Below, in pieces: positions 1 through 60,484 of a stretch of 60,484 nucleotides of DNA. The DNA comes from Lachnospiraceae bacterium (GTDB taxonomy: Bacteria > Bacillota > Clostridia > Lachnospirales > Lachnospiraceae). The stretch is taken from positions 1-60,484 of the forward strand of contig JAILNQ010000049.1 in assembly GCA_024691425.1 (NCBI GenBank), in the 5' to 3' direction. The translations under genes were made by a program, and so were the position numbers. The notes under the pieces are model-generated. The model did no database searches and was not told where the DNA came from. It saw only the letters and a list, made by a program, of their open reading frames with translations. The stretch's first letter is position 1. Each line of letters begins with the position of its first letter.

Positions 1-1403
1 GGTGTGAGAGCTACAACACCGATAAGGTTGGGTACCATCATGAATCCGTTGAACGTATCGGAGATGTCCCATGCGAGCGAGGATGTCATGACCGCGCCCG
101 ATACCATCATCAGAACGAAGATCACACGATAGATGCGCACACCCGTCGTACCGAACAGGTACTCAACGGCCTTGCTGCCGTAATGCGACCATCCGAGCAC
201 CGTAGTGAATGCGAAGAGAAGAACTGCAATCGCCACGAACCACTGGCCCGGACGTCCGAACACGTTACCGAAAGCCTGCGCAACAAGCGTTGCATCGCTG
301 ACGCCTTCAGCCACAAGACCCGTTGACAGATCGATATATCCTGATGAAAGAACAACTATTGCAGTCATCGTACAGACGATGAACGTATCCGCGAATACTT
401 CGAAAATTCCCCAGAGACCCTGCTTTACAGGCTCCTTGACGTTCGAATTGCTGTGTACCATGACCGAGCTTCCGAGACCGGCCTCGTTCGAGAAAACGCC
501 TCGCTTGCAGCCCTGCTGAATGACAGTCATTACGGCAACGCCTGCTGCACCGCCAGTTACTGCCTTAATTCCGAATGCATATCTGAATATCGCCGCGAAC
601 ATGCTGCCTATCGAGCTGATGTGCACGAACATTATGATAAGAGACCCTATTACATAGATGAGCGCCATGAAAGGAACAACGCGCTCCGCAACCGCCGCTA
701 TTCTCTTGAGTCCGCCTATGATTATGAATCCGCCGATAAGCATCAGAACGATACCGATGATCAGGTTCACGAGGCTCGCACCGCCGAATACCGTCGGTGA
801 ATTTATTCCTGAGAAGAAAGCGCTCTCAAGGTTGAGCGTGATCTTGTTGATCTGTCCCATGTTACCGATTCCGAATGATGCAATGACCGCGAAGACCGCG
901 AAAAGAACTGCGAGCGCACTTCCGAGTTTCTCATAGCCCGTGATCTTTCCGAGACCGTCCTTAAGGTAGTACATAGCTCCTCCGGACCACTCGCCCTCTT
1001 TGTTCTTGCGCCTGTAATATATGCCGAGCACGTTCTCTGAATAGTTCGTCATCATTCCGAGAAATGCTGCTACCCACATCCAGAAAACCGCACCGGGTCC
1101 GCCCACGCATATAGCGGCGGAAACACCTGCTATGTTACCCGTTCCTATCGTTGCTGCAAGAGCCGTGCACAGCGCCTGGAACTGCGAAACGCTTCCGGCT
1201 TCATTCTTGACATGAGAATCTGCCTTGAACACGCTTCCTATCGTCTTCGCCATCCAGTGCTTGATACGCGTCACCTGGAAGCATCCCGTCAGTATGGTCG
1301 TAAGTACGCCGGTTCCGATGAGAAGCACAAGCCCGATCTTGACCCAGATGAAGGAATTGATGGTGTCGTTTACAGCTGCAACGCTTGTCATGAAATCACT
1401 CAT
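1..1403 (-). CDS. Sodium:alanine/glycine symporter (AGCS family), 3' end outside window
   Basis: This is a cation-coupled amino-acid symporter of the alanine/glycine:cation (AlsT/AGCS) family in the cytoplasmic membrane. The frame is open from ATG 1403 to the window edge, about 467 codons, and the C-terminus is missing. It starts MSDFMTSVAAVNDTINSFIW, followed by a hydrophobic helix. The family region FQALCTALAATIGTGNIAG (about residues 75-95) is clear, with further helices rich in Gly and Ala. The start is set by AGGAG seven bases upstream. A promoter and a terminator-like hairpin lie between it and nfo, so expression may be controlled in the leader. The substrate (Ala or Gly) is a family inference. 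Confidence 0.9.
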   Translation of the reverse strand, partial: MSDFMTSVAAVNDTINSFIWVKIGLVLLIGTGVLTTILTGCFQVTRIKHWMAKTIGSVFKADSHVKNEAGSVSQFQALCTALAATIGTGNIAGVSAAICVGGPGAVFWMWVAAFLGMMTNYSENVLGIYYRRKNKEGEWSGGAMYYLKDGLGKITGYEKLGSALAVLFAVFAVIASFGIGNMGQINKITLNLESAFFSGINSPTVFGGASLVNLIIGIVLMLIGGFIIIGGLKRIAAVAERVVPFMALIYVIGSLIIMFVHISSIGSMFAAIFRYAFGIKAVTGGAAGVAVMTVIQQGCKRGVFSNEAGLGSSVMVHSNSNVKEPVKQGLWGIFEVFADTFIVCTMTAIVVLSSGYIDLSTGLVAEGVSDATLVAQAFGNVFGRPGQWFVAIAVLLFAFTTVLGWSHYGSKAVEYLFGTTGVRIYRVIFVLMMVSGAVMTSSLAWDISDTFNGFMMVPNLIGVVALT

Positions 1404-1456
1404 TGTCTTTCTCCTGTCTCATTTGATGTATGTTTTGCTGCCCTTCTATAAAAACA

Positions 1457-1481
1457 GGGCGGTAGCAATATGCTACTGCCC
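1457..1481 (-). terminator. Terminator-like hairpin in the symporter leader, downstream of nfo
   Basis: On the minus strand GGGCAGTAGCA / TGCTACCGCCC form an 11-bp stem (one G-T pair) around a 3-base loop. TGTTTTTATAG follows. It is downstream of nfo, but also downstream of the predicted symporter promoter, so it could attenuate the symporter as well as end nfo transcripts. Confidence 0.7.
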
Positions 1482-1503
1482 CTTTGCAGTTACACTGACA
1501 ATA

Positions 1504-1531
1504 ATTATACACATATCGCGCGATATGTAAA
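1504..1531 (-). promoter_or_regulatory. Predicted promoter of the AGCS symporter with palindromic operator in the spacer
   Basis: Minus strand TTTACA (1531-1526), 16-bp spacer, TATAAT (1509-1504). The spacer holds the perfect 18-bp palindrome ACATATCGCGCGATATGT (1511-1528), placed where a bound repressor would block RNA polymerase. The regulator is unknown. Confidence 0.6.
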
Positions 1532-1540
1532 GTGCCCGCC

Positions 1541-2416
1541 TTATTTACCGAACGCTCTGAGTCTTGCGATCTCCTCTTTATAAGGCGGATTTTTTGTCTC
1601 CGGATCCTTCTCATCCGGTATGTACGGCGTCTCGAGAATCTTCGGAACGTGCCGAAAATCAGGATGCCACACTATTTTCGCAAGCGTCTCAAAACCGATG
1701 AATCCGTCGCCTATGTTGGCGTGCCGGTCCTTATGCGCCCCGAGCGGATTCTTCGAGTCATTTATGTGGAAGACACTGATCCTGTCTTTTCCTATTATGC
1801 GGTCGAACTCATCCATCACGCCGTCAAAATCATTTACGATGTCATATCCCGCATCATTTACATGGCAGGTATCAAAGCACACGCTGAGCTTCTCCGGATA
1901 GGCGCATCCGCTGATGATCTCGGCGATCTCCTCAAAAGTCGAGCCTACTTCGCTTCCCTTTCCGGCCATCGTCTCGAGCGCTATGCTGCAGTCCATATCA
2001 GGTTTCAGGATATTGTTCAGCCCGCCGATGATCTGATCGATAGCCGTCTTCCGCTCGGCACCTACCGCCGCGCCCGGATGGAGCACAAGAACATGGCTTC
2101 CCATCGCCATGGTACGCTCTATCTCCACTGCGAGAAAATCCTCCGCGAGCCGGTATGTCTCAGGCTTTACGGTATTCCCGAGGTTGATTATGTAAGGCGC
2201 ATGCACTACAAACTCTGTCATCCCGAGCTCTTTCATGAGCTTTCTGCCCTCGTCCGTCTTAAGCTCGGAAATATCTTTTCTCTTCGTATTCTGCGGCGCA
2301 CCCGTGTAGACCATGAACGTATTGGCCCCGTATGAGGCCGCCTCCTTCACCGAGCCGAGGAACATGTCGGGGCTGTTAAGCCTGCAGTGTGAGCCGAGCA
2401 ATATATCCTTCATCAT
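1541..2416 (-). CDS. nfo: Deoxyribonuclease IV (AP endonuclease, Nfo)
   Basis: This is a 291-residue type IV AP endonuclease that nicks DNA 5' to abasic sites in base-excision repair. The protein opens [20 protein letters not shown], then [15 protein letters not shown], and carries the metal-binding family stretches [29 protein letters not shown] and HINDSKN; the length fits the family (about 280). The reading frame runs open further upstream, but ATG 2416 is preferred: it overlaps the stop of the upstream small gene by one base (TGATG), which indicates translational coupling. A strong hairpin lies downstream. Confidence 0.93.
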
Positions 2417-2625
2417 CACTTGAACATCTCGTAACCGCATTTGCTGCATACGCATCTGCCGCCTGAATAAAGATAGAAATCCCTCTCCGCGCCGCATTTC
2501 GGACAGTTAAACTTTTTTGTCGTAAGCGGCGTTTCGCCTGCTGCGCCATTTACCGATGTGTTCGTAACACCGCCTGATACCATCTCAAGTTCTTCTTCTT
2601 TCAGCATTACGCCCTCCATGTTCAT
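2416..2625 (-). CDS. Small double-glycine-leader protein with zinc-ribbon core
   Basis: A 69-residue protein with no assigned function. The N-terminus carries [12 protein letters not shown], which matches the bacteriocin-type double-glycine leader (hydrophobic at -12, -7 and -4, GG at -2/-1). The 50-residue remainder ends with a CPKC-x15-CSKC pair plus an extra Cys, like a small zinc ribbon. An AAAGGAG site precedes ATG 2625. A second possible start at 2607 has GGAGG before it and would give a 13-residue leader. The gene ends inside the nfo start codon. If the leader is real, cleavage would need a C39-peptidase ABC exporter; neither ABC protein in this window has that domain. It could instead be a plain intracellular zinc-ribbon protein. 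Confidence 0.75.
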
Positions 2626-2695
2626 ATCTTTTTCTCCTTTGTTCTTTATCCTTCATTGCGGCCGTACCATCATAGCTCCGCAGCCTATCTGTTTT

Positions 2696-2724
2696 ATTAT
2701 ATCATTTTTCCGGAAGTGTTGCGA
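2696..2724 (-). promoter_or_regulatory. Possible promoter of the leader-peptide/nfo pair
   Basis: Minus strand TATAAT (2701-2696) lies about 70 bases before the small gene. The upstream TTCGCA at an 18-bp spacing is a weak -35 element, and AGTGTT/AACACT around it may form a small hairpin. Confidence 0.35.
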
Positions 2725-2735
2725 ACACTATCATG

Positions 2736-5369
2736 TCATATTCCGCAACGCAACCCCTGTTCCCCTGGGCCAGTCCAGAACTGCTCGAGGGCCTCGTTCA
2801 CATCATCGGCCCTGCAGACTCCGTAATCCTTCCATTCCCTCGGGAAGAGGCGCAGGTAGTCGCGGCCCAAAAACCTTTCGTCAAGAAGAGCGACGACGCC
2901 TCTGTCTTCCTCAGTCCTGATGACTCTTCCTGCCGCCTGGAGCACTTTGTTCATCCCGGGGAAACGGTACGCGTAGTCAAACCCGTCAAGCCCCATATCC
3001 GAATAGCACCTGCGCAGAAGCTCCCTTTCCGGGCACACCATCGGAAGCCCGGTCCCGACAATGATCGCGCCGATCAGCGCATCATTCTTGAGGTCTATCC
3101 CTTCGGAGAAAATCCCTCCGAGCACGCAGAACCCTATCAGCGTCTTCTTTTCCTCATCGTCGAGTGAGCTGTCTATCTCTATCTCCATGTCCGGAGCAAG
3201 ATCAGGAAGCATTGTTTCATCCGCCTCTTCACCGCCAGTATATTCTTCGTCCCCGTAATCGCCTTCGCCTGCGGCAAAAAGCGACAGAAAACCTTCGCGC
3301 TCCGCCTCCGTCATAGACGGCGACTGAACGACGGCTGTCTGATTTTCGCCGTCATGATATCTGCTCATGAAGAGCTCGTACACATTCTCGAGCATCGCGA
3401 ACGACGGGAAGAAAACCATGTAGTTTCCCTGCTTCGCAGAAACAATCGCAGAAATGTACTCAGCCATCCTGTCATATTCGCTCTCGCCTCTTCTCGTGTA
3501 CTTGCTCGTGACGTCCTTCGCGACAAGGAGCGCGCGGTTAGCCGGATCGAACACCGACTTAGCGTAGACAGCCGCATCCCCTTCGTCCGCTCCGAGCATC
3601 ATCCGGTAGTAATCTATCGGAAGGAGCGTCGCAGAAAAGAACACCGTAAATACCGACCTGTCCGTGCAGTTTCTGACAGGTCCCGCGGGATTGGCGCACA
3701 TGAGGTTCGCGGAAAAATTCCCGTCATCCAGAAGCTTCGTATAAAGGACGTAATCCTCCCGTATCATGTTCTCGTATATGTTAAGGAAATGCCGGAGGCC
3801 GAAGTAGAACTCGAGAACCTCCTCGGAATGCTCGAAATGCTCATGCTCGTCAAGGAACTGCTCAATACGGCCGCCGAGCCGCAAGAGAAGCGCGACGAAA
3901 GACTCAAAATCTTCAGCGACCTTCACGTCATTGCATAACCGCTTTTGCTCGAGCAGATAGCGGTTGCAGCTCTCAAGCGCGCGGGCAAGACGGGGATCCT
4001 CGTCTTTCACGAGCCGCTTCACGTCGAGTATCTCTTCTTTCACTATGCGGGCGCTGTACATCTTCATCGCGCGCTCCGTGAGGTTGTGCGCCTCGTCGAC
4101 AAGGAACAGGAACCTCTCTGCGCCCGAATTTTTTGATCCGTCACCGAAGAACCTGCGCAGGTAGACGTTCGGATCGAAGACGTAGTTGTAATCACATATG
4201 ATCATATCGGAAAAAAGCGACATATCGAGCGAGAACTCGAACGGGCAGACCGTATGCTTCCTCGAATACTCGGTTATCGTCTCTCTCGTGAACGAATCCT
4301 CGTTGATGAGAAGATCGTACATCGCATCATTTATCCTGTCGAAATGTCCCTTCGCATACTTGCAAGCGTCAGGATTGCACTCGCATTTTCCGAGCGGGCA
4401 GATCTTCTCCTTCGCTGTAAGCGTAACTGATTTGAGCCGAAGATGCGGCCGGAGAATATCAAGGCAGCCCGATGCGACCGTTCTCGTTATCGTCTTCGCG
4501 GTCAGGTAGAAAATCCTGTCCGCCCCGCCTTTTGCGAGCGATTTCAGCGAAGGATACACTGTCGCGAGCGTCTTTCCGACTCCGGTCGGAGCCATGACAA
4601 AAAGCCTCCCGCCGGCTTCCGTTGAGCTGTAGACCTGCGCCATGAGCTCACGTTGACCGCTCCGGTATTCATACGGAAATCTCAGTGTTTCGATGCTCAT
4701 GTTGCGGATCTTTCTCCATCCGGTCTCAAAATCCGCCCAGCGCGCATATTCCTTCATGAGCGCCGCAAACCATGCCGTTATCTCTTCGCGCGAATACAGA
4801 TTGTCGAAATACCTCGTTTCCCTCGTCTCGGTGTTGCAGTATGTCATCCGCACTCCGATCGCGGGAAGGTCCATTGACTGCGCCGCCATGAACGCATAGC
4901 ACATGGCCTGCGCGAGATGCTCGGGCACAGGCTTCTTCATCTTCTCAAGATCGCGGTATGTTGTCTTTATCTCGTCAATGACCACACTGGTCGACAGGTC
5001 CGGGGCAATGTCCCAAACCGGCTCGGGCACGGCCGGGGCCTTGATGTTCTCTTCGTCTGAAAGAAGAAGATGCGCCTCGATCCTTCCCTCTTCTTTTCCG
5101 TCTCCCGGAATGATCAGGCCGTCCGCGCGCCCGTCCACCGTTATGATGCAGTCGCTGCGCTCGACCGTAGCCGACATGTACACCTCGGCATGGTAGTTCT
5201 TCCCCATGCGCCGCTGGATGGCGCGGTGTATGTTCGCGCCTTCGAGCATGACTTCAGGACCGCTGGCCGTTTTGCGCCGCCGGTCTATGTCACCGCTTCT
5301 CATTATGAACTCAACGAGAGCACGCACCGATATTCGGATCTCGCTTAGCATCACGTCTTCCAAGCTCAT
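2736..5369 (-). CDS. DinG/Rad3-type DNA helicase fused to an N-terminal PD-(D/E)XK nuclease domain
   Basis: An 877-residue superfamily 2 helicase of the XPD/DinG group for DNA repair or R-loop removal. About residues 1-220 look like a Cas4/RecB-type PD-(D/E)XK nuclease: VVIDEIKTTY, then a Gln-containing helix HLAQAMCYAFMAA. The motor follows: Walker A MAPTGVGKTLA, iron-sulfur cysteines in EKICPLGKCECNPDAC, the DEAH box LVDEAHNLTE, VFFSATLLP, and the C-terminal motif QAAGRVIRTEEDRG. The same fusion occurs in related clostridial proteins, so it looks intact. A GGAGA sequence sits just upstream of ATG 5369; the in-frame Met at residue 7 is an alternative start. A 12-bp hairpin separates it from the HPt gene upstream, so it probably has its own promoter. 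Confidence 0.9.
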   Translation of the reverse strand: MSLEDVMLSEIRISVRALVEFIMRSGDIDRRRKTASGPEVMLEGANIHRAIQRRMGKNYHAEVYMSATVERSDCIITVDGRADGLIIPGDGKEEGRIEAHLLLSDEENIKAPAVPEPVWDIAPDLSTSVVIDEIKTTYRDLEKMKKPVPEHLAQAMCYAFMAAQSMDLPAIGVRMTYCNTETRETRYFDNLYSREEITAWFAALMKEYARWADFETGWRKIRNMSIETLRFPYEYRSGQRELMAQVYSSTEAGGRLFVMAPTGVGKTLATVYPSLKSLAKGGADRIFYLTAKTITRTVASGCLDILRPHLRLKSVTLTAKEKICPLGKCECNPDACKYAKGHFDRINDAMYDLLINEDSFTRETITEYSRKHTVCPFEFSLDMSLFSDMIICDYNYVFDPNVYLRRFFGDGSKNSGAERFLFLVDEAHNLTERAMKMYSARIVKEEILDVKRLVKDEDPRLARALESCNRYLLEQKRLCNDVKVAEDFESFVALLLRLGGRIEQFLDEHEHFEHSEEVLEFYFGLRHFLNIYENMIREDYVLYTKLLDDGNFSANLMCANPAGPVRNCTDRSVFTVFFSATLLPIDYYRMMLGADEGDAAVYAKSVFDPANRALLVAKDVTSKYTRRGESEYDRMAEYISAIVSAKQGNYMVFFPSFAMLENVYELFMSRYHDGENQTAVVQSPSMTEAEREGFLSLFAAGEGDYGDEEYTGGEEADETMLPDLAPDMEIEIDSSLDDEEKKTLIGFCVLGGIFSEGIDLKNDALIGAIIVGTGLPMVCPERELLRRCYSDMGLDGFDYAYRFPGMNKVLQAAGRVIRTEEDRGVVALLDERFLGRDYLRLFPREWKDYGVCRADDVNEALEQFWTGPGEQGLRCGI

Positions 5370-5391
5370 TCTCCATGCATAAAAAAGAACA

Positions 5392-5432
5392 AAAAGAGAT
5401 TACACATTTTCAGGGAATGCGTAATCTCTTTT
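5392..5432 (-). terminator. Rho-independent terminator after the HPt gene
   Basis: AAAAGAGATTAC and GTAATCTCTTTT form a perfect 12-bp stem with a 17-base loop. On the minus strand it is followed by TTTTTGTTC and TTTTTT, so it ends HPt transcription before the helicase gene. Confidence 0.8.
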
Positions 5433-5451
5433 AACTTCAGTTAAACGAAAA

Positions 5452-5787
5452 TCACAGAGCCTCTTTTATCTTCGTAAGGATATCAGTGTACATGGCGACC
5501 ATTTCATCATTGTGCTCTCTGATGAAATCCATATCGCCGTCCGCTGCGGCATATTCAAGCGCCTTTGCCTTTGCGGAAAGCTCTTCTGCTCCTATCGTAA
5601 GGCTCGTGGACTTAATGGCATGCGCCGTAACCCTGTAATTCGGAAGGTCTCCGGCCTCAAAGAATTTCTTTACATCCTCACGCCTGTCTTCCTCAACATA
5701 CCCTTCAAGTATCTCGCGGTATATCTCCTCGTCACCGGCACAGTATTCAAGGCCTACTTCCTGATTGAGAAAATCAAAACCTGTCAT
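5452..5787 (-). CDS. Stand-alone HPt (histidine phosphotransfer) protein
   Basis: A 111-residue all-helical phosphorelay carrier that moves phosphate between receiver domains. The signature VTAHAIKSTSLTIGAEELS has the phospho-accepting His at about residue 58. The protein covers a single HPt domain with no kinase part. Its kinase partner is not adjacent. The hybrid kinase at 17035-19812 carries its own HPt domain, so this protein probably serves another kinase. Met start 5787 has GAGG upstream. A strong terminator follows the gene. Confidence 0.88.
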   Translation of the reverse strand: MTGFDFLNQEVGLEYCAGDEEIYREILEGYVEEDRREDVKKFFEAGDLPNYRVTAHAIKSTSLTIGAEELSAKAKALEYAAADGDMDFIREHNDEMVAMYTDILTKIKEAL

Positions 5788-5885
5788 TTCTTACCTCTGA
5801 TCCTGTTTTATTTCATCCGTTATCGTCCGGCTGAATATCCCTTACAGAAAAATCATATCAACGCCTGCATCAAAAATCAACAGCT

Positions 5886-8384
5886 TTATTGCTTGCCTTG
5901 ATCTGATTTTGCCTCATTCACGCTTTCGGCGTATCTGACCGAGCCCATCGCGTCCTTCGAGTACGCATCTGCCCCGATCTTGTCGGCGTATTCCTGCGTG
6001 AGCACGGCGCCGCCGACCATGACGCGGCACCACGGTGCCTGTTCATGAATGAGCTTTATCGTATCTTCCATCGCGGGAACAGTCGTCGTCATAAGTGCGG
6101 ACAATCCGCATATATCGGCCTTGAGTCTTATAACCTCGCCGAGCACTGTCTCGGGATCAACGTCCTTTCCGAGGTCGGTGACATCGAATCCGTAGTTCTC
6201 GAGCAGGAGCTTCACGATGTTCTTGCCTATGTCATGAACGTCGCCCTTCACGGTCGCTATGACGATGCGGCATCCGGAGTTTTTCGACTCTCCTCCTCCG
6301 CCGGCCGCTTTTACTTTCTCAAGCTCCGCTTTAATTATGACGAATGCCTCTTTCGCGGCCTCGGCGCTCATGAGCAGCTGAGGCAGATATGTCTTCTTTG
6401 CCTCGAAGCTCTCGCCGACTGCGTTGAGTGCGGGAATGACTTCTTCAGATACTATCTCGAGCGGATCGCGGCCTTCCTCTTTTATCATCGAGGCAGTGAT
6501 CTTCGATGACATCTCCTTGAGCCCTTTGACAATTGCAGACGCAAGAGGCGACAGATCATCCGCCGTCTTCGCGCTGTCCGTCTGCGCACCTGCGGCAGGT
6601 GTTGCCGCAGAAACCGTACCGTACTTGCCGTCATACGAATCTGCGAATTCTATGAAATCCGTGCAGTTCTCATCAAGATCGTGGAGCGCACGGAAACTGT
6701 GATACGCAGCCATCATCTCCGGTGCGAACGGATTCATGATCGCGGCCGAAAGCCCTCTCTCAAGCGCCGCGGCAAACATTCCGGATGTTATCATGTTGCG
6801 CTTCGGAAGCCCGAATGAGACGTTGCTGATTCCGAGCGAAGTGTGCACGCCGAGCTCATCGGTAAGTATCCGCACGCATTCGAGCGTCGTTACCGCGGCG
6901 GAAGTGTCCGCGCTTATCGTCATGCACAGAGGATCGAAAATCAGATCCTTGCGGCTTATCCCATAGCTTTCAGCAGTTTCGATAATATGCTCAGCTACCT
7001 CTATCCTCTCTTTCGCTGTCTCGGGTATTCCGCGTTCATCTATCGTAAGAGCCACGACGAACCCGCCGTACTTTTTTACGAGCGGGAATATGGCCGACAT
7101 GACTTCTTCCTTGCCGTTAACCGAGTTGATCATCGCCTTGCCGTTGTATGCGCGAAGTGCCGATTCCATGGCGATCGGATCTGATGTGTCTATCTGAAGC
7201 GGAAGGTCTGTTACCGCCTGCAGTTCCTTTACTGTCTCAGTAAGAAGCGCGGGCTCATCTATGTCGGGGATTCCGACGTTGACATCGAGCACATGCACTT
7301 TCTCATCCGCCTGGCGCAGCCCCTCTCCGAGTATGTAGTCCATGTCATGCTCGATGAGTGCCTGCTTGAAACGCTTCTTTCCCGTAGGATTTATGCGCTC
7401 TCCGATGAGTATCGGGTCCTTGTCAAAATAAACCGCATGCGTGTAGGAGCTTACTACCGAAAGGTTCTTGTCCGTAAGCGGGACAGGCTTCAGGTTCTGC
7501 GCCTTCGCAAGATCGGTCACTTTCTTTATGTATTCGGGCGTTGTTCCGCAGCATCCTCCGACGACTCTCACGCCGGCCTTCATCTGCATGACGACCTCTT
7601 CGGCGAACTCATCGGCGGTAACGTCGAATACGGTCTCGCCGTTCTCGACTCTCGGAAGTCCGGCGTTAGGCTTGAAGATCACGGGTATCGATGCCTTCTC
7701 GAGGAATTCCTTCATGACTCCGCGCAGCTGCATAGGTCCTACCGAACAGTTCGTTCCGATCGCGTCCGCTCCCATTCCTTCAAGCATTGCGGTCATTGCC
7801 GACGGATCCGCGCCTGTCATGAGCTGTCCGTTCGCATCGAAAGCATCGGTGACTATCACAGGAAGGTCGCAGTTCTCCTTCACGGCAAGCACCGCAGCCT
7901 TTGTCTCGAGGCAGTCGTTCATCGTTTCAACGGTCACGAGGTCCGCGCCTGCTGCCGCGCCTATCTTTACGATTTTCGCGAATGCGCTTACTGCATCCTC
8001 GAACTCGAGCTGTCCGTACGGTTTCAGAAGCCGGCCCATTGAGCCTATGTCAAGCGATACGAACTTAGGGCGCTTCCTGCTCTCTTCAGAAGCTTCATCC
8101 GAAAGCCGCGCAGCCTCGCGTCCTATCTTTATCGCCGCTTCTATCACGCTCTTCAGTTCTTCATCATCAGGGAAATTGAAAGGATTGGCGCCGAACGTAT
8201 TGGCGTTTATTACGTTCGAGCCCGCATCAAAATAGGCCTTCTGTATATCCGTCACTATCTCCGGATGCAGAAGGTTGAAAGTCTCCGGTTTCTCGCCGGG
8301 CTTAAGACCTCTCTTCTGGAGAAGCGAGCCCATGCCGCCGTCGAGTATCACAAAATTGTCGCGCAGAAATTGCCTGAAATCCAT
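5886..8384 (-). CDS. metH: Cobalamin-dependent methionine synthase lacking the reactivation domain
   Basis: It transfers a methyl group from methyltetrahydrofolate through cobalamin to homocysteine. Domains in order over 832 residues: the homocysteine-binding barrel (1-295) with zinc ligands Cys213, Cys278 and Cys279 (GGCCGTTP); the pterin-binding barrel (about 310-575, ILIGERINPTGKKRF); the four-helix cobalamin cap (about 620-690); and the cobalamin Rossmann domain with DVHDIGKNIV and GLSALMTTT. The C-terminal AdoMet reactivation domain of E. coli MetH (about 1230 residues) is absent; the preceding gene supplies it. GGGGG is five bases before ATG 8384. The gene is third in the metF operon. 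There is an Ala-rich linker near residue 600. Confidence 0.95.
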   Translation of the reverse strand: MDFRQFLRDNFVILDGGMGSLLQKRGLKPGEKPETFNLLHPEIVTDIQKAYFDAGSNVINANTFGANPFNFPDDEELKSVIEAAIKIGREAARLSDEASEESRKRPKFVSLDIGSMGRLLKPYGQLEFEDAVSAFAKIVKIGAAAGADLVTVETMNDCLETKAAVLAVKENCDLPVIVTDAFDANGQLMTGADPSAMTAMLEGMGADAIGTNCSVGPMQLRGVMKEFLEKASIPVIFKPNAGLPRVENGETVFDVTADEFAEEVVMQMKAGVRVVGGCCGTTPEYIKKVTDLAKAQNLKPVPLTDKNLSVVSSYTHAVYFDKDPILIGERINPTGKKRFKQALIEHDMDYILGEGLRQADEKVHVLDVNVGIPDIDEPALLTETVKELQAVTDLPLQIDTSDPIAMESALRAYNGKAMINSVNGKEEVMSAIFPLVKKYGGFVVALTIDERGIPETAKERIEVAEHIIETAESYGISRKDLIFDPLCMTISADTSAAVTTLECVRILTDELGVHTSLGISNVSFGLPKRNMITSGMFAAALERGLSAAIMNPFAPEMMAAYHSFRALHDLDENCTDFIEFADSYDGKYGTVSAATPAAGAQTDSAKTADDLSPLASAIVKGLKEMSSKITASMIKEEGRDPLEIVSEEVIPALNAVGESFEAKKTYLPQLLMSAEAAKEAFVIIKAELEKVKAAGGGGESKNSGCRIVIATVKGDVHDIGKNIVKLLLENYGFDVTDLGKDVDPETVLGEVIRLKADICGLSALMTTTVPAMEDTIKLIHEQAPWCRVMVGGAVLTQEYADKIGADAYSKDAMGSVRYAESVNEAKSDQGKQ

Positions 8385-8404
8385 TTTCCCCCACTACCTA
8401 CCTG

Positions 8405-8495
8405 TATAAGGACTGCCCGCCGATCAGAATCCGACTACGTCGGGTGCGGCGGGCGGTGCAGCCAGGGTCCCACCGCTACGCGGTCCCCCCTACCA
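8405..8495. repeat. Dispersed structured repeat, copy A
   Basis: This about 91-bp element is closely matched at 36203-36291. It has a nested hairpin (outer CCCGCCG/CGGCGGG, inner CCGAC-TAC-GTCGG), then a conserved block AGGGTCCCACCGC and a short hairpin ACCGC-TAC-GCGGT, ending CCCCCCTACCA. It lies between metH and its reactivation gene and provides the last codons and stop of the latter. I do not recognise the family. Confidence 0.8.
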
Positions 8496-9076
8496 GCAAA
8501 TGCAGTTACCGACTTGCTCGGTGACATCAGGAATCCATCATCGAGCGTGATCGAAAGGTTCTTTGATGCATTCACGATCCTCAGCACATCCGGCTGTATC
8601 GAAAGCGCGAGGTCTCCGAATCCGGGCGAAAACCGCGGCCGGAGCTTTCCGGTAAATGATGAGCAGAACATCTCGCATAAAGATTCCGCGCGTTCCGCTC
8701 CTATCGCCTGCATGAAAAGAGCCTTCACCGGGGCGCGTCCCGAATACTTCTTTATGAGCCTGTCTATCCCGGGGCCGATGGTCGCCGCAAAAAGAATTGC
8801 TTCAGCGCATCCGTCGAGATTTCCCGCAAGATCGCGGCTCTTTACTTTCAGGAGATCGAAATCTATCTCGCCTGTTTCTCTGTCGAGCGATATGATCGGA
8901 AGATGGCAGTACGAAACCCTGTATGAGAAAGATGCGAACTTCATGCACTCGCTGATGCATTCTTCCATCATGTTGAGCATCGTCTGATCCGTGCAGCCGC
9001 CGCACTGCGCATAGCGCAGGATCTCGCGCCGGTTGAACTGCGGCTCATCGAATGATTTTATACCCTGTCCCGTCAT
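8435..9076 (-). CDS. Separate methionine synthase reactivation-domain protein
   Basis: A 213-residue stand-alone version of the MetH AdoMet-binding activation domain, which helps re-methylate oxidised cobalamin on MetH. Family stretches visible are LRPRFSPGFGDLALSIQPDV and TLDDGFLMSPSKSVTAFAG; the first matches the RPxPGY-type AdoMet-binding motif in divergent form. ATG 9076 overlaps the metF stop (ATGA). The last 17 residues, from GDRVAVGPW to the stop, are read from the dispersed repeat, so the native C-terminus has been replaced after the SKSVTAF motif. The core appears complete, so it is probably functional. Confidence 0.88.
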   Translation of the reverse strand: MTGQGIKSFDEPQFNRREILRYAQCGGCTDQTMLNMMEECISECMKFASFSYRVSYCHLPIISLDRETGEIDFDLLKVKSRDLAGNLDGCAEAILFAATIGPGIDRLIKKYSGRAPVKALFMQAIGAERAESLCEMFCSSFTGKLRPRFSPGFGDLALSIQPDVLRIVNASKNLSITLDDGFLMSPSKSVTAFAGRGDRVAVGPWLHRPPHPT

Positions 9077-9951
9077 TTCGTAAGTATATCCGAAAGGTTG
9101 TCAAGTATCGCGGAAGCTACGTCCGGCTTGTTCATCGAATAAACGTGGATGAACCTTATGCCGTTCGCATAAAGGTCTATGATCTGGTCGGTCGCGTATG
9201 CTATTCCTGCCTGGCGCATGGCAGCGGGATTTTCGCCGAAGGCGTCCACAATGCTCTTGAAGCGCTGAGGCATGAACGAGCCTGAAAGCTTGATCGCGCG
9301 CTCAACCTGGTTTGCGTTCGTGATCGGCATGATGCCCGGGATTATCGGGCAGGAGATGCCTGCTTCCCTTATCTTGTAGAGGAAATTGTAGAAAAGATTG
9401 TTGTCGAAGAACATCTGCGTCGTGAGGAATTCCGCGCCCGCTTCAACCTTTTCGCGCAGGTGGATAATATCCTCTCTCTGGTTCGCGCTCTCAGGATGGA
9501 CTTCCGGATAGCAGGCCGCGCCTATGCAGAAATCGCCGTCCGATTCCTTTATGTCGCGGATGAGCTCGACTGCATGGCGGTAGTCCCATGTGCTGCGGTC
9601 CGCATCTTCCATGCCGGGTGCAAGATCGCCTCTCAGCGCCATTATGTTCTTTATCCCGGCATCCCTGATGTCCTTTATTCTTTCTTTTACCGTTTCCTTC
9701 GTGGAATTGACGCACGTAAGATGCGCAAGGCTTATGACGCCGTGCGACTTCTCTATGTTCTTCGCTATATCGAGCGTGTACTTGCTCGTACCTCCGCCCG
9801 CGCCGTATGTAACGGACATGAATGCAGGATGCAGCTGCGCGATCTTCTCCGTAGCCGCCTGGACGCTGTCATATTTATCGCTCGTCTTGGGCGGAAACAC
9901 CTCGAACGACATCCTGTATCCGTCAGTCTTGAGCAGTTCCGATATCTTCAT
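9073..9951 (-). CDS. metF: Methylenetetrahydrofolate reductase
   Basis: This FAD enzyme reduces 5,10-methylene-THF to 5-methyl-THF, the methyl donor for the methionine synthase encoded just downstream. At 292 residues it matches bacterial MetF length. SFEVFPPKTS (flavin/active-site Glu), SVTYGAGGGTS, LAHLTCVN, NIMALRGD and QMFFDN are all in order. The start has GGGAG upstream and the gene leads a three-gene methyl-cycle operon with its own promoter. The predicted leader is only about 30 bases, too short for a SAM or B12 riboswitch. Confidence 0.95.
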   Translation of the reverse strand: MKISELLKTDGYRMSFEVFPPKTSDKYDSVQAATEKIAQLHPAFMSVTYGAGGGTSKYTLDIAKNIEKSHGVISLAHLTCVNSTKETVKERIKDIRDAGIKNIMALRGDLAPGMEDADRSTWDYRHAVELIRDIKESDGDFCIGAACYPEVHPESANQREDIIHLREKVEAGAEFLTTQMFFDNNLFYNFLYKIREAGISCPIIPGIMPITNANQVERAIKLSGSFMPQRFKSIVDAFGENPAAMRQAGIAYATDQIIDLYANGIRFIHVYSMNKPDVASAILDNLSDILTK

Positions 9952-9988
9952 TTGCCGATTCTCCCGTCTTAAAAAATCACTATCGCAT

Positions 9989-10017
9989 ATTATATCTCAT
10001 TCAAGAAGATGCGACAA
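9989..10017 (-). promoter_or_regulatory. Predicted metF operon promoter
   Basis: Minus strand TTGTCG (10017-10012), 17-bp spacer, TATAAT (9994-9989). Transcription should begin about 30 bases before the metF ATG. Confidence 0.65.
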
Positions 10018-10071
10018 CTGCGGATGACGCAAAAAGAGGCACATACAGAGCCTGCCGGAGCCTGCATGCAC

Positions 10072-10101
10072 TTGAAATCAGAAGGTCTGTCGGTATATAA
10101 T
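10072..10101 (+). promoter_or_regulatory. Predicted promoter placing transcription start at or near the ATG of the next gene
   Basis: TTGAAA (10072-10077), 18-bp spacer, TATAAT (10096-10101). The palindrome CGGTAT-ATA-ATACCG covers the -10 box. The ATG at 10111 is only nine bases beyond the -10, with no Shine-Dalgarno site, so the mRNA may be leaderless. Confidence 0.55.
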
Positions 10102-10110
10102 ACCGTGTAT

Positions 10111-11733
10111 ATGGACTTTCTTAAGAAGAACAAAAAGATCATTTCACTTACCATGGGGCTGTGCATTTTTCTGCTCGGCCTGTTCGTCGTCGCATTTTAT
10201 ATATACAAAAGATGCCGCAGCGAATACAACGCGGACTTCACCGACACGATACTGTGGGCGGATGCAGCGGTAAGAAGCGGGCACTACTACAGTCCCGATT
10301 ACTGGTACGCATACTTCCTGCCTTTCTCCGGCATTCCCATAATGATACCGATAGTTGCCGTCTTCGGACTCACGTATTTCTCGCATCAGCTCGGCATGAC
10401 GGTCTTCGCGCTTATCTTCGCGGCCGCCCTCATACTGTTCATGAAAACGCTCGATTTTTCTTACGGCGAGTCGTTTGCTCTTTCAGGGATCACGATGATA
10501 CTCATGTGCTCTTCAGTGACCATGAGAATGATCTTCTACGGACATATAATCCACTACAGTCTGGCGATAGTGTTCATGTGCGTTGCCTATGCGCTGTATA
10601 AACGCTCCTCGGGATTTTTAGAAGACGGTAAGCGCAGGAGGATTTTCGATATAGCGCTTCCTATATGGTGCATGCTCTGCTGCACTAACGGAATGGCAAC
10701 TTTCATTCTGTTCTTCGTGCCCTTTGCAGGATCGATCCTTCTCGAGCGCTATTTTGGGCCTGATACGATAACTTATGCAAACGACAGGAAATTCTTCATA
10801 AGGCTCGCATCGATTGCGGCAGGCGGGCTTGCAGGCTTCGGGATAAAGATGATCCTGTTCGGGAGCGTCGAATACGAGAATTCGATAACCGCGATCCTTC
10901 CGACGAAAGACTGGCTGTGGACAAAGAGCCCTCTCCTTCTCGAGTGGATCAAGGTGTTCACCGGATCGAATGATATAGATGTTCCGATGATGTCTTTCGA
11001 CGGAATACGTATCCTCGTCATGTACGGCTTTGCTGTGCTGCTTCTTGTGATCCCCATGTTCCCGGCAATTTTCTATAAGAAGATCGAAAATCGCATGCTG
11101 CGTCTTCTGACGCTTTTCCACTGGATAATGTTCGCGATGACGCTGCTCACGTATTCGATAAGCTATGCATCGGTGCAGACGTGGCGGCTTTCTGCCGTTG
11201 AATGCTCCGCAGCAATACTTACGATCACATATACGCTCTACATGCTCAAAGAACGTAAGATGCTCCGCTGGCACGTGCTTCTCGTTCCTGTTCTGGCCTC
11301 TGTTACTTTCGTCTCGATGCTCACGGTAAAGAACATTCCGTCTGCTGTGGGTGTGAACCAGAACGACCAGCTCATTGAGATCTTCAGGCAGAACGGTCTT
11401 ACGCGCGGCTACTCGTTCTTCTGGAATTCCGCGAACGCCGCCATGGTCTTAAGCGACAACGAGATAACCGTAAGCCCTATAGACACATACCCCGACGGGC
11501 GTTATGAAGTAAAGCGCTATCAGTCCGAGGCATCAGGATATGAGGACGTTCCCGGCGTTGACAGATACTTCGTCGTTGTGGACTCACAGGATATGAAATA
11601 TGTCGGCGACACCCTCGGAAAACACAGGATAGATGAGATCAAGTATCAGGACGATCTCTACATCTGGATTTTCGACCAGAACATCTTCAAGGACCTTGAG
11701 CCCGTATTCTGCGAACCGAAAACGGACGAGTGA
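10111..11733 (+). CDS. Polytopic membrane protein, GT-C glycosyltransferase-like
   Basis: A 540-residue integral membrane protein with about 10-12 hydrophobic helices and a roughly 120-residue soluble C-terminal part. The early acidic loop DFTDTILWADAAV after the first helix resembles the catalytic loop of GT-C glycosyltransferases that use lipid-linked sugars, but I cannot name the family. The frame is open from 10009 upstream; I take ATG 10111 (MDFLKKNKKIISL), directly before the first membrane helix and next to a promoter with no room for a ribosome site. It is followed 15 bases later by a second protein of similar build, so the pair probably acts in cell-surface glycan or polymer modification. 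Confidence 0.75.
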   Translation: MDFLKKNKKIISLTMGLCIFLLGLFVVAFYIYKRCRSEYNADFTDTILWADAAVRSGHYYSPDYWYAYFLPFSGIPIMIPIVAVFGLTYFSHQLGMTVFALIFAAALILFMKTLDFSYGESFALSGITMILMCSSVTMRMIFYGHIIHYSLAIVFMCVAYALYKRSSGFLEDGKRRRIFDIALPIWCMLCCTNGMATFILFFVPFAGSILLERYFGPDTITYANDRKFFIRLASIAAGGLAGFGIKMILFGSVEYENSITAILPTKDWLWTKSPLLLEWIKVFTGSNDIDVPMMSFDGIRILVMYGFAVLLLVIPMFPAIFYKKIENRMLRLLTLFHWIMFAMTLLTYSISYASVQTWRLSAVECSAAILTITYTLYMLKERKMLRWHVLLVPVLASVTFVSMLTVKNIPSAVGVNQNDQLIEIFRQNGLTRGYSFFWNSANAAMVLSDNEITVSPIDTYPDGRYEVKRYQSEASGYEDVPGVDRYFVVVDSQDMKYVGDTLGKHRIDEIKYQDDLYIWIFDQNIFKDLEPVFCEPKTDE

Positions 11734-11748
11734 TGAAAGGGCAGAAAA

Positions 11749-13530
11749 TTGAGCAGACGATCATTTTATGCGCAGCTTCTGTGCATCATAATCTGTGCGG
11801 TCACTCTGACGCGTTCCGATGCATACTTTGCACCTTATGTGCTCGCGGCTCTTTTTTCGGTTTTCTGCCTCGTCTGCAACAGACGTAAAAAGCCTGAGAA
11901 AAGCCGCGCCATGACGATCACCGTGATCGTGCTGTCCGTCTTCTTTTCTCTTCTGATGCTTCTCGTAAATCACGTCATCTGGTACCGTCCGCAGTTCGGC
12001 GCATCATACGGACTTCTCGTTTACCGGGCTCTCAAGCTTTTCGTTATGCTGGCTATAATTCTCGGAAGCTTCGTTTCGGTATATAACATGCTCATCTTCA
12101 TCCTTTCTACGAAAGATTCCTATCCGCTCGGGCGCGAAAAATCTGACGGAACAAAGGATTATCTCTGTTTTGTCATACCGTTTGCCGTCTTCATGACCGT
12201 TTACTGCCTGATATATTTTCTCTGCTACTATCCCGGAATTCTTTCCATCGACTCTATAGATCAGATAACGCAGATGTTCACGGGCGTTTATTCAAACCAC
12301 CATCCGCTGAGCCACACGCTTCTCGTTCAGCTCTTCCTGAAGACGGGGCTTGCAGTATCCTCTGACATGAACCGCGCCGTGAGCGTTTACGTGATCTTCC
12401 AGATGATCTTCATGTCGGCAACGTTCGCATTCACTGTAAGCACAATGAAGAAGATGCGCATCCACCGGGCGCTCGTTATCGCTTCAGCCGTATTCTTTGC
12501 CGTCATGCCGTTTCACATCATGTTCAGCTTCACGATATGGAAGGACGTCATATTCGGCGCGGCCGTCACTCTTTTCGTAGTTTCTGCCACGAGGATAATG
12601 AAAAATATAGGAAATGCGGCAGTTAACTATACAGTTGCCGCCGTATCGTCTGTCATGTTCTGCCTCACAAGAAGCAACGGCCTGTTCGCTTTCGTCATCG
12701 TTGCCGCAGCCGTCTTCCTGCTGATGAGAAAGCATATGAAGCTGTTTGTCATCATGGTTTCGGCGATCGTCATATCGCTTGTCATAAAGCACGGAGTATT
12801 CTCGATGTTCGACGTTGCGCCTCCCGACACGGTTGAGATGCTGAGCATACCGCTCCAGCAAGTCGCAAGAGTCAATTCAGAAGGCGGATACATGAGCGAT
12901 GAGGACATTTCGCTCCTGTCGGAGATAATCGATGTCGAGGCCGCAAAGACCGCATACGATCCGGGCCTTTCAGACCCGATAAAGAACATGATAAGAGACT
13001 TCGGAAACCAGCAGTTCATAACGCAGAACAGAGGCAGGTTCATCAGTCTGTACCTGCGCACGTTCATCCATAATCCCGTCCTGTACTTCATCGCCTGGGC
13101 AGATCAGACGAAAGGATTCTGGAACTCGGGATATCCGTGCATGGTCTGGTTCGGTGGAATAGAGAACAACTCGCTCGGGATACGTCCGGCTATTGCGTCT
13201 CCCGCTATGCGCGCAGTCTTTGAAAGCTACCTGCGTCTCTTCTACGAAAATCCCGTTTTCCAGGTATTCGTCAGCATCGGGCTTTTCGTCTGGGCGATGC
13301 TGCTGATGCTTTACAGAAGCCTTGCCGGCGGCAATAAGAGCGGCATTATCGCGACTATGCCAATAGCCGCGATTGTTCTTTCACTTGTCATTTCAACACC
13401 GGCCTTTTCGGAGTTTCGATATGTATATGCACTGTTCTGCCTGCTGCCGTTTATTGCGGCTGCGGCACTTACAGAGGAAGAAGATATAACCGCGGATAAA
13501 GAACACAGCAGTTACGAAGAAGGAAAATAG
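11749..13530 (+). CDS. Polytopic membrane protein, DUF6020/GT-C-like
   Basis: A 593-residue membrane protein with about 12 helices. YYPGILSIDSIDQITQMFTG followed by NHHPLSHTLLVQLF resembles the extracellular-loop signature of the DUF6020 group, thought to be GT-C-like transferases. The start appears to be TTG 11749 (SRRSFYAQLL), with GAAAGGG seven bases upstream; no in-frame ATG fits. It follows the previous membrane gene by 15 bases and precedes a Sel1-like gene by 17, so the three form one operon. A substrate cannot be inferred. Confidence 0.78.
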   Translation: MSRRSFYAQLLCIIICAVTLTRSDAYFAPYVLAALFSVFCLVCNRRKKPEKSRAMTITVIVLSVFFSLLMLLVNHVIWYRPQFGASYGLLVYRALKLFVMLAIILGSFVSVYNMLIFILSTKDSYPLGREKSDGTKDYLCFVIPFAVFMTVYCLIYFLCYYPGILSIDSIDQITQMFTGVYSNHHPLSHTLLVQLFLKTGLAVSSDMNRAVSVYVIFQMIFMSATFAFTVSTMKKMRIHRALVIASAVFFAVMPFHIMFSFTIWKDVIFGAAVTLFVVSATRIMKNIGNAAVNYTVAAVSSVMFCLTRSNGLFAFVIVAAAVFLLMRKHMKLFVIMVSAIVISLVIKHGVFSMFDVAPPDTVEMLSIPLQQVARVNSEGGYMSDEDISLLSEIIDVEAAKTAYDPGLSDPIKNMIRDFGNQQFITQNRGRFISLYLRTFIHNPVLYFIAWADQTKGFWNSGYPCMVWFGGIENNSLGIRPAIASPAMRAVFESYLRLFYENPVFQVFVSIGLFVWAMLLMLYRSLAGGNKSGIIATMPIAAIVLSLVISTPAFSEFRYVYALFCLLPFIAAAALTEEEDITADKEHSSYEEGK

Positions 13531-13547
13531 ACAGCGGAGGGGAGCAC

Positions 13548-14507
13548 ATGAGATTTACATGCAACAACACTTACAGAGCCGACGAACAGATACTTACCGA
13601 AACCGTATTCGAAAAATACGGATACGCCTCACCGTCTTCGGAGCGTGAGACGATATGCCTTGCCCTTACAGGGAACAGGGCTGCGCTGAAATCATACGCG
13701 GACCTTCTTTTCTACCGCAAGATAAGATGCCGCAACAACTTCAGGAAAGCATTCCCGCTTTACTGCGAGGCCGCCGGGATCACTTTCTCAGACGAAGGCA
13801 TAACATGCAGCGGAGACGGCACTCCTCTTGCGTTCTATGTGATCGGTTATTATCTCGTGAACTACAGATGCGAATCGGTCTTAAAGAAGTGCGAGGTGAT
13901 CGATGAGATCGAAAAACTCACGCGCGACGAAAGGCTGAGTCTTGCAATGGAACTTGCTCTCGCGACGCTCTCCGCCTGCAGAGCACCTGCCGCAGTTAAC
14001 CTCATAGGCAGGATAATAAAAGAAGCGCCCGCTCTTATCGAAAAGCTCGAAGAAGGTGCTACGGCCGAGAAATACTTCGAAGATGCCGCCGAGGAAGGCT
14101 ACATATATGCCTGTAACAACCTTGCGGCAAAGGAAGCCGATCTCATCGTGAAAGGCGAAGGAGATATAGCCGAGCATGCGAACAGTTACATGCACTATCT
14201 GACGATCTCCGCAGACAGATATGAACCTTATGCGGCGAACCGCCTCGGTCTTTTCTACATGACCGGTGAGGTAAGATCCTCATCGGGTGACAAGGTCAAT
14301 CTTCACGATTACATCAACGTTCCTTTCGCGAAGAAATACTTCCAGAAGGCGACCGTATATCCCGACGCGAACAGCGCATGGGCATATTTCAATCTCATAA
14401 AGTATTTCCACAAGGACTACGATACCGACATAGATCTTCTCAACGAGCACATGGACTGCATCAAGGAGCTGAATCCGGCAGTCTACGACGAAGCAATAGA
14501 ACTGTAG
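13548..14507 (+). CDS. Sel1/TPR-like repeat protein of unknown function
   Basis: A 319-residue soluble protein with no signal peptide. The C-terminal half contains helix pairs of the Sel1 type (for example NRLGLFYMTGE followed by AKKYFQKATVYPDANSAWAY), which usually serve as protein-binding scaffolds. The first 150 residues, with several Cys, are not recognised. AGCGGAGGGGAG precedes ATG 13548. Third in the operon with two membrane proteins, it may act as their cytosolic partner; that is inference from position only. A hairpin follows the stop. Confidence 0.75.
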   Translation: MRFTCNNTYRADEQILTETVFEKYGYASPSSERETICLALTGNRAALKSYADLLFYRKIRCRNNFRKAFPLYCEAAGITFSDEGITCSGDGTPLAFYVIGYYLVNYRCESVLKKCEVIDEIEKLTRDERLSLAMELALATLSACRAPAAVNLIGRIIKEAPALIEKLEEGATAEKYFEDAAEEGYIYACNNLAAKEADLIVKGEGDIAEHANSYMHYLTISADRYEPYAANRLGLFYMTGEVRSSSGDKVNLHDYINVPFAKKYFQKATVYPDANSAWAYFNLIKYFHKDYDTDIDLLNEHMDCIKELNPAVYDEAIEL

Positions 14508-14514
14508 AAACAAA

Positions 14515-14537
14515 AAGAGGGCTTTCGCCCCCCTCTT
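14515..14537 (+). terminator. Probable terminator of the 10-14.5 kb operon
   Basis: AAGAGGG / CCCTCTT with further GC pairs around a TTTC loop. The tail ATATAGT is only weakly T-rich. On the other strand, the convergent gene at 14610 may also use it. Confidence 0.6.
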
Positions 14538-14609
14538 ATATAGTGAACCCTCATGTATGTCAAGAGCCGCGGCCCCTATTCCACGGCCCTTTTTTTCTTC
14601 ATTCACGGA

Positions 14610-14933
14610 TCATATCCTGAACCCGTAATACCTGTACTTCTCTATCATCTGCTGATAATCCGACAGCTTGATCAGCGACAGCAGCACTGCAAAAGTGGCT
14701 CCAAAGATCACAACTATGCCCGTCGGAACAAGTGTCGGAAGTGCTATGTGAGCGACGAGTGCAGCTACAAACACTATCGCCGTACCCTCGCCGAGCCTCA
14801 TAAGAAGCTCCACCGTATCATCGGTTATCTTCGGAATCCTCGTCGGAGCGAACACAATATTGATGAATGTTTTCTTGAAAAGTCTTGCGAGCTTTCCGCT
14901 GCGCCTTGCCCTTCTTCTTCCGGCAGCTCTCAT
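14610..14933 (-). CDS. Small two-helix membrane protein of unknown function
   Basis: A 107-residue protein: a strongly basic start (RRRARRSGKLARLFKK), then two hydrophobic helices (about residues 50-66 and 70-88) joined by a short turn, and a charged tail. GGGGGAG is placed well before ATG 14933. It lies 37 bases after the TetR-family gene and is probably co-transcribed with it, so it may be part of what that regulator controls. No family recognised. Confidence 0.6.
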   Translation of the reverse strand: MRAAGRRRARRSGKLARLFKKTFINIVFAPTRIPKITDDTVELLMRLGEGTAIVFVAALVAHIALPTLVPTGIVVIFGATFAVLLSLIKLSDYQQMIEKYRYYGFRI

Positions 14934-14970
14934 TTACTCCCCCTTATCGTCCTTAAAATCCGGACATTTC

Positions 14971-15531
14971 TTATGCTCCCCGTACCTGCGATACGAATCC
15001 CTCGTACGCTTTTGTAATATATGTTCTGATCTCCCTCTCGGAAAACTCCACTCTGTTTCCGGATATCAGTACCGCCATTCCGTGTACGAACATCCAGAAC
15101 ATCGTGAACAGTTCCTGCTTCTTCTTGTCGGATACCTCATCCCCTGAAATCTTCCTGAGTATCCTCATCCCTTCATCGCTCTTTAAGAACTCGGTTATCG
15201 TCTGTGTTCCGAAATCATCGACCGATGCGATGAGTTCAAAAAGATTCTTCTCGGTCCGTGCAAACTCAATATAAGACAGCGCAAGCCCGAGATATGCCGG
15301 TGTTCTGCTCTTCTTAGAGAGGACCTCGCCGATGAAGTATTCCGTGCTCATATAGAAAAGGTCCGTCCTGAGTTCATCCATGTTCTCGTATGCCCTGAAT
15401 ATCGGCTGTGTTGAGCATCCGAGTCTGTCGGCAAGCTTCCTGGCCGTAACGGATGAGAACCCATATTCTCTTGTCATTTCAAAGGCCTCATCCTCTATCC
15501 TGACCTTCGGAACCTTCTCCTTTGGAGGCAT
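14971..15531 (-). CDS. TetR/AcrR-family transcriptional regulator
   Basis: A 186-residue regulator. The N-terminal helix-turn-helix reads SSVTARKLADRLGCSTQPIF, followed by the FRAYENMDEL helix typical of TetR proteins; the rest is a helical ligand-sensing and dimer domain. An AAGG site precedes ATG 15531. Upstream lie a palindrome ATAACA-T-TGTTAT and a seven-unit 13-bp array carrying the GTTA half-site, a strong sign of autoregulation. The small membrane protein gene follows. The ligand is unknown; a role in controlling the neighbouring exporter operon is possible but not shown. Confidence 0.88.
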   Translation of the reverse strand: MPPKEKVPKVRIEDEAFEMTREYGFSSVTARKLADRLGCSTQPIFRAYENMDELRTDLFYMSTEYFIGEVLSKKSRTPAYLGLALSYIEFARTEKNLFELIASVDDFGTQTITEFLKSDEGMRILRKISGDEVSDKKKQELFTMFWMFVHGMAVLISGNRVEFSEREIRTYITKAYEGFVSQVRGA

Positions 15532-15556
15532 CTCTAACCTTCCCGCATGGCATTGT

Positions 15557-15654
15557 ATAACATTGTTATGTATCTATGTTATATATCATTGTTACATATC
15601 TACGTTACACATCAGTGTTACACATCTTTGTTACATAACAAGGTTATTTTATCT
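15557..15654. repeat. Operator region: palindrome plus seven 13-bp tandem repeats upstream of the TetR gene
   Basis: GTTA motifs recur at exactly 13-bp spacing, with units beginning at 15564, 15577, 15590, 15603, 15616, 15629 and 15642 (typical unit TGTTACATATCTA). The first overlaps the palindrome ATAACA-T-TGTTAT (15557-15569). The array lies 26-123 bases before the TetR start codon and probably binds that regulator cooperatively. Confidence 0.75.
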
Positions 15655-15749
15655 TATGAATAATATTATGTCAACATCTTTTTTGTTCTTTTTTGCGGTT
15701 TTTTTCGTAACGGGCGGAACCGTTTTACCTCCGCTTTAATGTACAGAAA

Positions 15750-15773
15750 AAGGAGCTGCGCTTGCAGCTCCTT
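15750..15773 (-). terminator. Rho-independent terminator of the exporter/channel/kinase/HD-GYP operon
   Basis: Perfect 10-bp stem AAGGAGCTGC / GCAGCTCCTT with a 4-base loop, followed on the minus strand by TTTTTCTG, 23 bases after the HD-GYP stop codon. Confidence 0.88.
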
Positions 15774-15796
15774 AACTTGATCATTGCATATTTCCC

Positions 15797-17038
15797 TCAG
15801 TTTCCTCCGAAACGGTACGCGCTCTTTCCGCTCTCCTTCGCCTCAGCGAGTGCATCTGTTGCAGCTCTGTAAAGCTCTTCGAAAGTGACTCCGTCTTCCA
15901 TGCACATAGCTATTCCGATCACGACTCTGAGCTGACTCCTGTACTGTTCGAATTCATCAAACGTATCGATGGCATCCGCTATCATGGCGGCTTTCTTCCC
16001 GATGACCGATTTTCCCGAATCACCGCTTACATATACCGCGAACCTGTCAGCTGCCATGCGGCATACCGCATCGGCCTCCCTGAAGAATGACTTCAGCCTG
16101 TCGGAAAACTTCTTTATGAGCGTGTCGCATTCATCGCCGCCGATTTCAGAAAGCCCCGTGATATCTATTATCATGAGTCCGCCGGAGCGTTCTTCGGTGA
16201 TCTTCTTGCCCACTATCGCATTCAGATATGATCTTGTGAACAGACCGGTGATCGCATCGATCTCCTCATCGCACTCTTCCGTCGGTGCCCCCGGAGTGAA
16301 CATGCTCCGCAGTCCTCCGTCTCTTGACGCTCTCTCGCTGGCTTCCTTTGTCTGCTCGATTCCCGGATCGACCGAATAACCGCCTTTCAGCATGAACACG
16401 AACACTTCGGCCATTTCCGGATCGAACTGGCTTCCTGCACACCTTGTGAACTCGGAAATGATCTTATCTGTTGTAAGTTTTGAGCGGTAAACCCTGTCGG
16501 AGCTCATCGCATCATACGCATCAGCGATCGATATCACCCTGGCGAATTCAGGGATCTCTTCTTGCGAAAGCCCCTTAGGATATCCCTTTCCGTCCCATCT
16601 CTCATGGTGATGCAGAACGCCTTCGGCAAGATTATCCACTATCGTGATATCCTTGAGCATCTCCGCGCCTTTTACAGGATGACGCTTAATGGCCTCATAT
16701 TCCTCGGGGTCAAGACGCGACGGCTTGTTCACTATCGAATCGTCAACCGTGATCATTCCGATATCATGAAGCAGCGCAACGAAATAAATATTCCTGCACT
16801 TATTCTTGTCCCATCCGAGATTTTCGGCTATATCCCTGGCGCAGACGGCAACCCTCAGCGATCTTCCCGCGCTATAGACATCCGCCGCATCAACGGTATT
16901 AGCTATTGAAATGACCGTCGATAATGCCATGCTGTTCATGTCGAAATACGAAACAGAGGATACGTCATACCCGTCAACGGCAGATCTCACCTTTGCCTCG
17001 TCTTCGCTGTTTCCGTCAATGATCAGTATTTTTTTCAT
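15797..17038 (-). CDS. HD-GYP phosphodiesterase with degenerate GGDEF domain
   Basis: A 413-residue soluble signalling protein. The first 25 residues (MKKILIIDGNSEDEAKVRSA) look like the start of a receiver domain that has been lost. The HD-GYP domain covers about 45-230 with catalytic LLHDIGMI (His91, Asp92) and HHERWDGKGYP (143-153); this family hydrolyses cyclic di-GMP. Residues 260-412 fold like GGDEF, but the signature is AADRFAVY in place of GGDEFAVY, so cyclase activity is unlikely and it may sense nucleotide instead. ATG 17038 overlaps the upstream kinase stop by four bases, which implies joint production with that kinase. It is the last gene before a strong terminator. Confidence 0.9.
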   Translation of the reverse strand: MKKILIIDGNSEDEAKVRSAVDGYDVSSVSYFDMNSMALSTVISIANTVDAADVYSAGRSLRVAVCARDIAENLGWDKNKCRNIYFVALLHDIGMITVDDSIVNKPSRLDPEEYEAIKRHPVKGAEMLKDITIVDNLAEGVLHHHERWDGKGYPKGLSQEEIPEFARVISIADAYDAMSSDRVYRSKLTTDKIISEFTRCAGSQFDPEMAEVFVFMLKGGYSVDPGIEQTKEASERASRDGGLRSMFTPGAPTEECDEEIDAITGLFTRSYLNAIVGKKITEERSGGLMIIDITGLSEIGGDECDTLIKKFSDRLKSFFREADAVCRMAADRFAVYVSGDSGKSVIGKKAAMIADAIDTFDEFEQYRSQLRVVIGIAMCMEDGVTFEELYRAATDALAEAKESGKSAYRFGGN

Positions 17039-19812
17039 AATCCATCCCCAAGATAGTCTCTTATGTAATCAAGCACTTCCTCATACTCTTTAAGGAAGCT
17101 CTCGATGTTATCCTTAATGAATGAAGCATTCCCTTCCTTCGCAGCAAGCTCGTGAGACTTTGCAGTTGCAGAAAGTCCGGATGCGCATGAGCTCGCCATG
17201 ACGCCTTTCACGCCGTGTGCTTCGACGGCATAGCGCTTGACATCCTCCTGCTCGGCCAGTTCACGCAGCAGCGGGATTTTCCGCTCACCCTCCTTGATGA
17301 CCTCTTCAAGAATAAGATGCACTGTTTCCTCTTTATTGTCAAACCGAGCGAAGAGAGCTGCGATATCTACAGGTCCTTCCTTCGCAGAATCTGCATCCTT
17401 CTCCTGCGCCATATCTTCCAAAGCGTTCGGCACAGGCGCAAGAGCGCGCTTTTTAGGCTTGTACATGACCTTATCTTCCGGAAGGTATTTGCGTACCATC
17501 TTAAGAAGCCTTACGGACTCAACAGGCTTGCTGAGGTAATTGTCAAAGCCTTCTTCCTCGTACATCGACCGGCTTCCCATCAGGGCATTTGCTGTCAGTA
17601 TTATCTGCGGAGTATGGGTGTTGAGACCTGCCTCATCGGATCTTATCTGATGCATCGTCTCGATTCCGTCGGGCTCGGGCATCATATGATCCATCAGGAT
17701 GACATCGTATCTGTTGAGCCTGCAGAGTTTTACCGCCTCCTTGCCCGATGAAGCAACATCAAGCTTGACTCCGGTCTCCTTAAGGAACAACCTTACGACC
17801 ATCTGATTCGAAACATTGTCATCGACTTCGAGCACGCGGGCTTCCGGTGCGATATATTGCGGATCGATATCCCGAAGGTCATCATCCTCAATGGCATTTC
17901 CGGAATTGTACTTGCCGAGGGAAGAATTTTCCATCATCTGCTGAGGGATCCGTACGGAGAAAGTGCTTCCCTTGCCGTAAGTGCTCTCCACCTTAATCTC
18001 GCCGTCCATCTTATCCACAAGGCTCTTGACTATGGAAAGCCCGAGTCCCGTTCCCTGGATGTTCTGGTTCTTCTTGATGTCGAGACGGCGGAACGGATCA
18101 AAAATCCCATCGATATCTTCCTTCTTTATTCCTATGCCCGTATCGCTCACATAGAAGCACAGAACGTATCTGCTGTCGCTCGCGAAGCATTCGCCTGTGA
18201 ACGTGACGGTGCCCTCTTCCGTGTATTTTACTGCGTTCGTTATCAGATTCACTACGATCTGAGTGATCCTCTTCTCATCCCCGTAGAGAAGCTTCGGGAA
18301 ATTGCGCGGCTTTCCGACCTTGAACGCAAGTCCTTTTTTCGTCGCCTGAGTACGCAGCATCTCGACCGCGTTATCGAACATCTTCTCGGGATCATAGTTC
18401 TCGCAGACGATCTCCTCCATGTCGTTATCTATCTTCGAAACATCAAGGACATCGTTGATCAGCGATAAGAGCATCGTTCCCGAGTCATTGATGATGTTCG
18501 CATAATTGAGAACGTTCGGATCACTGCTCTCCTTCAGTATCATCTCATTCATGCCGAGGATCGAATTGATAGGAGTCCTGATCTCATGCGACATGCTCGC
18601 AAGGAACTTCGTCTTGGCCGCGCCCTCTTCGTTCGCGCGGTCCCTCTCTATCGTCACATCCCTTATCTCTGTCAGCTGCTGCACGATCGCAAACGCGAAC
18701 AGAATGTACAGGCCGGCAATGATCGCTCCGCCCTCTACACGCTCAACTACTGTATTTATAAGGACGATCTCTACGATGGCGAGCGTTAAGAACGCAAGGA
18801 AACCGTATGATACGAATCTGTAATTTGCGGCATTTCCCTTTATGATATCGTACAGCGTGATGATGAGGGATATCACCGTTCCTATACCGATGACGATATC
18901 AAGGTACAGCAGCGTATGAGTGAAGCTTACTGTATGAGTCAGATGCAGGATCGAAAATACGAGCAGGTTTGCGAACTCTATCAGGCCTACGACCGAATAC
19001 CATTTCCTGTACCGGTAGCCCTGTATCGCATCAAGATAGGCAACGAACGGGAAAGGTATGCAAAGTGTCGTTATATATGAAATGAACCCGTCTATGAACT
19101 GTGTCCTGAAAAGGAACTGGAATACGAACGAATCGACGAACATCCATGATGATGCCGCGAAAATCCCGAGCGCCATGAGTATCAGGCTGACATTCTGTTT
19201 GTATATGACCGTGAGTATGCAACCTGTTATCGCTATTGCCAGGGAGCAGACAAGAAGCGCGAACGACATCGCGAACTGCAACGCTCCGCTCTTTATCTCA
19301 AGGAACCTTACGACTTCGTACTCGTTCCCGACGAATGCACCGAATATCTTGCCTCCGTATCCCTCGTCATCTATCGTGATCTTAAGGTGAGCCCCGGAAT
19401 CCTCAGGTCCTAAAGGGATGAAGAAGTAGGAGTTTTTAGCCACACCGCCTATCAGCGGAGCCTCGGTCTTGCTCCACTGCTTCGCGATCCTGCCACCGAT
19501 CTCTACGGTGATGTCCGTGCGGTTTAAGAATGCTAAAACGGAGCCGTGTTCTATGTTATCCGGCATCTCGGCTTCGTAAATGAATACAGTTCTTCCGTCG
19601 GTATCGATTCTTGCTGGAGAAGTGATTTTCTCCGTCCCTCCGAGCTCGTCCGTATACGTCCACTCGCTGAGCACAGTTACTTCACTGCGCGGAATGAGAA
19701 GCGCCTTCTCGCTCACGATGTAGTACACCATGTATATAACCGACGCGGCAAATGCGAGCGGAACAAGTATGAACAGTGCTTTTCTTGCGTAGTCGTACCA
19801 GGCTCTCATCAC
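17035..19812 (-). CDS. Hybrid histidine kinase with 7TM sensor, receiver and HPt domains
   Basis: A 925-residue multi-step phosphorelay kinase. A first membrane helix (about 11-32) is followed by an extracellular beta-rich domain (35-170) and a bundle of about seven helices (178-380), resembling 7TMR-DISM sensors. HisKA has SMSHEIRTPINSILG with His409; the ATPase has NLITNAVKYTEEG, SDTGIGIKKED and GTGLGLSIV; the receiver (655-775) has the acidic pair in LEVDDN and acceptor Asp708; the HPt domain (815-920) has His866 in VEAHGVKG. It overlaps the channel gene upstream and the HD-GYP gene downstream by four bases each. The sensed signal is unknown. Output could pass to the HD-GYP protein, although that protein has lost its receiver. 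Confidence 0.92.
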   Translation of the reverse strand: MMRAWYDYARKALFILVPLAFAASVIYMVYYIVSEKALLIPRSEVTVLSEWTYTDELGGTEKITSPARIDTDGRTVFIYEAEMPDNIEHGSVLAFLNRTDITVEIGGRIAKQWSKTEAPLIGGVAKNSYFFIPLGPEDSGAHLKITIDDEGYGGKIFGAFVGNEYEVVRFLEIKSGALQFAMSFALLVCSLAIAITGCILTVIYKQNVSLILMALGIFAASSWMFVDSFVFQFLFRTQFIDGFISYITTLCIPFPFVAYLDAIQGYRYRKWYSVVGLIEFANLLVFSILHLTHTVSFTHTLLYLDIVIGIGTVISLIITLYDIIKGNAANYRFVSYGFLAFLTLAIVEIVLINTVVERVEGGAIIAGLYILFAFAIVQQLTEIRDVTIERDRANEEGAAKTKFLASMSHEIRTPINSILGMNEMILKESSDPNVLNYANIINDSGTMLLSLINDVLDVSKIDNDMEEIVCENYDPEKMFDNAVEMLRTQATKKGLAFKVGKPRNFPKLLYGDEKRITQIVVNLITNAVKYTEEGTVTFTGECFASDSRYVLCFYVSDTGIGIKKEDIDGIFDPFRRLDIKKNQNIQGTGLGLSIVKSLVDKMDGEIKVESTYGKGSTFSVRIPQQMMENSSLGKYNSGNAIEDDDLRDIDPQYIAPEARVLEVDDNVSNQMVVRLFLKETGVKLDVASSGKEAVKLCRLNRYDVILMDHMMPEPDGIETMHQIRSDEAGLNTHTPQIILTANALMGSRSMYEEEGFDNYLSKPVESVRLLKMVRKYLPEDKVMYKPKKRALAPVPNALEDMAQEKDADSAKEGPVDIAALFARFDNKEETVHLILEEVIKEGERKIPLLRELAEQEDVKRYAVEAHGVKGVMASSCASGLSATAKSHELAAKEGNASFIKDNIESFLKEYEEVLDYIRDYLGDGL

Positions 19813-20999
19813 ATTCTGCCTCCTGCGCTTTTTCTGAAAACGACGACCAGATCACCTTCGGAAAGCTCGGTATCATCCTTCGGTATCATGTCTTTTCCGT
19901 CTCTTTTTATCCTGACTGCATTGACTCCGAGGGATGCGCAAAGTTCCGATAAAGCAACTCCTGCCCATCCGCCCTTTTCGCTTATAGTGATCTCCTCAAA
20001 GAAGAACTCCGCATCACCGGACCGCTCCGAGCCTATGATGATCCTGTCTCCGGCAAGGATTGCTGTATCACTGTCGGGGATCACTGTTCCCCTCTTCCGG
20101 AGGATCAGAAGAACCTCGGCACCGGGCGGAACATCAAGCTCGCCGGCTTTTTTGCCGCACCATCCGTCGTCTTCGCTCACATTGACTGTTATACAGTCGA
20201 GCGGTTTCTCATTGCTCATGCCTTCAAGATCCCGGATCTTCGTGTACTGCTGGACGAATCCCGCACTTATGATACCTGTCGGTATCGCAACGATCCCCAC
20301 GCCGAGAAACGCAAGGATTATGCCGACGAAACGCCCCGCCGCAGTGATAGGATAAATGTCTCCGTAACCTACGGTCAGCAGTGTCGATACTGCCCACCAT
20401 ATACCCGAGAACGCATTCCTGAACTGGTCAGGCTGAGCATCATGCTCAAGACTGTACATGATAACCGATGCGCCGATGACGAGCATCAGTATTATGAACA
20501 CCGCGGAAAGGATCTGATTCTTCTTTTCGCGCAGAACATCCGTGATGACATTGAAAGCATCATAATATCTGTTGATGCGGAACAGCCGCAGTATCCGAAC
20601 GACACGCAGCATCCTGAACGCGACTGCGCCGAGAGGGACTTTAGCCGCAGGGAATATGAACGAAAGCCAGTAAGGTGCAAATGACAGAAGATCGATGATG
20701 CCGTACAGCGAAAGAACAAACGCCAGAACCGCCGCGGCCATCGTCTTCTTACCCGGATAAGCATAATCAGCCGTCAGAAGACGCAGTATGTACTCAACCG
20801 TGAAGATCACTACCGTAACGAATTCAATGGCATTAAGAACAGGAAGGTATCTTGCCGATGCCTCGAAAGTCTCAAAGAAAATAATGAACAGGTTCAGCAG
20901 GATGGACACCGCAATGACCGCGTCGAACAGCCTGCTCGGCACGTCACCCGTGTACCCTATCCTGATTATCCTGTATATGTTCTTCCTTCTGCTACTCAA
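19809..20999 (-). CDS. Voltage-gated potassium channel (6TM, Kch/KvAP type) with C-terminal TrkA-C-like domains
   Basis: A roughly 396-residue K+ channel of the inner membrane. The S4 helix RMLRVVRILRLFRINR has arginine at every third position, a full voltage sensor. The pore has the selectivity filter LLTVGYGDIYPIT. After S6 come two predicted TrkA-C/RCK-like regulatory domains (about 265-395). The frame is open up to ATG 21059, but that would overlap the ABC gene by 68 bases; TTG 20999, overlapping its stop by eight bases, or TTG 21005, is more likely. It is embedded between an exporter and a hybrid kinase, with overlaps on both sides, so its product is made together with signalling proteins. 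Confidence 0.88.
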   Translation of the reverse strand: MSSRRKNIYRIIRIGYTGDVPSRLFDAVIAVSILLNLFIIFFETFEASARYLPVLNAIEFVTVVIFTVEYILRLLTADYAYPGKKTMAAAVLAFVLSLYGIIDLLSFAPYWLSFIFPAAKVPLGAVAFRMLRVVRILRLFRINRYYDAFNVITDVLREKKNQILSAVFIILMLVIGASVIMYSLEHDAQPDQFRNAFSGIWWAVSTLLTVGYGDIYPITAAGRFVGIILAFLGVGIVAIPTGIISAGFVQQYTKIRDLEGMSNEKPLDCITVNVSEDDGWCGKKAGELDVPPGAEVLLILRKRGTVIPDSDTAILAGDRIIIGSERSGDAEFFFEEITISEKGGWAGVALSELCASLGVNAVRIKRDGKDMIPKDDTELSEGDLVVVFRKSAGGRM

Positions 21000-22929
21000 G
21001 TTCAAATGCCCCTGTGTAAAGCCTGTAATACTGTCCTTTTGCGGCAATGAGTTCATCATGGTTGCCGCGTTCTATGATACGGCCGTGTTCAAGCACTATT
21101 ATAACATCAGAATTCTTTACAGTCGACAGTCTGTGGGCTATGACGAACGTCGTCCTGCCCTTCATCAGAGCGTCCATTCCTCTCTGCACGACCGCCTCTG
21201 TCCTCGTATCGATCGAGGATGTCGCCTCGTCGAGTATCATGACCGGAGGATCGGCTACCGCGGCTCTCGCGATCGAAAGGAGCTGCCTCTGGCCCTGGGA
21301 AAGATTGGCGGCATTCCCGCTTATCATCGTATTATAGCCTTCCGGAAGGTGCGAGATAAAATCATGCGCGCCCGCAAGTTTCGCAGCCTCTATACATTCC
21401 TCATCAGTTGCTGAAAGCTTTCCGTAGCGTATGTTCTCCATGACCGTGCCGGTGAAAAGGTTCGTATCCTGCAGAACGATCCCCACCGCATGACGGAGGT
21501 CGACCTTGCATATCTTGTTGATGTTTATCCCGTCGTATCTTATCTTGCCGTCCGCAATATCATAGAATCTGTTCAGAAGGTTCGTGACCGTTGTCTTTCC
21601 GGCACCGGTCGAGCCTACGAACGCCACTTTCTGTCCGGGCTTCGCATAGAGCGATATGTCGAACAGTATCTGTTTGTCGCCGTCATATGAAAAATCAACC
21701 CCGTCGAGCACTATGTCGCCCATAAGCGGCGTATATGTTATCGTCCCGATATCCTTATGAGGATGCTTCCATGCCCAGAGCTTCGTGTGCTCGTCGGTCT
21801 CGACCAGCTGCCCGTTCTCTTCCTTGACGTTGACTAAATGTACATAGCCGTTGTCAGTTTCAGGCTTCTCATCCATGACACGGTAAATTCTCTCGCACCC
21901 TGCAAGGCCGGCAACTATCGCGTTTATCTGCATCGATATCTGGCCTATCTGCCCGCAGAACATTTTCGTCATTCCGAGGAAAGGAACAACAAGGCTTATC
22001 GAAAAATCCATCCCGCCGATGCCGACGTTCTTTATGCCTGTCGAAACGAAGAATCCTCCTGCTATTCCGACGATGACATAAAGGATGTTTCCCATATTGT
22101 TCAGTATAGGCGCGAGTATATTGGCGTATTTGTTCGCGCGCGATGCAACGGTAAAGAGCTCATCATTGAGCTTTTCGAACTCCTCGCGGCACTGCGGCTC
22201 GTGGCAGAACACCTTGACGACCTTCGCTCCGCTTATCGTTTCCTGTATGTAGCCTTCGGCTTTACCTATAGCCTGCTGCTGCTTTAAGAAGAACCTCGCG
22301 CTTCCGCCCCCGATGACCTTCGTCGTAACGAACATGAGCGCAACGCCCGATATTACAACCATTGTCATGTAAAGGCTGAAGTAGAGCATTATGCATATGA
22401 CCGTCATTATCATAACCGCGGTGTTCAGCATCTGCGGGAAGCTCTGCGATATCATCTGCCTGAGCGCATCGATATCGTTCGTGTACAGGCTCATCGTGTC
22501 GCCGACAGGCCTGCGGTCGAAGAACTTTATCGGAAGCGTCTCCATCCTGTCAAAGAGCTTTCCTCTCATCTTCTTGAGCGTTCCCTGCGTCACAGTGGCC
22601 ATCATCTGGTTGAAAGCGATCGTGCACGAAAGCGAAACGACATACATGCACACAAGAATGGCTACCAGCCGGAATATCTCTCCCTTAGCGCCTGCCCAGT
22701 CACCGCTCTTATACGAGCTCTCTATGACTGCTATAACCTTCTGCTGGAATAAGGAAGGCATTGATGAGATCAGCGCCGACGTCATTATACAGGCGATGAC
22801 GATAGGAAGCATGACCGGATAGAAAGAGAACAGATCCTTCAGCACTCTCTTTACTATTCCTTTTGAAAGCTTCTCTCCCGGAGAAAGGCCGGGACCTCTT
22901 CTTCCCCTGGGACCGTGATTACTTGCCAT
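20992..22929 (-). CDS. ABC exporter half-transporter, catalytically competent subunit
   Basis: A 645-residue permease-ATPase (six membrane helices, then a nucleotide-binding domain from about 390). Walker A VGSTGAGKTTV, Walker B VMILDEATSSID with catalytic Glu, H-loop VIAHRLS, but signature LSQGQ instead of LSGGQ. Paired with the upstream gene it makes a heterodimeric type IV exporter of the TM287/288 kind, probably for drugs, lipids or peptides. Met codons lie further upstream, but ATG 22929 has an ideal GGAGGTGA site and overlaps the previous gene by 11 bases. A roughly 40-residue insertion before the ATPase domain is unusual in length. Confidence 0.92.
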   Translation of the reverse strand: MASNHGPRGRRGPGLSPGEKLSKGIVKRVLKDLFSFYPVMLPIVIACIMTSALISSMPSLFQQKVIAVIESSYKSGDWAGAKGEIFRLVAILVCMYVVSLSCTIAFNQMMATVTQGTLKKMRGKLFDRMETLPIKFFDRRPVGDTMSLYTNDIDALRQMISQSFPQMLNTAVMIMTVICIMLYFSLYMTMVVISGVALMFVTTKVIGGGSARFFLKQQQAIGKAEGYIQETISGAKVVKVFCHEPQCREEFEKLNDELFTVASRANKYANILAPILNNMGNILYVIVGIAGGFFVSTGIKNVGIGGMDFSISLVVPFLGMTKMFCGQIGQISMQINAIVAGLAGCERIYRVMDEKPETDNGYVHLVNVKEENGQLVETDEHTKLWAWKHPHKDIGTITYTPLMGDIVLDGVDFSYDGDKQILFDISLYAKPGQKVAFVGSTGAGKTTVTNLLNRFYDIADGKIRYDGININKICKVDLRHAVGIVLQDTNLFTGTVMENIRYGKLSATDEECIEAAKLAGAHDFISHLPEGYNTMISGNAANLSQGQRQLLSIARAAVADPPVMILDEATSSIDTRTEAVVQRGMDALMKGRTTFVIAHRLSTVKNSDVIIVLEHGRIIERGNHDELIAAKGQYYRLYTGAFELE

Positions 22930-24673
22930 TTTCATCACCTCCCTTATTCTGTGAGGTGTAGATCTCATTATAAATAACACTGTTATTTAACAGTTCTTCA
23001 TGAGTTCCGATCGATTCGATCCGTCCGCCGTCGATGACGATTATCTTATCTGCATCCTCGACTGATGCAGTTCTCTGGGCTATGATGATCTTCGTCGTTT
23101 CGGGAATGTACTTTTTCATTCCCTTCCTGATTATCGCGTCGGTCTTTGTATCGACCGCACTCGTCGAATCATCGAATATGATTATCTTCGGTTTCTTTAA
23201 AAGCGCCCTCGCTATGCAGAGCCTCTGTTTCTGCCCGCCTGATATGTTAGCCCCGCCGTGGTCGATTTTATAGTCGTAACCGCCCTCTTTTGACTCAATG
23301 AACTCCTCTGAGCATGACAGACGGCACGCTTCCTTCATCTCCTCGAGCGTCGCATCGGGATTGCCCCATCTTAAGTTGTCTTTGATCGTTCCTTCGAAAA
23401 GAACATTCTTCTGAAGCACCATCGCGACAGAATTGCGAAGAACAGTGAGGTCATAGTTCTTAACGTCGATGCCGCCGACCCGGACTGTTCCGCCTGTTGC
23501 GTCATACAGTCTCGGAATGAGCTGCACGAGCGATGATTTTCCGCTTCCCGTCGTTCCTATGATTCCTATAGTCTCGCCTGATGCTATCTTGAGGTTTATA
23601 TCTGACAGGACATCATTGTCGGGATTGCCGGCATACGCGAACCGCACGTTTTCGAACTCTATTGAGCCGTCGGCCACCGATTCGATCGCGCTCTCGGGAT
23701 CCGGACTTACTATATCGGATTTCGCCTCGAGCACCTGCACTATTCTCAGAGCGCTCTCCGTCGCGAGCGTGATCATGACAAAGATCATCGACATCATCAT
23801 CAGCGACGAAAGTATCATGAAGCTGTACGTGAGCAGCGCAGTGATCTGTCCGACGTCGATCTCAAGGCCCCTCGAGGATATGACAACGTATGAGCCGAAA
23901 CTCAGCACGAAGACCATTACAACGTACAGGCAGAACTGCATGACCGGCGCGTTCCAGGCAAGTATCTTCTCGGCCTTCGTGAAATCCTTCCTTACTTCCT
24001 CGGATGCATCATCGAACTTGCTCTGCTCGTATTCTTCCCTGACGAATGATTTTACGACACGCATACCGATGATATTCTCCTCGATAGATTCGTTCATCCT
24101 GTCGTATTTCTTGAATATCCTTCTAAAAAGCGGCATCGCCCTTGACGCGACCATGATGAGCGTTCCTGCGAGGATCGGAATGACTACCGCAAATATCCAC
24201 GCCATGCGGCCGCCGAGCCGGAATGCCATGATCAGGGCAAAAATCAGCATGAACGGAGATCTTACAGCGATCCTCGTTATCATCATGAACGCGTTCTGGA
24301 CGTTCGTGACATCCGTTGTCATCCTTGTTACGAGCGAGCTCGTTGAGAACTCGTCGATATTGTTGAATGAAAAATCATTGACCGCATCATACATGTCCGC
24401 GCGCAGATTCTTTCCGAATCCGCAGCTCGCCGTCGCGCACGTCATTCCCGCGAGCATGCCGAAAAGAAGGCTTCCGACTGCCATGATGGCAAGTATGCCT
24501 CCGAATGATGCGATCTCTTTTACCGTCGCCCCGGCTTTTATCCTGTTCACGAGCTCCGCCATATAGAACGGTATCGTGCACTCGAGCACTACTTCGCCTG
24601 AAACAAGAAGCGGCGTCGCTATCGTGCTCGGAAGATACTGCCGGATCGACCGGAATAATTTTGCTATAACCAT
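22919..24673 (-). CDS. ABC exporter half-transporter, degenerate-site subunit
   Basis: A 584-residue permease-ATPase. Walker A is GTTGSGKSSLV and the signature ISGGQKQRL is canonical, but Walker B reads IIIFDDSTSAVD with Asp in place of the catalytic Glu, and the switch residue is Gln (IIAQRTAS) rather than His. Those are the hallmarks of the non-hydrolysing site in heterodimeric exporters; the partner carries the complementary LSQGQ. It starts 39 bases after prfA, so it may be read through from the translation genes. There is no N-terminal C39 peptidase domain. A palindromic operator-like sequence lies inside its 3' end. Confidence 0.92.
   Translation of the reverse strand: MVIAKLFRSIRQYLPSTIATPLLVSGEVVLECTIPFYMAELVNRIKAGATVKEIASFGGILAIMAVGSLLFGMLAGMTCATASCGFGKNLRADMYDAVNDFSFNNIDEFSTSSLVTRMTTDVTNVQNAFMMITRIAVRSPFMLIFALIMAFRLGGRMAWIFAVVIPILAGTLIMVASRAMPLFRRIFKKYDRMNESIEENIIGMRVVKSFVREEYEQSKFDDASEEVRKDFTKAEKILAWNAPVMQFCLYVVMVFVLSFGSYVVISSRGLEIDVGQITALLTYSFMILSSLMMMSMIFVMITLATESALRIVQVLEAKSDIVSPDPESAIESVADGSIEFENVRFAYAGNPDNDVLSDINLKIASGETIGIIGTTGSGKSSLVQLIPRLYDATGGTVRVGGIDVKNYDLTVLRNSVAMVLQKNVLFEGTIKDNLRWGNPDATLEEMKEACRLSCSEEFIESKEGGYDYKIDHGGANISGGQKQRLCIARALLKKPKIIIFDDSTSAVDTKTDAIIRKGMKKYIPETTKIIIAQRTASVEDADKIIVIDGGRIESIGTHEELLNNSVIYNEIYTSQNKGGDENGK
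22972..22988. promoter_or_regulatory. Intragenic palindrome matching the TetR-array half-site
   Basis: AAATAACA-C-TGTTATTT is a perfect 17-bp palindrome inside the 3' end of the first exporter gene, about 43 bases before the second exporter start. It shares the core ATAACA-N-TGTTAT with sites at 15557-15569 and 59484-59496. An overlapping TGTTATTTAACA continues to 22992. Confidence 0.5.
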
Positions 24674-24712
24674 CTGCTTTCCCTCACTAGAACTGCAAAG
24701 AACATGCCGGCA

Positions 24713-25783
24713 TCAGCCGTCCATCTTGACAAGCTTCGCCGCCTGGTCCGCGGCAATGCATGCATCAATTATCTCCTGAATGTCACCGTTCATGACTTTA
24801 TCGAGCTTATAAAGCGTAAGCCCTATCCTGTGATCCGTGACCCTTCCCTGCGGGAAATTGTAGGTCCTGATCTTCTCCGAGCGGTCGCCGGTTCCGATCT
24901 GGCTCTTGCGCAGCTGAGCTTCTGCATCATGGGCCTTCTGCTGCTCGATGTCATAGAGCTTTGCACGCAGCAGCGCGAATGCCTTCGCCTTATTCTGAAG
25001 CTGCGATTTTTCGGTCTGCGAATATATGACTATGCCGGTCGGATAATGCGTGAGCCTTACGGCCGAATCTGTCGTGTTGACGCACTGTCCTCCGTTTCCG
25101 GATGCTCGCATGACATCTATCCTGATATCCTTCTCGTCGATCACAACATCAACGTCTTCCGCCTCGGGCATTACCGCAACAGATATCGTCGAGGTATGTA
25201 TCCTTCCGCCGCTCTCGGTCTCCGGAACACGCTGCACGCGGTGCACTCCGCTCTCATATTTCATGACGGAATACGCGCCCTGTCCTGTTATCATGAAAGT
25301 CACCGACTTCATGCCGCCTATACCGATCTCATCGGTTTCCATCGTCTCGACCTTCCATCCGCGTCCCTCGGCGTAATGCACGTACATGCGGAATATCTCC
25401 GCTGCGAAAAGAGCCGCCTCATCGCCTCCGGCGCCCGCACGGATCTCCACGATGACGTTCTTCTCATCATTCGGATCCTTCGGAAGAAGAAGTATCTTGA
25501 GCTTTCCCTCGAGTTCTTCCACGCGGTCCTTTGCGGCCGAAAGCTCTTCCTTCAGCATCTCGCGCATCTCGTCATCGGACTCCGCATCGAGCATCTCCAG
25601 GCTGTCCTCGATGTCCTTTTTGCTCTTTTTGTATTCGCTGTATGCGGTAACGATCGGAGCAAGTTCGCTCTGCTCCTTCATGAGCCGCTTGAATCTTTCC
25701 TGATCGTCCGCGGTGCCCGGCTCTCCGAGCTCGCTCATGATCTCCTCGTACCTTATGAGAAGATCCTCAAGTTTATCAAACAT
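24713..25783 (-). CDS. prfA: Peptide chain release factor 1
   Basis: This 356-residue factor ends translation at UAA and UAG. The catalytic GGQ lies in [18 protein letters not shown], and the stop-codon reading PxT is PET in [16 protein letters not shown], which marks RF1 rather than RF2. [18 protein letters not shown] is also typical. The start has AAAGGA upstream. prmC, whose product methylates the GGQ glutamine, is the preceding gene, but a 144-base gap with a long hairpin separates them. Confidence 0.97.
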
Positions 25784-25804
25784 ATCTGTATCCTTTCTGT
25801 AAAT

Positions 25805-25918
25805 CCGGGCGGAATGCGCTCCCCGCTCGTTCCGTTTCCGTTCGCTGAGAGCTTCTGATGCCGTGATACATATTCTGTGTTTTGGCAGCCGGGGAGGTGC
25901 ATTCTCGCCCGGAGCGCC
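25805..25918 (-). other. Long imperfect hairpin between prmC and prfA
   Basis: Arms of about 22-24 bases (minus strand from TCCGGGCGAGAATGC to GCATTCCGCCCGGA, with TCCCCG/CGGGGA inside) enclose about 65 bases in the leader of prfA. No T tract follows, so it is not a usual terminator. It could be a regulatory leader or a decayed repeat. Confidence 0.55.
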
Positions 25919-25927
25919 GAAGTCACA

Positions 25928-26779
25928 TCATATGCGAACGACTATAACTCTGTCGTTTCCGCCGTAATCCTTCACTGTCTCGATGCGGGAAAATCCCGCG
26001 TCCTCAAATATTTTCGCAACATCTTCCGCCTGGTCGTATCCTATCTCGACAGCCGCAAAGCCTCCTGAATTAAGATGCTCCCTTGCAGACTCTGCGATCC
26101 TTCTGTAGAAGGCAAGTCCGTCTGCTCCGCCGTCGAGCGCTATCCTCGGATCGTGGTCACGGACTTCCGGCATGAGAGTTTCTATGACATCAGTCCGTAT
26201 GTACGGCGGATTGGAAATGATCACGTCGAACTTCCTTCCGGGGACCGCAGAAAACATATCTCCTGCTATGAACTCGGCAGAACCTCCGTTAAGGCCTCCC
26301 GAAGCATCAAGGACCGAATGATTTTCGCGGGCTATGATAAGAGCGTCCTCCGAGATGTCGACGCCGACTCCGCGGCATCCGTTCTTGTAATGCATCAGCG
26401 ACAGAAGAAGGCATCCGCTTCCGGTGCACAGATCGAGTATTTCCGAGCCGTCATCGGTATAGCGCATCGCTTCTTCGACGAGGCATTCGCTGTCCTGCCG
26501 CGGGATGAGCACCTTATCGCTCACGCGAAAATCGATCCCCATGAAGCAGCACGTCCCGGTCAGATGTGCAAGAGGCACATGCTCTGCTCTTTTTGCAAGA
26601 AGGCGCATGTAATTTTTCTCTTCTGCAGTTCCAAGCTTCTCTTCAGGATGGACCAGCAGATAGTCGCGCTCTTTCCCCGTTATAAACTCCAAAAGCAGCC
26701 TTGCATCCAAGGCTGCTTCAGGTATTCCGGCATCAGACAGAATCTGAGTGCCGTTTTTATGTGCCACGCTATAATTCAT
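25928..26779 (-). CDS. prmC: Release factor glutamine methyltransferase
   Basis: This 283-residue AdoMet enzyme methylates the GGQ glutamine of release factors 1 and 2. The N-terminal substrate-binding bundle is followed by the Rossmann domain with ILDLCTGSGCLLLSL and the catalytic SNPPYIRTD. The frame is open to 26833, but ATG 26779 (MNYSVAHKNG), overlapping the stop of the DUF1385 gene by 11 bases, fits the family's N-terminus better. It is encoded just before its substrate gene prfA, as in most Firmicutes. Confidence 0.94.
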   Translation of the reverse strand: MNYSVAHKNGTQILSDAGIPEAALDARLLLEFITGKERDYLLVHPEEKLGTAEEKNYMRLLAKRAEHVPLAHLTGTCCFMGIDFRVSDKVLIPRQDSECLVEEAMRYTDDGSEILDLCTGSGCLLLSLMHYKNGCRGVGVDISEDALIIARENHSVLDASGGLNGGSAEFIAGDMFSAVPGRKFDVIISNPPYIRTDVIETLMPEVRDHDPRIALDGGADGLAFYRRIAESAREHLNSGGFAAVEIGYDQAEDVAKIFEDAGFSRIETVKDYGGNDRVIVVRI

Positions 26780-27725
26780 CAGAATTTTTTCCGAGGTACT
26801 CCTTCCAGTCGAATACCGCCTCAACGGCCGCAATGCCGACCTCTATCATAGTGTCGTCGGGCTCACGCGTTGTAAGGCGCTGAAGCCACATTCCGGGGGC
26901 TGACAGTATACGTATCACGATGTTGTTGTATCTTCCCGCAAGCCTTATGATCTCGTACGAGATCGATGCGATCACGGGGATCAGAAGAAGCCTTATCGCG
27001 ATCCTTGCGACCGGCTCTTCGACTCTTATGAAAATGAACAGTATGACGCTTATGAAAACAACGAAGAACAGAAAGCTCGTTCCGCAGCGCTTATGCTCGC
27101 GGGATGCGTTCCTTACGTTTTCGACAGTGAGCTCGTGTCCGGTCTCGATGCAGTTGATGCATTTATGCTCCGCACCGTGATACATGAACACGCGGCGTAT
27201 ATCCTTCATGCACGATATCAGAACGATATATCCGATGAAGATCAGCACGCGGAGTGCGCCTTCAAGCGCGGCGAGCGCGGTGTCGCTGACGATGACGTTC
27301 TTTAAAAGCTGTGAAAGATAATAAGGAAGCAGCACGAAAAGCCCGATCGCGAAAGCCATCGAAATGATGACCGTGACCGTCGAAAGGACTTTTTCGGTAT
27401 GGTCCTTGAAGATCCTGTCGATTATCTTGTCCTTCTTGTGGGTATCGGTCTCCTCCTCGTAGAACGACGCGGAGTAATTGAGCGTCCTTATGCCGAGGAT
27501 CAGAGAATCAATGAAATTAAAGACGCCGCGGATGAACGGAATGCGTGTCAGCGCCTTTGACGGCGCGAACGATTCATATTCCTCGACGGTGACATCGATA
27601 TCTCCTTCAGGAGTGCGGACCGCGACGGAATACTTGTCCTTGTTCTTCATCATAATGCCTTCAAGAACGGCCTGTCCGCCTATGCCCGAGTAGCGCGGTT
27701 TTTTTCTTTTTCCCTTATCTGCCAT
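26769..27725 (-). CDS. DUF1385 membrane protein (YqhQ-like)
   Basis: A 318-residue integral membrane protein of the DUF1385 family. IGGQAVLEGIMMKNKDKYSV at the N-terminus is the family signature; about five hydrophobic helices follow. The conserved YHGAEHKCINCIETGHELT, with several His and Cys, suggests metal binding. Function in bacteria is not established. Its place between rpmE and prmC is the usual Clostridia arrangement. The upstream ribosome site is weak (GGAT), and the rpmE terminator sits 24 bases before ATG 27725. Confidence 0.9.
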   Translation of the reverse strand: MADKGKRKKPRYSGIGGQAVLEGIMMKNKDKYSVAVRTPEGDIDVTVEEYESFAPSKALTRIPFIRGVFNFIDSLILGIRTLNYSASFYEEETDTHKKDKIIDRIFKDHTEKVLSTVTVIISMAFAIGLFVLLPYYLSQLLKNVIVSDTALAALEGALRVLIFIGYIVLISCMKDIRRVFMYHGAEHKCINCIETGHELTVENVRNASREHKRCGTSFLFFVVFISVILFIFIRVEEPVARIAIRLLLIPVIASISYEIIRLAGRYNNIVIRILSAPGMWLQRLTTREPDDTMIEVGIAAVEAVFDWKEYLGKNSDEL

Positions 27726-27748
27726 CTGTCTGTATCCGTATTAATAAA

Positions 27749-27773
27749 ATGATGAGTGCTGTGCACTCATCAT
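27749..27773 (-). terminator. Rho-independent terminator of rpmE
   Basis: ATGATGAGTGC / GCACTCATCAT form an 11-bp stem with a 3-base loop, followed on the minus strand by TTTATTAAT. Confidence 0.8.
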
Positions 27774-27781
27774 CATCTGTT

Positions 27782-27982
27782 TCATTTAACGCCGTATTTC
27801 TTATTGAACTTATCTATACGTCCGTCGGTCCTTGCGCCCTTCTGCTGTCCCGTATAGAACGAATGGCACTTGGAACAGATCTCTACGTGAATGTCTTCCT
27901 TTGTTGAACCTGTTACAAATGTATTTCCGCAGTTGCATGTTACGGTCGCCTGATGGTATGCGGGATGTAATCCTTCCTTCAT
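27782..27982 (-). CDS. rpmE: 50S ribosomal protein L31 (zinc-binding type)
   Basis: A 66-residue large-subunit protein: [20 protein letters not shown], then [13 protein letters not shown] and the C-terminal [10 protein letters not shown]. The Cys residues in CNCG and CSKC mark the zinc-containing (C+) form. The frame runs open to 28054, but ATG 27982 has AGGTGA before it and the family start. It has its own promoter about 45 bases upstream and a terminator right after, so it can be made as a single-gene transcript. Confidence 0.96.
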
Positions 27983-28025
27983 TTCTTTCACCTCACAAAT
28001 AGTATAACGATCAAACAACAGACCG

Positions 28026-28054
28026 ATTATAACGCAACCCCTGCCATTAGGCAA
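28026..28054 (-). promoter_or_regulatory. Predicted rpmE promoter
   Basis: Minus strand TTGCCT (28054-28049), 17-bp spacer, TATAAT (28031-28026), giving a leader of about 37 bases before the L31 ATG. Confidence 0.7.
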
Positions 28055-28071
28055 GTGTTTTTTGCGCCATT

Positions 28072-29325
28072 TTATGATTCCTCGAGGAAAACTTCCCCAT
28101 TGTTTATCATATCGATCATAATCTGGGCTATCTTTGGATCGAACTGAGTGCCCTTGTTCTTCTCAAGTTCGGACAGTATCACGTCCTTCGTCAGATGGTT
28201 CCTGTAGCATCTGTCGGAGTTCATGGCATCGAGCGCATCCGCCACGCAGATGATACGTGCAACGAGCGGGATATTTTCGCCTGCAAGGCCTTCCATGTAT
28301 CCTGTCCCGTCATATCTCTCATGATGGTAGACAGCGCCGTCCCTGATCCCGTCTATGGCGGTGAAATCCTTGAGGATGTTGCCGCCGTTCGTCGTGTGGC
28401 TCTCCATCACATCGAACTCTTCCTTGGTAAGAAGTCCCGGCTTGTTGAGTATCGCCCCGGGGATCGAGAGCTTTCCGCAGTCGTGCATGAGGCCGATGTA
28501 GCCGATGTCACGTATCTGCTCTTCGTTCATGCCGAGCTTCTCCGCGATCTTCTGCGAATAGTAGGATACCCTCGCGCTGTGTCCCTTCGTGTATCTGTCC
28601 TTCGTATCTATGAAATTCGCGAATGTGCTCATAGTCTGGGATATAACGTTGTTGAGCCTCTCCGAGTTCCTTCTGTAGTTCTCCTCCCTGATCCTGTAGA
28701 GGACGTATGCCACTGCGGATGTGAACCATGCGACAAGAAGAACCATGATGACCCAGAAGAGAGCATATTTTCTTACCGGCTTGTATCTGCATCCCGTGAA
28801 GCTGAGCTCATTGAAATCCATGAGTTCCTTCGAGATCATGACCGCTCCGAACGTTGCGGAATCTCCCGCCTCGATCGTCTCGATACGGTTGTCGGGAGTG
28901 ATCTTTATCGTATCTTCCTGCTTGTCATATTCCCACTCGCCGTTCCAGTAACTGTCTATAGTGATGTTCTTTTCGGGAACGAAAATCAAGACGCTCCAGT
29001 TCACTATGTCATATGACGAATTGTTGGTTATCGTGTTGTCGTACTGTGCGCCGTATGTCTGAAGAGGAGTGTCGGGATCGTTCGTCCAGTGCTTCGAAAT
29101 ATCCACTGTATAAGCATAGTCATCCTTTGCTATGATGGACCCGTCAGAAGCGGTGATCGATGCTCCTGCGTCTTCATCGCTGTTGATACGTATCCTATAT
29201 TGGAAAGGTGTGTTGAGATCGTGCCTCACCTTGGCTTCAAGCGCTCCTATGCCTGCGAGAAGAACAGCCAGAATGATGATGAGGATCGCAACACCGTACC
29301 TGCTGCCTTTTTTCTTTTTATTCAT
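28072..29325 (-). CDS. Membrane-anchored HD-GYP phosphodiesterase
   Basis: A 417-residue protein with an N-terminal membrane helix (about residues 11-30), an extracellular beta-sandwich-like domain (35-185) resembling a carbohydrate-binding fold, a second helix (about 190-212) and a cytoplasmic HD-GYP domain. The catalytic His-Asp is in [10 protein letters not shown]. The GYP triad is changed: [13 protein letters not shown] has Met for Pro. The family hydrolyses cyclic di-GMP; the altered triad leaves activity uncertain. ATG 29325 with GGAGG six bases upstream is preferred to the Met at 29340. The topology suggests that an external ligand controls nucleotide hydrolysis. Confidence 0.9.
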
Positions 29326-29355
29326 GTATTTCCTCCGCATTACTGTGTAACAATA

Positions 29356-29383
29356 ATTATATCGGCTTTAAAGATTATTTCAA
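29356..29383 (-). promoter_or_regulatory. Predicted promoter of the membrane HD-GYP gene
   Basis: Minus strand TTGAAA (29383-29378), 16-bp spacer, TATAAT (29361-29356). It stands back to back with the promoter of the DUF4153 gene. Confidence 0.6.
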
Positions 29384-29402
29384 TACAGGAGTTTTCACTT
29401 GT

Positions 29403-29431
29403 TTGTTTTCGGCGGACGATTATAGTATAAT
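29403..29431 (+). promoter_or_regulatory. Predicted promoter of the DUF4153 gene
   Basis: TTGTTT (29403-29408), 17-bp spacer, TATAAT (29426-29431). The start codon is 56 bases further on. Confidence 0.65.
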
Positions 29432-29487
29432 CTTTGTCGCGGAAACCATCCGCAAATACCATCCGTATAGAAGGAAGGGGTTTTACT

Positions 29488-31338
29488 ATGGAAAGGTTCA
29501 GGAATTTCTGCAAAAAAGCATTTTCTTATCCGGCGCTTCTTCACAAGACGCACCCTCTGACTGCAGCAGCAGTCATTGTGACAACAGTTCTTTTCGCCGT
29601 TTACACGTTCATCTGGAGCATGCTCGATTACTCGGACACGCATTTTTACATGGACGTTCTCTTATCGGTGTGCTTAGCAAGCGTGTATTATACGGTTTTC
29701 GCCCTCTGTCTTGAAAGCATAAAGCCGAGGCTTTCTGCTAACGCCCTGATCATCATCCGCATAGCGCTTGCGCTCCCGGCCATCATCATGGGATTCGTTA
29801 CCTTGAACGTTTCAGGCAGGAGTCACAGGGCTCTTTTCAATTTCATAGACAGCATCCAGAACCGGCTCGGCATGATATCCATCATAATGTACATAATGGG
29901 CATCCTTGTGATCTGCTGTCTTCTTGCCCTTTACTTCTCATACAGCCATGACATTCATCAGACATTCAACCGCCATATACTCAACTGCAATTCGAAGATC
30001 TTCTTCTCTTCGATAATATACGGCGTCATTCAGCTCGGAGTGCTGTTCCTTACCCTGATAGTCATGGTTCTGCTCTATGATGACGCTTTCGACTATATCC
30101 CGACGATACTCGTTATCATAAATGGATTATTCTACGTGCCCGCGATCATATATTCTCTTACGCACGAAAATGAAGAAGCGAACATGTTCTTCCAGGTGCT
30201 CACAAGGTATATCATGCTCGTCATCACGATGCTCGGCTTCGTGATCATATACATATACATGATAAAGCTCATCGTGACCGCATCCGTGCCGTCCAACTCG
30301 GTTTACGCGATACTGACTTCGCTCTTCATCGTGTCGATGTTCGTATCGTATATGTGCACGCCGTTCGATGAGACAGGCTTTCTGCAGAAGTTCGCGCACA
30401 GCTGCCCTCTTGTCTTCGCACCGTTCATTCTGATGCAGTGCTATACGATCTTCGTCAGGATAGGACAGTACGGCCTTACTCCGAAGAGATACTTCGGCGT
30501 CGCTTTCATAATCTTCGAGATCACTTACATAGTCTACTATACGGTATATAAAAAGCACGTCAAAGAGGTCGCTGGCAGGAACATACTGCTCATCATGTGC
30601 GTTTTCGTCGTCATCACCGTTTTCGCGCCGGGGCTCAGCGCCAAGGGGCTTTCTACTATGCTCGCAAAGCATACGCTTTCATCCTATCTTGAAAAAGCCG
30701 GAGATAATGCGGCAGTTTCCGGAAAGGAATACATGCACGCGAGCGCGGCGTATGATTTTCTCGCAGATAAGGGTTTCGGCGACGGCAAGATTGAAAAGTA
30801 TTTCCAGGGAATAGACAAGGATACTCTGAAATCGCTGAGAACAGGTGCCAAAGAGGCTGCGGATTCCGTCCGCGATGACAGTGACGGCTATCTGGGCAGC
30901 GACGAAAAGAGCGGATGGTACAACGATGACCTGATGGAGCTCACCGCAGGCGCGGGCGTCGACATCAGCGGCTACAATAAAATGATGCATGTCGTGATAA
31001 GGGATACGAAAGAATCACGCTACGGCGACAAAACGCCTGTCGACAGTACAAAGCTTTCGGCATACATTGTCGGGCGTGATTACGAAGGCCCGATAAGCAT
31101 CGACGGAAAGAGCGAGTTCGACCTGAGCGGCTTCGTCAGCGCCTTCAATGAACTGAGCGAGGAAAAGAACGCGCAGATAATCTCGGATGACGAATTCCGC
31201 GGACAGTGCCAGGGGCTGTGCATTATCGATATAACAGAAAATGCCCGCATGTACGTAACAAATGCGGACACTTCCTGGAATGAAAAAACAGGTGAAGATC
31301 TGTACATAAACCTTGAAGGCTATCTCTTCATGAAATAG
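29488..31338 (+). CDS. DUF4153 polytopic membrane protein
   Basis: A 616-residue protein: about ten to twelve membrane helices in the first 400 residues, including RIGQYGLTPKRYFGV, which I read as the DUF4153 signature. A roughly 200-residue charged extracellular or cytosolic domain follows (LEKAGDNAAVSGKEYM to the end). No function is established for the family. ATG 29488 has GAAGGAAGGGG upstream; an earlier open stretch from 29434 lacks a ribosome site and overlaps the promoter. Its stop codon is one base from the rho stop on the other strand. Confidence 0.85.
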   Translation: MERFRNFCKKAFSYPALLHKTHPLTAAAVIVTTVLFAVYTFIWSMLDYSDTHFYMDVLLSVCLASVYYTVFALCLESIKPRLSANALIIIRIALALPAIIMGFVTLNVSGRSHRALFNFIDSIQNRLGMISIIMYIMGILVICCLLALYFSYSHDIHQTFNRHILNCNSKIFFSSIIYGVIQLGVLFLTLIVMVLLYDDAFDYIPTILVIINGLFYVPAIIYSLTHENEEANMFFQVLTRYIMLVITMLGFVIIYIYMIKLIVTASVPSNSVYAILTSLFIVSMFVSYMCTPFDETGFLQKFAHSCPLVFAPFILMQCYTIFVRIGQYGLTPKRYFGVAFIIFEITYIVYYTVYKKHVKEVAGRNILLIMCVFVVITVFAPGLSAKGLSTMLAKHTLSSYLEKAGDNAAVSGKEYMHASAAYDFLADKGFGDGKIEKYFQGIDKDTLKSLRTGAKEAADSVRDDSDGYLGSDEKSGWYNDDLMELTAGAGVDISGYNKMMHVVIRDTKESRYGDKTPVDSTKLSAYIVGRDYEGPISIDGKSEFDLSGFVSAFNELSEEKNAQIISDDEFRGQCQGLCIIDITENARMYVTNADTSWNEKTGEDLYINLEGYLFMK

Positions 31339-31339
31339 A

Positions 31340-32734
31340 TCAGTAAAACCTTATCTTCTTGATCATTTCGATGAAATCGACATTGTTCTTTGTATCAACA
31401 AAGAGGTTGATGCATTTCTCGACCGCTTCCTCGGGCTTGAGGCCGTTGAACGCCTTACGCATGACGTTGATTGCTTCAAGCTCGTAGGGCTCGAGGAGAA
31501 GGTCATCTCTTCTCGTTCCTGACTTGGGTATATCTATCGCAGGGAACACCCTCTTTTCCGAGAGCTTTCTGTCGAGAACCATCTCCATGTTTCCTGTTCC
31601 CTTGAATTCCTCATATACAACATCATCCATCTTCGAACCCGTATCAATGAGGGCCGTTGCAAGTATCGTAAGGCTTCCGCCTTCGCGCATGTTCCTTGCT
31701 GCGCCGAAGAAACGCTTGGGCATATGAAGAGCTGCGGGATCGAGACCGCCGGACAGCGTACGTCCGCTCGGCTGAACGGTCAGGTTGTATGCACGCGTGA
31801 GCCTCGTTATCGAATCGAGAAGGATTATGACGTCCTCTCCGTGCTCTACGAGCCTCTTCGCACGCTCTATCACCATTTCCGATACTCTCTTGTGATGCTC
31901 CGGAAGCTCATCGAATGTCGAATAGATGACCTCGACCTGCTCTCCTTCGATCGATTCCTTGATATCGGTAACCTCCTCGGGACGCTCGTCTATGAGCAGT
32001 ATGAGAAGGTGCATTTCCGGATTGTTCTTCGTGATCGATTTTGCCACATCTTTAAGGAGCGTTGTCTTTCCTGCCTTAGGCGGCGACACGATCATACCTC
32101 TCTGTCCTTTACCGACAGGGCACATCATGTCCATAATACGCATCGCTATGCTGCCTCCGGGCGTTTCAAGTCTCAGCTTCTCGTCAGGGAAGATCGGCGT
32201 TAAGTCCTCGAAGTTCTTGCGCTTGCCCGCCTCGGCCGGCGACAGTCCGTTTATGGATCTGACGAAAAGAAGCGCTCCGAACTTATCGGTCGGATTCTTG
32301 ACTCTCATATTGCCGACGATGATATCTCCTGTCTTGAGCCCGAATCTTCTTATCTGGCTCGGTGCGACGTAGACGTCATCATCTCCGGGAAGATAATTCT
32401 CGCTCCTGATGAATCCGTATCCGTCAGACATTACCTCGAGAATGCCTCTTGCTTCCTCGCCGGAGTCTAGCATCTTCTTCTCCTCAGAAAGCTCGGATTC
32501 CTCACCGAAGGCAGTTTTCCTGTCATCTTCGGAAAGCGTCTTCTTCGCTTTCTCCTCCGCTTCGCCCGCCTTTTCAGGCTTTGCCGCAGCAGCTGCGGCT
32601 TCCTTTGCATCGAGCGCGAGCATCGCATCAACTATCTCACTCTTCTTCATGAGCGAGATTCCCTTGATCTTGCGTGCTTTTGCTATATCCTTCAGGGCCG
32701 CAAGTGACAATGATTCATACTTTTCGCGTGTCAT
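31340..32734 (-). CDS. rho: Transcription termination factor Rho
   Basis: A hexameric RNA helicase that ends untranslated transcripts. At 464 residues it is somewhat longer than E. coli Rho (419), owing to a roughly 50-residue charged insert (residues 45-95, rich in Glu, Lys and Ala) between the N-terminal helical domain and the RNA-binding domain ([15 protein letters not shown]). Walker A is [28 protein letters not shown] and the Q-loop region around [13 protein letters not shown] are present. AAGGAGG precedes ATG 32734. Such inserts are common in clostridial Rho proteins and can affect RNA binding. Confidence 0.96.
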
Positions 32735-32779
32735 AAAACCTCCTTGATCATGCTCAGTTTGTTCTGTTTTCCTGATCTT

Positions 32780-32808
32780 TTGACTTTTCCAATTTTAATA
32801 AGTATTAT
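32780..32808 (+). promoter_or_regulatory. Promoter predicted to give a leaderless DUF4364 mRNA
   Basis: TTGACT (32780-32785), 17-bp spacer, TATTAT (32803-32808). The ATG at 32815 is seven bases beyond the -10, the usual start-site distance, and no Shine-Dalgarno site fits between. Confidence 0.65.
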
Positions 32809-32814
32809 ATAGCC

Positions 32815-33327
32815 ATGACTGAACCGCAGACTCTTACAAAGCTCATAGCGCTTTATATGCTCAATAAAGTCGACTATCCTCTGTCGCAGGCGCAGATATA
32901 TGAATTCACGCTTGAGAAGGGATATGCCGATTATTTCACGTTGAATCAGGCGCTTTTCGAGCTGACCGAGGACGGGTTCGTCGAGTCGAGCAAAACTCAC
33001 AGCACCACGATCCTGTCCCTTACCGACAAGGGCAGGGACACGCTGACATTTTTCGGCAACCGGATCTCCGAAGGCATCAAAAATGACATAAATGCATACT
33101 TCGAAGAGCACCGCATGGAAATCGCGAATGCAATGTCAGTCATGACAAATTATTACCGTACATCTTCCGGAGATTATGTGGCAGAGCTTACTGCCCGTGA
33201 GAAATCGGTAGATATCCTCAACATCAGGCTTAATATGCCATCCGAGGAAAGCGCCCGCATCGTGTGCGACAACTGGCGCGAAAAATCATCGGATGTCTAC
33301 GCCTTTCTTATCGAGCAGCTTCTCTGA
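32815..33327 (+). CDS. DUF4364 winged-helix protein
   Basis: A 170-residue protein of the DUF4364 family. The first 80 residues (LTKLIALYMLNKVDYPLSQA, then FELTEDGFVESS and LTDKGRDTL) form a PadR-like winged helix; the rest is a helical-beta extension. It is presumed to bind DNA, but no target is known. It is transcribed away from rho, and the start codon coincides with the predicted transcription start. DUF4250 lies convergent just downstream. Confidence 0.85.
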   Translation: MTEPQTLTKLIALYMLNKVDYPLSQAQIYEFTLEKGYADYFTLNQALFELTEDGFVESSKTHSTTILSLTDKGRDTLTFFGNRISEGIKNDINAYFEEHRMEIANAMSVMTNYYRTSSGDYVAELTAREKSVDILNIRLNMPSEESARIVCDNWREKSSDVYAFLIEQLL

Positions 33328-33362
33328 CACCAGGCATCTTTGACAGTCTCAGTTGACCTATA

Positions 33363-33539
33363 TTATGTAAACCTATTCAGGCCTCCATCATATTCATATC
33401 CGATTTCGGCAAGCTTCGATATTATCTCATCCTTATCAGCATCCATGTCTTCACAGAGCTCATCGAGACTTCCGTAAAAATCGCGCAGCTTCATGTTGAC
33501 GAAACTCAAAAGCATTGCCGGATCTTTTGGAATATCCAT
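33363..33539 (-). CDS. Small DUF4250 protein
   Basis: A 58-residue protein that standard ORF cutoffs miss. It begins MDIPKDPAMLLSFVNMKLRD and continues LDELCEDMDADKDEIISKLA, both typical of the DUF4250 family of Firmicutes; no function is known. It appears to be one compact helical domain. ATG 33539 comes one base after the stop of the beta-mannosidase gene, so it is probably translated by coupling. Confidence 0.88.
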   Translation of the reverse strand: MDIPKDPAMLLSFVNMKLRDFYGSLDELCEDMDADKDEIISKLAEIGYEYDGGLNRFT

Positions 33540-33540
33540 A

Positions 33541-36036
33541 TCAGAAAGTGTCCTTCAGCGTTCTTATCACGAGCTGCTGTTCGAGCTCGTATCTGTTCTG
33601 TATCTCGGAAACATTCGGGTTCAGATAACGGATATCGCTCTTTTTGAGCCTTACCGTCTTTTCCCTTTTACTCGTTAAGTGGAAATAGTTATCTGAGAAA
33701 ATCGCATCAGCCTGCAGAAGGTCAAGCTCAACGAATGCCGCGAACCCGCCTGACATCATACGTATGACGTATTCATCGGCAAGCTCTATTACCGAATACG
33801 ATATGGATGAACCCTCGAGATTGAGGTATTTGTATTTAACGAAAACATCAATCTCCGTTGAACGGATGTTGCCGTCCTCGTCGTAGAATTCCGCCTCGAC
33901 GAACACGCTGTTCTCCATTCCGGCTATTATATCCGTGTAGTCGATCTCGCACACCTTCACGGCCGAGAAAGGCGCCATGTCAACTTCATGCTCTTCCTCA
34001 TGAAGAAGCCGAAATTCCATCGTCTGAAGAGAAATCTTGACTCTCCATGTTTCGAAATCCCTCGTCTCGTTAACGATATAAGGGCTGACTACATTGCCCT
34101 TTCTCTCGATGGATCCCGCGATCTGGGCGAAGAAGTACTTCGAGAAATACTGAAGCGGCTTCCATCTGCCGAAGTAGTCGATGCTCGACCATGATGCGAC
34201 CGGCCAGCTGTCGTTCAGCTGCCAGAAGATCGTTCCCATCGTGCAGCCCCTGTTTCTTCTCCAGTGCTCAACGCCGCGCTTTATCGCAACTGCCTGCATT
34301 ATCTGCGAAAGATACAGAAGGCTTTCGAAATCTTTCGGGAAAAGGAAGTTGTGCGACAGATAGAATATGAGCTTTCCGTTTCCGTCAGCACTCTTCTGAT
34401 GGTTCTCCATGACTTTCGAGAATACGTTTCTGTCGCTCTCCGTTGTATATGTCTTAACGGTCTTGATCGAAGGGAACGACTGGAATCCGAACTCGGAAAC
34501 AAAACGCATCGTGTGTGTATCGTAATGCTCGAAATCCTCGAGACCGTGCCATACATCCCAGCAGTGCGCGTCACCTCTTGTCTCATCGGAAGGCCTGTCA
34601 AACCTGCCGCCCGACGAAGGCGATGAAGGCCAGTAGAACGTCTGAGGAGCGCATTCCTTTGCGATACCCGGGATCAGATCCTCGAACATGCGCAGGTAAT
34701 CTTTTCGCAGCTCATCCGAATGCTCGCGGAACTTAGGCCATTCAACCCATGCATCCTCCATCTCGTTGTTGCCGCATATGAGGCCGAGGCATGCATGATG
34801 CCTTATCCTTCTGATGTTGTCTTCTGCCTCTGCCGTGATATCGTTCGCGAATTCATCGGTTAGATCGTATATGTTGCAGGCAAACATCATGTCCTGCCAG
34901 ACGATCAGACCGTACTCATCGCACAGATCATAGAACGTGTCCGAAGGATAATAACCGCCGCCCCATACCCTGATCGTGTTGAAGTTGCACTTGACGGCCG
35001 ATTTCAGCAGGTAATCGATTTTCTCCTTCGTGATGAATGAATATATAGTATCCTCGGGAATATAGTTCGCGCCCATCGAGAAAATACGGACGTTGTTGAC
35101 GACGAAGCAGAATTCGCGTCCGAACTCATCTTTATCTGTGCTCACGCTCATCGTGCGCAAGCCTATCCTGTATGACTTGGAATCCCACTGGTTACCGTTC
35201 ATGTCGAGCGCGAAAACGCTGACCGTATAGAGCGGCTGATCGCCGAACCCGCGCGGCCACCACAGTTTCGGATTGTCTATCTCCATCGTCAGACGGACTT
35301 CCTCACCGTCAAGAGTTTCGGTGATCGCCGACACCTTTCCGTCGGGAGTCACAAGCTCGGCCTGTATGATGTAATGATCTTTCCTTATGAGCTGAGCCTT
35401 GACATCGATATCGAGGATGACTTTCTTCTTCTCATGCGTCTGCGTGATGAGAACGTCCTCGATCTTGATGAGGCTGTATCCGATAAGATCTATGCTTCTC
35501 CATATACCGCAGTCGGGAATGTTTGCGCCCCAGTCCCATCCGAACATGCAGTGGGCTTTTCTCAGGTACTGATTGCCGGGCGTGCAGCCTGCGGGAGTGT
35601 ATGTTATCTCCCTGCCCGTCGACGGATTCCTGCTCTCGATGTAGTTGATCGGCGAAAGCAGCTCGACCATCACCATGTTCATTCCCGGATGCAGCATACG
35701 CTTAACGTCGAAGTTGTACGTACGGTGCATGTTGGATGTCGTACCTGCGAGCATGTTGTTGACATATACTCTCGCAAGCGTATCTATTCCCTTGCAGCAC
35801 AGGATTATCCTCTCCTGTTCGAAAAGTTCGGGGATCAGCTCGAACTCAGTCGAAAAGAAATAATCTTTTCTGAAAAGCTCTCTGGCCTCTTCCTCATTCG
35901 TGCCGAAAAACGGATCGTTGGTCCTGTGTCCGACGAGCAGCGCAGAAAGAACGGAGCCGGGCACCTGTGCTTCGACAAATGCTTCCGAGCCTCGCTCGTT
36001 CATGACCCACTTACCGTTTAATGTCTGGAATATCAT
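33541..36036 (-). CDS. Beta-mannosidase (glycoside hydrolase family 2)
   Basis: This 831-residue intracellular exo-enzyme removes beta-mannose from the end of manno-oligosaccharides. The sugar-binding sandwich (1-180, with FGWDWGANIPDCGIWR), the immunoglobulin-like domain and the TIM barrel (from about 320) are in order. The catalytic acid/base is Glu425 in CGNNEMEDAW and the nucleophile Glu515 in FVSEFGFQSFP. VWGGGYYPSDTFYDLCDEYG is family-typical. There is no signal peptide, so substrate must be imported; no transporter is nearby. Two palindromes flank its predicted promoter, and an AraC regulator is two genes upstream. Confidence 0.93.
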   Translation of the reverse strand: MIFQTLNGKWVMNERGSEAFVEAQVPGSVLSALLVGHRTNDPFFGTNEEEARELFRKDYFFSTEFELIPELFEQERIILCCKGIDTLARVYVNNMLAGTTSNMHRTYNFDVKRMLHPGMNMVMVELLSPINYIESRNPSTGREITYTPAGCTPGNQYLRKAHCMFGWDWGANIPDCGIWRSIDLIGYSLIKIEDVLITQTHEKKKVILDIDVKAQLIRKDHYIIQAELVTPDGKVSAITETLDGEEVRLTMEIDNPKLWWPRGFGDQPLYTVSVFALDMNGNQWDSKSYRIGLRTMSVSTDKDEFGREFCFVVNNVRIFSMGANYIPEDTIYSFITKEKIDYLLKSAVKCNFNTIRVWGGGYYPSDTFYDLCDEYGLIVWQDMMFACNIYDLTDEFANDITAEAEDNIRRIRHHACLGLICGNNEMEDAWVEWPKFREHSDELRKDYLRMFEDLIPGIAKECAPQTFYWPSSPSSGGRFDRPSDETRGDAHCWDVWHGLEDFEHYDTHTMRFVSEFGFQSFPSIKTVKTYTTESDRNVFSKVMENHQKSADGNGKLIFYLSHNFLFPKDFESLLYLSQIMQAVAIKRGVEHWRRNRGCTMGTIFWQLNDSWPVASWSSIDYFGRWKPLQYFSKYFFAQIAGSIERKGNVVSPYIVNETRDFETWRVKISLQTMEFRLLHEEEHEVDMAPFSAVKVCEIDYTDIIAGMENSVFVEAEFYDEDGNIRSTEIDVFVKYKYLNLEGSSISYSVIELADEYVIRMMSGGFAAFVELDLLQADAIFSDNYFHLTSKREKTVRLKKSDIRYLNPNVSEIQNRYELEQQLVIRTLKDTF

Positions 36037-36124
36037 TCAATTTACCTCAAATATCGTAAATATCGTCTTGTATGCTTTGGGGTTTTATCACCGGAATTGA
36101 AGTGATGTGCGAACCGCATATGAT

Positions 36125-36177
36125 GTATTTGAAAATACAATAATATAATACAGAGGATTTGTCAATTGTAAATACAA
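36125..36177 (-). promoter_or_regulatory. Predicted beta-mannosidase promoter with two flanking palindromes
   Basis: Minus strand TTGACA (36165-36160), 17-bp spacer, TATTGT (36142-36137). GTATTT-GA-AAATAC (36125-36138) overlaps the -10 side and TTGTA-AA-TACAA (36166-36177) lies just before the -35. Both hold the half AAATAC/GTATTT, suggesting one regulator at both. Confidence 0.5.
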
Positions 36178-36202
36178 GTCAGAATTGTATATTCTGCCAA
36201 CA

Positions 36203-36291
36203 TATAAAGGACTGCTCGGCCATTAGAAATCGCTACGCGATAGGCCTCGCGGTGTAGCCAGGGTCCCACCGCTTCGCGGTCCCCCCTACCA
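36203..36291. repeat. Dispersed structured repeat, copy B
   Basis: An 89-bp match to the element at 8405-8495. The block TAGCCAGGGTCCCACCGC and CGCGGTCCCCCCTACCA are nearly identical. The first hairpin differs in sequence, but its inner stem ATCGC-TAC-GCGAT still pairs around the same TAC loop. It lies 18 bases after the aldo/keto reductase gene, in the same orientation to its upstream gene as copy A. Confidence 0.8.
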
Positions 36292-36309
36292 ACATTTAAA
36301 TAAGCGCCG

Positions 36310-37440
36310 TCACTCGGACGGCGCATCAAGAATTTCAGCTGCTTCTTTCATGAGCTTCGATATTGGCAGATGCTGAGGGCAGACACTCTCGCACTGTCCG
36401 CAGGCTATGCAGTCGCTTGCTTTCCCGCTTCTTTGAACAAGTCCCGAATAGAAGTTCTTCGATCTCCAGTCATCCGGATAGCGGCGCAGCGTATTGATCG
36501 TCCTGAACACATCAGGGATGCTGATCTTCATCGGGCAGCCGTCGCAGCAGTATCTGCATGACGTGCAGCCTATCTGCGGCATCGACAGAAGCTCTTTGGT
36601 TACTTCGTCAATGATCGCAAGCTCATCATCTGCAAGAGGCTCGAAATCGGTGAACGTCTTTATGTTGTCTTCCATCTGCGATATATCTGACATGCCCGAG
36701 AGCACTGTCATTACGCCCGGAAGCGACGCAACGAAACGCAGCGCCCATGAGGTTACGCTTCTGTCCGGCTGGCGAGCTGAAAGCTTTGCTTCAATTTCAG
36801 CTGGCATCGTGGACAGCATTCCTCCGCGGACCGGTTCCATTACGATGATCGGAATATTGCGGTCGCGCAGTATCTCATAAAGTTTCTGCGACCTTACGAC
36901 CGGATTGGTCCTGTCGAGATAGTTCAGCTGTATCTGCACGAATTCGACCTCGGGATGGCGGTCGAGCACCTGCATAAGAAGCTCCGGGCTTCCATGATAT
37001 GAGAATCCGAAATGCTTTATGAGACCTTCTTCCTTACGCTTTTCGCACCATCTGAAGCTGTCGTACTGCTCATACGCATCATGGTTGTATCCGTCCTCGA
37101 TCGAATGCAGAAGGTAAAAATCAAAATAGCCCGCGCCCGTCTTTTCAAGCTGATCGTAAAATATCCTCTCGTTATCCGCGGCGCTCTTCATCTCCCATGC
37201 GGGAAGCTTTGTCGCGAGCATGAAGCTGTCCCTCGGATATCTTTTTGCGAGTGCTTCCCTTGCCGCAACCTCGGACATTCCGCCGTGATATATATAGGCG
37301 GTGTCAAAATAGTTCATCCCCGACTGCATGTACAGATCGACCATGCGGCAGACCTGATCCATATCGATCTTCCCGTCAGTTTCCGGAAGACGCATGAGAC
37401 CGAAACCGAGTTTCGGCATGATGTTAAGATCAATGCTCAT
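36310..37440 (-). CDS. Aldo/keto reductase with C-terminal 4Fe-4S ferredoxin domain
   Basis: A 376-residue oxidoreductase. The N-terminal TIM barrel carries the aldo/keto reductase stretches MPKLGFGLMRLPETD, YFDTAYIYHGG and FGFSYHGSPELL. The C-terminal part has GCTSCRYCCDGCPM and CIACGQCESVCPQ, cysteine sets for two iron-sulfur clusters. Such proteins are thought to use ferredoxin or flavin electrons; the substrate is unknown. ATG 37440 overlaps the AraC gene stop by 11 bases, so the two are co-translated. This is the last gene of the AraC-led group, followed by the dispersed repeat. Confidence 0.9.
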   Translation of the reverse strand: MSIDLNIMPKLGFGLMRLPETDGKIDMDQVCRMVDLYMQSGMNYFDTAYIYHGGMSEVAAREALAKRYPRDSFMLATKLPAWEMKSAADNERIFYDQLEKTGAGYFDFYLLHSIEDGYNHDAYEQYDSFRWCEKRKEEGLIKHFGFSYHGSPELLMQVLDRHPEVEFVQIQLNYLDRTNPVVRSQKLYEILRDRNIPIIVMEPVRGGMLSTMPAEIEAKLSARQPDRSVTSWALRFVASLPGVMTVLSGMSDISQMEDNIKTFTDFEPLADDELAIIDEVTKELLSMPQIGCTSCRYCCDGCPMKISIPDVFRTINTLRRYPDDWRSKNFYSGLVQRSGKASDCIACGQCESVCPQHLPISKLMKEAAEILDAPSE

Positions 37441-38308
37441 CCTTTTTCCCTCCTATGAACAATGTCCTGTACTCTCCCGGTGCCATTCCTTTCTCGGTCC
37501 GGAATACCCTGTTGAAGCTCGGTATGCTCGAAAATCCCGACAGCATGGCGATCTCGGTAAGCGACCTGTCGCTTGACGCGAGAAGCTCCGTTGCCTTTTC
37601 GAGCCTTATCATGTTGAGCCACCTGCTATAGTTCATGCCGGTGACATTCTTGAAAATCCTTGAGAAATAATCCTTGCTGATCCCGGCCATTTCAGCCATG
37701 GCGCCCTGGGACAGATCGTCCGCGGTCAGATTGTTCTTGATGTAATCAGTGACCTTCATCATGCGCCTCATTATATCTTCATTGAAGCCGTCACGCCCGT
37801 CGCTTTTCAGCTCCGGTGCGAGCTCCACCCTGTATTCGTCGAGCGTCATCATGAATTCCATGAGAAGCATGCAGCACCTGAGCTCTCGATCGCTCGTCTC
37901 CGAAAAGAATATGTCCTTCATCTTATACGCGATAGTACTCAATTTTGCAGCAAGCTCGCGGTGCGCATTGATGCATATCACATGAAGGTTTCTGTACAGA
38001 TGCATGATCCTCTGAAGATCGAAAAGCGAGTTCATGAAAGCATTGCTGAACTGTATGACGAGTGCTTCTTCCCTGTCCGCATCGATTATAGAATGCATCT
38101 CCATCGGCCAGACGAGGACAAAATCGCCCGGGACGAGCTCGTACGTTTTCTGATTTATCATATATACGTTCGTCTTCCCGGGTCCGACAAGCACTATCTC
38201 ACCATAGGAGTGCCAGTGCATCTTATAGCTCCGCTCCTTGAATCCCGTGGACATGTTGAAAGCGCTCGCGCTGTCAAATTCATATGTCTCATATCTGCTG
38301 TAATCCAT
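37430..38308 (-). CDS. AraC-family transcriptional regulator
   Basis: A 292-residue regulator. The N-terminal cupin (MHWHSYGEIVLVGPGK, residues about 30-150) would bind the sugar or other inducer; the C-terminal pair of helix-turn-helix motifs reads LSQGAMAEMAGISKDYFSRI and SLTEIAMLSGFSSIPSFNRV. ATG 38308, with GAGG eight bases upstream and one base after the previous stop, is preferred to the Met at 38323. It probably controls the surrounding catabolic genes, including the beta-mannosidase. Confidence 0.9.
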   Translation of the reverse strand: MDYSRYETYEFDSASAFNMSTGFKERSYKMHWHSYGEIVLVGPGKTNVYMINQKTYELVPGDFVLVWPMEMHSIIDADREEALVIQFSNAFMNSLFDLQRIMHLYRNLHVICINAHRELAAKLSTIAYKMKDIFFSETSDRELRCCMLLMEFMMTLDEYRVELAPELKSDGRDGFNEDIMRRMMKVTDYIKNNLTADDLSQGAMAEMAGISKDYFSRIFKNVTGMNYSRWLNMIRLEKATELLASSDRSLTEIAMLSGFSSIPSFNRVFRTEKGMAPGEYRTLFIGGKKDEH

Positions 38309-38309
38309 A

Positions 38310-38975
38310 TCAGCCCTCACCATTTTGGGTCAACGCTTTAAGGGTTGCGGCAACGATACGCTCAGAAACCGGCATGCACTTTTCGGCCACAGGCCCTACA
38401 AGAAAAGCACATATAAGAGTACCGGCGCCGAACTTCCCGCCGAGCGCGAAACCTGTAACAACGAATGCGACATCAGTCAGTATCCTTACTATTCCGAAGC
38501 TCTTTTTCGTCTTATCGCTTATTACGACACCGACAAGGTCATTAGGACCGGTACCGGCGTCGGACCTTATGACGAGCGACATTCCCGATGCAAGTATAAC
38601 ACATCCGAGTATCAGGACGATGATCTTGACCGGCATAGTCCGTCCGCCTATTTCAAGACCGCCAAGGCACCATGTGAAAAAATCTATGATAGGGCCTCCG
38701 CAGAACATGCACACTACCGTACCCGCCTTTACATAGCTTCTGTCAACGATAAGAAGAATGAGTATGATCAGGAAGCATATAACCATATGGACGGTCCCGT
38801 GCGTCGAGGTGATCCCCGTTTTCATGACGAGCAGGCGGAGGCCCTGTATCATTACGTTGAACGGATCGGCTCCGAGGTCCGCGAGCAGGAAAAGGGTTAC
38901 GCCAAGATGCGCAACGACAAGCCCCGCAAACAGAAGCACCAGTCTTATTGTCTTTTCAACGATTTTCTCTTTCAA
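38310..38975 (-). CDS. YczE/YitT-like membrane protein
   Basis: A 221-residue protein with five or six membrane helices. GVTLFLLADLGADPFNVMIQ near the start and SDAGTGPNDLVGVVIS in the middle are the paired repeats of the YczE/YyaS group. The function is not established. It ends one base before the AraC start, and begins three bases after the alcohol dehydrogenase stop, so the operon runs dehydrogenase, membrane protein, AraC, reductase. Confidence 0.85.
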   Translation of the reverse strand: MKEKIVEKTIRLVLLFAGLVVAHLGVTLFLLADLGADPFNVMIQGLRLLVMKTGITSTHGTVHMVICFLIILILLIVDRSYVKAGTVVCMFCGGPIIDFFTWCLGGLEIGGRTMPVKIIVLILGCVILASGMSLVIRSDAGTGPNDLVGVVISDKTKKSFGIVRILTDVAFVVTGFALGGKFGAGTLICAFLVGPVAEKCMPVSERIVAATLKALTQNGEG

Positions 38976-38978
38976 GGG

Positions 38979-40154
38979 CTATACCATCATCTTGTAGATC
39001 TTCGTGCAGTCATCTTCGTTAAGAGTTACGAATCCGGAAATCGTGCCGTCCCTTCCGTCTCCGCGGCAGAGCACTTCGACGAGCTTAGGGATGTCTTCCT
39101 CTTTTGCGCCGAGCTCTTCAAAGTTTCCGGGCATGCCTATCGATTTCAGATATCTTCTAAGTGCCCCTATTCCTGCAAGAGCCGTGACTTCAGGATGCTC
39201 GAAATCCATCTGGCATCCCCAGACTCTCGTGGCAACCTGCGCGAATCTCATCACGTTATGGTTCATGACGTAGGTAAAGACCGCAGGCATCGTGACCGCA
39301 AGTCCTGCGCCGTGCGCGCAGTCATAAAGTGCTGAAAGCTCATGCTCTATCGTATGGCTGTTCCAGTCCTGGCTCCTGCCGACACCGCACATGTTGTTAT
39401 GCGCTAAAGTACCGGCCCACATGATGTTAGCTCTGGCCTCGTAGTTGTCGGGGTCCGCAATGACTTTCGGTCCTTCATGGACCATCGTGAGAAGAAGCGC
39501 CTCTATGAGCCTGTCCGTAACCTCGACATCCTTCGTGTTAGTCAGATAACGCTCATAAAGATGTGCCATTATATCCGTTATACCCGCTGCACTCTGGAAC
39601 GGCGGAAGCGTCTGCGTGAGAGCAGGATTCAGTATCGAGAACTTCGGACGTATGGCATCTCCGCTCGCACCGCGCTTGAACATGCCCTCCTCCTTCGTTA
39701 TGACTGAATCAGGGCTTCCCTCGCTTCCCGCGGCAGCGATCGTAAGAACCGTACCTATGTTCAGCGCCTTCTCGATCCTCTTTCCTCTGTAGAAATCCCA
39801 GAAATCGCCGTCATATACCGTACCTGCGGCTATTGCCTTTGCTGAGTCGATCGAGCTTCCTCCGCCGACAGCGAGAACGAAATCAACGTTCTCCTTCTTG
39901 CACAGCTCAATTCCTTCATATACGAGCCCGCTTCTCGGATTGGGTTTTACGCCCCCGAGCTCGACATATGGTATGGACTCAGCATCGAGCGATGATTTTA
40001 CGCGGTCGAGAAGACCCGAGCGCACTACGCTTCCTCCGCCGTAGTGAATGAGCACTTTCGTGCCGCCGAATCTCTTAACATAAGCTCCGGTGCTGTTTTC
40101 CGTATCCTTACCGAACACGAAGCAGGTCGGTGAGTAGAATTCAAAGTTTTGCAT
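38979..40154 (-). CDS. Iron-containing alcohol dehydrogenase (butanol dehydrogenase-like)
   Basis: A 391-residue NAD(P)H-dependent dehydrogenase for short-chain alcohols and aldehydes. MQNFEFYSPTCFVFGKDTEN starts the Rossmann-like domain; AVGGGSSIDSAKAIAAG binds the dinucleotide. The iron ligands lie in TDIMAHLYERY and in WNSHTIEHELSALYDCAHG. ATG 40154 has AAGGAG seven bases upstream; the longer frame to 40208 lacks one. It leads the YczE-AraC-reductase group and follows the MocA oxidoreductase by 34 bases. Confidence 0.93.
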   Translation of the reverse strand: MQNFEFYSPTCFVFGKDTENSTGAYVKRFGGTKVLIHYGGGSVVRSGLLDRVKSSLDAESIPYVELGGVKPNPRSGLVYEGIELCKKENVDFVLAVGGGSSIDSAKAIAAGTVYDGDFWDFYRGKRIEKALNIGTVLTIAAAGSEGSPDSVITKEEGMFKRGASGDAIRPKFSILNPALTQTLPPFQSAAGITDIMAHLYERYLTNTKDVEVTDRLIEALLLTMVHEGPKVIADPDNYEARANIMWAGTLAHNNMCGVGRSQDWNSHTIEHELSALYDCAHGAGLAVTMPAVFTYVMNHNVMRFAQVATRVWGCQMDFEHPEVTALAGIGALRRYLKSIGMPGNFEELGAKEEDIPKLVEVLCRGDGRDGTISGFVTLNEDDCTKIYKMMV

Positions 40155-40188
40155 ACGATCTCCTTTCTGTAAGAGCAGGCATTGTTTA

Positions 40189-41163
40189 TCAGTATCCGAT
40201 CTCTTCAAAAATCTTATCCATGAGTTTTGAATTCATTATCGAGAATTCCGGTGAAACATGAGGCTCTTCTCCATTAAGAATACAGTTTCCGAACTGTTCT
40301 ATCTCAAGGGAATAGTTCTGCGGGGCAGTAACTTTCCGCTCGATCGTCTCATCTTTCGTCTTTATGATGTAGCTTATCTCGCCTTCCTGGTTGTACTCTG
40401 CATAGGAGATGATGCATCCCTTGCTGCCGTGCACATAGAGCCTGTCATATCTGCTGTCGGTGCCTATTCCGAGCACCATTCCGACATTGAACGCAGCCCT
40501 TGAGCCGTTTTCAAATCTTATCAGCGCCGATGTCATAAGGTCCACGCCGAGATCGGAATATTCCGCATCCGCCTTAACGTATTCAGGCGCAGAATCTATC
40601 AGCGATAAAATCATCGTCGTGCAGTAGCATCCAAGATCATACATCGCACCGCCGCCCTGGTCCTTGTGAAGCCTTATATCCTCGCTGTATCCCTGAGTCA
40701 CAAAAGCGGTCTCAACGTAGTCGATATCACCAATGATGCCGGACTTAACATCATTCATCAGGCTCTCAACATAAGGGCTGTGAAGATAAGCGTACGCTTC
40801 CATGAGAAGGACACCTTTCCTTGCGGCAGCCGCATACATCTTTATCGCATCATCCGAAGAAAGAGCCATCGGCTTTTCGCACAGGACATGCTTGCCCTTT
40901 CCTATCGCCGCGAGCACCCACTCGAAGTGAAGCCCGTTCGGAAGCGGGATATACACCGCCTGAACATTCTCGTCATCAAGAAGCGCTTGATAGCTTCCGT
41001 ATGATTTCGTAAAGCCGAATTCCTTTGCAAAGCTTTCCGCTTTTTCGGGATTGCGCCCTGCAATCGCATAAAGCTCGCAGTTTCCGGCCTTCTTCATTCC
41101 GGGAATAGTGCATCCCCTAGCAATGTTAGCTGTTCCTAGAACACCCCATTTAACCTTCTCCAA
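40189..41163 (-). CDS. Gfo/Idh/MocA-family oxidoreductase
   Basis: A 324-residue NAD(P)-dependent sugar oxidoreductase. The Rossmann start VKWGVLGTANIARGCTIPGM is followed by VYIPLPNGLHFEWVLAAIG and the conserved HVLCEKPMALS, whose Glu-Lys-Pro is the family active-site motif. The C-terminal alpha/beta domain includes GGGAMYDLGCY. The substrate is unknown, but position beside the alcohol dehydrogenase and mannosidase suggests a sugar or sugar acid. A 255-base gap upstream probably holds its promoter. Confidence 0.92.
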   Translation of the reverse strand: MEKVKWGVLGTANIARGCTIPGMKKAGNCELYAIAGRNPEKAESFAKEFGFTKSYGSYQALLDDENVQAVYIPLPNGLHFEWVLAAIGKGKHVLCEKPMALSSDDAIKMYAAAARKGVLLMEAYAYLHSPYVESLMNDVKSGIIGDIDYVETAFVTQGYSEDIRLHKDQGGGAMYDLGCYCTTMILSLIDSAPEYVKADAEYSDLGVDLMTSALIRFENGSRAAFNVGMVLGIGTDSRYDRLYVHGSKGCIISYAEYNQEGEISYIIKTKDETIERKVTAPQNYSLEIEQFGNCILNGEEPHVSPEFSIMNSKLMDKIFEEIGY

Positions 41164-41258
41164 AATATGCCTCCTTCCTGAATAAACGGCAGTATCTTAA
41201 TGATATTACCATTTGGGCGGGCACTGGCGCTTATTAAACTACGGAAGATATTATATCA

Positions 41259-41363
41259 TTTTTTGTTCAGGAAAAGACTTTGAAAAAGCTCTGAGGAAAA
41301 GCTGCAGGACAGGCACCTTTTTTTTCAGGAAAAAACTCTGAAAAAAAAAGCTGCATACAGTAA
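41259..41363. repeat. Diverged direct duplication in the 41.2-41.4 kb gap
   Basis: TTCAGGAAAAGACTTTGAAA (from 41266) and TTCAGGAAAAAACTCTGAAA (from 41326) start two copies of a roughly 45-55 base A-rich unit, each containing AGCTGCA and ending CAG. The gap between the MocA gene and uraA otherwise holds only a hairpin. Confidence 0.5.
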
Positions 41364-41396
41364 TGGCTCCCGTTGAAGGTTTCAACGGAAGCCATT
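41362..41396 (-). terminator. Hairpin downstream of the uracil permease gene
   Basis: A 16-bp stem with one mismatch and a 3-base loop lies 22 bases after the permease stop. The nearest T run (TTTTTTTTT) comes about 15 bases beyond the stem, so it is an imperfect terminator or a processing and stability hairpin. Confidence 0.6.
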
Positions 41397-41418
41397 TGTA
41401 AGTCAATCCGGCAAGTTG

Positions 41419-42783
41419 TCATTCGTCTCCTTCAGGAGCATTCTTGAGGAGAAGATTGGCAAGTATGCCAAGGATAAGAGCACATGCAACGCTCGTAATC
41501 GTAACGGAACCGAATGTGAGCGTGAGTCCGCCGATCCCGGCAATGAGAATGACCGATACGACGAACAGGTTCTTGTTCTTGTTAAGGTCAACGTTCTGAA
41601 CCATCTTCAGGCCGGATACGGCGATGAATCCGTAAAGAGCCATGCAGACGCCGCCCATTACGCATGAAGGTATGGAATTGACGAATGCGATGAAGGGCGA
41701 AATGAACGAGATTATGATCGCGCCGAATGCGGCCGCGATTATCGTATATACGGAAGCGTTCTTAGTGATAGCTACGCATCCGATCGACTCTCCGTACGTC
41801 GTGTTCGGGCATCCGCCGAAGAACGCGCCTACCATTGAGCCGACACCGTCACCGAGGAGGGTCCTGTGAAGGCCGGGCTCCTTGAGGAGATCTCTTTCGA
41901 TTATCGAGGAGATGTTCTTGTGGTCCGCGATATGCTCCGCGAATACAACGAATGCAACTGGAACGTATGCGGCGAAAATCGTTCCGATGTATGTTCCGCT
42001 GAGTTCACCGAACGCACCGAATGCGGTAAGGAACGTGAACGAAGGAACCGAAACGAAAGTTGAAAGTCCGACGCCGTTCTCTGTAAGAGCAGCGAACGAA
42101 TCAAAGCTCAAAAGCTTAATGGAATCGATGCCAGCACCGTTTCCGATAAGTGTCAGTATAAGGCAGAAAGCATATCCGGCGAGTATTCCGTAGATGAAAG
42201 GAATGAGCCTGCCGCTCTTCTTGCCGTATGCGCTGCAGATCATCGTTACGCCGAGCGTAACAAGTCCGCCAAGAAGTGCTGCAAGAGGGCTTGCAAGCGG
42301 AACTCCGTCGATCTTGACGCCGCCTGTCGTGATATCGCCTACCGCATTTCCTGCGAGCGAAAGTCCGATGATAGCAACCGTAGGTCCGATGACGACCGCA
42401 GGCATGAGCTTGTTGATCCACTCAACACCTACTGCATTTACTATAAGAGCAATAACTACATACACAAGACCTGCGAATACAGCACCGATTATCATTCCGA
42501 GATAGCCGAGCGCAACGGAGACGCCGCCGGCGAATGCCGCGCACATGCTGCCGATGAATGCGAATGATGAGCCGAGGAACACAGGGCTCTTTTTCTGCGT
42601 GAACAGAACGTAAACGAGCGTTCCGCATCCTGCGCCGAAAAGAGCTGCCGCAGGGCTCATGCCGTTACCGACGATGATCGGTACGACGAGCGTTGCCGTC
42701 ATGATAGCCAGAAGCTGCTGGATTGCAAATACGAGAAGCGGTCCGGTCTTGACCTTGTCTTCAACCTGATAGATCAGTTTCAT
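41419..42783 (-). CDS. uraA: Uracil permease (NCS2 family)
   Basis: A 454-residue membrane transporter that imports uracil, probably with protons. It has about 14 helices. FLGSSFAFIGSM is the NCS2 substrate region, and GGCPNTTYGESIGCVAITKN holds the acidic residue of the family signature, in the form found in uracil rather than xanthine carriers. AGGAGGG precedes ATG 42783. The predicted leader of about 68 bases holds a small hairpin (GGGCAG-ATA-CTGCCC), but I see no purine riboswitch or PyrR-type site. Confidence 0.92.
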   Translation of the reverse strand: MKLIYQVEDKVKTGPLLVFAIQQLLAIMTATLVVPIIVGNGMSPAAALFGAGCGTLVYVLFTQKKSPVFLGSSFAFIGSMCAAFAGGVSVALGYLGMIIGAVFAGLVYVVIALIVNAVGVEWINKLMPAVVIGPTVAIIGLSLAGNAVGDITTGGVKIDGVPLASPLAALLGGLVTLGVTMICSAYGKKSGRLIPFIYGILAGYAFCLILTLIGNGAGIDSIKLLSFDSFAALTENGVGLSTFVSVPSFTFLTAFGAFGELSGTYIGTIFAAYVPVAFVVFAEHIADHKNISSIIERDLLKEPGLHRTLLGDGVGSMVGAFFGGCPNTTYGESIGCVAITKNASVYTIIAAAFGAIIISFISPFIAFVNSIPSCVMGGVCMALYGFIAVSGLKMVQNVDLNKNKNLFVVSVILIAGIGGLTLTFGSVTITSVACALILGILANLLLKNAPEGDE

Positions 42784-42857
42784 AACACCCTCCTAAGATA
42801 TGAATAGAATACTACATATAGTGCCTTCGGGCAGTATCTGCCCCAAGTTCTTGATAG

Positions 42858-42886
42858 ATAATATCACAGGGTATAGGATGTGTAAA
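42858..42886 (-). promoter_or_regulatory. Predicted uraA promoter
   Basis: Minus strand TTTACA (42886-42881), 17-bp spacer, TATTAT (42863-42858). It lies back to back with the methyltransferase promoter on the other strand. Confidence 0.55.
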
Positions 42887-42901
42887 CTGTTATTTAATTA
42901 T

Positions 42902-42929
42902 TTTACAAAAAATTTACAGATGCTATAAT
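42902..42929 (+). promoter_or_regulatory. Promoter predicted to give a leaderless methyltransferase mRNA
   Basis: TTTACA (42902-42907), 16-bp spacer, extended -10 TGCTATAAT (42921-42929). The ATG at 42937 is eight bases past the -10, where transcription should start, and there is no Shine-Dalgarno site. Confidence 0.65.
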
Positions 42930-42936
42930 CTGCCAT

Positions 42937-44367
42937 ATGGACACACAGATACATCTTCCCGCACAATTTACGGACAGAATGAGAGCGCAGCTTCCGGACG
43001 GTTTTGACGCCTTCATGAAAAGCTATGAAGATCCTGCGCAAAAAGCCGTAAGGTTCAGCACTCTCAGGATCCGGCCGGATCAGATTCCGTCCTTTGCCGG
43101 GTATGTGACAGGCTCATCCGCTCCCGAAAAGGTCAGCTGGTGTGAAAATGCATATTACTATGAAGATACCGAGCCCGGAAAATCACCGCTCCACGACGCC
43201 GGCGCATACTACATGCAGGAGCCGTCCGCGATGTTCCCGGTCAGCCTTCTTGACGTCGATGACAGCGGGATGAAGGTGCTCGACCTCTGCGCGGCACCGG
43301 GCGGAAAGTCCACTCAGATCGCGGACCTGATGAAAGGACGCGGCCTGCTGGTCGCAAACGAGATAATACCGAGCCGGGCAGCGGTTCTGTCAGAGAATTT
43401 GGAAAGAATGGGAGTTACGAACGCCCTTGCGGTAAATTCCGATCCGAATGAGCTCGCACAAAGGTTTCCGGCGTTCTTCGACAGGATATTAGTCGACGCG
43501 CCGTGCTCCGGCGAGGGCATGTTCAGGAAGAATCCCGAGGCGGTCAGCGAATGGAGCATCGATAACGTTAATATGTGCGCTGAGCGCCAGCAGATGCTCC
43601 TTGCCTGCGCATCTTCGATGCTATCTCCGGGCGGAAAGATAGTTTACAGCACCTGCACTTTCTCGCCTGAAGAGGATGATGAGACGATCGGGAAATTCCT
43701 CGACGCTCATCCGGAATACATGCTGTGCGGCAACGTTCACATATACCCGCACACCCATCGGGGCGAGGGGCACTTTGCCGCAGCCATTATGCGCGCCTGC
43801 GACATGACGGATTCCGTTAATACAGCTGAAGCGCCAGTATCATCACTTTCCATGAACACAGAAACGAGCGCAAGGAAACAATCCCGCACCTCTCAGATAA
43901 TGAAAAGTCCGATAAAATCGGTCAACGATGCACTTCTGAGCAGTTTTCTCGATGAGACATTCAGCAAAGATAGCTATATAAGAAATGTCATAGAAAGCAG
44001 TCCCTGGCGTCTCCTGCCGTTCGGGGACAGCCTGTATCTCGTTCCCGAACATATGCCAGGGGATCTGACCGGGCTCAAAATAAAAAGAGCCGGGCTCAAG
44101 CTCGGAACTTTCAAGAAAAACAGATTCGAACCGGATCACGCTCTGTCGCATGCCGTTTCATGCGAAGACGTAAAGAGCTATATCGATCTCGATCCTGACG
44201 GTGATGCGATAAGGAATTACCTTTCCGGCGGCACTCTTACAGACACAAGCGGCATGAAAGGCTGGTGCCTTATCGGGACGCGCGGCATTCCGGCAGGATG
44301 GGGAAAAGCAGCCTCGGGGACCGTCAAAAATCACTACCCCGCAGGGCTTAGAAAAACACAGGCTTAA
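42937..44367 (+). CDS. rsmF: 16S rRNA m5C methyltransferase (RsmF/NOL1-NOP2-Sun family)
   Basis: A 476-residue AdoMet enzyme that methylates cytosine in rRNA. The Rossmann domain has VLDLCAAPGGKSTQIADLM, the catalytic motifs DAPCSGEGMFRKNP and STCTFSPEEDDETI with the two family cysteines. The C-terminal part (about 340-476) resembles the PUA-like RNA-binding domain of RsmF-type proteins. The exact target base is not certain. The first codon is at the predicted transcription start. Its stop lies six bases from the stop of the convergent DUF6062 gene. Confidence 0.9.
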   Translation: MDTQIHLPAQFTDRMRAQLPDGFDAFMKSYEDPAQKAVRFSTLRIRPDQIPSFAGYVTGSSAPEKVSWCENAYYYEDTEPGKSPLHDAGAYYMQEPSAMFPVSLLDVDDSGMKVLDLCAAPGGKSTQIADLMKGRGLLVANEIIPSRAAVLSENLERMGVTNALAVNSDPNELAQRFPAFFDRILVDAPCSGEGMFRKNPEAVSEWSIDNVNMCAERQQMLLACASSMLSPGGKIVYSTCTFSPEEDDETIGKFLDAHPEYMLCGNVHIYPHTHRGEGHFAAAIMRACDMTDSVNTAEAPVSSLSMNTETSARKQSRTSQIMKSPIKSVNDALLSSFLDETFSKDSYIRNVIESSPWRLLPFGDSLYLVPEHMPGDLTGLKIKRAGLKLGTFKKNRFEPDHALSHAVSCEDVKSYIDLDPDGDAIRNYLSGGTLTDTSGMKGWCLIGTRGIPAGWGKAASGTVKNHYPAGLRKTQA

Positions 44368-44373
44368 CCCCTG

Positions 44374-45117
44374 TCATTCCCCCGTATACGGCCCGTCAGC
44401 AGGGTAACCTCCTGCCAGCTTCTGTATAGTGCGCGGGATCGCATCCTTTGACTGCTTCCAGTCCTTATCTTTGTTCTCATATTTGAACTTCTCGACGAAC
44501 CAGGAAATATCCTCCTCGATCCTGTCAAGATTGCGGCTCTGCACCTCAAAGAGCGTCTTTGCAAAATCATCGAGCATGGCCGCAGAAAGCGCCGACGGCG
44601 CCTCGGATAAAAGCTCTTTCATATGCGGAAGGCAGAAGCCCTTTCCGTCCTTTATCTTCTTACGGAAATCCCCGTCATTTTCATACAGATAAAAAAACGT
44701 TGCGATATACCGCTTATAGGTCTCGCGGTAGTAATCGCAGACGAAGCATTTTCCCGTCAGTTCATCTATGTACCTCTCGACGTTCGACATTCCGCCCTTC
44801 GTAAAAAGCCCGGATTTAACGGCCTTGTAGCTAGCCATCTCCTTTTTGAGGTCCGCGGCCGCCTTGCGGATATGAGTTGAGAGTATGAGCGCGTTCCCGA
44901 GAGAATTCCCGTACTCATACATCTTCTTGTAGTGTCTTTCGCAGAACCCTTTACTGTCGGTCATCTCCCTGATGTCGCTCTCCATGTAGGATGCACCGGG
45001 TCCTATCGCATAGTCTATCGCATCATTCTCGAGAGAACGCCTCGCATTGCAGATCGGACACTCGTCATCTGCCGAAACCGCATCATTTATCGGAATTGTG
45101 TACAGCTTCTCCTTCAT
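44374..45117 (-). CDS. DUF6062 Cys-rich protein
   Basis: A 247-residue soluble protein of the DUF6062 family. Two repeated pairs of metal-type motifs occur: DECPICNARR then GFCERHYKK, and GKCFVCDYY then GFCLPHMKE, with helical spacers. This arrangement suggests two zinc- or iron-sulfur-binding halves. The function is unknown. Its ATG overlaps the TetR stop by one base (TGATG), so it is produced together with that regulator and belongs to the MMPL locus. Confidence 0.85.
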   Translation of the reverse strand: MKEKLYTIPINDAVSADDECPICNARRSLENDAIDYAIGPGASYMESDIREMTDSKGFCERHYKKMYEYGNSLGNALILSTHIRKAAADLKKEMASYKAVKSGLFTKGGMSNVERYIDELTGKCFVCDYYRETYKRYIATFFYLYENDGDFRKKIKDGKGFCLPHMKELLSEAPSALSAAMLDDFAKTLFEVQSRNLDRIEEDISWFVEKFKYENKDKDWKQSKDAIPRTIQKLAGGYPADGPYTGE

Positions 45118-46010
45118 CAGTTCTGCCCCGATGAAATGCTTGAGATGTTCTTTTCGGCCTCTTTGATTATGTCATCGAAAGTTTCGGACTCCTTAGGTGT
45201 GCTGTCATCTTCAGGCTCATCCTCCGCTTCGGGATTTTCGCCGTTATCGGCTTCTTCGGGCTCTTCCTCTTCTTCGGACTCAACAAGAGGCTTCTTGCCG
45301 GCCATAAGACGCTCCTCGAAAGTCATATCCATACGCATTTCCTTCATGACAGTCTCATTCCTCTCGTTGACCTCTTCTTTTGCGATGGATACTCTCTCGT
45401 TCTCAGCGCTCGCATAGAAATGGTCGCGGAGCATCGTCAGATACTGCGAATATGTCTCGTACAGCGCGTCGGGCTGCGGATCGTCCTTCATGAAATTCTC
45501 CCTGAGGAATCCGTCGCATACCCAGTCGATGACCTTTATGACTTTATCGAGCTCATCGGGCTTAACGAGCGAGCCGCTGTCGATCTTCTCGTATATGTTC
45601 CTGTAGGTTATGTCAAGATCTTCCCTGCATGTTCCCATTGCGCTGACCGCCTCGGGATCGTCCTCGAGCTTAAGGCTTTTTAAGAACTGCGGCATGAACG
45701 GATAGTTTTTCATGACTCTTACTCTGGCCTGCGATATCTGCGCCATGAGTCCGAAAATATCCTTCTCGCTCTTTTTTACCGTTCGGGTCAGTTCAAGGAT
45801 CATATATCTGCTGCTATAGTCGCATATGAACTCATAGAGCCCCTGCTTGCTCGTGAAATAGTGGAACAGCAGTCCCTTTGATATGCCCGCGATCCTCACG
45901 ATCACGTCCGTGCTGGCATCCCTGTACCCTTTCAGGGTGAAAATCTTGAGCGCCGCGTTTATTATCGCATCCTGTTTATCTTTCTTAACGTCGAAAAATT
46001 TTGAATTCAT
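45117..46010 (-). CDS. TetR-family regulator with acidic C-terminal tail
   Basis: A 297-residue regulator. The TetR helix-turn-helix reads GYRDASTDVIVRIAGISKGL followed by LFHYFTSKQGLYEF. The ligand domain ends near residue 200. The last roughly 60 residues are a low-complexity acidic stretch (Glu, Asp and Pro, including EEEEEPEEADNG) unusual for the family. ATG 46010 has GGAGG six bases upstream. Its promoter overlaps a 10-bp inverted repeat, so it is probably autoregulated. It lies between the GLUG protein gene and DUF6062 and is the likely regulator of the locus. Confidence 0.9.
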   Translation of the reverse strand: MNSKFFDVKKDKQDAIINAALKIFTLKGYRDASTDVIVRIAGISKGLLFHYFTSKQGLYEFICDYSSRYMILELTRTVKKSEKDIFGLMAQISQARVRVMKNYPFMPQFLKSLKLEDDPEAVSAMGTCREDLDITYRNIYEKIDSGSLVKPDELDKVIKVIDWVCDGFLRENFMKDDPQPDALYETYSQYLTMLRDHFYASAENERVSIAKEEVNERNETVMKEMRMDMTFEERLMAGKKPLVESEEEEEPEEADNGENPEAEDEPEDDSTPKESETFDDIIKEAEKNISSISSGQN

Positions 46011-46039
46011 GATATTCCTCCGTAAAACAGCAGAAAAAA

Positions 46040-46094
46040 TAGGTTTGACCGCATAAGTCAAACCTATAGTACCATCTGTTATGTAAACTGTCAA
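46040..46094 (-). promoter_or_regulatory. TetR promoter with inverted-repeat operator
   Basis: Minus strand TTGACA (46094-46089), 17-bp spacer, TACTAT (46071-46066). TAGGTTTGAC-N7-GTCAAACCTA (46040-46066) begins at the end of the -10 and covers the start site. The -35 abuts the stop of the GLUG gene. Confidence 0.75.
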
Positions 46095-49000
46095 TCAGTT
46101 TTCTTCTTTCTCCATAGCCTTTTCCTTGGCAGGTGCCTCGCGCCTTCTGCGCTTCTTCCTTCCGATCGCGGTCTTTATGAGCAAAATAGCAATGACCAGA
46201 AGAGCCGCTGCACTTCCGGCTCCGATAATGACGGGGAGCATGCTCTTTTTCTCCTTCTCGGAGATCTTTACCGAAATATCATTTCCTTCGGCTTCAAACG
46301 TTAAGTATTTCCCGAACGTGCCGCATTCTATCTCGCTGTAGACCCCGCCGGTCAGAAGCATTACTGATACGTCTCCTGCATCTTCCGCTTTCTGATATCT
46401 GACGCGATGACTGACCTTGCCATCATCGGGAATGTGCAGCTTGTATTCTTCCGCAGAGCTGCCTTCGCCGCTTACGGCCGTCACAATGAGAGCGTCATTT
46501 TTCGAAAACCGCCCGTCTACTAAAAATACCGACTGCTTGTTCGGACGCACCTGCTCACTTGCGAGCGTCGGGGCATACCTGACTATGTCACCTTTTACTT
46601 CCGAATCGGAATATACGGTCATATCCCCATCGGTTTCCCATTCTATGTACTCATCGTCGCCAAGCTCGACCTTATCGTCATCAGCCGGCTTCTTTCCATC
46701 TACCGTGCCGCCCTGCACGATCTCGGCCTCAGACGGCAGATCTTCCGCCAGAACAGCATCGCCGAAATGCTTCACGGTTTTTGCGACTGTCTTTCCGTCA
46801 ACGATGAAGCTGACATTCATCGATGAAAAATCTGAAGAAGAGCCGCCCATAGCCAGAAGCTCCGTATATTCTACGGGTTCGGCCTTCCCGGCAAGGCTGA
46901 TGCGGTCGATCCCCGCCAGATCCCTGCTCACGAAAACGTTGTCCTTGAGCTTTCCTCCGTTGTCAGCGCTTCCCGCTATGGCCCCGATGAAATCTTTTCC
47001 CGAGGTCACCGTCGGCATAGATGCGCATCCTATCATATCGGTACCGGCTCCTGCTATCCCGCCGATATACGACTGTCCGGCAAGAATGCCCTTTTCATAC
47101 GAGTTCTTTATCGTTGCATAAGACCTTCCTGCAATCCCGCCTACATAATCCGATGTTTCGGATCTGACTTTCGCGAAATCTGAGCACCGGAGTATCGTTC
47201 CGATCTCATGCAGTCCGCACACGCCTCCGACATAGCTCTTCTTGCCCTTTATCTCTCCGCGGTTCGTATCATCCCTTAATACGCACTTCGTCCTGTACGT
47301 CGATTTCTTTGCAGCATCCTTTACTCCCGTGAGGTCTCCCTCAAGGTCGAAATCGTACTCCTGGGCCATCGTTCCGGTGATTCCGCCGGTATTGATGTCG
47401 GCATTGACAATTCCTATGTTCTCGCAGTCCGCGATAGTCGCATCAACGCTGTCCTCGCACACATCGTTGCTCTCGTCCTCGAACACTTCCGAGTAGTCCA
47501 TTTCAAGTGCGCCGTCCATCGCATCGGTGAAAAGAAGCATCAACGCGCTGAAGCGGTCGTTCACGCCTTCAAGGTCGGTACAGACCTTATCCGTGCTCCC
47601 CTGCATCTCGGAATTGAGGAAACCGAGATTGTCACTCATCCCCTGTATGTTCGACACAAGGCTGTTCGTATGCATCCTGAATTCATCGGACAGCTCCGGG
47701 AACCTTACCGGGCTCCTGCCGGCAATGTCAGATATGATCTCCCTGAACCCCCTGCCTGCATCCTTGAGGTTCTGAGCCATCTTCTTCAGGTCCTTTGTCG
47801 CGGCTTTTCCGTCAAGGCGCTCATTATCGACTATCTCATCCGCGTGCGCGAAAATAATGTCCGCGATGACCTCAGCATTTTCCGACATCACGTCGAGGTA
47901 CGTTTTCGGCGGCGTATCGGCTGCATGAACGCTGTCATATTTATTCTTAGCCTCCTCGGCCGCCCATGCGGCAACCGCCGCGTCTGCAGCCCTGTCGGCT
48001 TCCTTCTTCTGTGCATCCGTCAGATCATCATAATCATGCGACGGCCACTCGCCTGCATCGGCTTTCTCGTCTATGTATTTCTGTCTTTCTTCTTCACGCT
48101 TTGTTGCGGCTTCAGGGGATTCATAGAATTCCTCGTAATATTCCTCATATTCATCCGTAGCATCCTCTATAGCCTTTTTTGCATCGTCGTATCTGGCCTT
48201 TTCACCGTCATCAAGGTAATTGTAGACATCAAGATCCTCGGCCGCTCTTTCAAGGTCAGATGCGGCATTCCTGAGGTTAGATCCCGCATCCGCGATATCC
48301 TCGAGCGGACCGTCTCTCTTTGATGATTCCCCTATGATGTATTCCGCTCTTCCGATCAGCTCGTTCGTTGAGCTCACAACGCCGTTCACGAAATCCTCGG
48401 TGCCGTTCGCAAGATAACCCGTATCGCTGAGCGCCCTGTCAGCGAAACTCTTTACGACATTGAGCCTTGCGGAAACCGCCGCGGACGAATTGTCGGTATC
48501 TTTTATAGTCTGGTCGACGCTGTCATGCAGGTTGTTTATCGCCGTGCTTATCTGCGCTATTATATCCGCGCTGAGGTCAAGCCTTATGTACGGTTCCGCC
48601 TGGCCGACGATCCCGCCCGCATCTTTCCTTCCGCGCACATATCCGGTGTTCGTGCAGTTATGTATGTATCCGGACTGCCTTCCTGCGATTCCTCCTACGT
48701 TATATCCGACATGCTCGTATCCGACTGTAGAATCGCTTATGCACGAGCTTATCTCTCCGGTGTTGTTACCTGCTATCCCTCCGATATCGATCGGACTGTC
48801 GGAGGCGCTGAGCGTTTTTTTGTTACCCTCCTCTTTTCCGATGTTCAGAAGCGATGTGAACATCTCCTCGACCTTTATGTCGGCGATCCCGGTCTCAGTT
48901 TCCTTCGTGACCGTGTTGATATCCGCAGAGCCCGAACATCCGGTAATAAGCCCGGAATTGGCTCCGGCTATCCCTCCGACGTGATGAAGGCCCGTGATCT

Positions 49001-49697
49001 TGCCTTTTATCGTGCAGCCTGTTATGATACCGGTCTGTACGTTATATCCGGCAATACCACCCACATACTCAAATCCCTCAACGTATCCGTCATAGCTGCA
49101 GTTCGCGATGAGTCCGGCGTTTTCTCCTGCTATTCCGCCGATATTGAATACTTCTCCCGACGGCTTCATGACCCCTATGACGTTCAGGTTCCTTATGACC
49201 GCGCTCTTAGCCGTCTTCGAGAAAATCCCTATGTTGCTCCTCTCATCCGTATAAGCCGCCTTATTGACCGTATATCCGTTTCCTTCGAAAATGCCTGCAA
49301 AATACGGGATAGGCATGAACTCCTTCATGCCAAAATCGATATTGTCGGTCAGAATGACGTATTTATCCCTCGACCATGAATCGAGCGAGCACTTTCTCGC
49401 AAGGCCGCACCAGTCCTCGTAATCAGATATATGTATCTGAGTCATTTCAGAAGCATCGTTTTTTTCAACAGACTCTGCATCGGTCTCTTCATCCGATCCG
49501 GTCTCATCTTCTGATTTCGTTTTATCTTCTGCCGCTTTTGCATCCTCATCTCCTGCAGCTTCATCCTCTGCCTCAGCCCTCACGGTTTTCGCCGCGGTCT
49601 CAGCCTCCGCAACTTTGGCCATGACAGGCTGAACATCTGCCGCGATCATTGAAATGATGCAGAGCATCGGAAGGAGCATCCTGAGAATTCTTTTCAT
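46095..49697 (-). CDS. Giant GLUG-repeat surface protein with helical insertion and C-terminal membrane anchor
   Basis: A 1200-residue exported protein. A signal peptide (MKRILRMLLPMLCIISMIAA) starts at ATG 49697 with AAGGAGG upstream, one base after the MMPL stop. After an acidic region come GLUG repeats (GGIAGENAGLIANCSYDG, then VGGIAGYNVQTG and others, about 130-385) forming a beta-solenoid. Residues about 385-770 are helical and Asp/Lys-rich, with coiled-coil character. GLUG repeats resume (YVGGVCGLHE, YVGGIAGRSY, about 790-920). A beta-rich domain follows, and then a membrane helix (IIGAGSAAALLVIAILLI) and a basic tail. It is probably an extracellular partner of the MMPL transporter. Confidence 0.85.
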   Translation of the reverse strand: MKRILRMLLPMLCIISMIAADVQPVMAKVAEAETAAKTVRAEAEDEAAGDEDAKAAEDKTKSEDETGSDEETDAESVEKNDASEMTQIHISDYEDWCGLARKCSLDSWSRDKYVILTDNIDFGMKEFMPIPYFAGIFEGNGYTVNKAAYTDERSNIGIFSKTAKSAVIRNLNVIGVMKPSGEVFNIGGIAGENAGLIANCSYDGYVEGFEYVGGIAGYNVQTGIITGCTIKGKITGLHHVGGIAGANSGLITGCSGSADINTVTKETETGIADIKVEEMFTSLLNIGKEEGNKKTLSASDSPIDIGGIAGNNTGEISSCISDSTVGYEHVGYNVGGIAGRQSGYIHNCTNTGYVRGRKDAGGIVGQAEPYIRLDLSADIIAQISTAINNLHDSVDQTIKDTDNSSAAVSARLNVVKSFADRALSDTGYLANGTEDFVNGVVSSTNELIGRAEYIIGESSKRDGPLEDIADAGSNLRNAASDLERAAEDLDVYNYLDDGEKARYDDAKKAIEDATDEYEEYYEEFYESPEAATKREEERQKYIDEKADAGEWPSHDYDDLTDAQKKEADRAADAAVAAWAAEEAKNKYDSVHAADTPPKTYLDVMSENAEVIADIIFAHADEIVDNERLDGKAATKDLKKMAQNLKDAGRGFREIISDIAGRSPVRFPELSDEFRMHTNSLVSNIQGMSDNLGFLNSEMQGSTDKVCTDLEGVNDRFSALMLLFTDAMDGALEMDYSEVFEDESNDVCEDSVDATIADCENIGIVNADINTGGITGTMAQEYDFDLEGDLTGVKDAAKKSTYRTKCVLRDDTNRGEIKGKKSYVGGVCGLHEIGTILRCSDFAKVRSETSDYVGGIAGRSYATIKNSYEKGILAGQSYIGGIAGAGTDMIGCASMPTVTSGKDFIGAIAGSADNGGKLKDNVFVSRDLAGIDRISLAGKAEPVEYTELLAMGGSSSDFSSMNVSFIVDGKTVAKTVKHFGDAVLAEDLPSEAEIVQGGTVDGKKPADDDKVELGDDEYIEWETDGDMTVYSDSEVKGDIVRYAPTLASEQVRPNKQSVFLVDGRFSKNDALIVTAVSGEGSSAEEYKLHIPDDGKVSHRVRYQKAEDAGDVSVMLLTGGVYSEIECGTFGKYLTFEAEGNDISVKISEKEKKSMLPVIIGAGSAAALLVIAILLIKTAIGRKKRRRREAPAKEKAMEKEEN

Positions 49698-49698
49698 A

Positions 49699-52302
49699 TC
49701 AGTCACCCTCCTTCCTGCTCTGTTTTCCGCTTTCTTCTTCACTCACTTTTTCGGTTTCTGCTTCGCTTCCTTTTTCACTATCTGTTTCGCTTACTTCTTC
49801 GATGACTGTTCCGCCTGATTCTTTACTGACTGTTTCACCTGCTTCTTTACCGACTGCTTCGATCGCTTCTTCGCCTGCTTCATCCACGACCTCCATGTTC
49901 CCCGCTTCAATGAAAGCCGAAACATCACCCCTTATGATAGCTGACATGGTACCTGTTACAGTACCGTTGATACGCCCTCTTATCGCGCCGTCCACGCGGA
50001 TGAGCCCGGATGCGGACCTGCTGCGGAGCGGCATGTTCATAACGAACGCAGTCTTTGATATTATCGTGTCGCCCACAAGAAGTATCTGAGGAAGAATGAA
50101 CAGCGTGATCCCGATCGATATTATCGTTCCTAGTCCTATGCACTGTCCTATGTTGTATATAGCAACGTCCGAAGTGAGCCTTCCTATCGTGATCCCGGCA
50201 AGTGCGAGCATAGGCCCGCTCGTCACGATCGTAGGGAACGAAAGGTTCATCGTATCTACTATCGCCTCTTTGCGTCCCATTGTCTCGCGAAGCTCCGTAT
50301 ACCGGCTCGCTATGACGATCGCATAGTCTATGTTCGCACCCATCTGGATGGATGAAACGATCAGATAGCTCATGAAGAAGATATCATTATGCATAAGAGT
50401 CGGGACCGAGAAATTGATCCATATGCTTCCCTGGATGACCGCGATCAGCAGAACCGGCATTCCTGCCGACTTGAACGTGAACAGCAGGACAACCAGAACG
50501 GCCAGGATAGATACGATATTGACGACAAGGTTATCCCTGTCGAATGATTTTTTCAGATCGTACTCGCTGACGCTCTCACCGCAGACAAGGCATTCATCAT
50601 AATACTGGCCTGCGATCGCATGCATCCCGTCGATGAATGAATATATCCTATCCTGCTCATCCTCAGGTATATCAAGATATACGAGCATCCTCACGTAGTT
50701 CTCTCCCTGGAGCTGAGTCTTCGCGAAATTCATGAGCCTGCAGGCATCGTTCAGCGTCTTCCAAGTCTCATCATCGAGCGTTACATAGCCTTCCTCGACC
50801 TCTTTATGAACGAACATGAACATGTCGATGAGCGGAACCTTGTAATCCGAAAGACCGTTCACCGCCTTCGCATAGTCCTCATCATTTATCGCATAAGCGG
50901 CGTAAACGAGCTCCGCGGCTTCATAATCAAGATCGATGAGTTCAGAGAACTGTCTCGGTGTAAGCCTGTCCGTGAGCATGTATCCGCCGATCGCTTCCGT
51001 GTTCGAAAGCCCGACTGCATGGTCGACTTCATCCCTTGACTCGAGATCGGCAAGCAATGCCTTCTCCCTGTCATAATCGCCTGCAGGTACGATGACAGCG
51101 ACAAAGTTCGGCGAGTGGAAATTCTCGCTTATCATATCCTTTGCGATCTGTGCCTCATTCCTTATCGGCGGCGTGATGCTGCTGTAACCGTATGCGTAAT
51201 GGCATCTGTTCGAGATGAAGAACGCCGCGATGATCACGGCTATGAAAACGGGTACCATAAAAAATCGCGTAGCATAATCGAATTTTGCGATGGCGGTGAT
51301 TTTCGGTATGAAGTTCCTGTGCTTCGTCTTCTCCATAAGGCCCGCAAAGAGCATGATCACGCCGGGCATGAGAAGGAACACGGAAACAAGGCTTAAGAGA
51401 ATGGCCTTTATGAGCACGATGCCCATGTCAGGACCCATCTTGAACTGCATGAAAGTCATTGCGATAAGGCCGCCTATTGTGGTCAGGGAACTTCCGGATA
51501 TTTCGGGGATCGCCTTCGTGAGCGCTTCTATCGCGGCTTCACGTGGCGGGAGCGTCAGATGCTCCTCCTTGTAGCGGTTGAGATATATGATCGCATAGTC
51601 GATGGAAAGCGCGAGCTGCAGAACGATCGTGACCGAATCGGATACGTAGCTTATCGTTCCGAATACGAAATTCGTTCCCATCTGAAGAACGGCGGCGCCG
51701 CCGAATGTTATGAGAAGAACAGGTATCTCGGCATAAGCTTCCGTCGTGATGAGAAGCACGCCGAGAACGATGATGACCACGATTATCGAGATAGTGCTCA
51801 TCTCATTCTTGATGAGCTCTGCGGAAACATCGCCGAGGCTAGTATCAAGATAATAGTCGCAGTCACGCAGAAAATCCTTGATCCGATCCTGTGCCTCAAG
51901 GCACCTTTCGTCATCCTCAGGATAATCGAACGTTACCGCGAACTTTGCGCATCCGTTATTGTAATATTCCGGGGTATCTTTGAAATCGGCGGAAAATACG
52001 CCCTCCATCTCATTAATGCTTCTGGCGAGCCTTTCCCCCTGTTCATATGAAACGTTCGCGACCATGAATGTACAGCTTCCGTACGTCACGAACTCCTCGC
52101 TCATCAGATCGAGGCCTTTTTTTGTCTCTGTCGTATCTGGCAGATAATAAGCTAAAGAATTCTCAACATTAACCCAGTTTCTTGAAAATGCTGAAAAGAT
52201 CGCCAATATAGTGAACAGTAGGAAAAACAGGTTCCTCTTGTCCACTATGAAGGCGCATGCTTTTCCGATCAAGCCCGGGCCCTTCTTTTCCTCATCGGGC
52301 AC
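49699..52302 (-). CDS. MMPL/RND-family transporter
   Basis: An 867-residue permease with a 12-helix MMPL arrangement: TM1 near residue 28, a large extracellular loop (45-165), helices 2-6 (LSIDYAIIYLNRYKEE is the proton-relay type stretch), a second loop, and helices 7-12 (MGANIDYAIVIASRY). It would move lipids or other hydrophobic substrates with proton force. The start is GTG 52302, with AAGGAAG upstream. The last 65 residues are an acidic, repetitive Glu/Ser tail. The next gene follows at one base, so the transporter and the GLUG protein are co-translated. The substrate is unknown. Confidence 0.9.
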   Translation of the reverse strand: MPDEEKKGPGLIGKACAFIVDKRNLFFLLFTILAIFSAFSRNWVNVENSLAYYLPDTTETKKGLDLMSEEFVTYGSCTFMVANVSYEQGERLARSINEMEGVFSADFKDTPEYYNNGCAKFAVTFDYPEDDERCLEAQDRIKDFLRDCDYYLDTSLGDVSAELIKNEMSTISIIVVIIVLGVLLITTEAYAEIPVLLITFGGAAVLQMGTNFVFGTISYVSDSVTIVLQLALSIDYAIIYLNRYKEEHLTLPPREAAIEALTKAIPEISGSSLTTIGGLIAMTFMQFKMGPDMGIVLIKAILLSLVSVFLLMPGVIMLFAGLMEKTKHRNFIPKITAIAKFDYATRFFMVPVFIAVIIAAFFISNRCHYAYGYSSITPPIRNEAQIAKDMISENFHSPNFVAVIVPAGDYDREKALLADLESRDEVDHAVGLSNTEAIGGYMLTDRLTPRQFSELIDLDYEAAELVYAAYAINDEDYAKAVNGLSDYKVPLIDMFMFVHKEVEEGYVTLDDETWKTLNDACRLMNFAKTQLQGENYVRMLVYLDIPEDEQDRIYSFIDGMHAIAGQYYDECLVCGESVSEYDLKKSFDRDNLVVNIVSILAVLVVLLFTFKSAGMPVLLIAVIQGSIWINFSVPTLMHNDIFFMSYLIVSSIQMGANIDYAIVIASRYTELRETMGRKEAIVDTMNLSFPTIVTSGPMLALAGITIGRLTSDVAIYNIGQCIGLGTIISIGITLFILPQILLVGDTIISKTAFVMNMPLRSRSASGLIRVDGAIRGRINGTVTGTMSAIIRGDVSAFIEAGNMEVVDEAGEEAIEAVGKEAGETVSKESGGTVIEEVSETDSEKGSEAETEKVSEEESGKQSRKEGD

Positions 52303-52370
52303 TTGAAAAACACTTCCTTACCGAATCATATACTCCCATACCGGGTCCCCGCCCAGTTTCAACGCTATTT

Positions 52371-52399
52371 ATTATACCACATGTTGTGTTTTTTGTCAC
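52371..52399 (-). promoter_or_regulatory. Predicted promoter of the MMPL locus
   Basis: Minus strand GTGACA (52399-52394), 17-bp spacer, TATAAT (52376-52371). CGCTATT is repeated at 52364 and 52400, on either side of the promoter. No copy of the TetR inverted repeat is obvious here. Confidence 0.6.
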
Positions 52400-52429
52400 G
52401 CTATTCAAAATGTGCTACAAATTATAGCG

Positions 52430-53983
52430 TTATATTCCCATCAGCACATCCGGAATGCATCCGGCCGTATCCGCCGCCGTCATGCTGACGCTCCCGAATT
52501 TCTTTTCGGCAAGTTCTCCTGCCGCTCCGTTTATATACGCACCGACTGCCGTCATGAAGCACAGGCTTCTGCCGTCCGGACTGTTCTCTCCCTCTTCCAA
52601 AGCGCCCTCATCGGGCGAAAACCCGGCAAGCACCGCCGCAAGTATCCCTGAGAGCACATCTCCGCTTCCCGCGGTTGCCATCCCGGGACAGCCCCTGTCT
52701 GTGATGAAAACTTCTTTGCCGTCCGTGACTATCGTGGACGGCCCTTTAAGAAGCACGGTGCTTCCGGTCTCACTCGCATACTGCTTCGCCGCTCCTATCG
52801 GATCGGCAAGTATCTCATCCTTATTCAGGCCGGTAAGTCTTGAAAATTCCTTTACATGCGGAGTCAGAACAAGGCGGCACCTGCTTTCGCGAAGCCGCTT
52901 ACGCTCCATGCCGGACATGACAGTAAGCGCGTCCGCATCCGCGATCAGAGTCCCTGAAAATTCCGACAGAAGGAACCCGAGCATTTCCTTCGTGCCCTCA
53001 CCGGTCCCCGCTCCCATTCCGATCGCGACGGTCCTGACGTTCGATATGAGCTCTTCGGCCTCTGACCTTTCAAACTTTATCTGCGCATTGTGCTTTTCGT
53101 CAGTTTCCTCTGAAAGAGGGAAAAGCGTGCTGACGAGTATGCCGGGCATGATCTCGGCAGAAAGAGATGCCGGCACCGCGAGCTTAACCACGCCGGCTCC
53201 GCTCCTTGCCGCGGCTTCTGCAAGCCCTGCAAGTCTTATAGCTCCGCTGTATCTCGTGCTCCCGCCGATGAGCGCGGTGTATCCGTATGTTCCCTTGTTC
53301 GAGAAGTTCGCGCGCCTGCCGAAGAAAGCCTTCACATCTTCTTCATCTATCAGCGAGTATGGCTTCATCACCGGTTTTATGCCTATATCGATGTTCACCT
53401 TATCGGCCATGGAATCCTTTGCCATGTTGAGGAAATGTCCGGGTTTGAAGCCGCCGATAGAAACGGTAAGATCAGAACGGACGCACAGCTTCGCCATTCC
53501 GTTATCCCCGTTAAGACCGCTGTTCATATCAACGCTCACGATGTATGAACCGGATGCGTTGACGGCCTTTATGACTTCTGCAAGCTCCGGCCGAAGATCA
53601 CCCTTAAAGCCCGTTCCGAGCAGGCAGTCTACAGCTGTGGCATATTCCTTAAGGCCTCCTGCCGCTTCAGTCTCAGGCCATGTGCGGACGGGAATTCCCG
53701 CCAGTCTGCATTCATCAAAATAATACCTACCGTCCTCTGAGAACTTCTCAGAGCAGGTGATGATGGCGGTTTCGATTTTCGCCTCATGAAGAAGCAGGGC
53801 GAGCGCATAGCCGTCGCCCGCGTTGTTTCCGCTGCCGCATACTATCGCCACCGGCGCTTTCCATGACACACTATCAAAAACACCCCTGGCGGCCCTCATC
53901 ATGAGCTCGCGTCCGGGTGTTCCCGCCTCTATCGTATGTCTGTCGCTTTCGCGCATGTTCTCAACTGAAAGAATATCTGTCAA
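52430..53983 (-). CDS. nnr: Bifunctional NAD(P)HX epimerase and ADP-dependent NAD(P)HX dehydratase
   Basis: A 517-residue metabolite repair enzyme that restores hydrated NADH and NADPH. The N-terminal epimerase half has VENMRESDRHTIEAG and CGSGNNAGDGYALA; the C-terminal ribokinase-like dehydratase half has GGSTRYSGAIRLA, VLTPHVKEFSRLTGLNKDEI and GMATAGSGDVLSGILAA. The start is TTG 53983, because the next Met (53956) would cut the conserved epimerase N-terminus; GAGG is upstream. It is a single gene, followed by the MMPL promoter region. Confidence 0.94.
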   Translation of the reverse strand: MTDILSVENMRESDRHTIEAGTPGRELMMRAARGVFDSVSWKAPVAIVCGSGNNAGDGYALALLLHEAKIETAIITCSEKFSEDGRYYFDECRLAGIPVRTWPETEAAGGLKEYATAVDCLLGTGFKGDLRPELAEVIKAVNASGSYIVSVDMNSGLNGDNGMAKLCVRSDLTVSIGGFKPGHFLNMAKDSMADKVNIDIGIKPVMKPYSLIDEEDVKAFFGRRANFSNKGTYGYTALIGGSTRYSGAIRLAGLAEAAARSGAGVVKLAVPASLSAEIMPGILVSTLFPLSEETDEKHNAQIKFERSEAEELISNVRTVAIGMGAGTGEGTKEMLGFLLSEFSGTLIADADALTVMSGMERKRLRESRCRLVLTPHVKEFSRLTGLNKDEILADPIGAAKQYASETGSTVLLKGPSTIVTDGKEVFITDRGCPGMATAGSGDVLSGILAAVLAGFSPDEGALEEGENSPDGRSLCFMTAVGAYINGAAGELAEKKFGSVSMTAADTAGCIPDVLMGI

Positions 53984-54035
53984 CCGCTTAGAACCTCACC
54001 TGATATATCCGCCCGATATTTCCGGGCAATAAAAA

Positions 54036-54054
54036 CGGGCGGTTAACCCGCCCG
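54036..54054 (-). terminator. Rho-independent terminator after the 83-residue gene
   Basis: CGGGCGG / CCGCCCG stem with a 5-base loop, followed on the minus strand by TTTTTATTG, ten bases after the stop codon. Confidence 0.85.
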
Positions 54055-54063
54055 AAATGCTTC

Positions 54064-54315
54064 TTATAATCCAAGCCTTGCAGCATTCTGTCTGCCCATT
54101 TCCATCTGCATGTCCAGTATGCCTGCAAAATCCTTCGTCTCACCTATCGCCAGAGGGTTCGTGTTCTCCTGCTCGGTAAGCTCGCTGAAATCCGTCTTGG
54201 AAGCGAGAAGGTCGTCCTCTATCGGCTTGATCTTGTTCATCGAAGCCCTGTTTACCGTATTCGTGTTGTAGATGTACGGCATGGGAGCTGCCATGCTTAT
54301 TGCTCCGACCTGCAT
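54064..54315 (-). CDS. Small conserved protein of unknown function
   Basis: An 83-residue protein with no signal peptide or membrane helix. It reads MQVGAISMAAPMPYIYNTNT at the start and ends with LDMQMEMGRQNAARLGL; similar short proteins with YNTNTV and NPL-GETKDF blocks recur in Lachnospiraceae, but no function is known. A GGA-containing site precedes ATG 54315. It has its own promoter (divergent from the secreted protein gene) and a strong terminator, so it is a discrete transcription unit. Confidence 0.7.
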   Translation of the reverse strand: MQVGAISMAAPMPYIYNTNTVNRASMNKIKPIEDDLLASKTDFSELTEQENTNPLAIGETKDFAGILDMQMEMGRQNAARLGL

Positions 54316-54361
54316 ATCACATTTCCTTTCATAAAATCAATGATCATCCAGATTTGTGACA

Positions 54362-54390
54362 ATTATACCACTATATGACAGAAAAAGCAA
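54362..54390 (-). promoter_or_regulatory. Predicted promoter of the 83-residue gene
   Basis: Minus strand TTGCTT (54390-54385), 17-bp spacer, TATAAT (54367-54362), about 50 bases before the start codon. Confidence 0.65.
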
Positions 54391-54402
54391 GCGCTGAAAC
54401 TA

Positions 54403-54431
54403 TTGAATCAGAAGCCTATCAGTGATATTAT
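54403..54431 (+). promoter_or_regulatory. Predicted promoter of the secreted-protein gene
   Basis: TTGAAT (54403-54408), 17-bp spacer, TATTAT (54426-54431), giving a leader of about 40 bases with AAGGAG before ATG 54480. The two promoters here start 12 bases apart. Confidence 0.65.
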
Positions 54432-54479
54432 CTTCTTTGGATTTTTAATATCAATCAATCATCAAGGAGCAGCACTAAA

Positions 54480-55130
54480 ATGAAAAAACAGTCAGTAAAC
54501 AACAAGACATCCGAGATCAGGATAAGGAAAAGACGTTTTGCGGCTTTCGCACTTACCCTCATCGTGGCGGTCGTTCCTGCGGCCACCGTATTTGCAAAGA
54601 GCGCAGGCAGCAATGACGTTCCGAAGGATATCGTAACGATACCTTTTGACGGCGAGCTCGTGCTCGGTTCAGGCAATCAGCCTGTTGTCGTTCCTGCTGG
54701 AGGCGGCAACGATGATGTTTCTTCAAGTTCCAGTTCAGGACGCGAAGTGTTCATCGACCCGAACGCCATCGGCGCTTCATATTATGATGCAGCCGGCAAC
54801 ATCGTCCAGAACGTGAGCCTCGGCAGACAGAAGCAGGGACTGGCAGCATCGGTTCTTTTCGCTAATTCCACGCCTGCAGGCTGGACAGAAGCTTTCTCTT
54901 TCTCAATGACTGAGAACGGCGCCAACACATATTCACTCAAGAACGGAACTCTTAAGATCCATATCCCGGGACCGTGCCAGAAGGCCGGCAGGACCTATGC
55001 GGTGCTGGCTCTCGATAAGGACGGCAAGGTTCATTTATATCAGGATACCGATCCTGAAGAGAACGTATTTTCAGCGAAGCTTGATCTTGAAGGATATGCG
55101 TTCGACCTGATCTTCATCGACGCGCAGTAA
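54480..55130 (+). CDS. Secreted protein of unknown function
   Basis: A 216-residue exported protein. A basic start (KKQSVNNKTSEIRIRKRR) leads into a signal helix (FAAFALTLIVAVVPAATVFA), with likely cleavage after VFA. A Gly/Ser linker with SSSSSSG (about residues 80-88) precedes a roughly 130-residue beta-rich domain ending in AKLDLEGYAFDLIFIDAQ. There is no sortase motif or lipobox, so it is probably released or loosely wall-bound. AAGGAG is the ribosome site. The last 17 bases overlap the convergent glycosyltransferase gene. Confidence 0.75.
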   Translation: MKKQSVNNKTSEIRIRKRRFAAFALTLIVAVVPAATVFAKSAGSNDVPKDIVTIPFDGELVLGSGNQPVVVPAGGGNDDVSSSSSSGREVFIDPNAIGASYYDAAGNIVQNVSLGRQKQGLAASVLFANSTPAGWTEAFSFSMTENGANTYSLKNGTLKIHIPGPCQKAGRTYAVLALDKDGKVHLYQDTDPEENVFSAKLDLEGYAFDLIFIDAQ

Positions 55131-55824
55131 ATCTCAAAATATACAGAAGATGCCTCATGCCGTCACGTGCGGCATTGAGCTTTGACCTTCTCGGGTAGCC
55201 GCATCTTCTCAAGGTGATGCCGATCTGTCCGATGCGAAGCCCGCTCGCGGCAGCCTCGGCTATCATTTCAGAAGCGAACTCCATGCCTCCGGTGTGGAGT
55301 TCGATCTTTTTCAGGGCATCTCTTGTTATGCCACGGAGCCCGCAGTGAAAATCCCTGACATCCGTATCGAACTTCTTCCTTCCGATATATGACAGAAACT
55401 TGACACCCAGAACGTGGGAAAGCTGCATGGCGCCCTTTTCCATTTTTCCCGCGAAGCGGTCGGGAACTACCATGTCATATCCGCCCCCGGCCAGCATCTC
55501 ATATATTCTATAGCTTTCAGCAAAATCATACGTGGTGTCGCAGTCGCCGATGATGATCACATCCCCTGAAGCCTCAGAAAGTCCGCGTCTTATGGCATAT
55601 CCGTACCCGGTACGGTCTTCGCGGATGACTTTCGCACCATGAGATTCCGCCTCTTTAGCGGAGCTGTCAGAGGATGCATTGTCTATGACTATGATCTCTC
55701 CGTTAAGATCATGCTCTGCCATCATCCGTGCGGCCTCGTCTACGCAAATCCCGACCGTAGCAGCCTCGTTCCTGCAGGGCATCACGATGGAAAGCTGCTT
55801 TTTCATGTCACTGTTCATTTCCAT
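55114..55824 (-). CDS. Family 2 glycosyltransferase
   Basis: A 236-residue inverting transferase using nucleotide sugars. The GT-A fold shows LSIVMPCRNEAATVGICVDE, EIIVIDNASSDSS, and IIIGDCDTTYDF, in which the acidic residues take the place of the DxD metal motif. It resembles dolichol- or undecaprenyl-phosphate-sugar synthases but lacks membrane helices. The start 55824 has GGAGG six bases upstream and overlaps the preceding membrane gene by 17 bases. It is third in the glycogen phosphorylase operon and may make a lipid-linked sugar for the membrane protein encoded before it. Confidence 0.9.
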   Translation of the reverse strand: MEMNSDMKKQLSIVMPCRNEAATVGICVDEAARMMAEHDLNGEIIVIDNASSDSSAKEAESHGAKVIREDRTGYGYAIRRGLSEASGDVIIIGDCDTTYDFAESYRIYEMLAGGGYDMVVPDRFAGKMEKGAMQLSHVLGVKFLSYIGRKKFDTDVRDFHCGLRGITRDALKKIELHTGGMEFASEMIAEAAASGLRIGQIGITLRRCGYPRRSKLNAARDGMRHLLYILRFTARR

Positions 55825-57076
55825 CCGCGCCCTCCATCAGCTCGCCTATGATCAGGACTGCCGCAAGCACTGTCGGTGCCAGAGCCCTGTATGTGAAAAA
55901 GAAATGTATGTATGAATGGTTGTGAAGAACCAGATATCTTATGACCGGAACGAGGGCAAGAGATGCATAGAGCAGCACGGCCCGCCTGTCGTGGCCCGGC
56001 TTCCTGTACACATATCCGAAATACAGCCCTGTAAGGACTATAATGCCGAATCCGATGATCCCCCACAGTCCGTGCCCTAGCGGGAAGAGGCATGAAAAAT
56101 TCCTCGTTACCGCACCTATGTAATAGCCGAAAGAATTCATGTCGGCGTTCATCCCGAGCCTCTTTACGATATGCCCTGTCACAAGCGGAAGAACGGTTTT
56201 GCGGAGCACTGCCGCCGCCAGCGCCCATTTTGCCATCCACATGAACGCGTAGCCGCAAAGCCAGGAGATGGCCGAGCGTACGGACAGGACTGCCTGATCC
56301 TTTATTTTCTCCCTGTTCTTATTGCGTATGCTCACTATGATAAGGAGCGGCATCAGAAGCGTTATCGTCTCCGTCGTGAGAAAATCAAGGAAGTTCGTGA
56401 CCATCCCGGTAAGAAGGAAGAATGATGTGATCTTACCTGTGCTTCCGCATCCTGCAAGCCTTACAGCTATGATGCAGGCGATGAACATTATCATGAAATT
56501 CCAGAAGTATTCGAGCGAGAACGGAACGAACCAGATGCGGACCATCACCATCGAGACAGAGAATGCTAAAGCCAGAAGCTTATGGCCCGCCCTGATAAGC
56601 TGCGTGATGAGTGCTGCCGCAAGAACTGCAATGATGACTGCATTCAGAATATATATCTTCTGTACCGGAATCAGCGTCAGGAGCGGACGCAGCAGAAGCG
56701 CAGATCCGTGCCAGTATCTCAGGTACTGAAGGTTCGGCTCCCTGTCAGAAGTTACGGCCTCAAGAAAGTTTTCATTCTCTTCAAGCACAGGATCATGGTA
56801 GTATGCGCTGTTCATGACGGACGAAGCCGGACGGGAGCTATCATAGCAGTATATGATGTTCAGAAGGATCGAATCTGAATAGTGGTCGGTGCAGCTTGCC
56901 ACCACATCCGGCACCGTCAGGTCGTACATATCTTCTGAAGCCAGATGCTGCGCACTCTCCAGCATCTGCTGCCTTATTGCGCTTTTCGGTATCAGCGCCA
57001 CTACAACAAGGGCCGCCGCCATGATGGCGGCAGCCGTTATGAATATCAGTATTTTTGTAACTGCAGACTTAACCAT
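55808..57076 (-). CDS. Polytopic membrane protein, GT-C-like
   Basis: A 422-residue protein with a first helix near the N-terminus, an extracellular loop (about 40-130) containing SRPASSVMNSAYYHDP and YLRYWHGSALLLRPLLTL, then about eight helices. The layout and YWHG stretch resemble GT-C-type membrane glycosyltransferases of Firmicutes with unassigned substrate. It begins eight bases after the glycogen phosphorylase stop and overlaps the following glycosyltransferase gene. A surface-glycan role is inferred from this pairing. Confidence 0.78.
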   Translation of the reverse strand: MVKSAVTKILIFITAAAIMAAALVVVALIPKSAIRQQMLESAQHLASEDMYDLTVPDVVASCTDHYSDSILLNIIYCYDSSRPASSVMNSAYYHDPVLEENENFLEAVTSDREPNLQYLRYWHGSALLLRPLLTLIPVQKIYILNAVIIAVLAAALITQLIRAGHKLLALAFSVSMVMVRIWFVPFSLEYFWNFMIMFIACIIAVRLAGCGSTGKITSFFLLTGMVTNFLDFLTTETITLLMPLLIIVSIRNKNREKIKDQAVLSVRSAISWLCGYAFMWMAKWALAAAVLRKTVLPLVTGHIVKRLGMNADMNSFGYYIGAVTRNFSCLFPLGHGLWGIIGFGIIVLTGLYFGYVYRKPGHDRRAVLLYASLALVPVIRYLVLHNHSYIHFFFTYRALAPTVLAAVLIIGELMEGADGNEQ

Positions 57077-57084
57077 ATCCTGTC

Positions 57085-59397
57085 CTACAGGTGCCAGATG
57101 TCCCTGTTGTACTCACTGATCGTGCGGTCCGACGAGAAGAATCCGGCCTTCGCGATGTTTACGAGCATCTTCTGGCCCCATGATTTTCTATCCTCGTAAT
57201 CGGCAAACGCCTGATCCTTGACCTTTATATACTCTTCAAGATCGAGCAGTGTCATGAACCAGTCCTTGTTGAGGAGCTCTTTCTTAAGCCGCATAAGGTT
57301 CTCCTTATGGCCCACCGCGAGCACCTTCTTATCAGTTATGAAATCGACCGCTTCCTTTATGACTTTGCTCTTCTTATAGTAGTCCTTCGAAACGTATGCG
57401 CTCTTCGCATAAAGATCTATTACGGTATCAGAATCCTTTCCGAAAACATAGATGTTCTCGTCGCCGACAAGGTCATGTATCTCAACGTTTGCGCCGTCCA
57501 TAGTGCCGAGCGTAACTGCGCCGTTCAGCATGAACTTCATGTTTCCTGTTCCCGAAGCTTCCTTTGACGCAAGGCTTATCTGCTCGGAAATGTCGCAGGC
57601 AGGAATGAGCTTTTCAGCATATGAGACGTTGTAGTTCTCGACCATAACGACCTTCATGTACGGAGATACGTCGGGATCTTTGTTCACGATCTCCTGCAGG
57701 CATAAAAGCAGATGTATGACATCCTGTGCGATGACATATGCGGGTGCCGCCTTCGCACCGAATATGAACGCGAGCGGACAGACCGGCTTCTTGCCTGACT
57801 TGATCTCGAGATATTTATGAATGATGTACAGAGCGTTCATCTGCTGACGCTTGTATTCGTGCATCCTCTTGATCTGTATGTCGAAAATCGCATCCGGCGG
57901 AAGATCGACGCCCTCATGGGCGCTGATATACCTGATGAGTTCTTCCTTCTTTGTGTTCTTGACCGCCATGACAGATGCTGCGGCGCTCTCCTCGCCGATA
58001 TGATCCATGAGCTTTTCAAGCTTTGACGCATCAGCTTTCCATGCATCACCGATCAGCGAAGTTATCGTGCCGGCAAGCTCAGGATTGCAGGACATGAGCC
58101 ATCTCCTGAACGTTATGCCGTTCGTCTTGTTGTTGAACTTCTCAGGATATATCTTATAGAAATGATTGAGCTCGTTCTGCTTGAGTATCTCCGTATGGAG
58201 CGCGGCAACTCCGTTTACGGAGAATCCGTAGTGGATGTCGATATGAGCCATATGGACGCGCTTGTCGGCATCGATTATCCATACCTTCTTGTCCTTGTAC
58301 TTGCTGCGGACCCTCTTGTCGAGTTCCTTTATTATCGGAACGAGTTGGGGAACGACTTTCTCAAGGTAGGAAAGCGGCCACTTTTCGAGCGCCTCCGCGA
58401 GTATCGTATGGTTCGTGTACGCGCATGTCCTTGAGACGACATCTATCGCCTCATCCATCGGCATCGCCTTCTCTTCGGTCAGTATTCTGATGAGCTCTGG
58501 GATCACCATCGTAGGATGCGTATCATTTATCTGGATGACGGCATGCTTGTCCATCTCATGGAGATCTATCTGCTGCTCATGAAGCTCTTTAAGGATCAGC
58601 TGAGCCGCATTCGACACCATGAAATACTGCTGGTATATGCGAAGAAGATTGCCTGCCTCATCGGAATCATCCGGATAGAGGAAAAGCGTCAGGTTCTTCT
58701 CAATGTCCTCCTTATCGAAGGTTATGCCCGACTTTACTATCGATTCGTCAACGCTCTCGAGATCGAAAAGACGGAGCCTGTTCACGCCGTTCTCGTATCC
58801 GACCACATCGATGTCGTAGAGCACGGATCTTACCTTCTTCTTGCCGAAGCTTACTTCAAAGGAAATATCCGTCTTCTTGAGCCATGATCTGTCTATGCCG
58901 TCGCCGAGCCATTCATCGGGCACCGCGGTCTGGAGCCTGTCAGCAAATACCTGCCTGAAAAGTCCGAAATGGTAATTGAGTCCTATGCCGTCACCGCACA
59001 GACCGAGCGACGCTATCGAGTCGAGGAAGCACGCCGCAAGCCGGCCTAGCCCGCCGTTACCGAGCGAAGGCTCCTTTTCCGCCTCTTCTATGGCAGCAAG
59101 GTCCTTTCCGTACTTTTTCAGGATCTCCTTTACCCTGTCGTATATTCCAAGATTTATGAGATTGTTGGAAAGGAGCTTCCCGATAAGGAACTCCGCAGAG
59201 ATATAGTATATCTTCTTATCACCGCTTATACGTTCCGTCGATGCGGTAAAATCTTTCGTCACCTGCATGAGGCATGCATATATCTCAGCATCGGTGAGCT
59301 CTCCGAGCCCTTTTCCGTACTGCCTTTCGGCCTCCGAGTCAAGCTTCTTTTCAACTTCCTGGCAGAATACCTGCTCTCTTATCCTTTCGTATGCCAT
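57085..59397 (-). CDS. glgP: Glycogen/maltodextrin phosphorylase
   Basis: A 770-residue PLP enzyme that releases glucose 1-phosphate from alpha-glucans. The PLP lysine is in [20 protein letters not shown]; also [19 protein letters not shown] near the start and [16 protein letters not shown]. The length is a little short of E. coli GlgP (815), as in other clostridial forms. GGGAGG precedes ATG 59397. It leads an operon with a membrane GT-C-like protein and a family 2 glycosyltransferase. An ATAACA-N-TGTTAT site lies upstream of its promoter. Confidence 0.95.
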
Positions 59398-59439
59398 GTC
59401 ATCCTCCCTTTGTATATATTTGTTCCCTTATAAAACAAT

Positions 59440-59498
59440 ATAGTAGTTTCGGATGGCAAATAACGCAAGGATTATTTAATAGATAACAGTGTTATTTA
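59440..59498 (-). promoter_or_regulatory. Predicted glgP promoter with upstream palindrome
   Basis: Minus strand TTGCGT (59468-59463), 17-bp spacer, TACTAT (59445-59440). AGATAACA-G-TGTTATTT (59482-59498) lies upstream of the -35 (about -50 to -65) and matches, with one mismatch in the arms, the palindrome in the exporter gene at 22972. Confidence 0.6.
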
Positions 59499-59527
59499 TC
59501 CGAGAAATTCAAATCAATGCGTGCAAA

Positions 59528-59561
59528 AATACCGCGGCCTGCCTGATGAGATCGCGGTATT
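59528..59561 (-). terminator. Terminator downstream of the Rpn-like stub
   Basis: AATACCGCG / CGCGGTATT, a 9-bp stem with a 16-base loop, followed on the minus strand by TTTTGC. It lies about 120 bases after the stub stop codon. The stretch between (59562-59683) shows no convincing gene. Confidence 0.7.
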
Positions 59562-59683
59562 CATATTCCGATGTCTGCCTATAAATGGACTGATGCTACA
59601 AATTGCGCCAGATTCATCAGCGAAAAGCGGCCAGTCGAACCAGTTGTTCCTATAGGATGCTTAAGAGATTGAGGCTATTTTAG

Positions 59684-60046
59684 TTATGAAAGGATATCAT
59701 ACTTCCGATAGAGTTCCTGACGTTCTTCCTCTGTGGCATTTAATGCCCTGTTGAACTCCTCGCTCCCGGGCTCGAGCTTCTTCAGAAGGCTCGCAAGTCT
59801 GTCCGCGCCTATTATCTGGCCCTCCTCTCGGCCTTCTTCACGGCCTTCCTCTCGGATCAGCACTTCCCGTCTCTCAAATGTCATATCAATCGCCATGGTC
59901 TTCAACACCTCCGCTCTCCGTTCCCTGAGGAATCTCTCAAGGACGTGGTTTTCTATGCAATGCTCTATGGCCTTCTCTATCGGGTTTTCGATACCCTCTT
60001 TTTCAAACCTTCTTACTGTTTCAACGAATTCCCTGTTCTCATTCAT
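59684..60046 (-). CDS. C-terminal Rpn/PD-(D/E)XK transposase-like protein without nuclease domain
   Basis: A 120-residue protein matching only the C-terminal part of Rpn-family (recombination-promoting nuclease) proteins. It has the helical region RFEKEGIENPIEKAIEHCIE, then FLRERRAEVLKTMAIDMTFE and the typical repeated tail REEGREEGREEGQ. The nuclease half normally upstream (roughly 170 residues) is absent; stop codons break the upstream sequence. Yet AAGGAGG sits seven bases before ATG 60046, so it is likely still translated. It may be a decayed gene or resemble the short RpnS-type products known to counter Rpn toxins. Confidence 0.75.
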   Translation of the reverse strand: MNENREFVETVRRFEKEGIENPIEKAIEHCIENHVLERFLRERRAEVLKTMAIDMTFERREVLIREEGREEGREEGQIIGADRLASLLKKLEPGSEEFNRALNATEEERQELYRKYDILS

Positions 60047-60174
60047 ATTGATTCCTCCTTACGAACGTTTCTCAAGCAGGAATCCGTACAATCTGCCGTA
60101 AGAATCCTGCTCATATCAGTTTAAATGTTTGGGTAAGCATAGATTCTTGATATTCAAACAGAAATGTATGAAAT

Positions 60175-60484
60175 ATGATCATGAAATGCGGCGGAACATT
60201 CCACCGAGATCATGATGATCATAACGATGATAATCCACCACCGGATGGTCCTTCTGGAGGGAAAGAGATAAAGGAAAGCACAAGCGATCCGGAAAGTGGA
60301 TGGTTTCACAAGGGAGAGCACAAACAGGTTTTTGCATACTCAGCAGAAACGGCCTGCGATAAGAACGGATGGGTGCTGGGATATACGGTGAGCCCGGGGA
60401 ACATGCATGACAGCCGGACATTCAAGGGATTATACGACAAGATAAAGGACATCGGGATAGAAACCCTGATCGCAGATGCCGGTT
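60175..60484 (+). pseudogene. IS1182-like transposase fragment, truncated at its 5' end and by the window
   Basis: This open frame encodes the catalytic core part of an IS1182-family transposase: STSDPESGWFHKGEHKQV, FAYSAETACDKNGWVLGY and VSPGNMHDSRTF. The family protein is about 450-550 residues, and its N-terminal DNA-binding part (about 200 residues) is missing, because a TGA at 60169-60171 closes the frame upstream. The frame continues past the window end, so completeness downstream is unknown. It could instead be the second part of a frameshifted transposase. With the Rpn stub beside it, this end of the window looks like mobile-element debris. Confidence 0.72.

Follow-up and report, generated by a model that had tools for sequence, protein, structure and literature searches.

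The window analysed here, a stretch of 60,484 nucleotides from a Lachnospiraceae bacterium, carries at 15797-24673 five minus-strand genes in one overlapping string (Table 1). Their products are the two halves of a heterodimeric ABC exporter, a Kv-type K+ channel carrying TrkA_C twice, a hybrid histidine kinase and an HD-GYP/GGDEF protein. We consider it probable that this string is a clade-specific operon tail behind prfA, assembled from parts with separate histories, in which the HD-GYP protein is degenerate and optional. Co-transcription of these genes is probable, and they may have a common function in envelope or ion stress. By analogy with YugO and KinC of Bacillus, K+ flux could act on the kinase; coupling to c-di-GMP turnover through the HD-GYP protein appears unlikely.

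Layout of the gene string

The original prediction described five genes overlapping end to end and finishing at a terminator, and the open reading frames and DNA bear this out, with overlaps of 11, 8, 4 and 4 bases. The third of these would shrink to 1 base if the kinase started at the next ATG rather than at GTG. Because of the overlaps, the five genes likely lie on a single transcript. The terminator was called from the strength and position of its stem, since the scan overall yielded 14 sites, against 10.3 in shuffled sequences. A consensus scan found no promoter-like site in the gap between prfA and ABC1, so that a five-gene operon may be too short a description, and it is possible that prfA, together with prmC and the DUF1385 gene, forms the head of the same transcript.

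Table 1. Features of the gene string and its surroundings, with positions in the window
Feature	Position	Strand	Size or sequence	Basis and remarks
DUF1385 gene	26769-27725			Pfam DUF1385; upstream of prfA
prmC	25928-26833			Pfam PrmC_N; upstream of prfA
prfA (RF-1)	24713-25783	-		Pfam PCRF/RF-1; 39 nt upstream of ABC1
ABC1, half of heterodimeric type IV ABC exporter	22919-24673	-		Pfam ABC_membrane 6.4e-43, ABC_tran 1.9e-28
ABC1/ABC2 overlap			11 bases, ATGGCAAGTAA	DNA
ABC2, other half of exporter	20992-22929	-		Pfam ABC_membrane and ABC_tran; canonical VMILDEAT
ABC2/channel overlap			8 bases, TTGAGTAG	DNA
Kv-type K+ channel, S1-S6 and two TrkA_C	19809-20999	-	396 aa	Pfam, alignment, AF2 model with Foldseek
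Channel/kinase overlap			4 bases, GTGA	DNA; kinase start GTG
Hybrid histidine kinase	17035-19812	-	925 aa	Pfam, motifs, structure model
Kinase/HD-GYP overlap			4 bases, ATGA	DNA
HD-GYP and GGDEF protein, eroded active sites	15797-17038	-		Pfam HD_5 E 2.4e-36, GGDEF E 1.2e-16; PmGH alignment
Rho-independent terminator	15773-15750	-	stem with 10 pairs	T tract
Second HD-GYP gene	28072-29340

Exporter, channel and kinase

ABC1 and ABC2 each combine ABC_membrane and ABC_tran, and the catalytic Glu is absent in one of them, as in heterodimeric type IV exporters: in ABC1, Walker B is followed by Asp (IIIFDDST), which by motif reading marks the expected non-catalytic site, and the signature of ABC2 is degenerate (LSQGQ). 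Two half transporters with one degenerate ATP site are also found in TM287/TM288, which differ from the window pair in that the latter has a channel and a kinase downstream. ABC1 matches chain A of 4q4j, which we take to be TM287, at E 1e-123 and TM_0288 at 1.8e-84, its very best matches being eukaryotic ABCB1. Matches to ABC2 are present in 32 of 37 genus genomes (E<=1e-120) and 115 of 150 family genomes (E<=1e-150), and the pair is a near-core heterodimeric exporter, with one degenerate ATP site as its motifs show.

The channel matches Ion_trans (E 7e-31) and, twice, TrkA_C. Its mechanically called ORF opens at 21059; we infer that translation starts at the TTG at 20999, and in the clade channels of G029, G007 and G018 in-frame stops lie upstream of the point matching this likely start. 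Alignment and model confirm the predicted S4 arginines and filter, with the arginines at every third residue (R129/132/135/138/141/144) in a six-TM architecture and a TVGYGD motif that is present in 76 of 81 channel stretches. The S1-S6 fold, S4 arginines and TVGYGD are shared with Kv4.2, KCNQ2 and Kv2.1 (best E values 3.5e-23 with phmmer and 1.3e-10 with Foldseek), whereas these have eukaryotic cytoplasmic domains and the window channel has two C-terminal TrkA_C domains. Depolarisation would move the S4 arginines and open the TVGYGD pore, and the outflow of K+ would repolarise the cell; the tandem TrkA_C may be a gating or assembly element for a ligand. Gating by c-di-AMP through TrkA_C was rejected, as the signature of c-di-AMP-regulated RCK_C proteins, (I/L)(I/L)X2DX1RX5N(I/L)(I/L), given in the available text of PMC10117811, occurs in none of the 81 channel stretches, a few of which are truncated.

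The kinase consists of an extracytoplasmic beta domain, about seven TM helices, HisKA, HATPase, receiver and HPt. Among the predicted domains HisKA and the receiver stand, with high-scoring Pfam matches (as for HATPase), and the relay residues H409 (HisKA), D708 (receiver) and H866 (HPt) are intact by motif; the HPt itself is weak (E 1.9e-4, below the Pfam cut-off, with the AHxxKG motif present), and the sensor is without a family match. The latter was modelled at low confidence (pLDDT 68.7, seven sequences) as beta strands at 46-163 and about seven helices, and found no match in Pfam and none in Foldseek at E<=0.001 with this low-confidence model as query. The family name 7TMR-DISM was considered for this sensor, as we take it to denote such a layout of a beta domain and 7TM. 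From the intact residues, the kinase, with its multi-TM sensor, would be expected to relay phosphate along H409-D708-H866 and on to a response regulator whose gene lies outside the string.

To our knowledge, YugO has no voltage sensor. The comparison with YugO in the original prediction is a looser analogy than claimed, YugO being described in the available text of PMC3667857 as a putative TrkA-domain channel. In the MstX-YugO/KinC system of Bacillus subtilis, K+ leak through the channel activates KinC and thereby controls biofilm formation (PMC3667857, available text). This system resembles the window in joining a K+ channel to a histidine kinase and differs in that, as far as the same text describes it, YugO lies in a two-gene operon with mstX, which does not include KinC, an ABC exporter or an HD-GYP gene.

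The HD-GYP/GGDEF protein

The last gene was predicted to carry a c-di-GMP phosphodiesterase domain; an HD-GYP domain is present, but key catalytic residues are gone. In PmGH numbering, K225 of HDxGK is replaced by Met in all seven clade HD-GYPs and is Lys in 14/14 controls, eight of which belong to one orthologous group, while H189 is lost in six of the seven (Arg in the window) and kept in 13/13 controls. The window protein keeps the metal ligands H221, D222, H250, H276, H277 and D305, only H189 being changed (E185 is variable), and retains HHExxDGxGYP and HD. Its N-terminus has about 30 residues that we read as receiver-like, with no Pfam match to a receiver domain, and the GGDEF/GGEEF signature is gone in 7/7 clade proteins (AADRF in the window). 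The available text of PMC4159591 reports that activity was essentially abolished in H189A and K225A mutants of PmGH, and that the residue corresponding to H189 is Phe in RpfG. Since RpfG is treated as a c-di-GMP hydrolase (PMC4212101, available text), loss of H189 alone is no proof of inactivity. Compared with phosphodiesterases of the PmGH/RpfG type, the window protein shares the HD, HHE and GYP motifs and differs in K225 to Met, H189 to Arg, the degenerate GGDEF and the lack of a receiver match. Judged from these residues, we expect it to have little or no enzymatic activity on c-di-GMP and at most a binding or scaffold role in the part of the clade that has it.

Neighbours of the channel in the genus and family

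The channel is present in 36 of 37 genus genomes, and in 13 of these 36, which form one clade, it lies beside the window-type kinase. The order prfA-ABC1-ABC2-channel-kinase, and TetR too, is kept in the 13 clade genomes wherever contigs allow (tblastn). The HD-GYP gene was found in seven of the 13, the contig of G020 stopping inside the kinase; its presence requires three changes on the kinase tree, and no remnant was found between kinase and TetR in five clade genomes without the gene. As prfA and TetR are equally syntenic, the adjacency of channel and kinase in the clade is not specially informative.

A polycistronic region assembled once in the clade ancestor, with exporter, channel and kinase functionally unlinked, would fit this equal synteny and the diverse neighbours of the channel elsewhere. 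We regard such hitch-hiking as fairly unlikely, as ABC1-ABC2-channel recurs outside the clade without the kinase (L079, L113; two genes lie between the pair and the channel in G014), and another hybrid kinase lies near the channel in further genus genomes. Outside the kinase-bearing clade, the genus channels have other neighbours and two, one or no TrkA_C domains. In 11 of these 23 genomes the channel is followed, after 320-882 nt and one small opposite-strand ORF, by a different hybrid kinase transcribed the same way, with matches of 48-50% for KIN and 42-49% for REC and none for HPt or sensor. A hybrid kinase is therefore beside or near the channel in 24 of 36 genus genomes, directly adjoining it in 13 and separated by one small gene in 11, and G011 and G026 have a receiver-like gene 29-40 nt before the channel. 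Because different hybrid kinases occur in the 11 further genomes, the gene order favours some channel-kinase link in the genus, which may go beyond clade history.

Related hybrid kinases with the domain order of the window kinase are followed by a REC-HD-GYP gene in G008 and G032 (4-base overlaps) and in G036 (36-nt gap). Their HD-GYP differs from that of the window in having a receiver match and a canonical HDIGK, and no channel or ABC gene was found in the stretches covered around these pairs. These pairs, together with the overlapping genes and intact relay residues of the window, the hybrid kinases close to the channel in 11 more genomes and the YugO-KinC precedent (PMC3667857, available text), are the points in favour of a module in which membrane potential or K+ flux through the channel controls the kinase, the kinase in turn governs how the HD-GYP protein of the string hydrolyses c-di-GMP, and the ABC pair exports. 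We consider it very improbable: the HD-GYP gene was not found in 6/13 clade genomes (including G020 with its truncated kinase), its product has an eroded active site, no receiver match and a GGDEF motif lost in 7/7, and none of 35 other genera has a hybrid kinase adjoining the channel. The predicted coupling to c-di-GMP turnover is unsupported on the same grounds, with presence in only 7/13, loss of the PmGH-critical residues and no receiver match.

Across the family, the channel occurs in 36 of 150 sampled genera, and a hybrid kinase adjoins it in none of the 35 other genera. Among 80 family loci, of which only 50 have 2.5 kb on both sides of the channel, strong kinase or sensor matches within 5 kb were confined to six clade loci; the 74 non-clade loci gave none, though L073 has a weakly matching kinase 4.8 kb away and L081, L090 and L145 have weaker two-component matches (22-37%) near the channel. 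These searches relied on similarity to the window domains, by which unlike kinases could be missed, and the ORF caller dropped real genes whose overlap with a longer ORF exceeded 90 nt, including the channel in some family loci. Channel-kinase linkage as a family-wide trait was rejected, as these searches did not show it in the genera and loci covered. Conserved adjacency of channel and kinase, which the original prediction put forward as a check, thus held in one clade (13/13), with another kinase near in 11 more genomes, but not in other genera (0/35), and a general module is not seen. No described system of this composition appeared among the papers listed in the literature searches, which covered few subscription papers.

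The channel's neighbours across the family are diverse and include Trk/Ktr K+ uptake genes. Other ABC exporter pairs adjoin it in G086 and G134, i.e., in 2/35 genera vs 0.13-0.26 expected (P 0.008-0.029); this apparent enrichment is a lead only, with two loci, sought after being seen, and gene numbers derived from an estimate of 950 genes per Mb. An HD-GYP gene adjoins the channel in 1/35 other genera, in the TrkA-TrkH-channel-HD-GYP lineage described below, which is not significant (0.10-0.20 expected, P 0.10-0.18).

K+-channel electrical signalling and c-di-GMP control both shape biofilms. A gene cluster joining K+ signalling and c-di-GMP directly would make their link testable; for Geobacter, one study reports higher expression of c-di-GMP synthesis genes when K+ channel-mediated signalling is disrupted (PMC11283642, available text). 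With an HD-GYP that is both optional and eroded, the window cluster is poorly suited to this purpose. A better place for the idea is a second lineage (L097, L102, L107, G163) with TrkH-channel-HD-GYP, gaps of 61-116 nt and canonical HD-GYP motifs, in which TrkA precedes TrkH in loci of the L097/L102/G163 type where the contig reaches (it was not seen in L107). As the membrane-anchored HD-GYP there keeps its catalytic motifs, K+ or potential could control c-di-GMP at these TrkA-TrkH loci. The neighbours described above, with HD-GYP genes in at least two lineages, would fit a broader reading, which we consider unlikely. In it, this Kv channel family would feed electrical signals into two-component, second-messenger or envelope signalling, with K+ or potential acting on c-di-GMP at the TrkA-TrkH loci and the HD-GYP of the window clade as a non-catalytic reader.

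The second lineage would also agree with an HD-GYP that binds c-di-GMP without cleaving it and regulates channel or exporter, with no phosphorelay, the channel-HD-GYP link having arisen more than once. Retention of HHExxDGxGYP and HD by the window protein, and a GGDEF-like gene convergent with the channel at 10 nt in G190, point the same way. This regulator is quite unlikely, however, given that an HD-GYP beside the channel in a single other genus does not significantly exceed chance, and that the HD-GYPs of the two lineages are of different types. Those of the TrkH-channel loci resemble instead the product of the second HD-GYP gene in the window (Table 1).

Organization of the gene string and its proteins

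The five minus-strand genes that follow prfA overlap by 11, 8, 4, and 4 bases in order of transcription, as read from the DNA, and with the 10-pair stem that closes them they bear out the original prediction of an overlapping string ending at a terminator; they are probably co-transcribed. The 8-base ABC2/channel overlap requires that the channel start at the TTG at 20999 and not at the first ATG of its ORF (21059), a later start that is favored because the frame upstream of the matching start point holds stop codons in three relatives (G029, G007, and G018). No promoter-like site was listed by a consensus scan of the prfA-ABC1 gap, and the transcript may therefore start further upstream. Pfam searches aside, gene calls came from a basic ORF finder and from BLAST comparison with the window's proteins; the relatives' genomes (G-numbers) and the window's own are draft assemblies, and the named records among the fetched loci (L-numbers) are mostly metagenome assemblies.

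Features of the window and of fetched loci
Feature	Position	Strand	Remarks
prmC and DUF1385 genes		-	ahead of prfA
prfA	25783-24713	-	39 nt ahead of ABC1
ABC1, ABC2, K+ channel, hybrid kinase, HD-GYP/GGDEF gene	24673-15797	-	in this order after prfA
Terminator	15773-15750	-	closes the string
Promoter-like site and TAAC(N9) array	15555-15674	-	upstream of TetR-like gene
TetR-like gene	14971-15531	-	Pfam TetR_N just below cut-off
Small membrane protein	14610-14933	-	107 aa; conserved
Three genes	10009-14507	+	574, 593, and 319 aa; one matches DUF6020
Second HD-GYP gene	28072-29340	-	beside rpmE; canonical catalytic residues
Dehydrogenase-family gene	L032:4059-5297		UDP-glucose/GDP-mannose family (Pfam)
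Dehydrogenase-family gene	L042:14297-15634		same family (by reading); 326-aa ORF follows
ABC2-like fragment	L073:6167-6757	opposite	196 aa; 76% identity to part of the window's ABC2

Judged by their motifs, ABC1 (IIIFDDST, ISGGQ) and ABC2 (VMILDEAT, LSQGQ) are predicted to have the usual division of labor of heterodimeric exporters. The 4q4j/3qf4 chains are among the best solved bacterial relatives of ABC1 (eukaryotic ABCB1 ranks above them), with TM_0288 named among these relatives and TM287 presumably the other chain. The channel has the predicted TVGYGD filter and six S4 arginines (129, 132, 135, 138, 141, and 144), the first four invariant in a 19-sequence alignment; the membrane part of its AF2 model (pLDDT 79, pTM 0.48) matches Kv4.2, KCNQ2, and Kv2.1, and two TrkA_C domains lie at its C-terminal end (Pfam). 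The c-di-AMP signature published for RCK_C domains, as given in the accessible part of PMC10117811, was found in none of 81 channel stretches. The kinase, which consists of a TM helix, a beta-rich extracytoplasmic part, about seven further TM helices, and HisKA, HATPase, receiver, and HPt domains, likewise has the sensor and relay domains first assigned to it, with H409, D708, and H866 intact. It would most likely signal to a regulator encoded elsewhere; by analogy, K+ could possibly act on it in the manner described for YugO-KinC (PMC3667857, available text).

Conservation of the string in the genus and family

In the 37 genus genomes searched, the kinase sensor was found at no less than 51% identity in 13 (12 plus the window's, here the clade), always directly behind the channel. 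The other 24 have either a match of at most 31% (20 genomes) or none (four); 19 of these 20 have the channel, always on a different contig from the sensor match. The channel itself is present in 36 of the 37, the sole miss being a 59%-complete genome, and G001, inside the clade, has it without its C-terminal domains; a strong ABC2 match occurs in 32. HD-GYP (at least 59% identity) accompanies the adjacent channel and kinase in seven of the 13 clade genomes, so that, within the clade, the predicted co-occurrence of the three genes held for the first two and not throughout for the third. Five of the other six have TetR directly after the kinase with no HD-GYP remnant in between, and the contig of G020 stops within the kinase. 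HD-GYP presence and absence amount to three changes on the kinase tree, and the order prfA, ABC1, ABC2, channel, kinase, TetR is constant in the clade where contigs reach.

Of the 23 genus genomes that have the channel outside the clade, 11 (G008, G035, G017, G013, G032, G023, G003, G011, G026, G021, and G036) encode a different hybrid kinase 320-882 nt downstream of it on the same strand. This kinase has about 600 aa (506 in G035, where the contig end cuts it) and matches neither the sensor nor the HPt of the window's kinase; the single one scanned, from G017, contains HisKA, HATPase, and receiver domains. A short opposite-strand ORF (92-121 aa), without a Pfam match in the one scanned (G017), is kept between channel and kinase (L049-L061), with two in G008 and G032. 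Since the next gene is the same in all 11, these genomes look from sequence like one lineage and thus about one further event; even so, they speak against a purely clade-bound arrangement and are consistent with a genuine link between channel and kinase in the genus. G011 and G026 have a receiver-like gene (20-22%) 29-40 nt ahead of the channel, and G024 encodes another hybrid kinase 786 nt from the channel on the other strand; the same test found no kinase within 3 kb of the channel in the remaining 11, some on short contigs.

Among 150 family genomes (one per genus), ABC2 was found in 115 and the channel in 36, the window's included. Neighboring genes were examined for each of the remaining 35 channels, two of which (G201 and G136) sit at contig ends. 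No hybrid kinase adjoins any of the 35, the kinase-like genes nearby being 1.5 kb (G208) and 2.1 kb (G178) away. HD-GYP adjoins the channel once (G163; 0.10-0.20 expected by chance from per-genome Pfam counts) and an ABC exporter pair twice (G086 and G134; 0.13-0.26 expected likewise), the latter from other subfamilies (33-37% identity); a GGDEF-like gene is convergent with the channel in G190. Within the best 80 named loci, six of them from the clade, ABC1-ABC2-channel order without the kinase occurs in L079 and L113, and L079 runs on into TrkH-family and TrkA_N genes (KtrB/KtrA-like). Genes for K+ uptake occur no more than 3.5 kb from the channel in 8/80 named and 3/35 family loci; L116 and L179 have identical values, so at least one genome is present in both sets. 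The string is most simply explained as clade-specific, with parts of separate histories. A literature search, thin on subscription journals, found no described system of this gene composition. The ABC2-like fragment in L073, near the channel and alongside a MarR-like gene (by reading), is a possible remnant of an ABC-channel neighborhood.

Active site and neighbors of the HD-GYP protein

Of the original prediction, that c-di-GMP turnover and export may be tied to membrane potential or K+, the part concerning c-di-GMP has the least support. The last gene does encode an HD-GYP/GGDEF protein; its phosphodiesterase site, compared in the seven clade proteins with PmGH (4mcw), a solved and mutated reference enzyme, and 14 same-genus HD-GYP proteins, is eroded. 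The HDxGK lysine (K225) is gone in all seven, and the metal ligand H189 in six (R, R, S, K, K, and R), His remaining only in G007; the controls keep the lysine in 14/14 and H189 in the 13/13 reaching that position, although eight of the 14 form one orthologous group (the second HD-GYP gene and its relatives) and are therefore not independent. According to the accessible part of PMC4159591, Ala at H189 or K225 essentially abolishes hydrolysis by PmGH, and RpfG has Phe at the H189 position, which makes the loss of K225 the stronger argument; single-residue differences make HD-GYP activity hard to predict (PMC4212101, available text). The GGDEF signature is also missing in all seven. By eye, the N-terminus resembles the opening ~30 residues of a receiver, and Pfam finds no receiver domain in the window's protein.

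Adjacency of kinase and HD-GYP is not special to the window's cluster: G008, G032, and G036 have a related hybrid kinase (29-32% in the sensor, 49-51% in the kinase) ahead of a REC-HD-GYP gene, overlapping it by 4 bases in the first two, with no channel or ABC gene in the 10-12 kb fetched, and L167 has a similar sensor fused to an HD-GYP domain. Of the 20 stretches retrieved around relatives of the sensor, these three have the HD-GYP as a separate gene. In the second HD-GYP protein, an extracytoplasmic region resembles CBM_2 (E 3e-4, below cut-off); relatives of this protein (46-50%) are encoded behind the channel in L097, L102, and L107, and a similar protein in G163. These four loci have the order TrkH-channel-HD-GYP, with TrkA ahead of TrkH except in L107, whose contig begins inside TrkH, and their membrane-anchored HD-GYP proteins keep GHS, HDCGK, and HHERYDGKGYP.

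TetR region and small membrane protein

Upstream of the TetR-like gene, a promoter-like site (TTGACA-17-TAAAAT) abuts seven tandem 13-bp TAAC(N9) units. Apart from an isolated match with one mismatch, the window's genome, which is 83.8% complete, has this pattern nowhere else. Each of the 10 clade relatives examined carries 5-8 units at this gene, and G034, G009, and G030 carry 4-5 (the G028 contig ends short of the gene); the array probably serves the TetR-like protein as an operator with several sites. The small membrane protein, without a Pfam or NCBIfam match, is encoded in 23/37 genus genomes, after TetR in the clade and directly upstream of the channel in G028, G030, G034, and (by coordinates) G009; given this position in four genomes, it may be a channel partner. 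In L032 and L042, a dehydrogenase-family gene is inserted between HD-GYP and TetR, and the three plus-strand genes hold their position beyond TetR across much of the clade.
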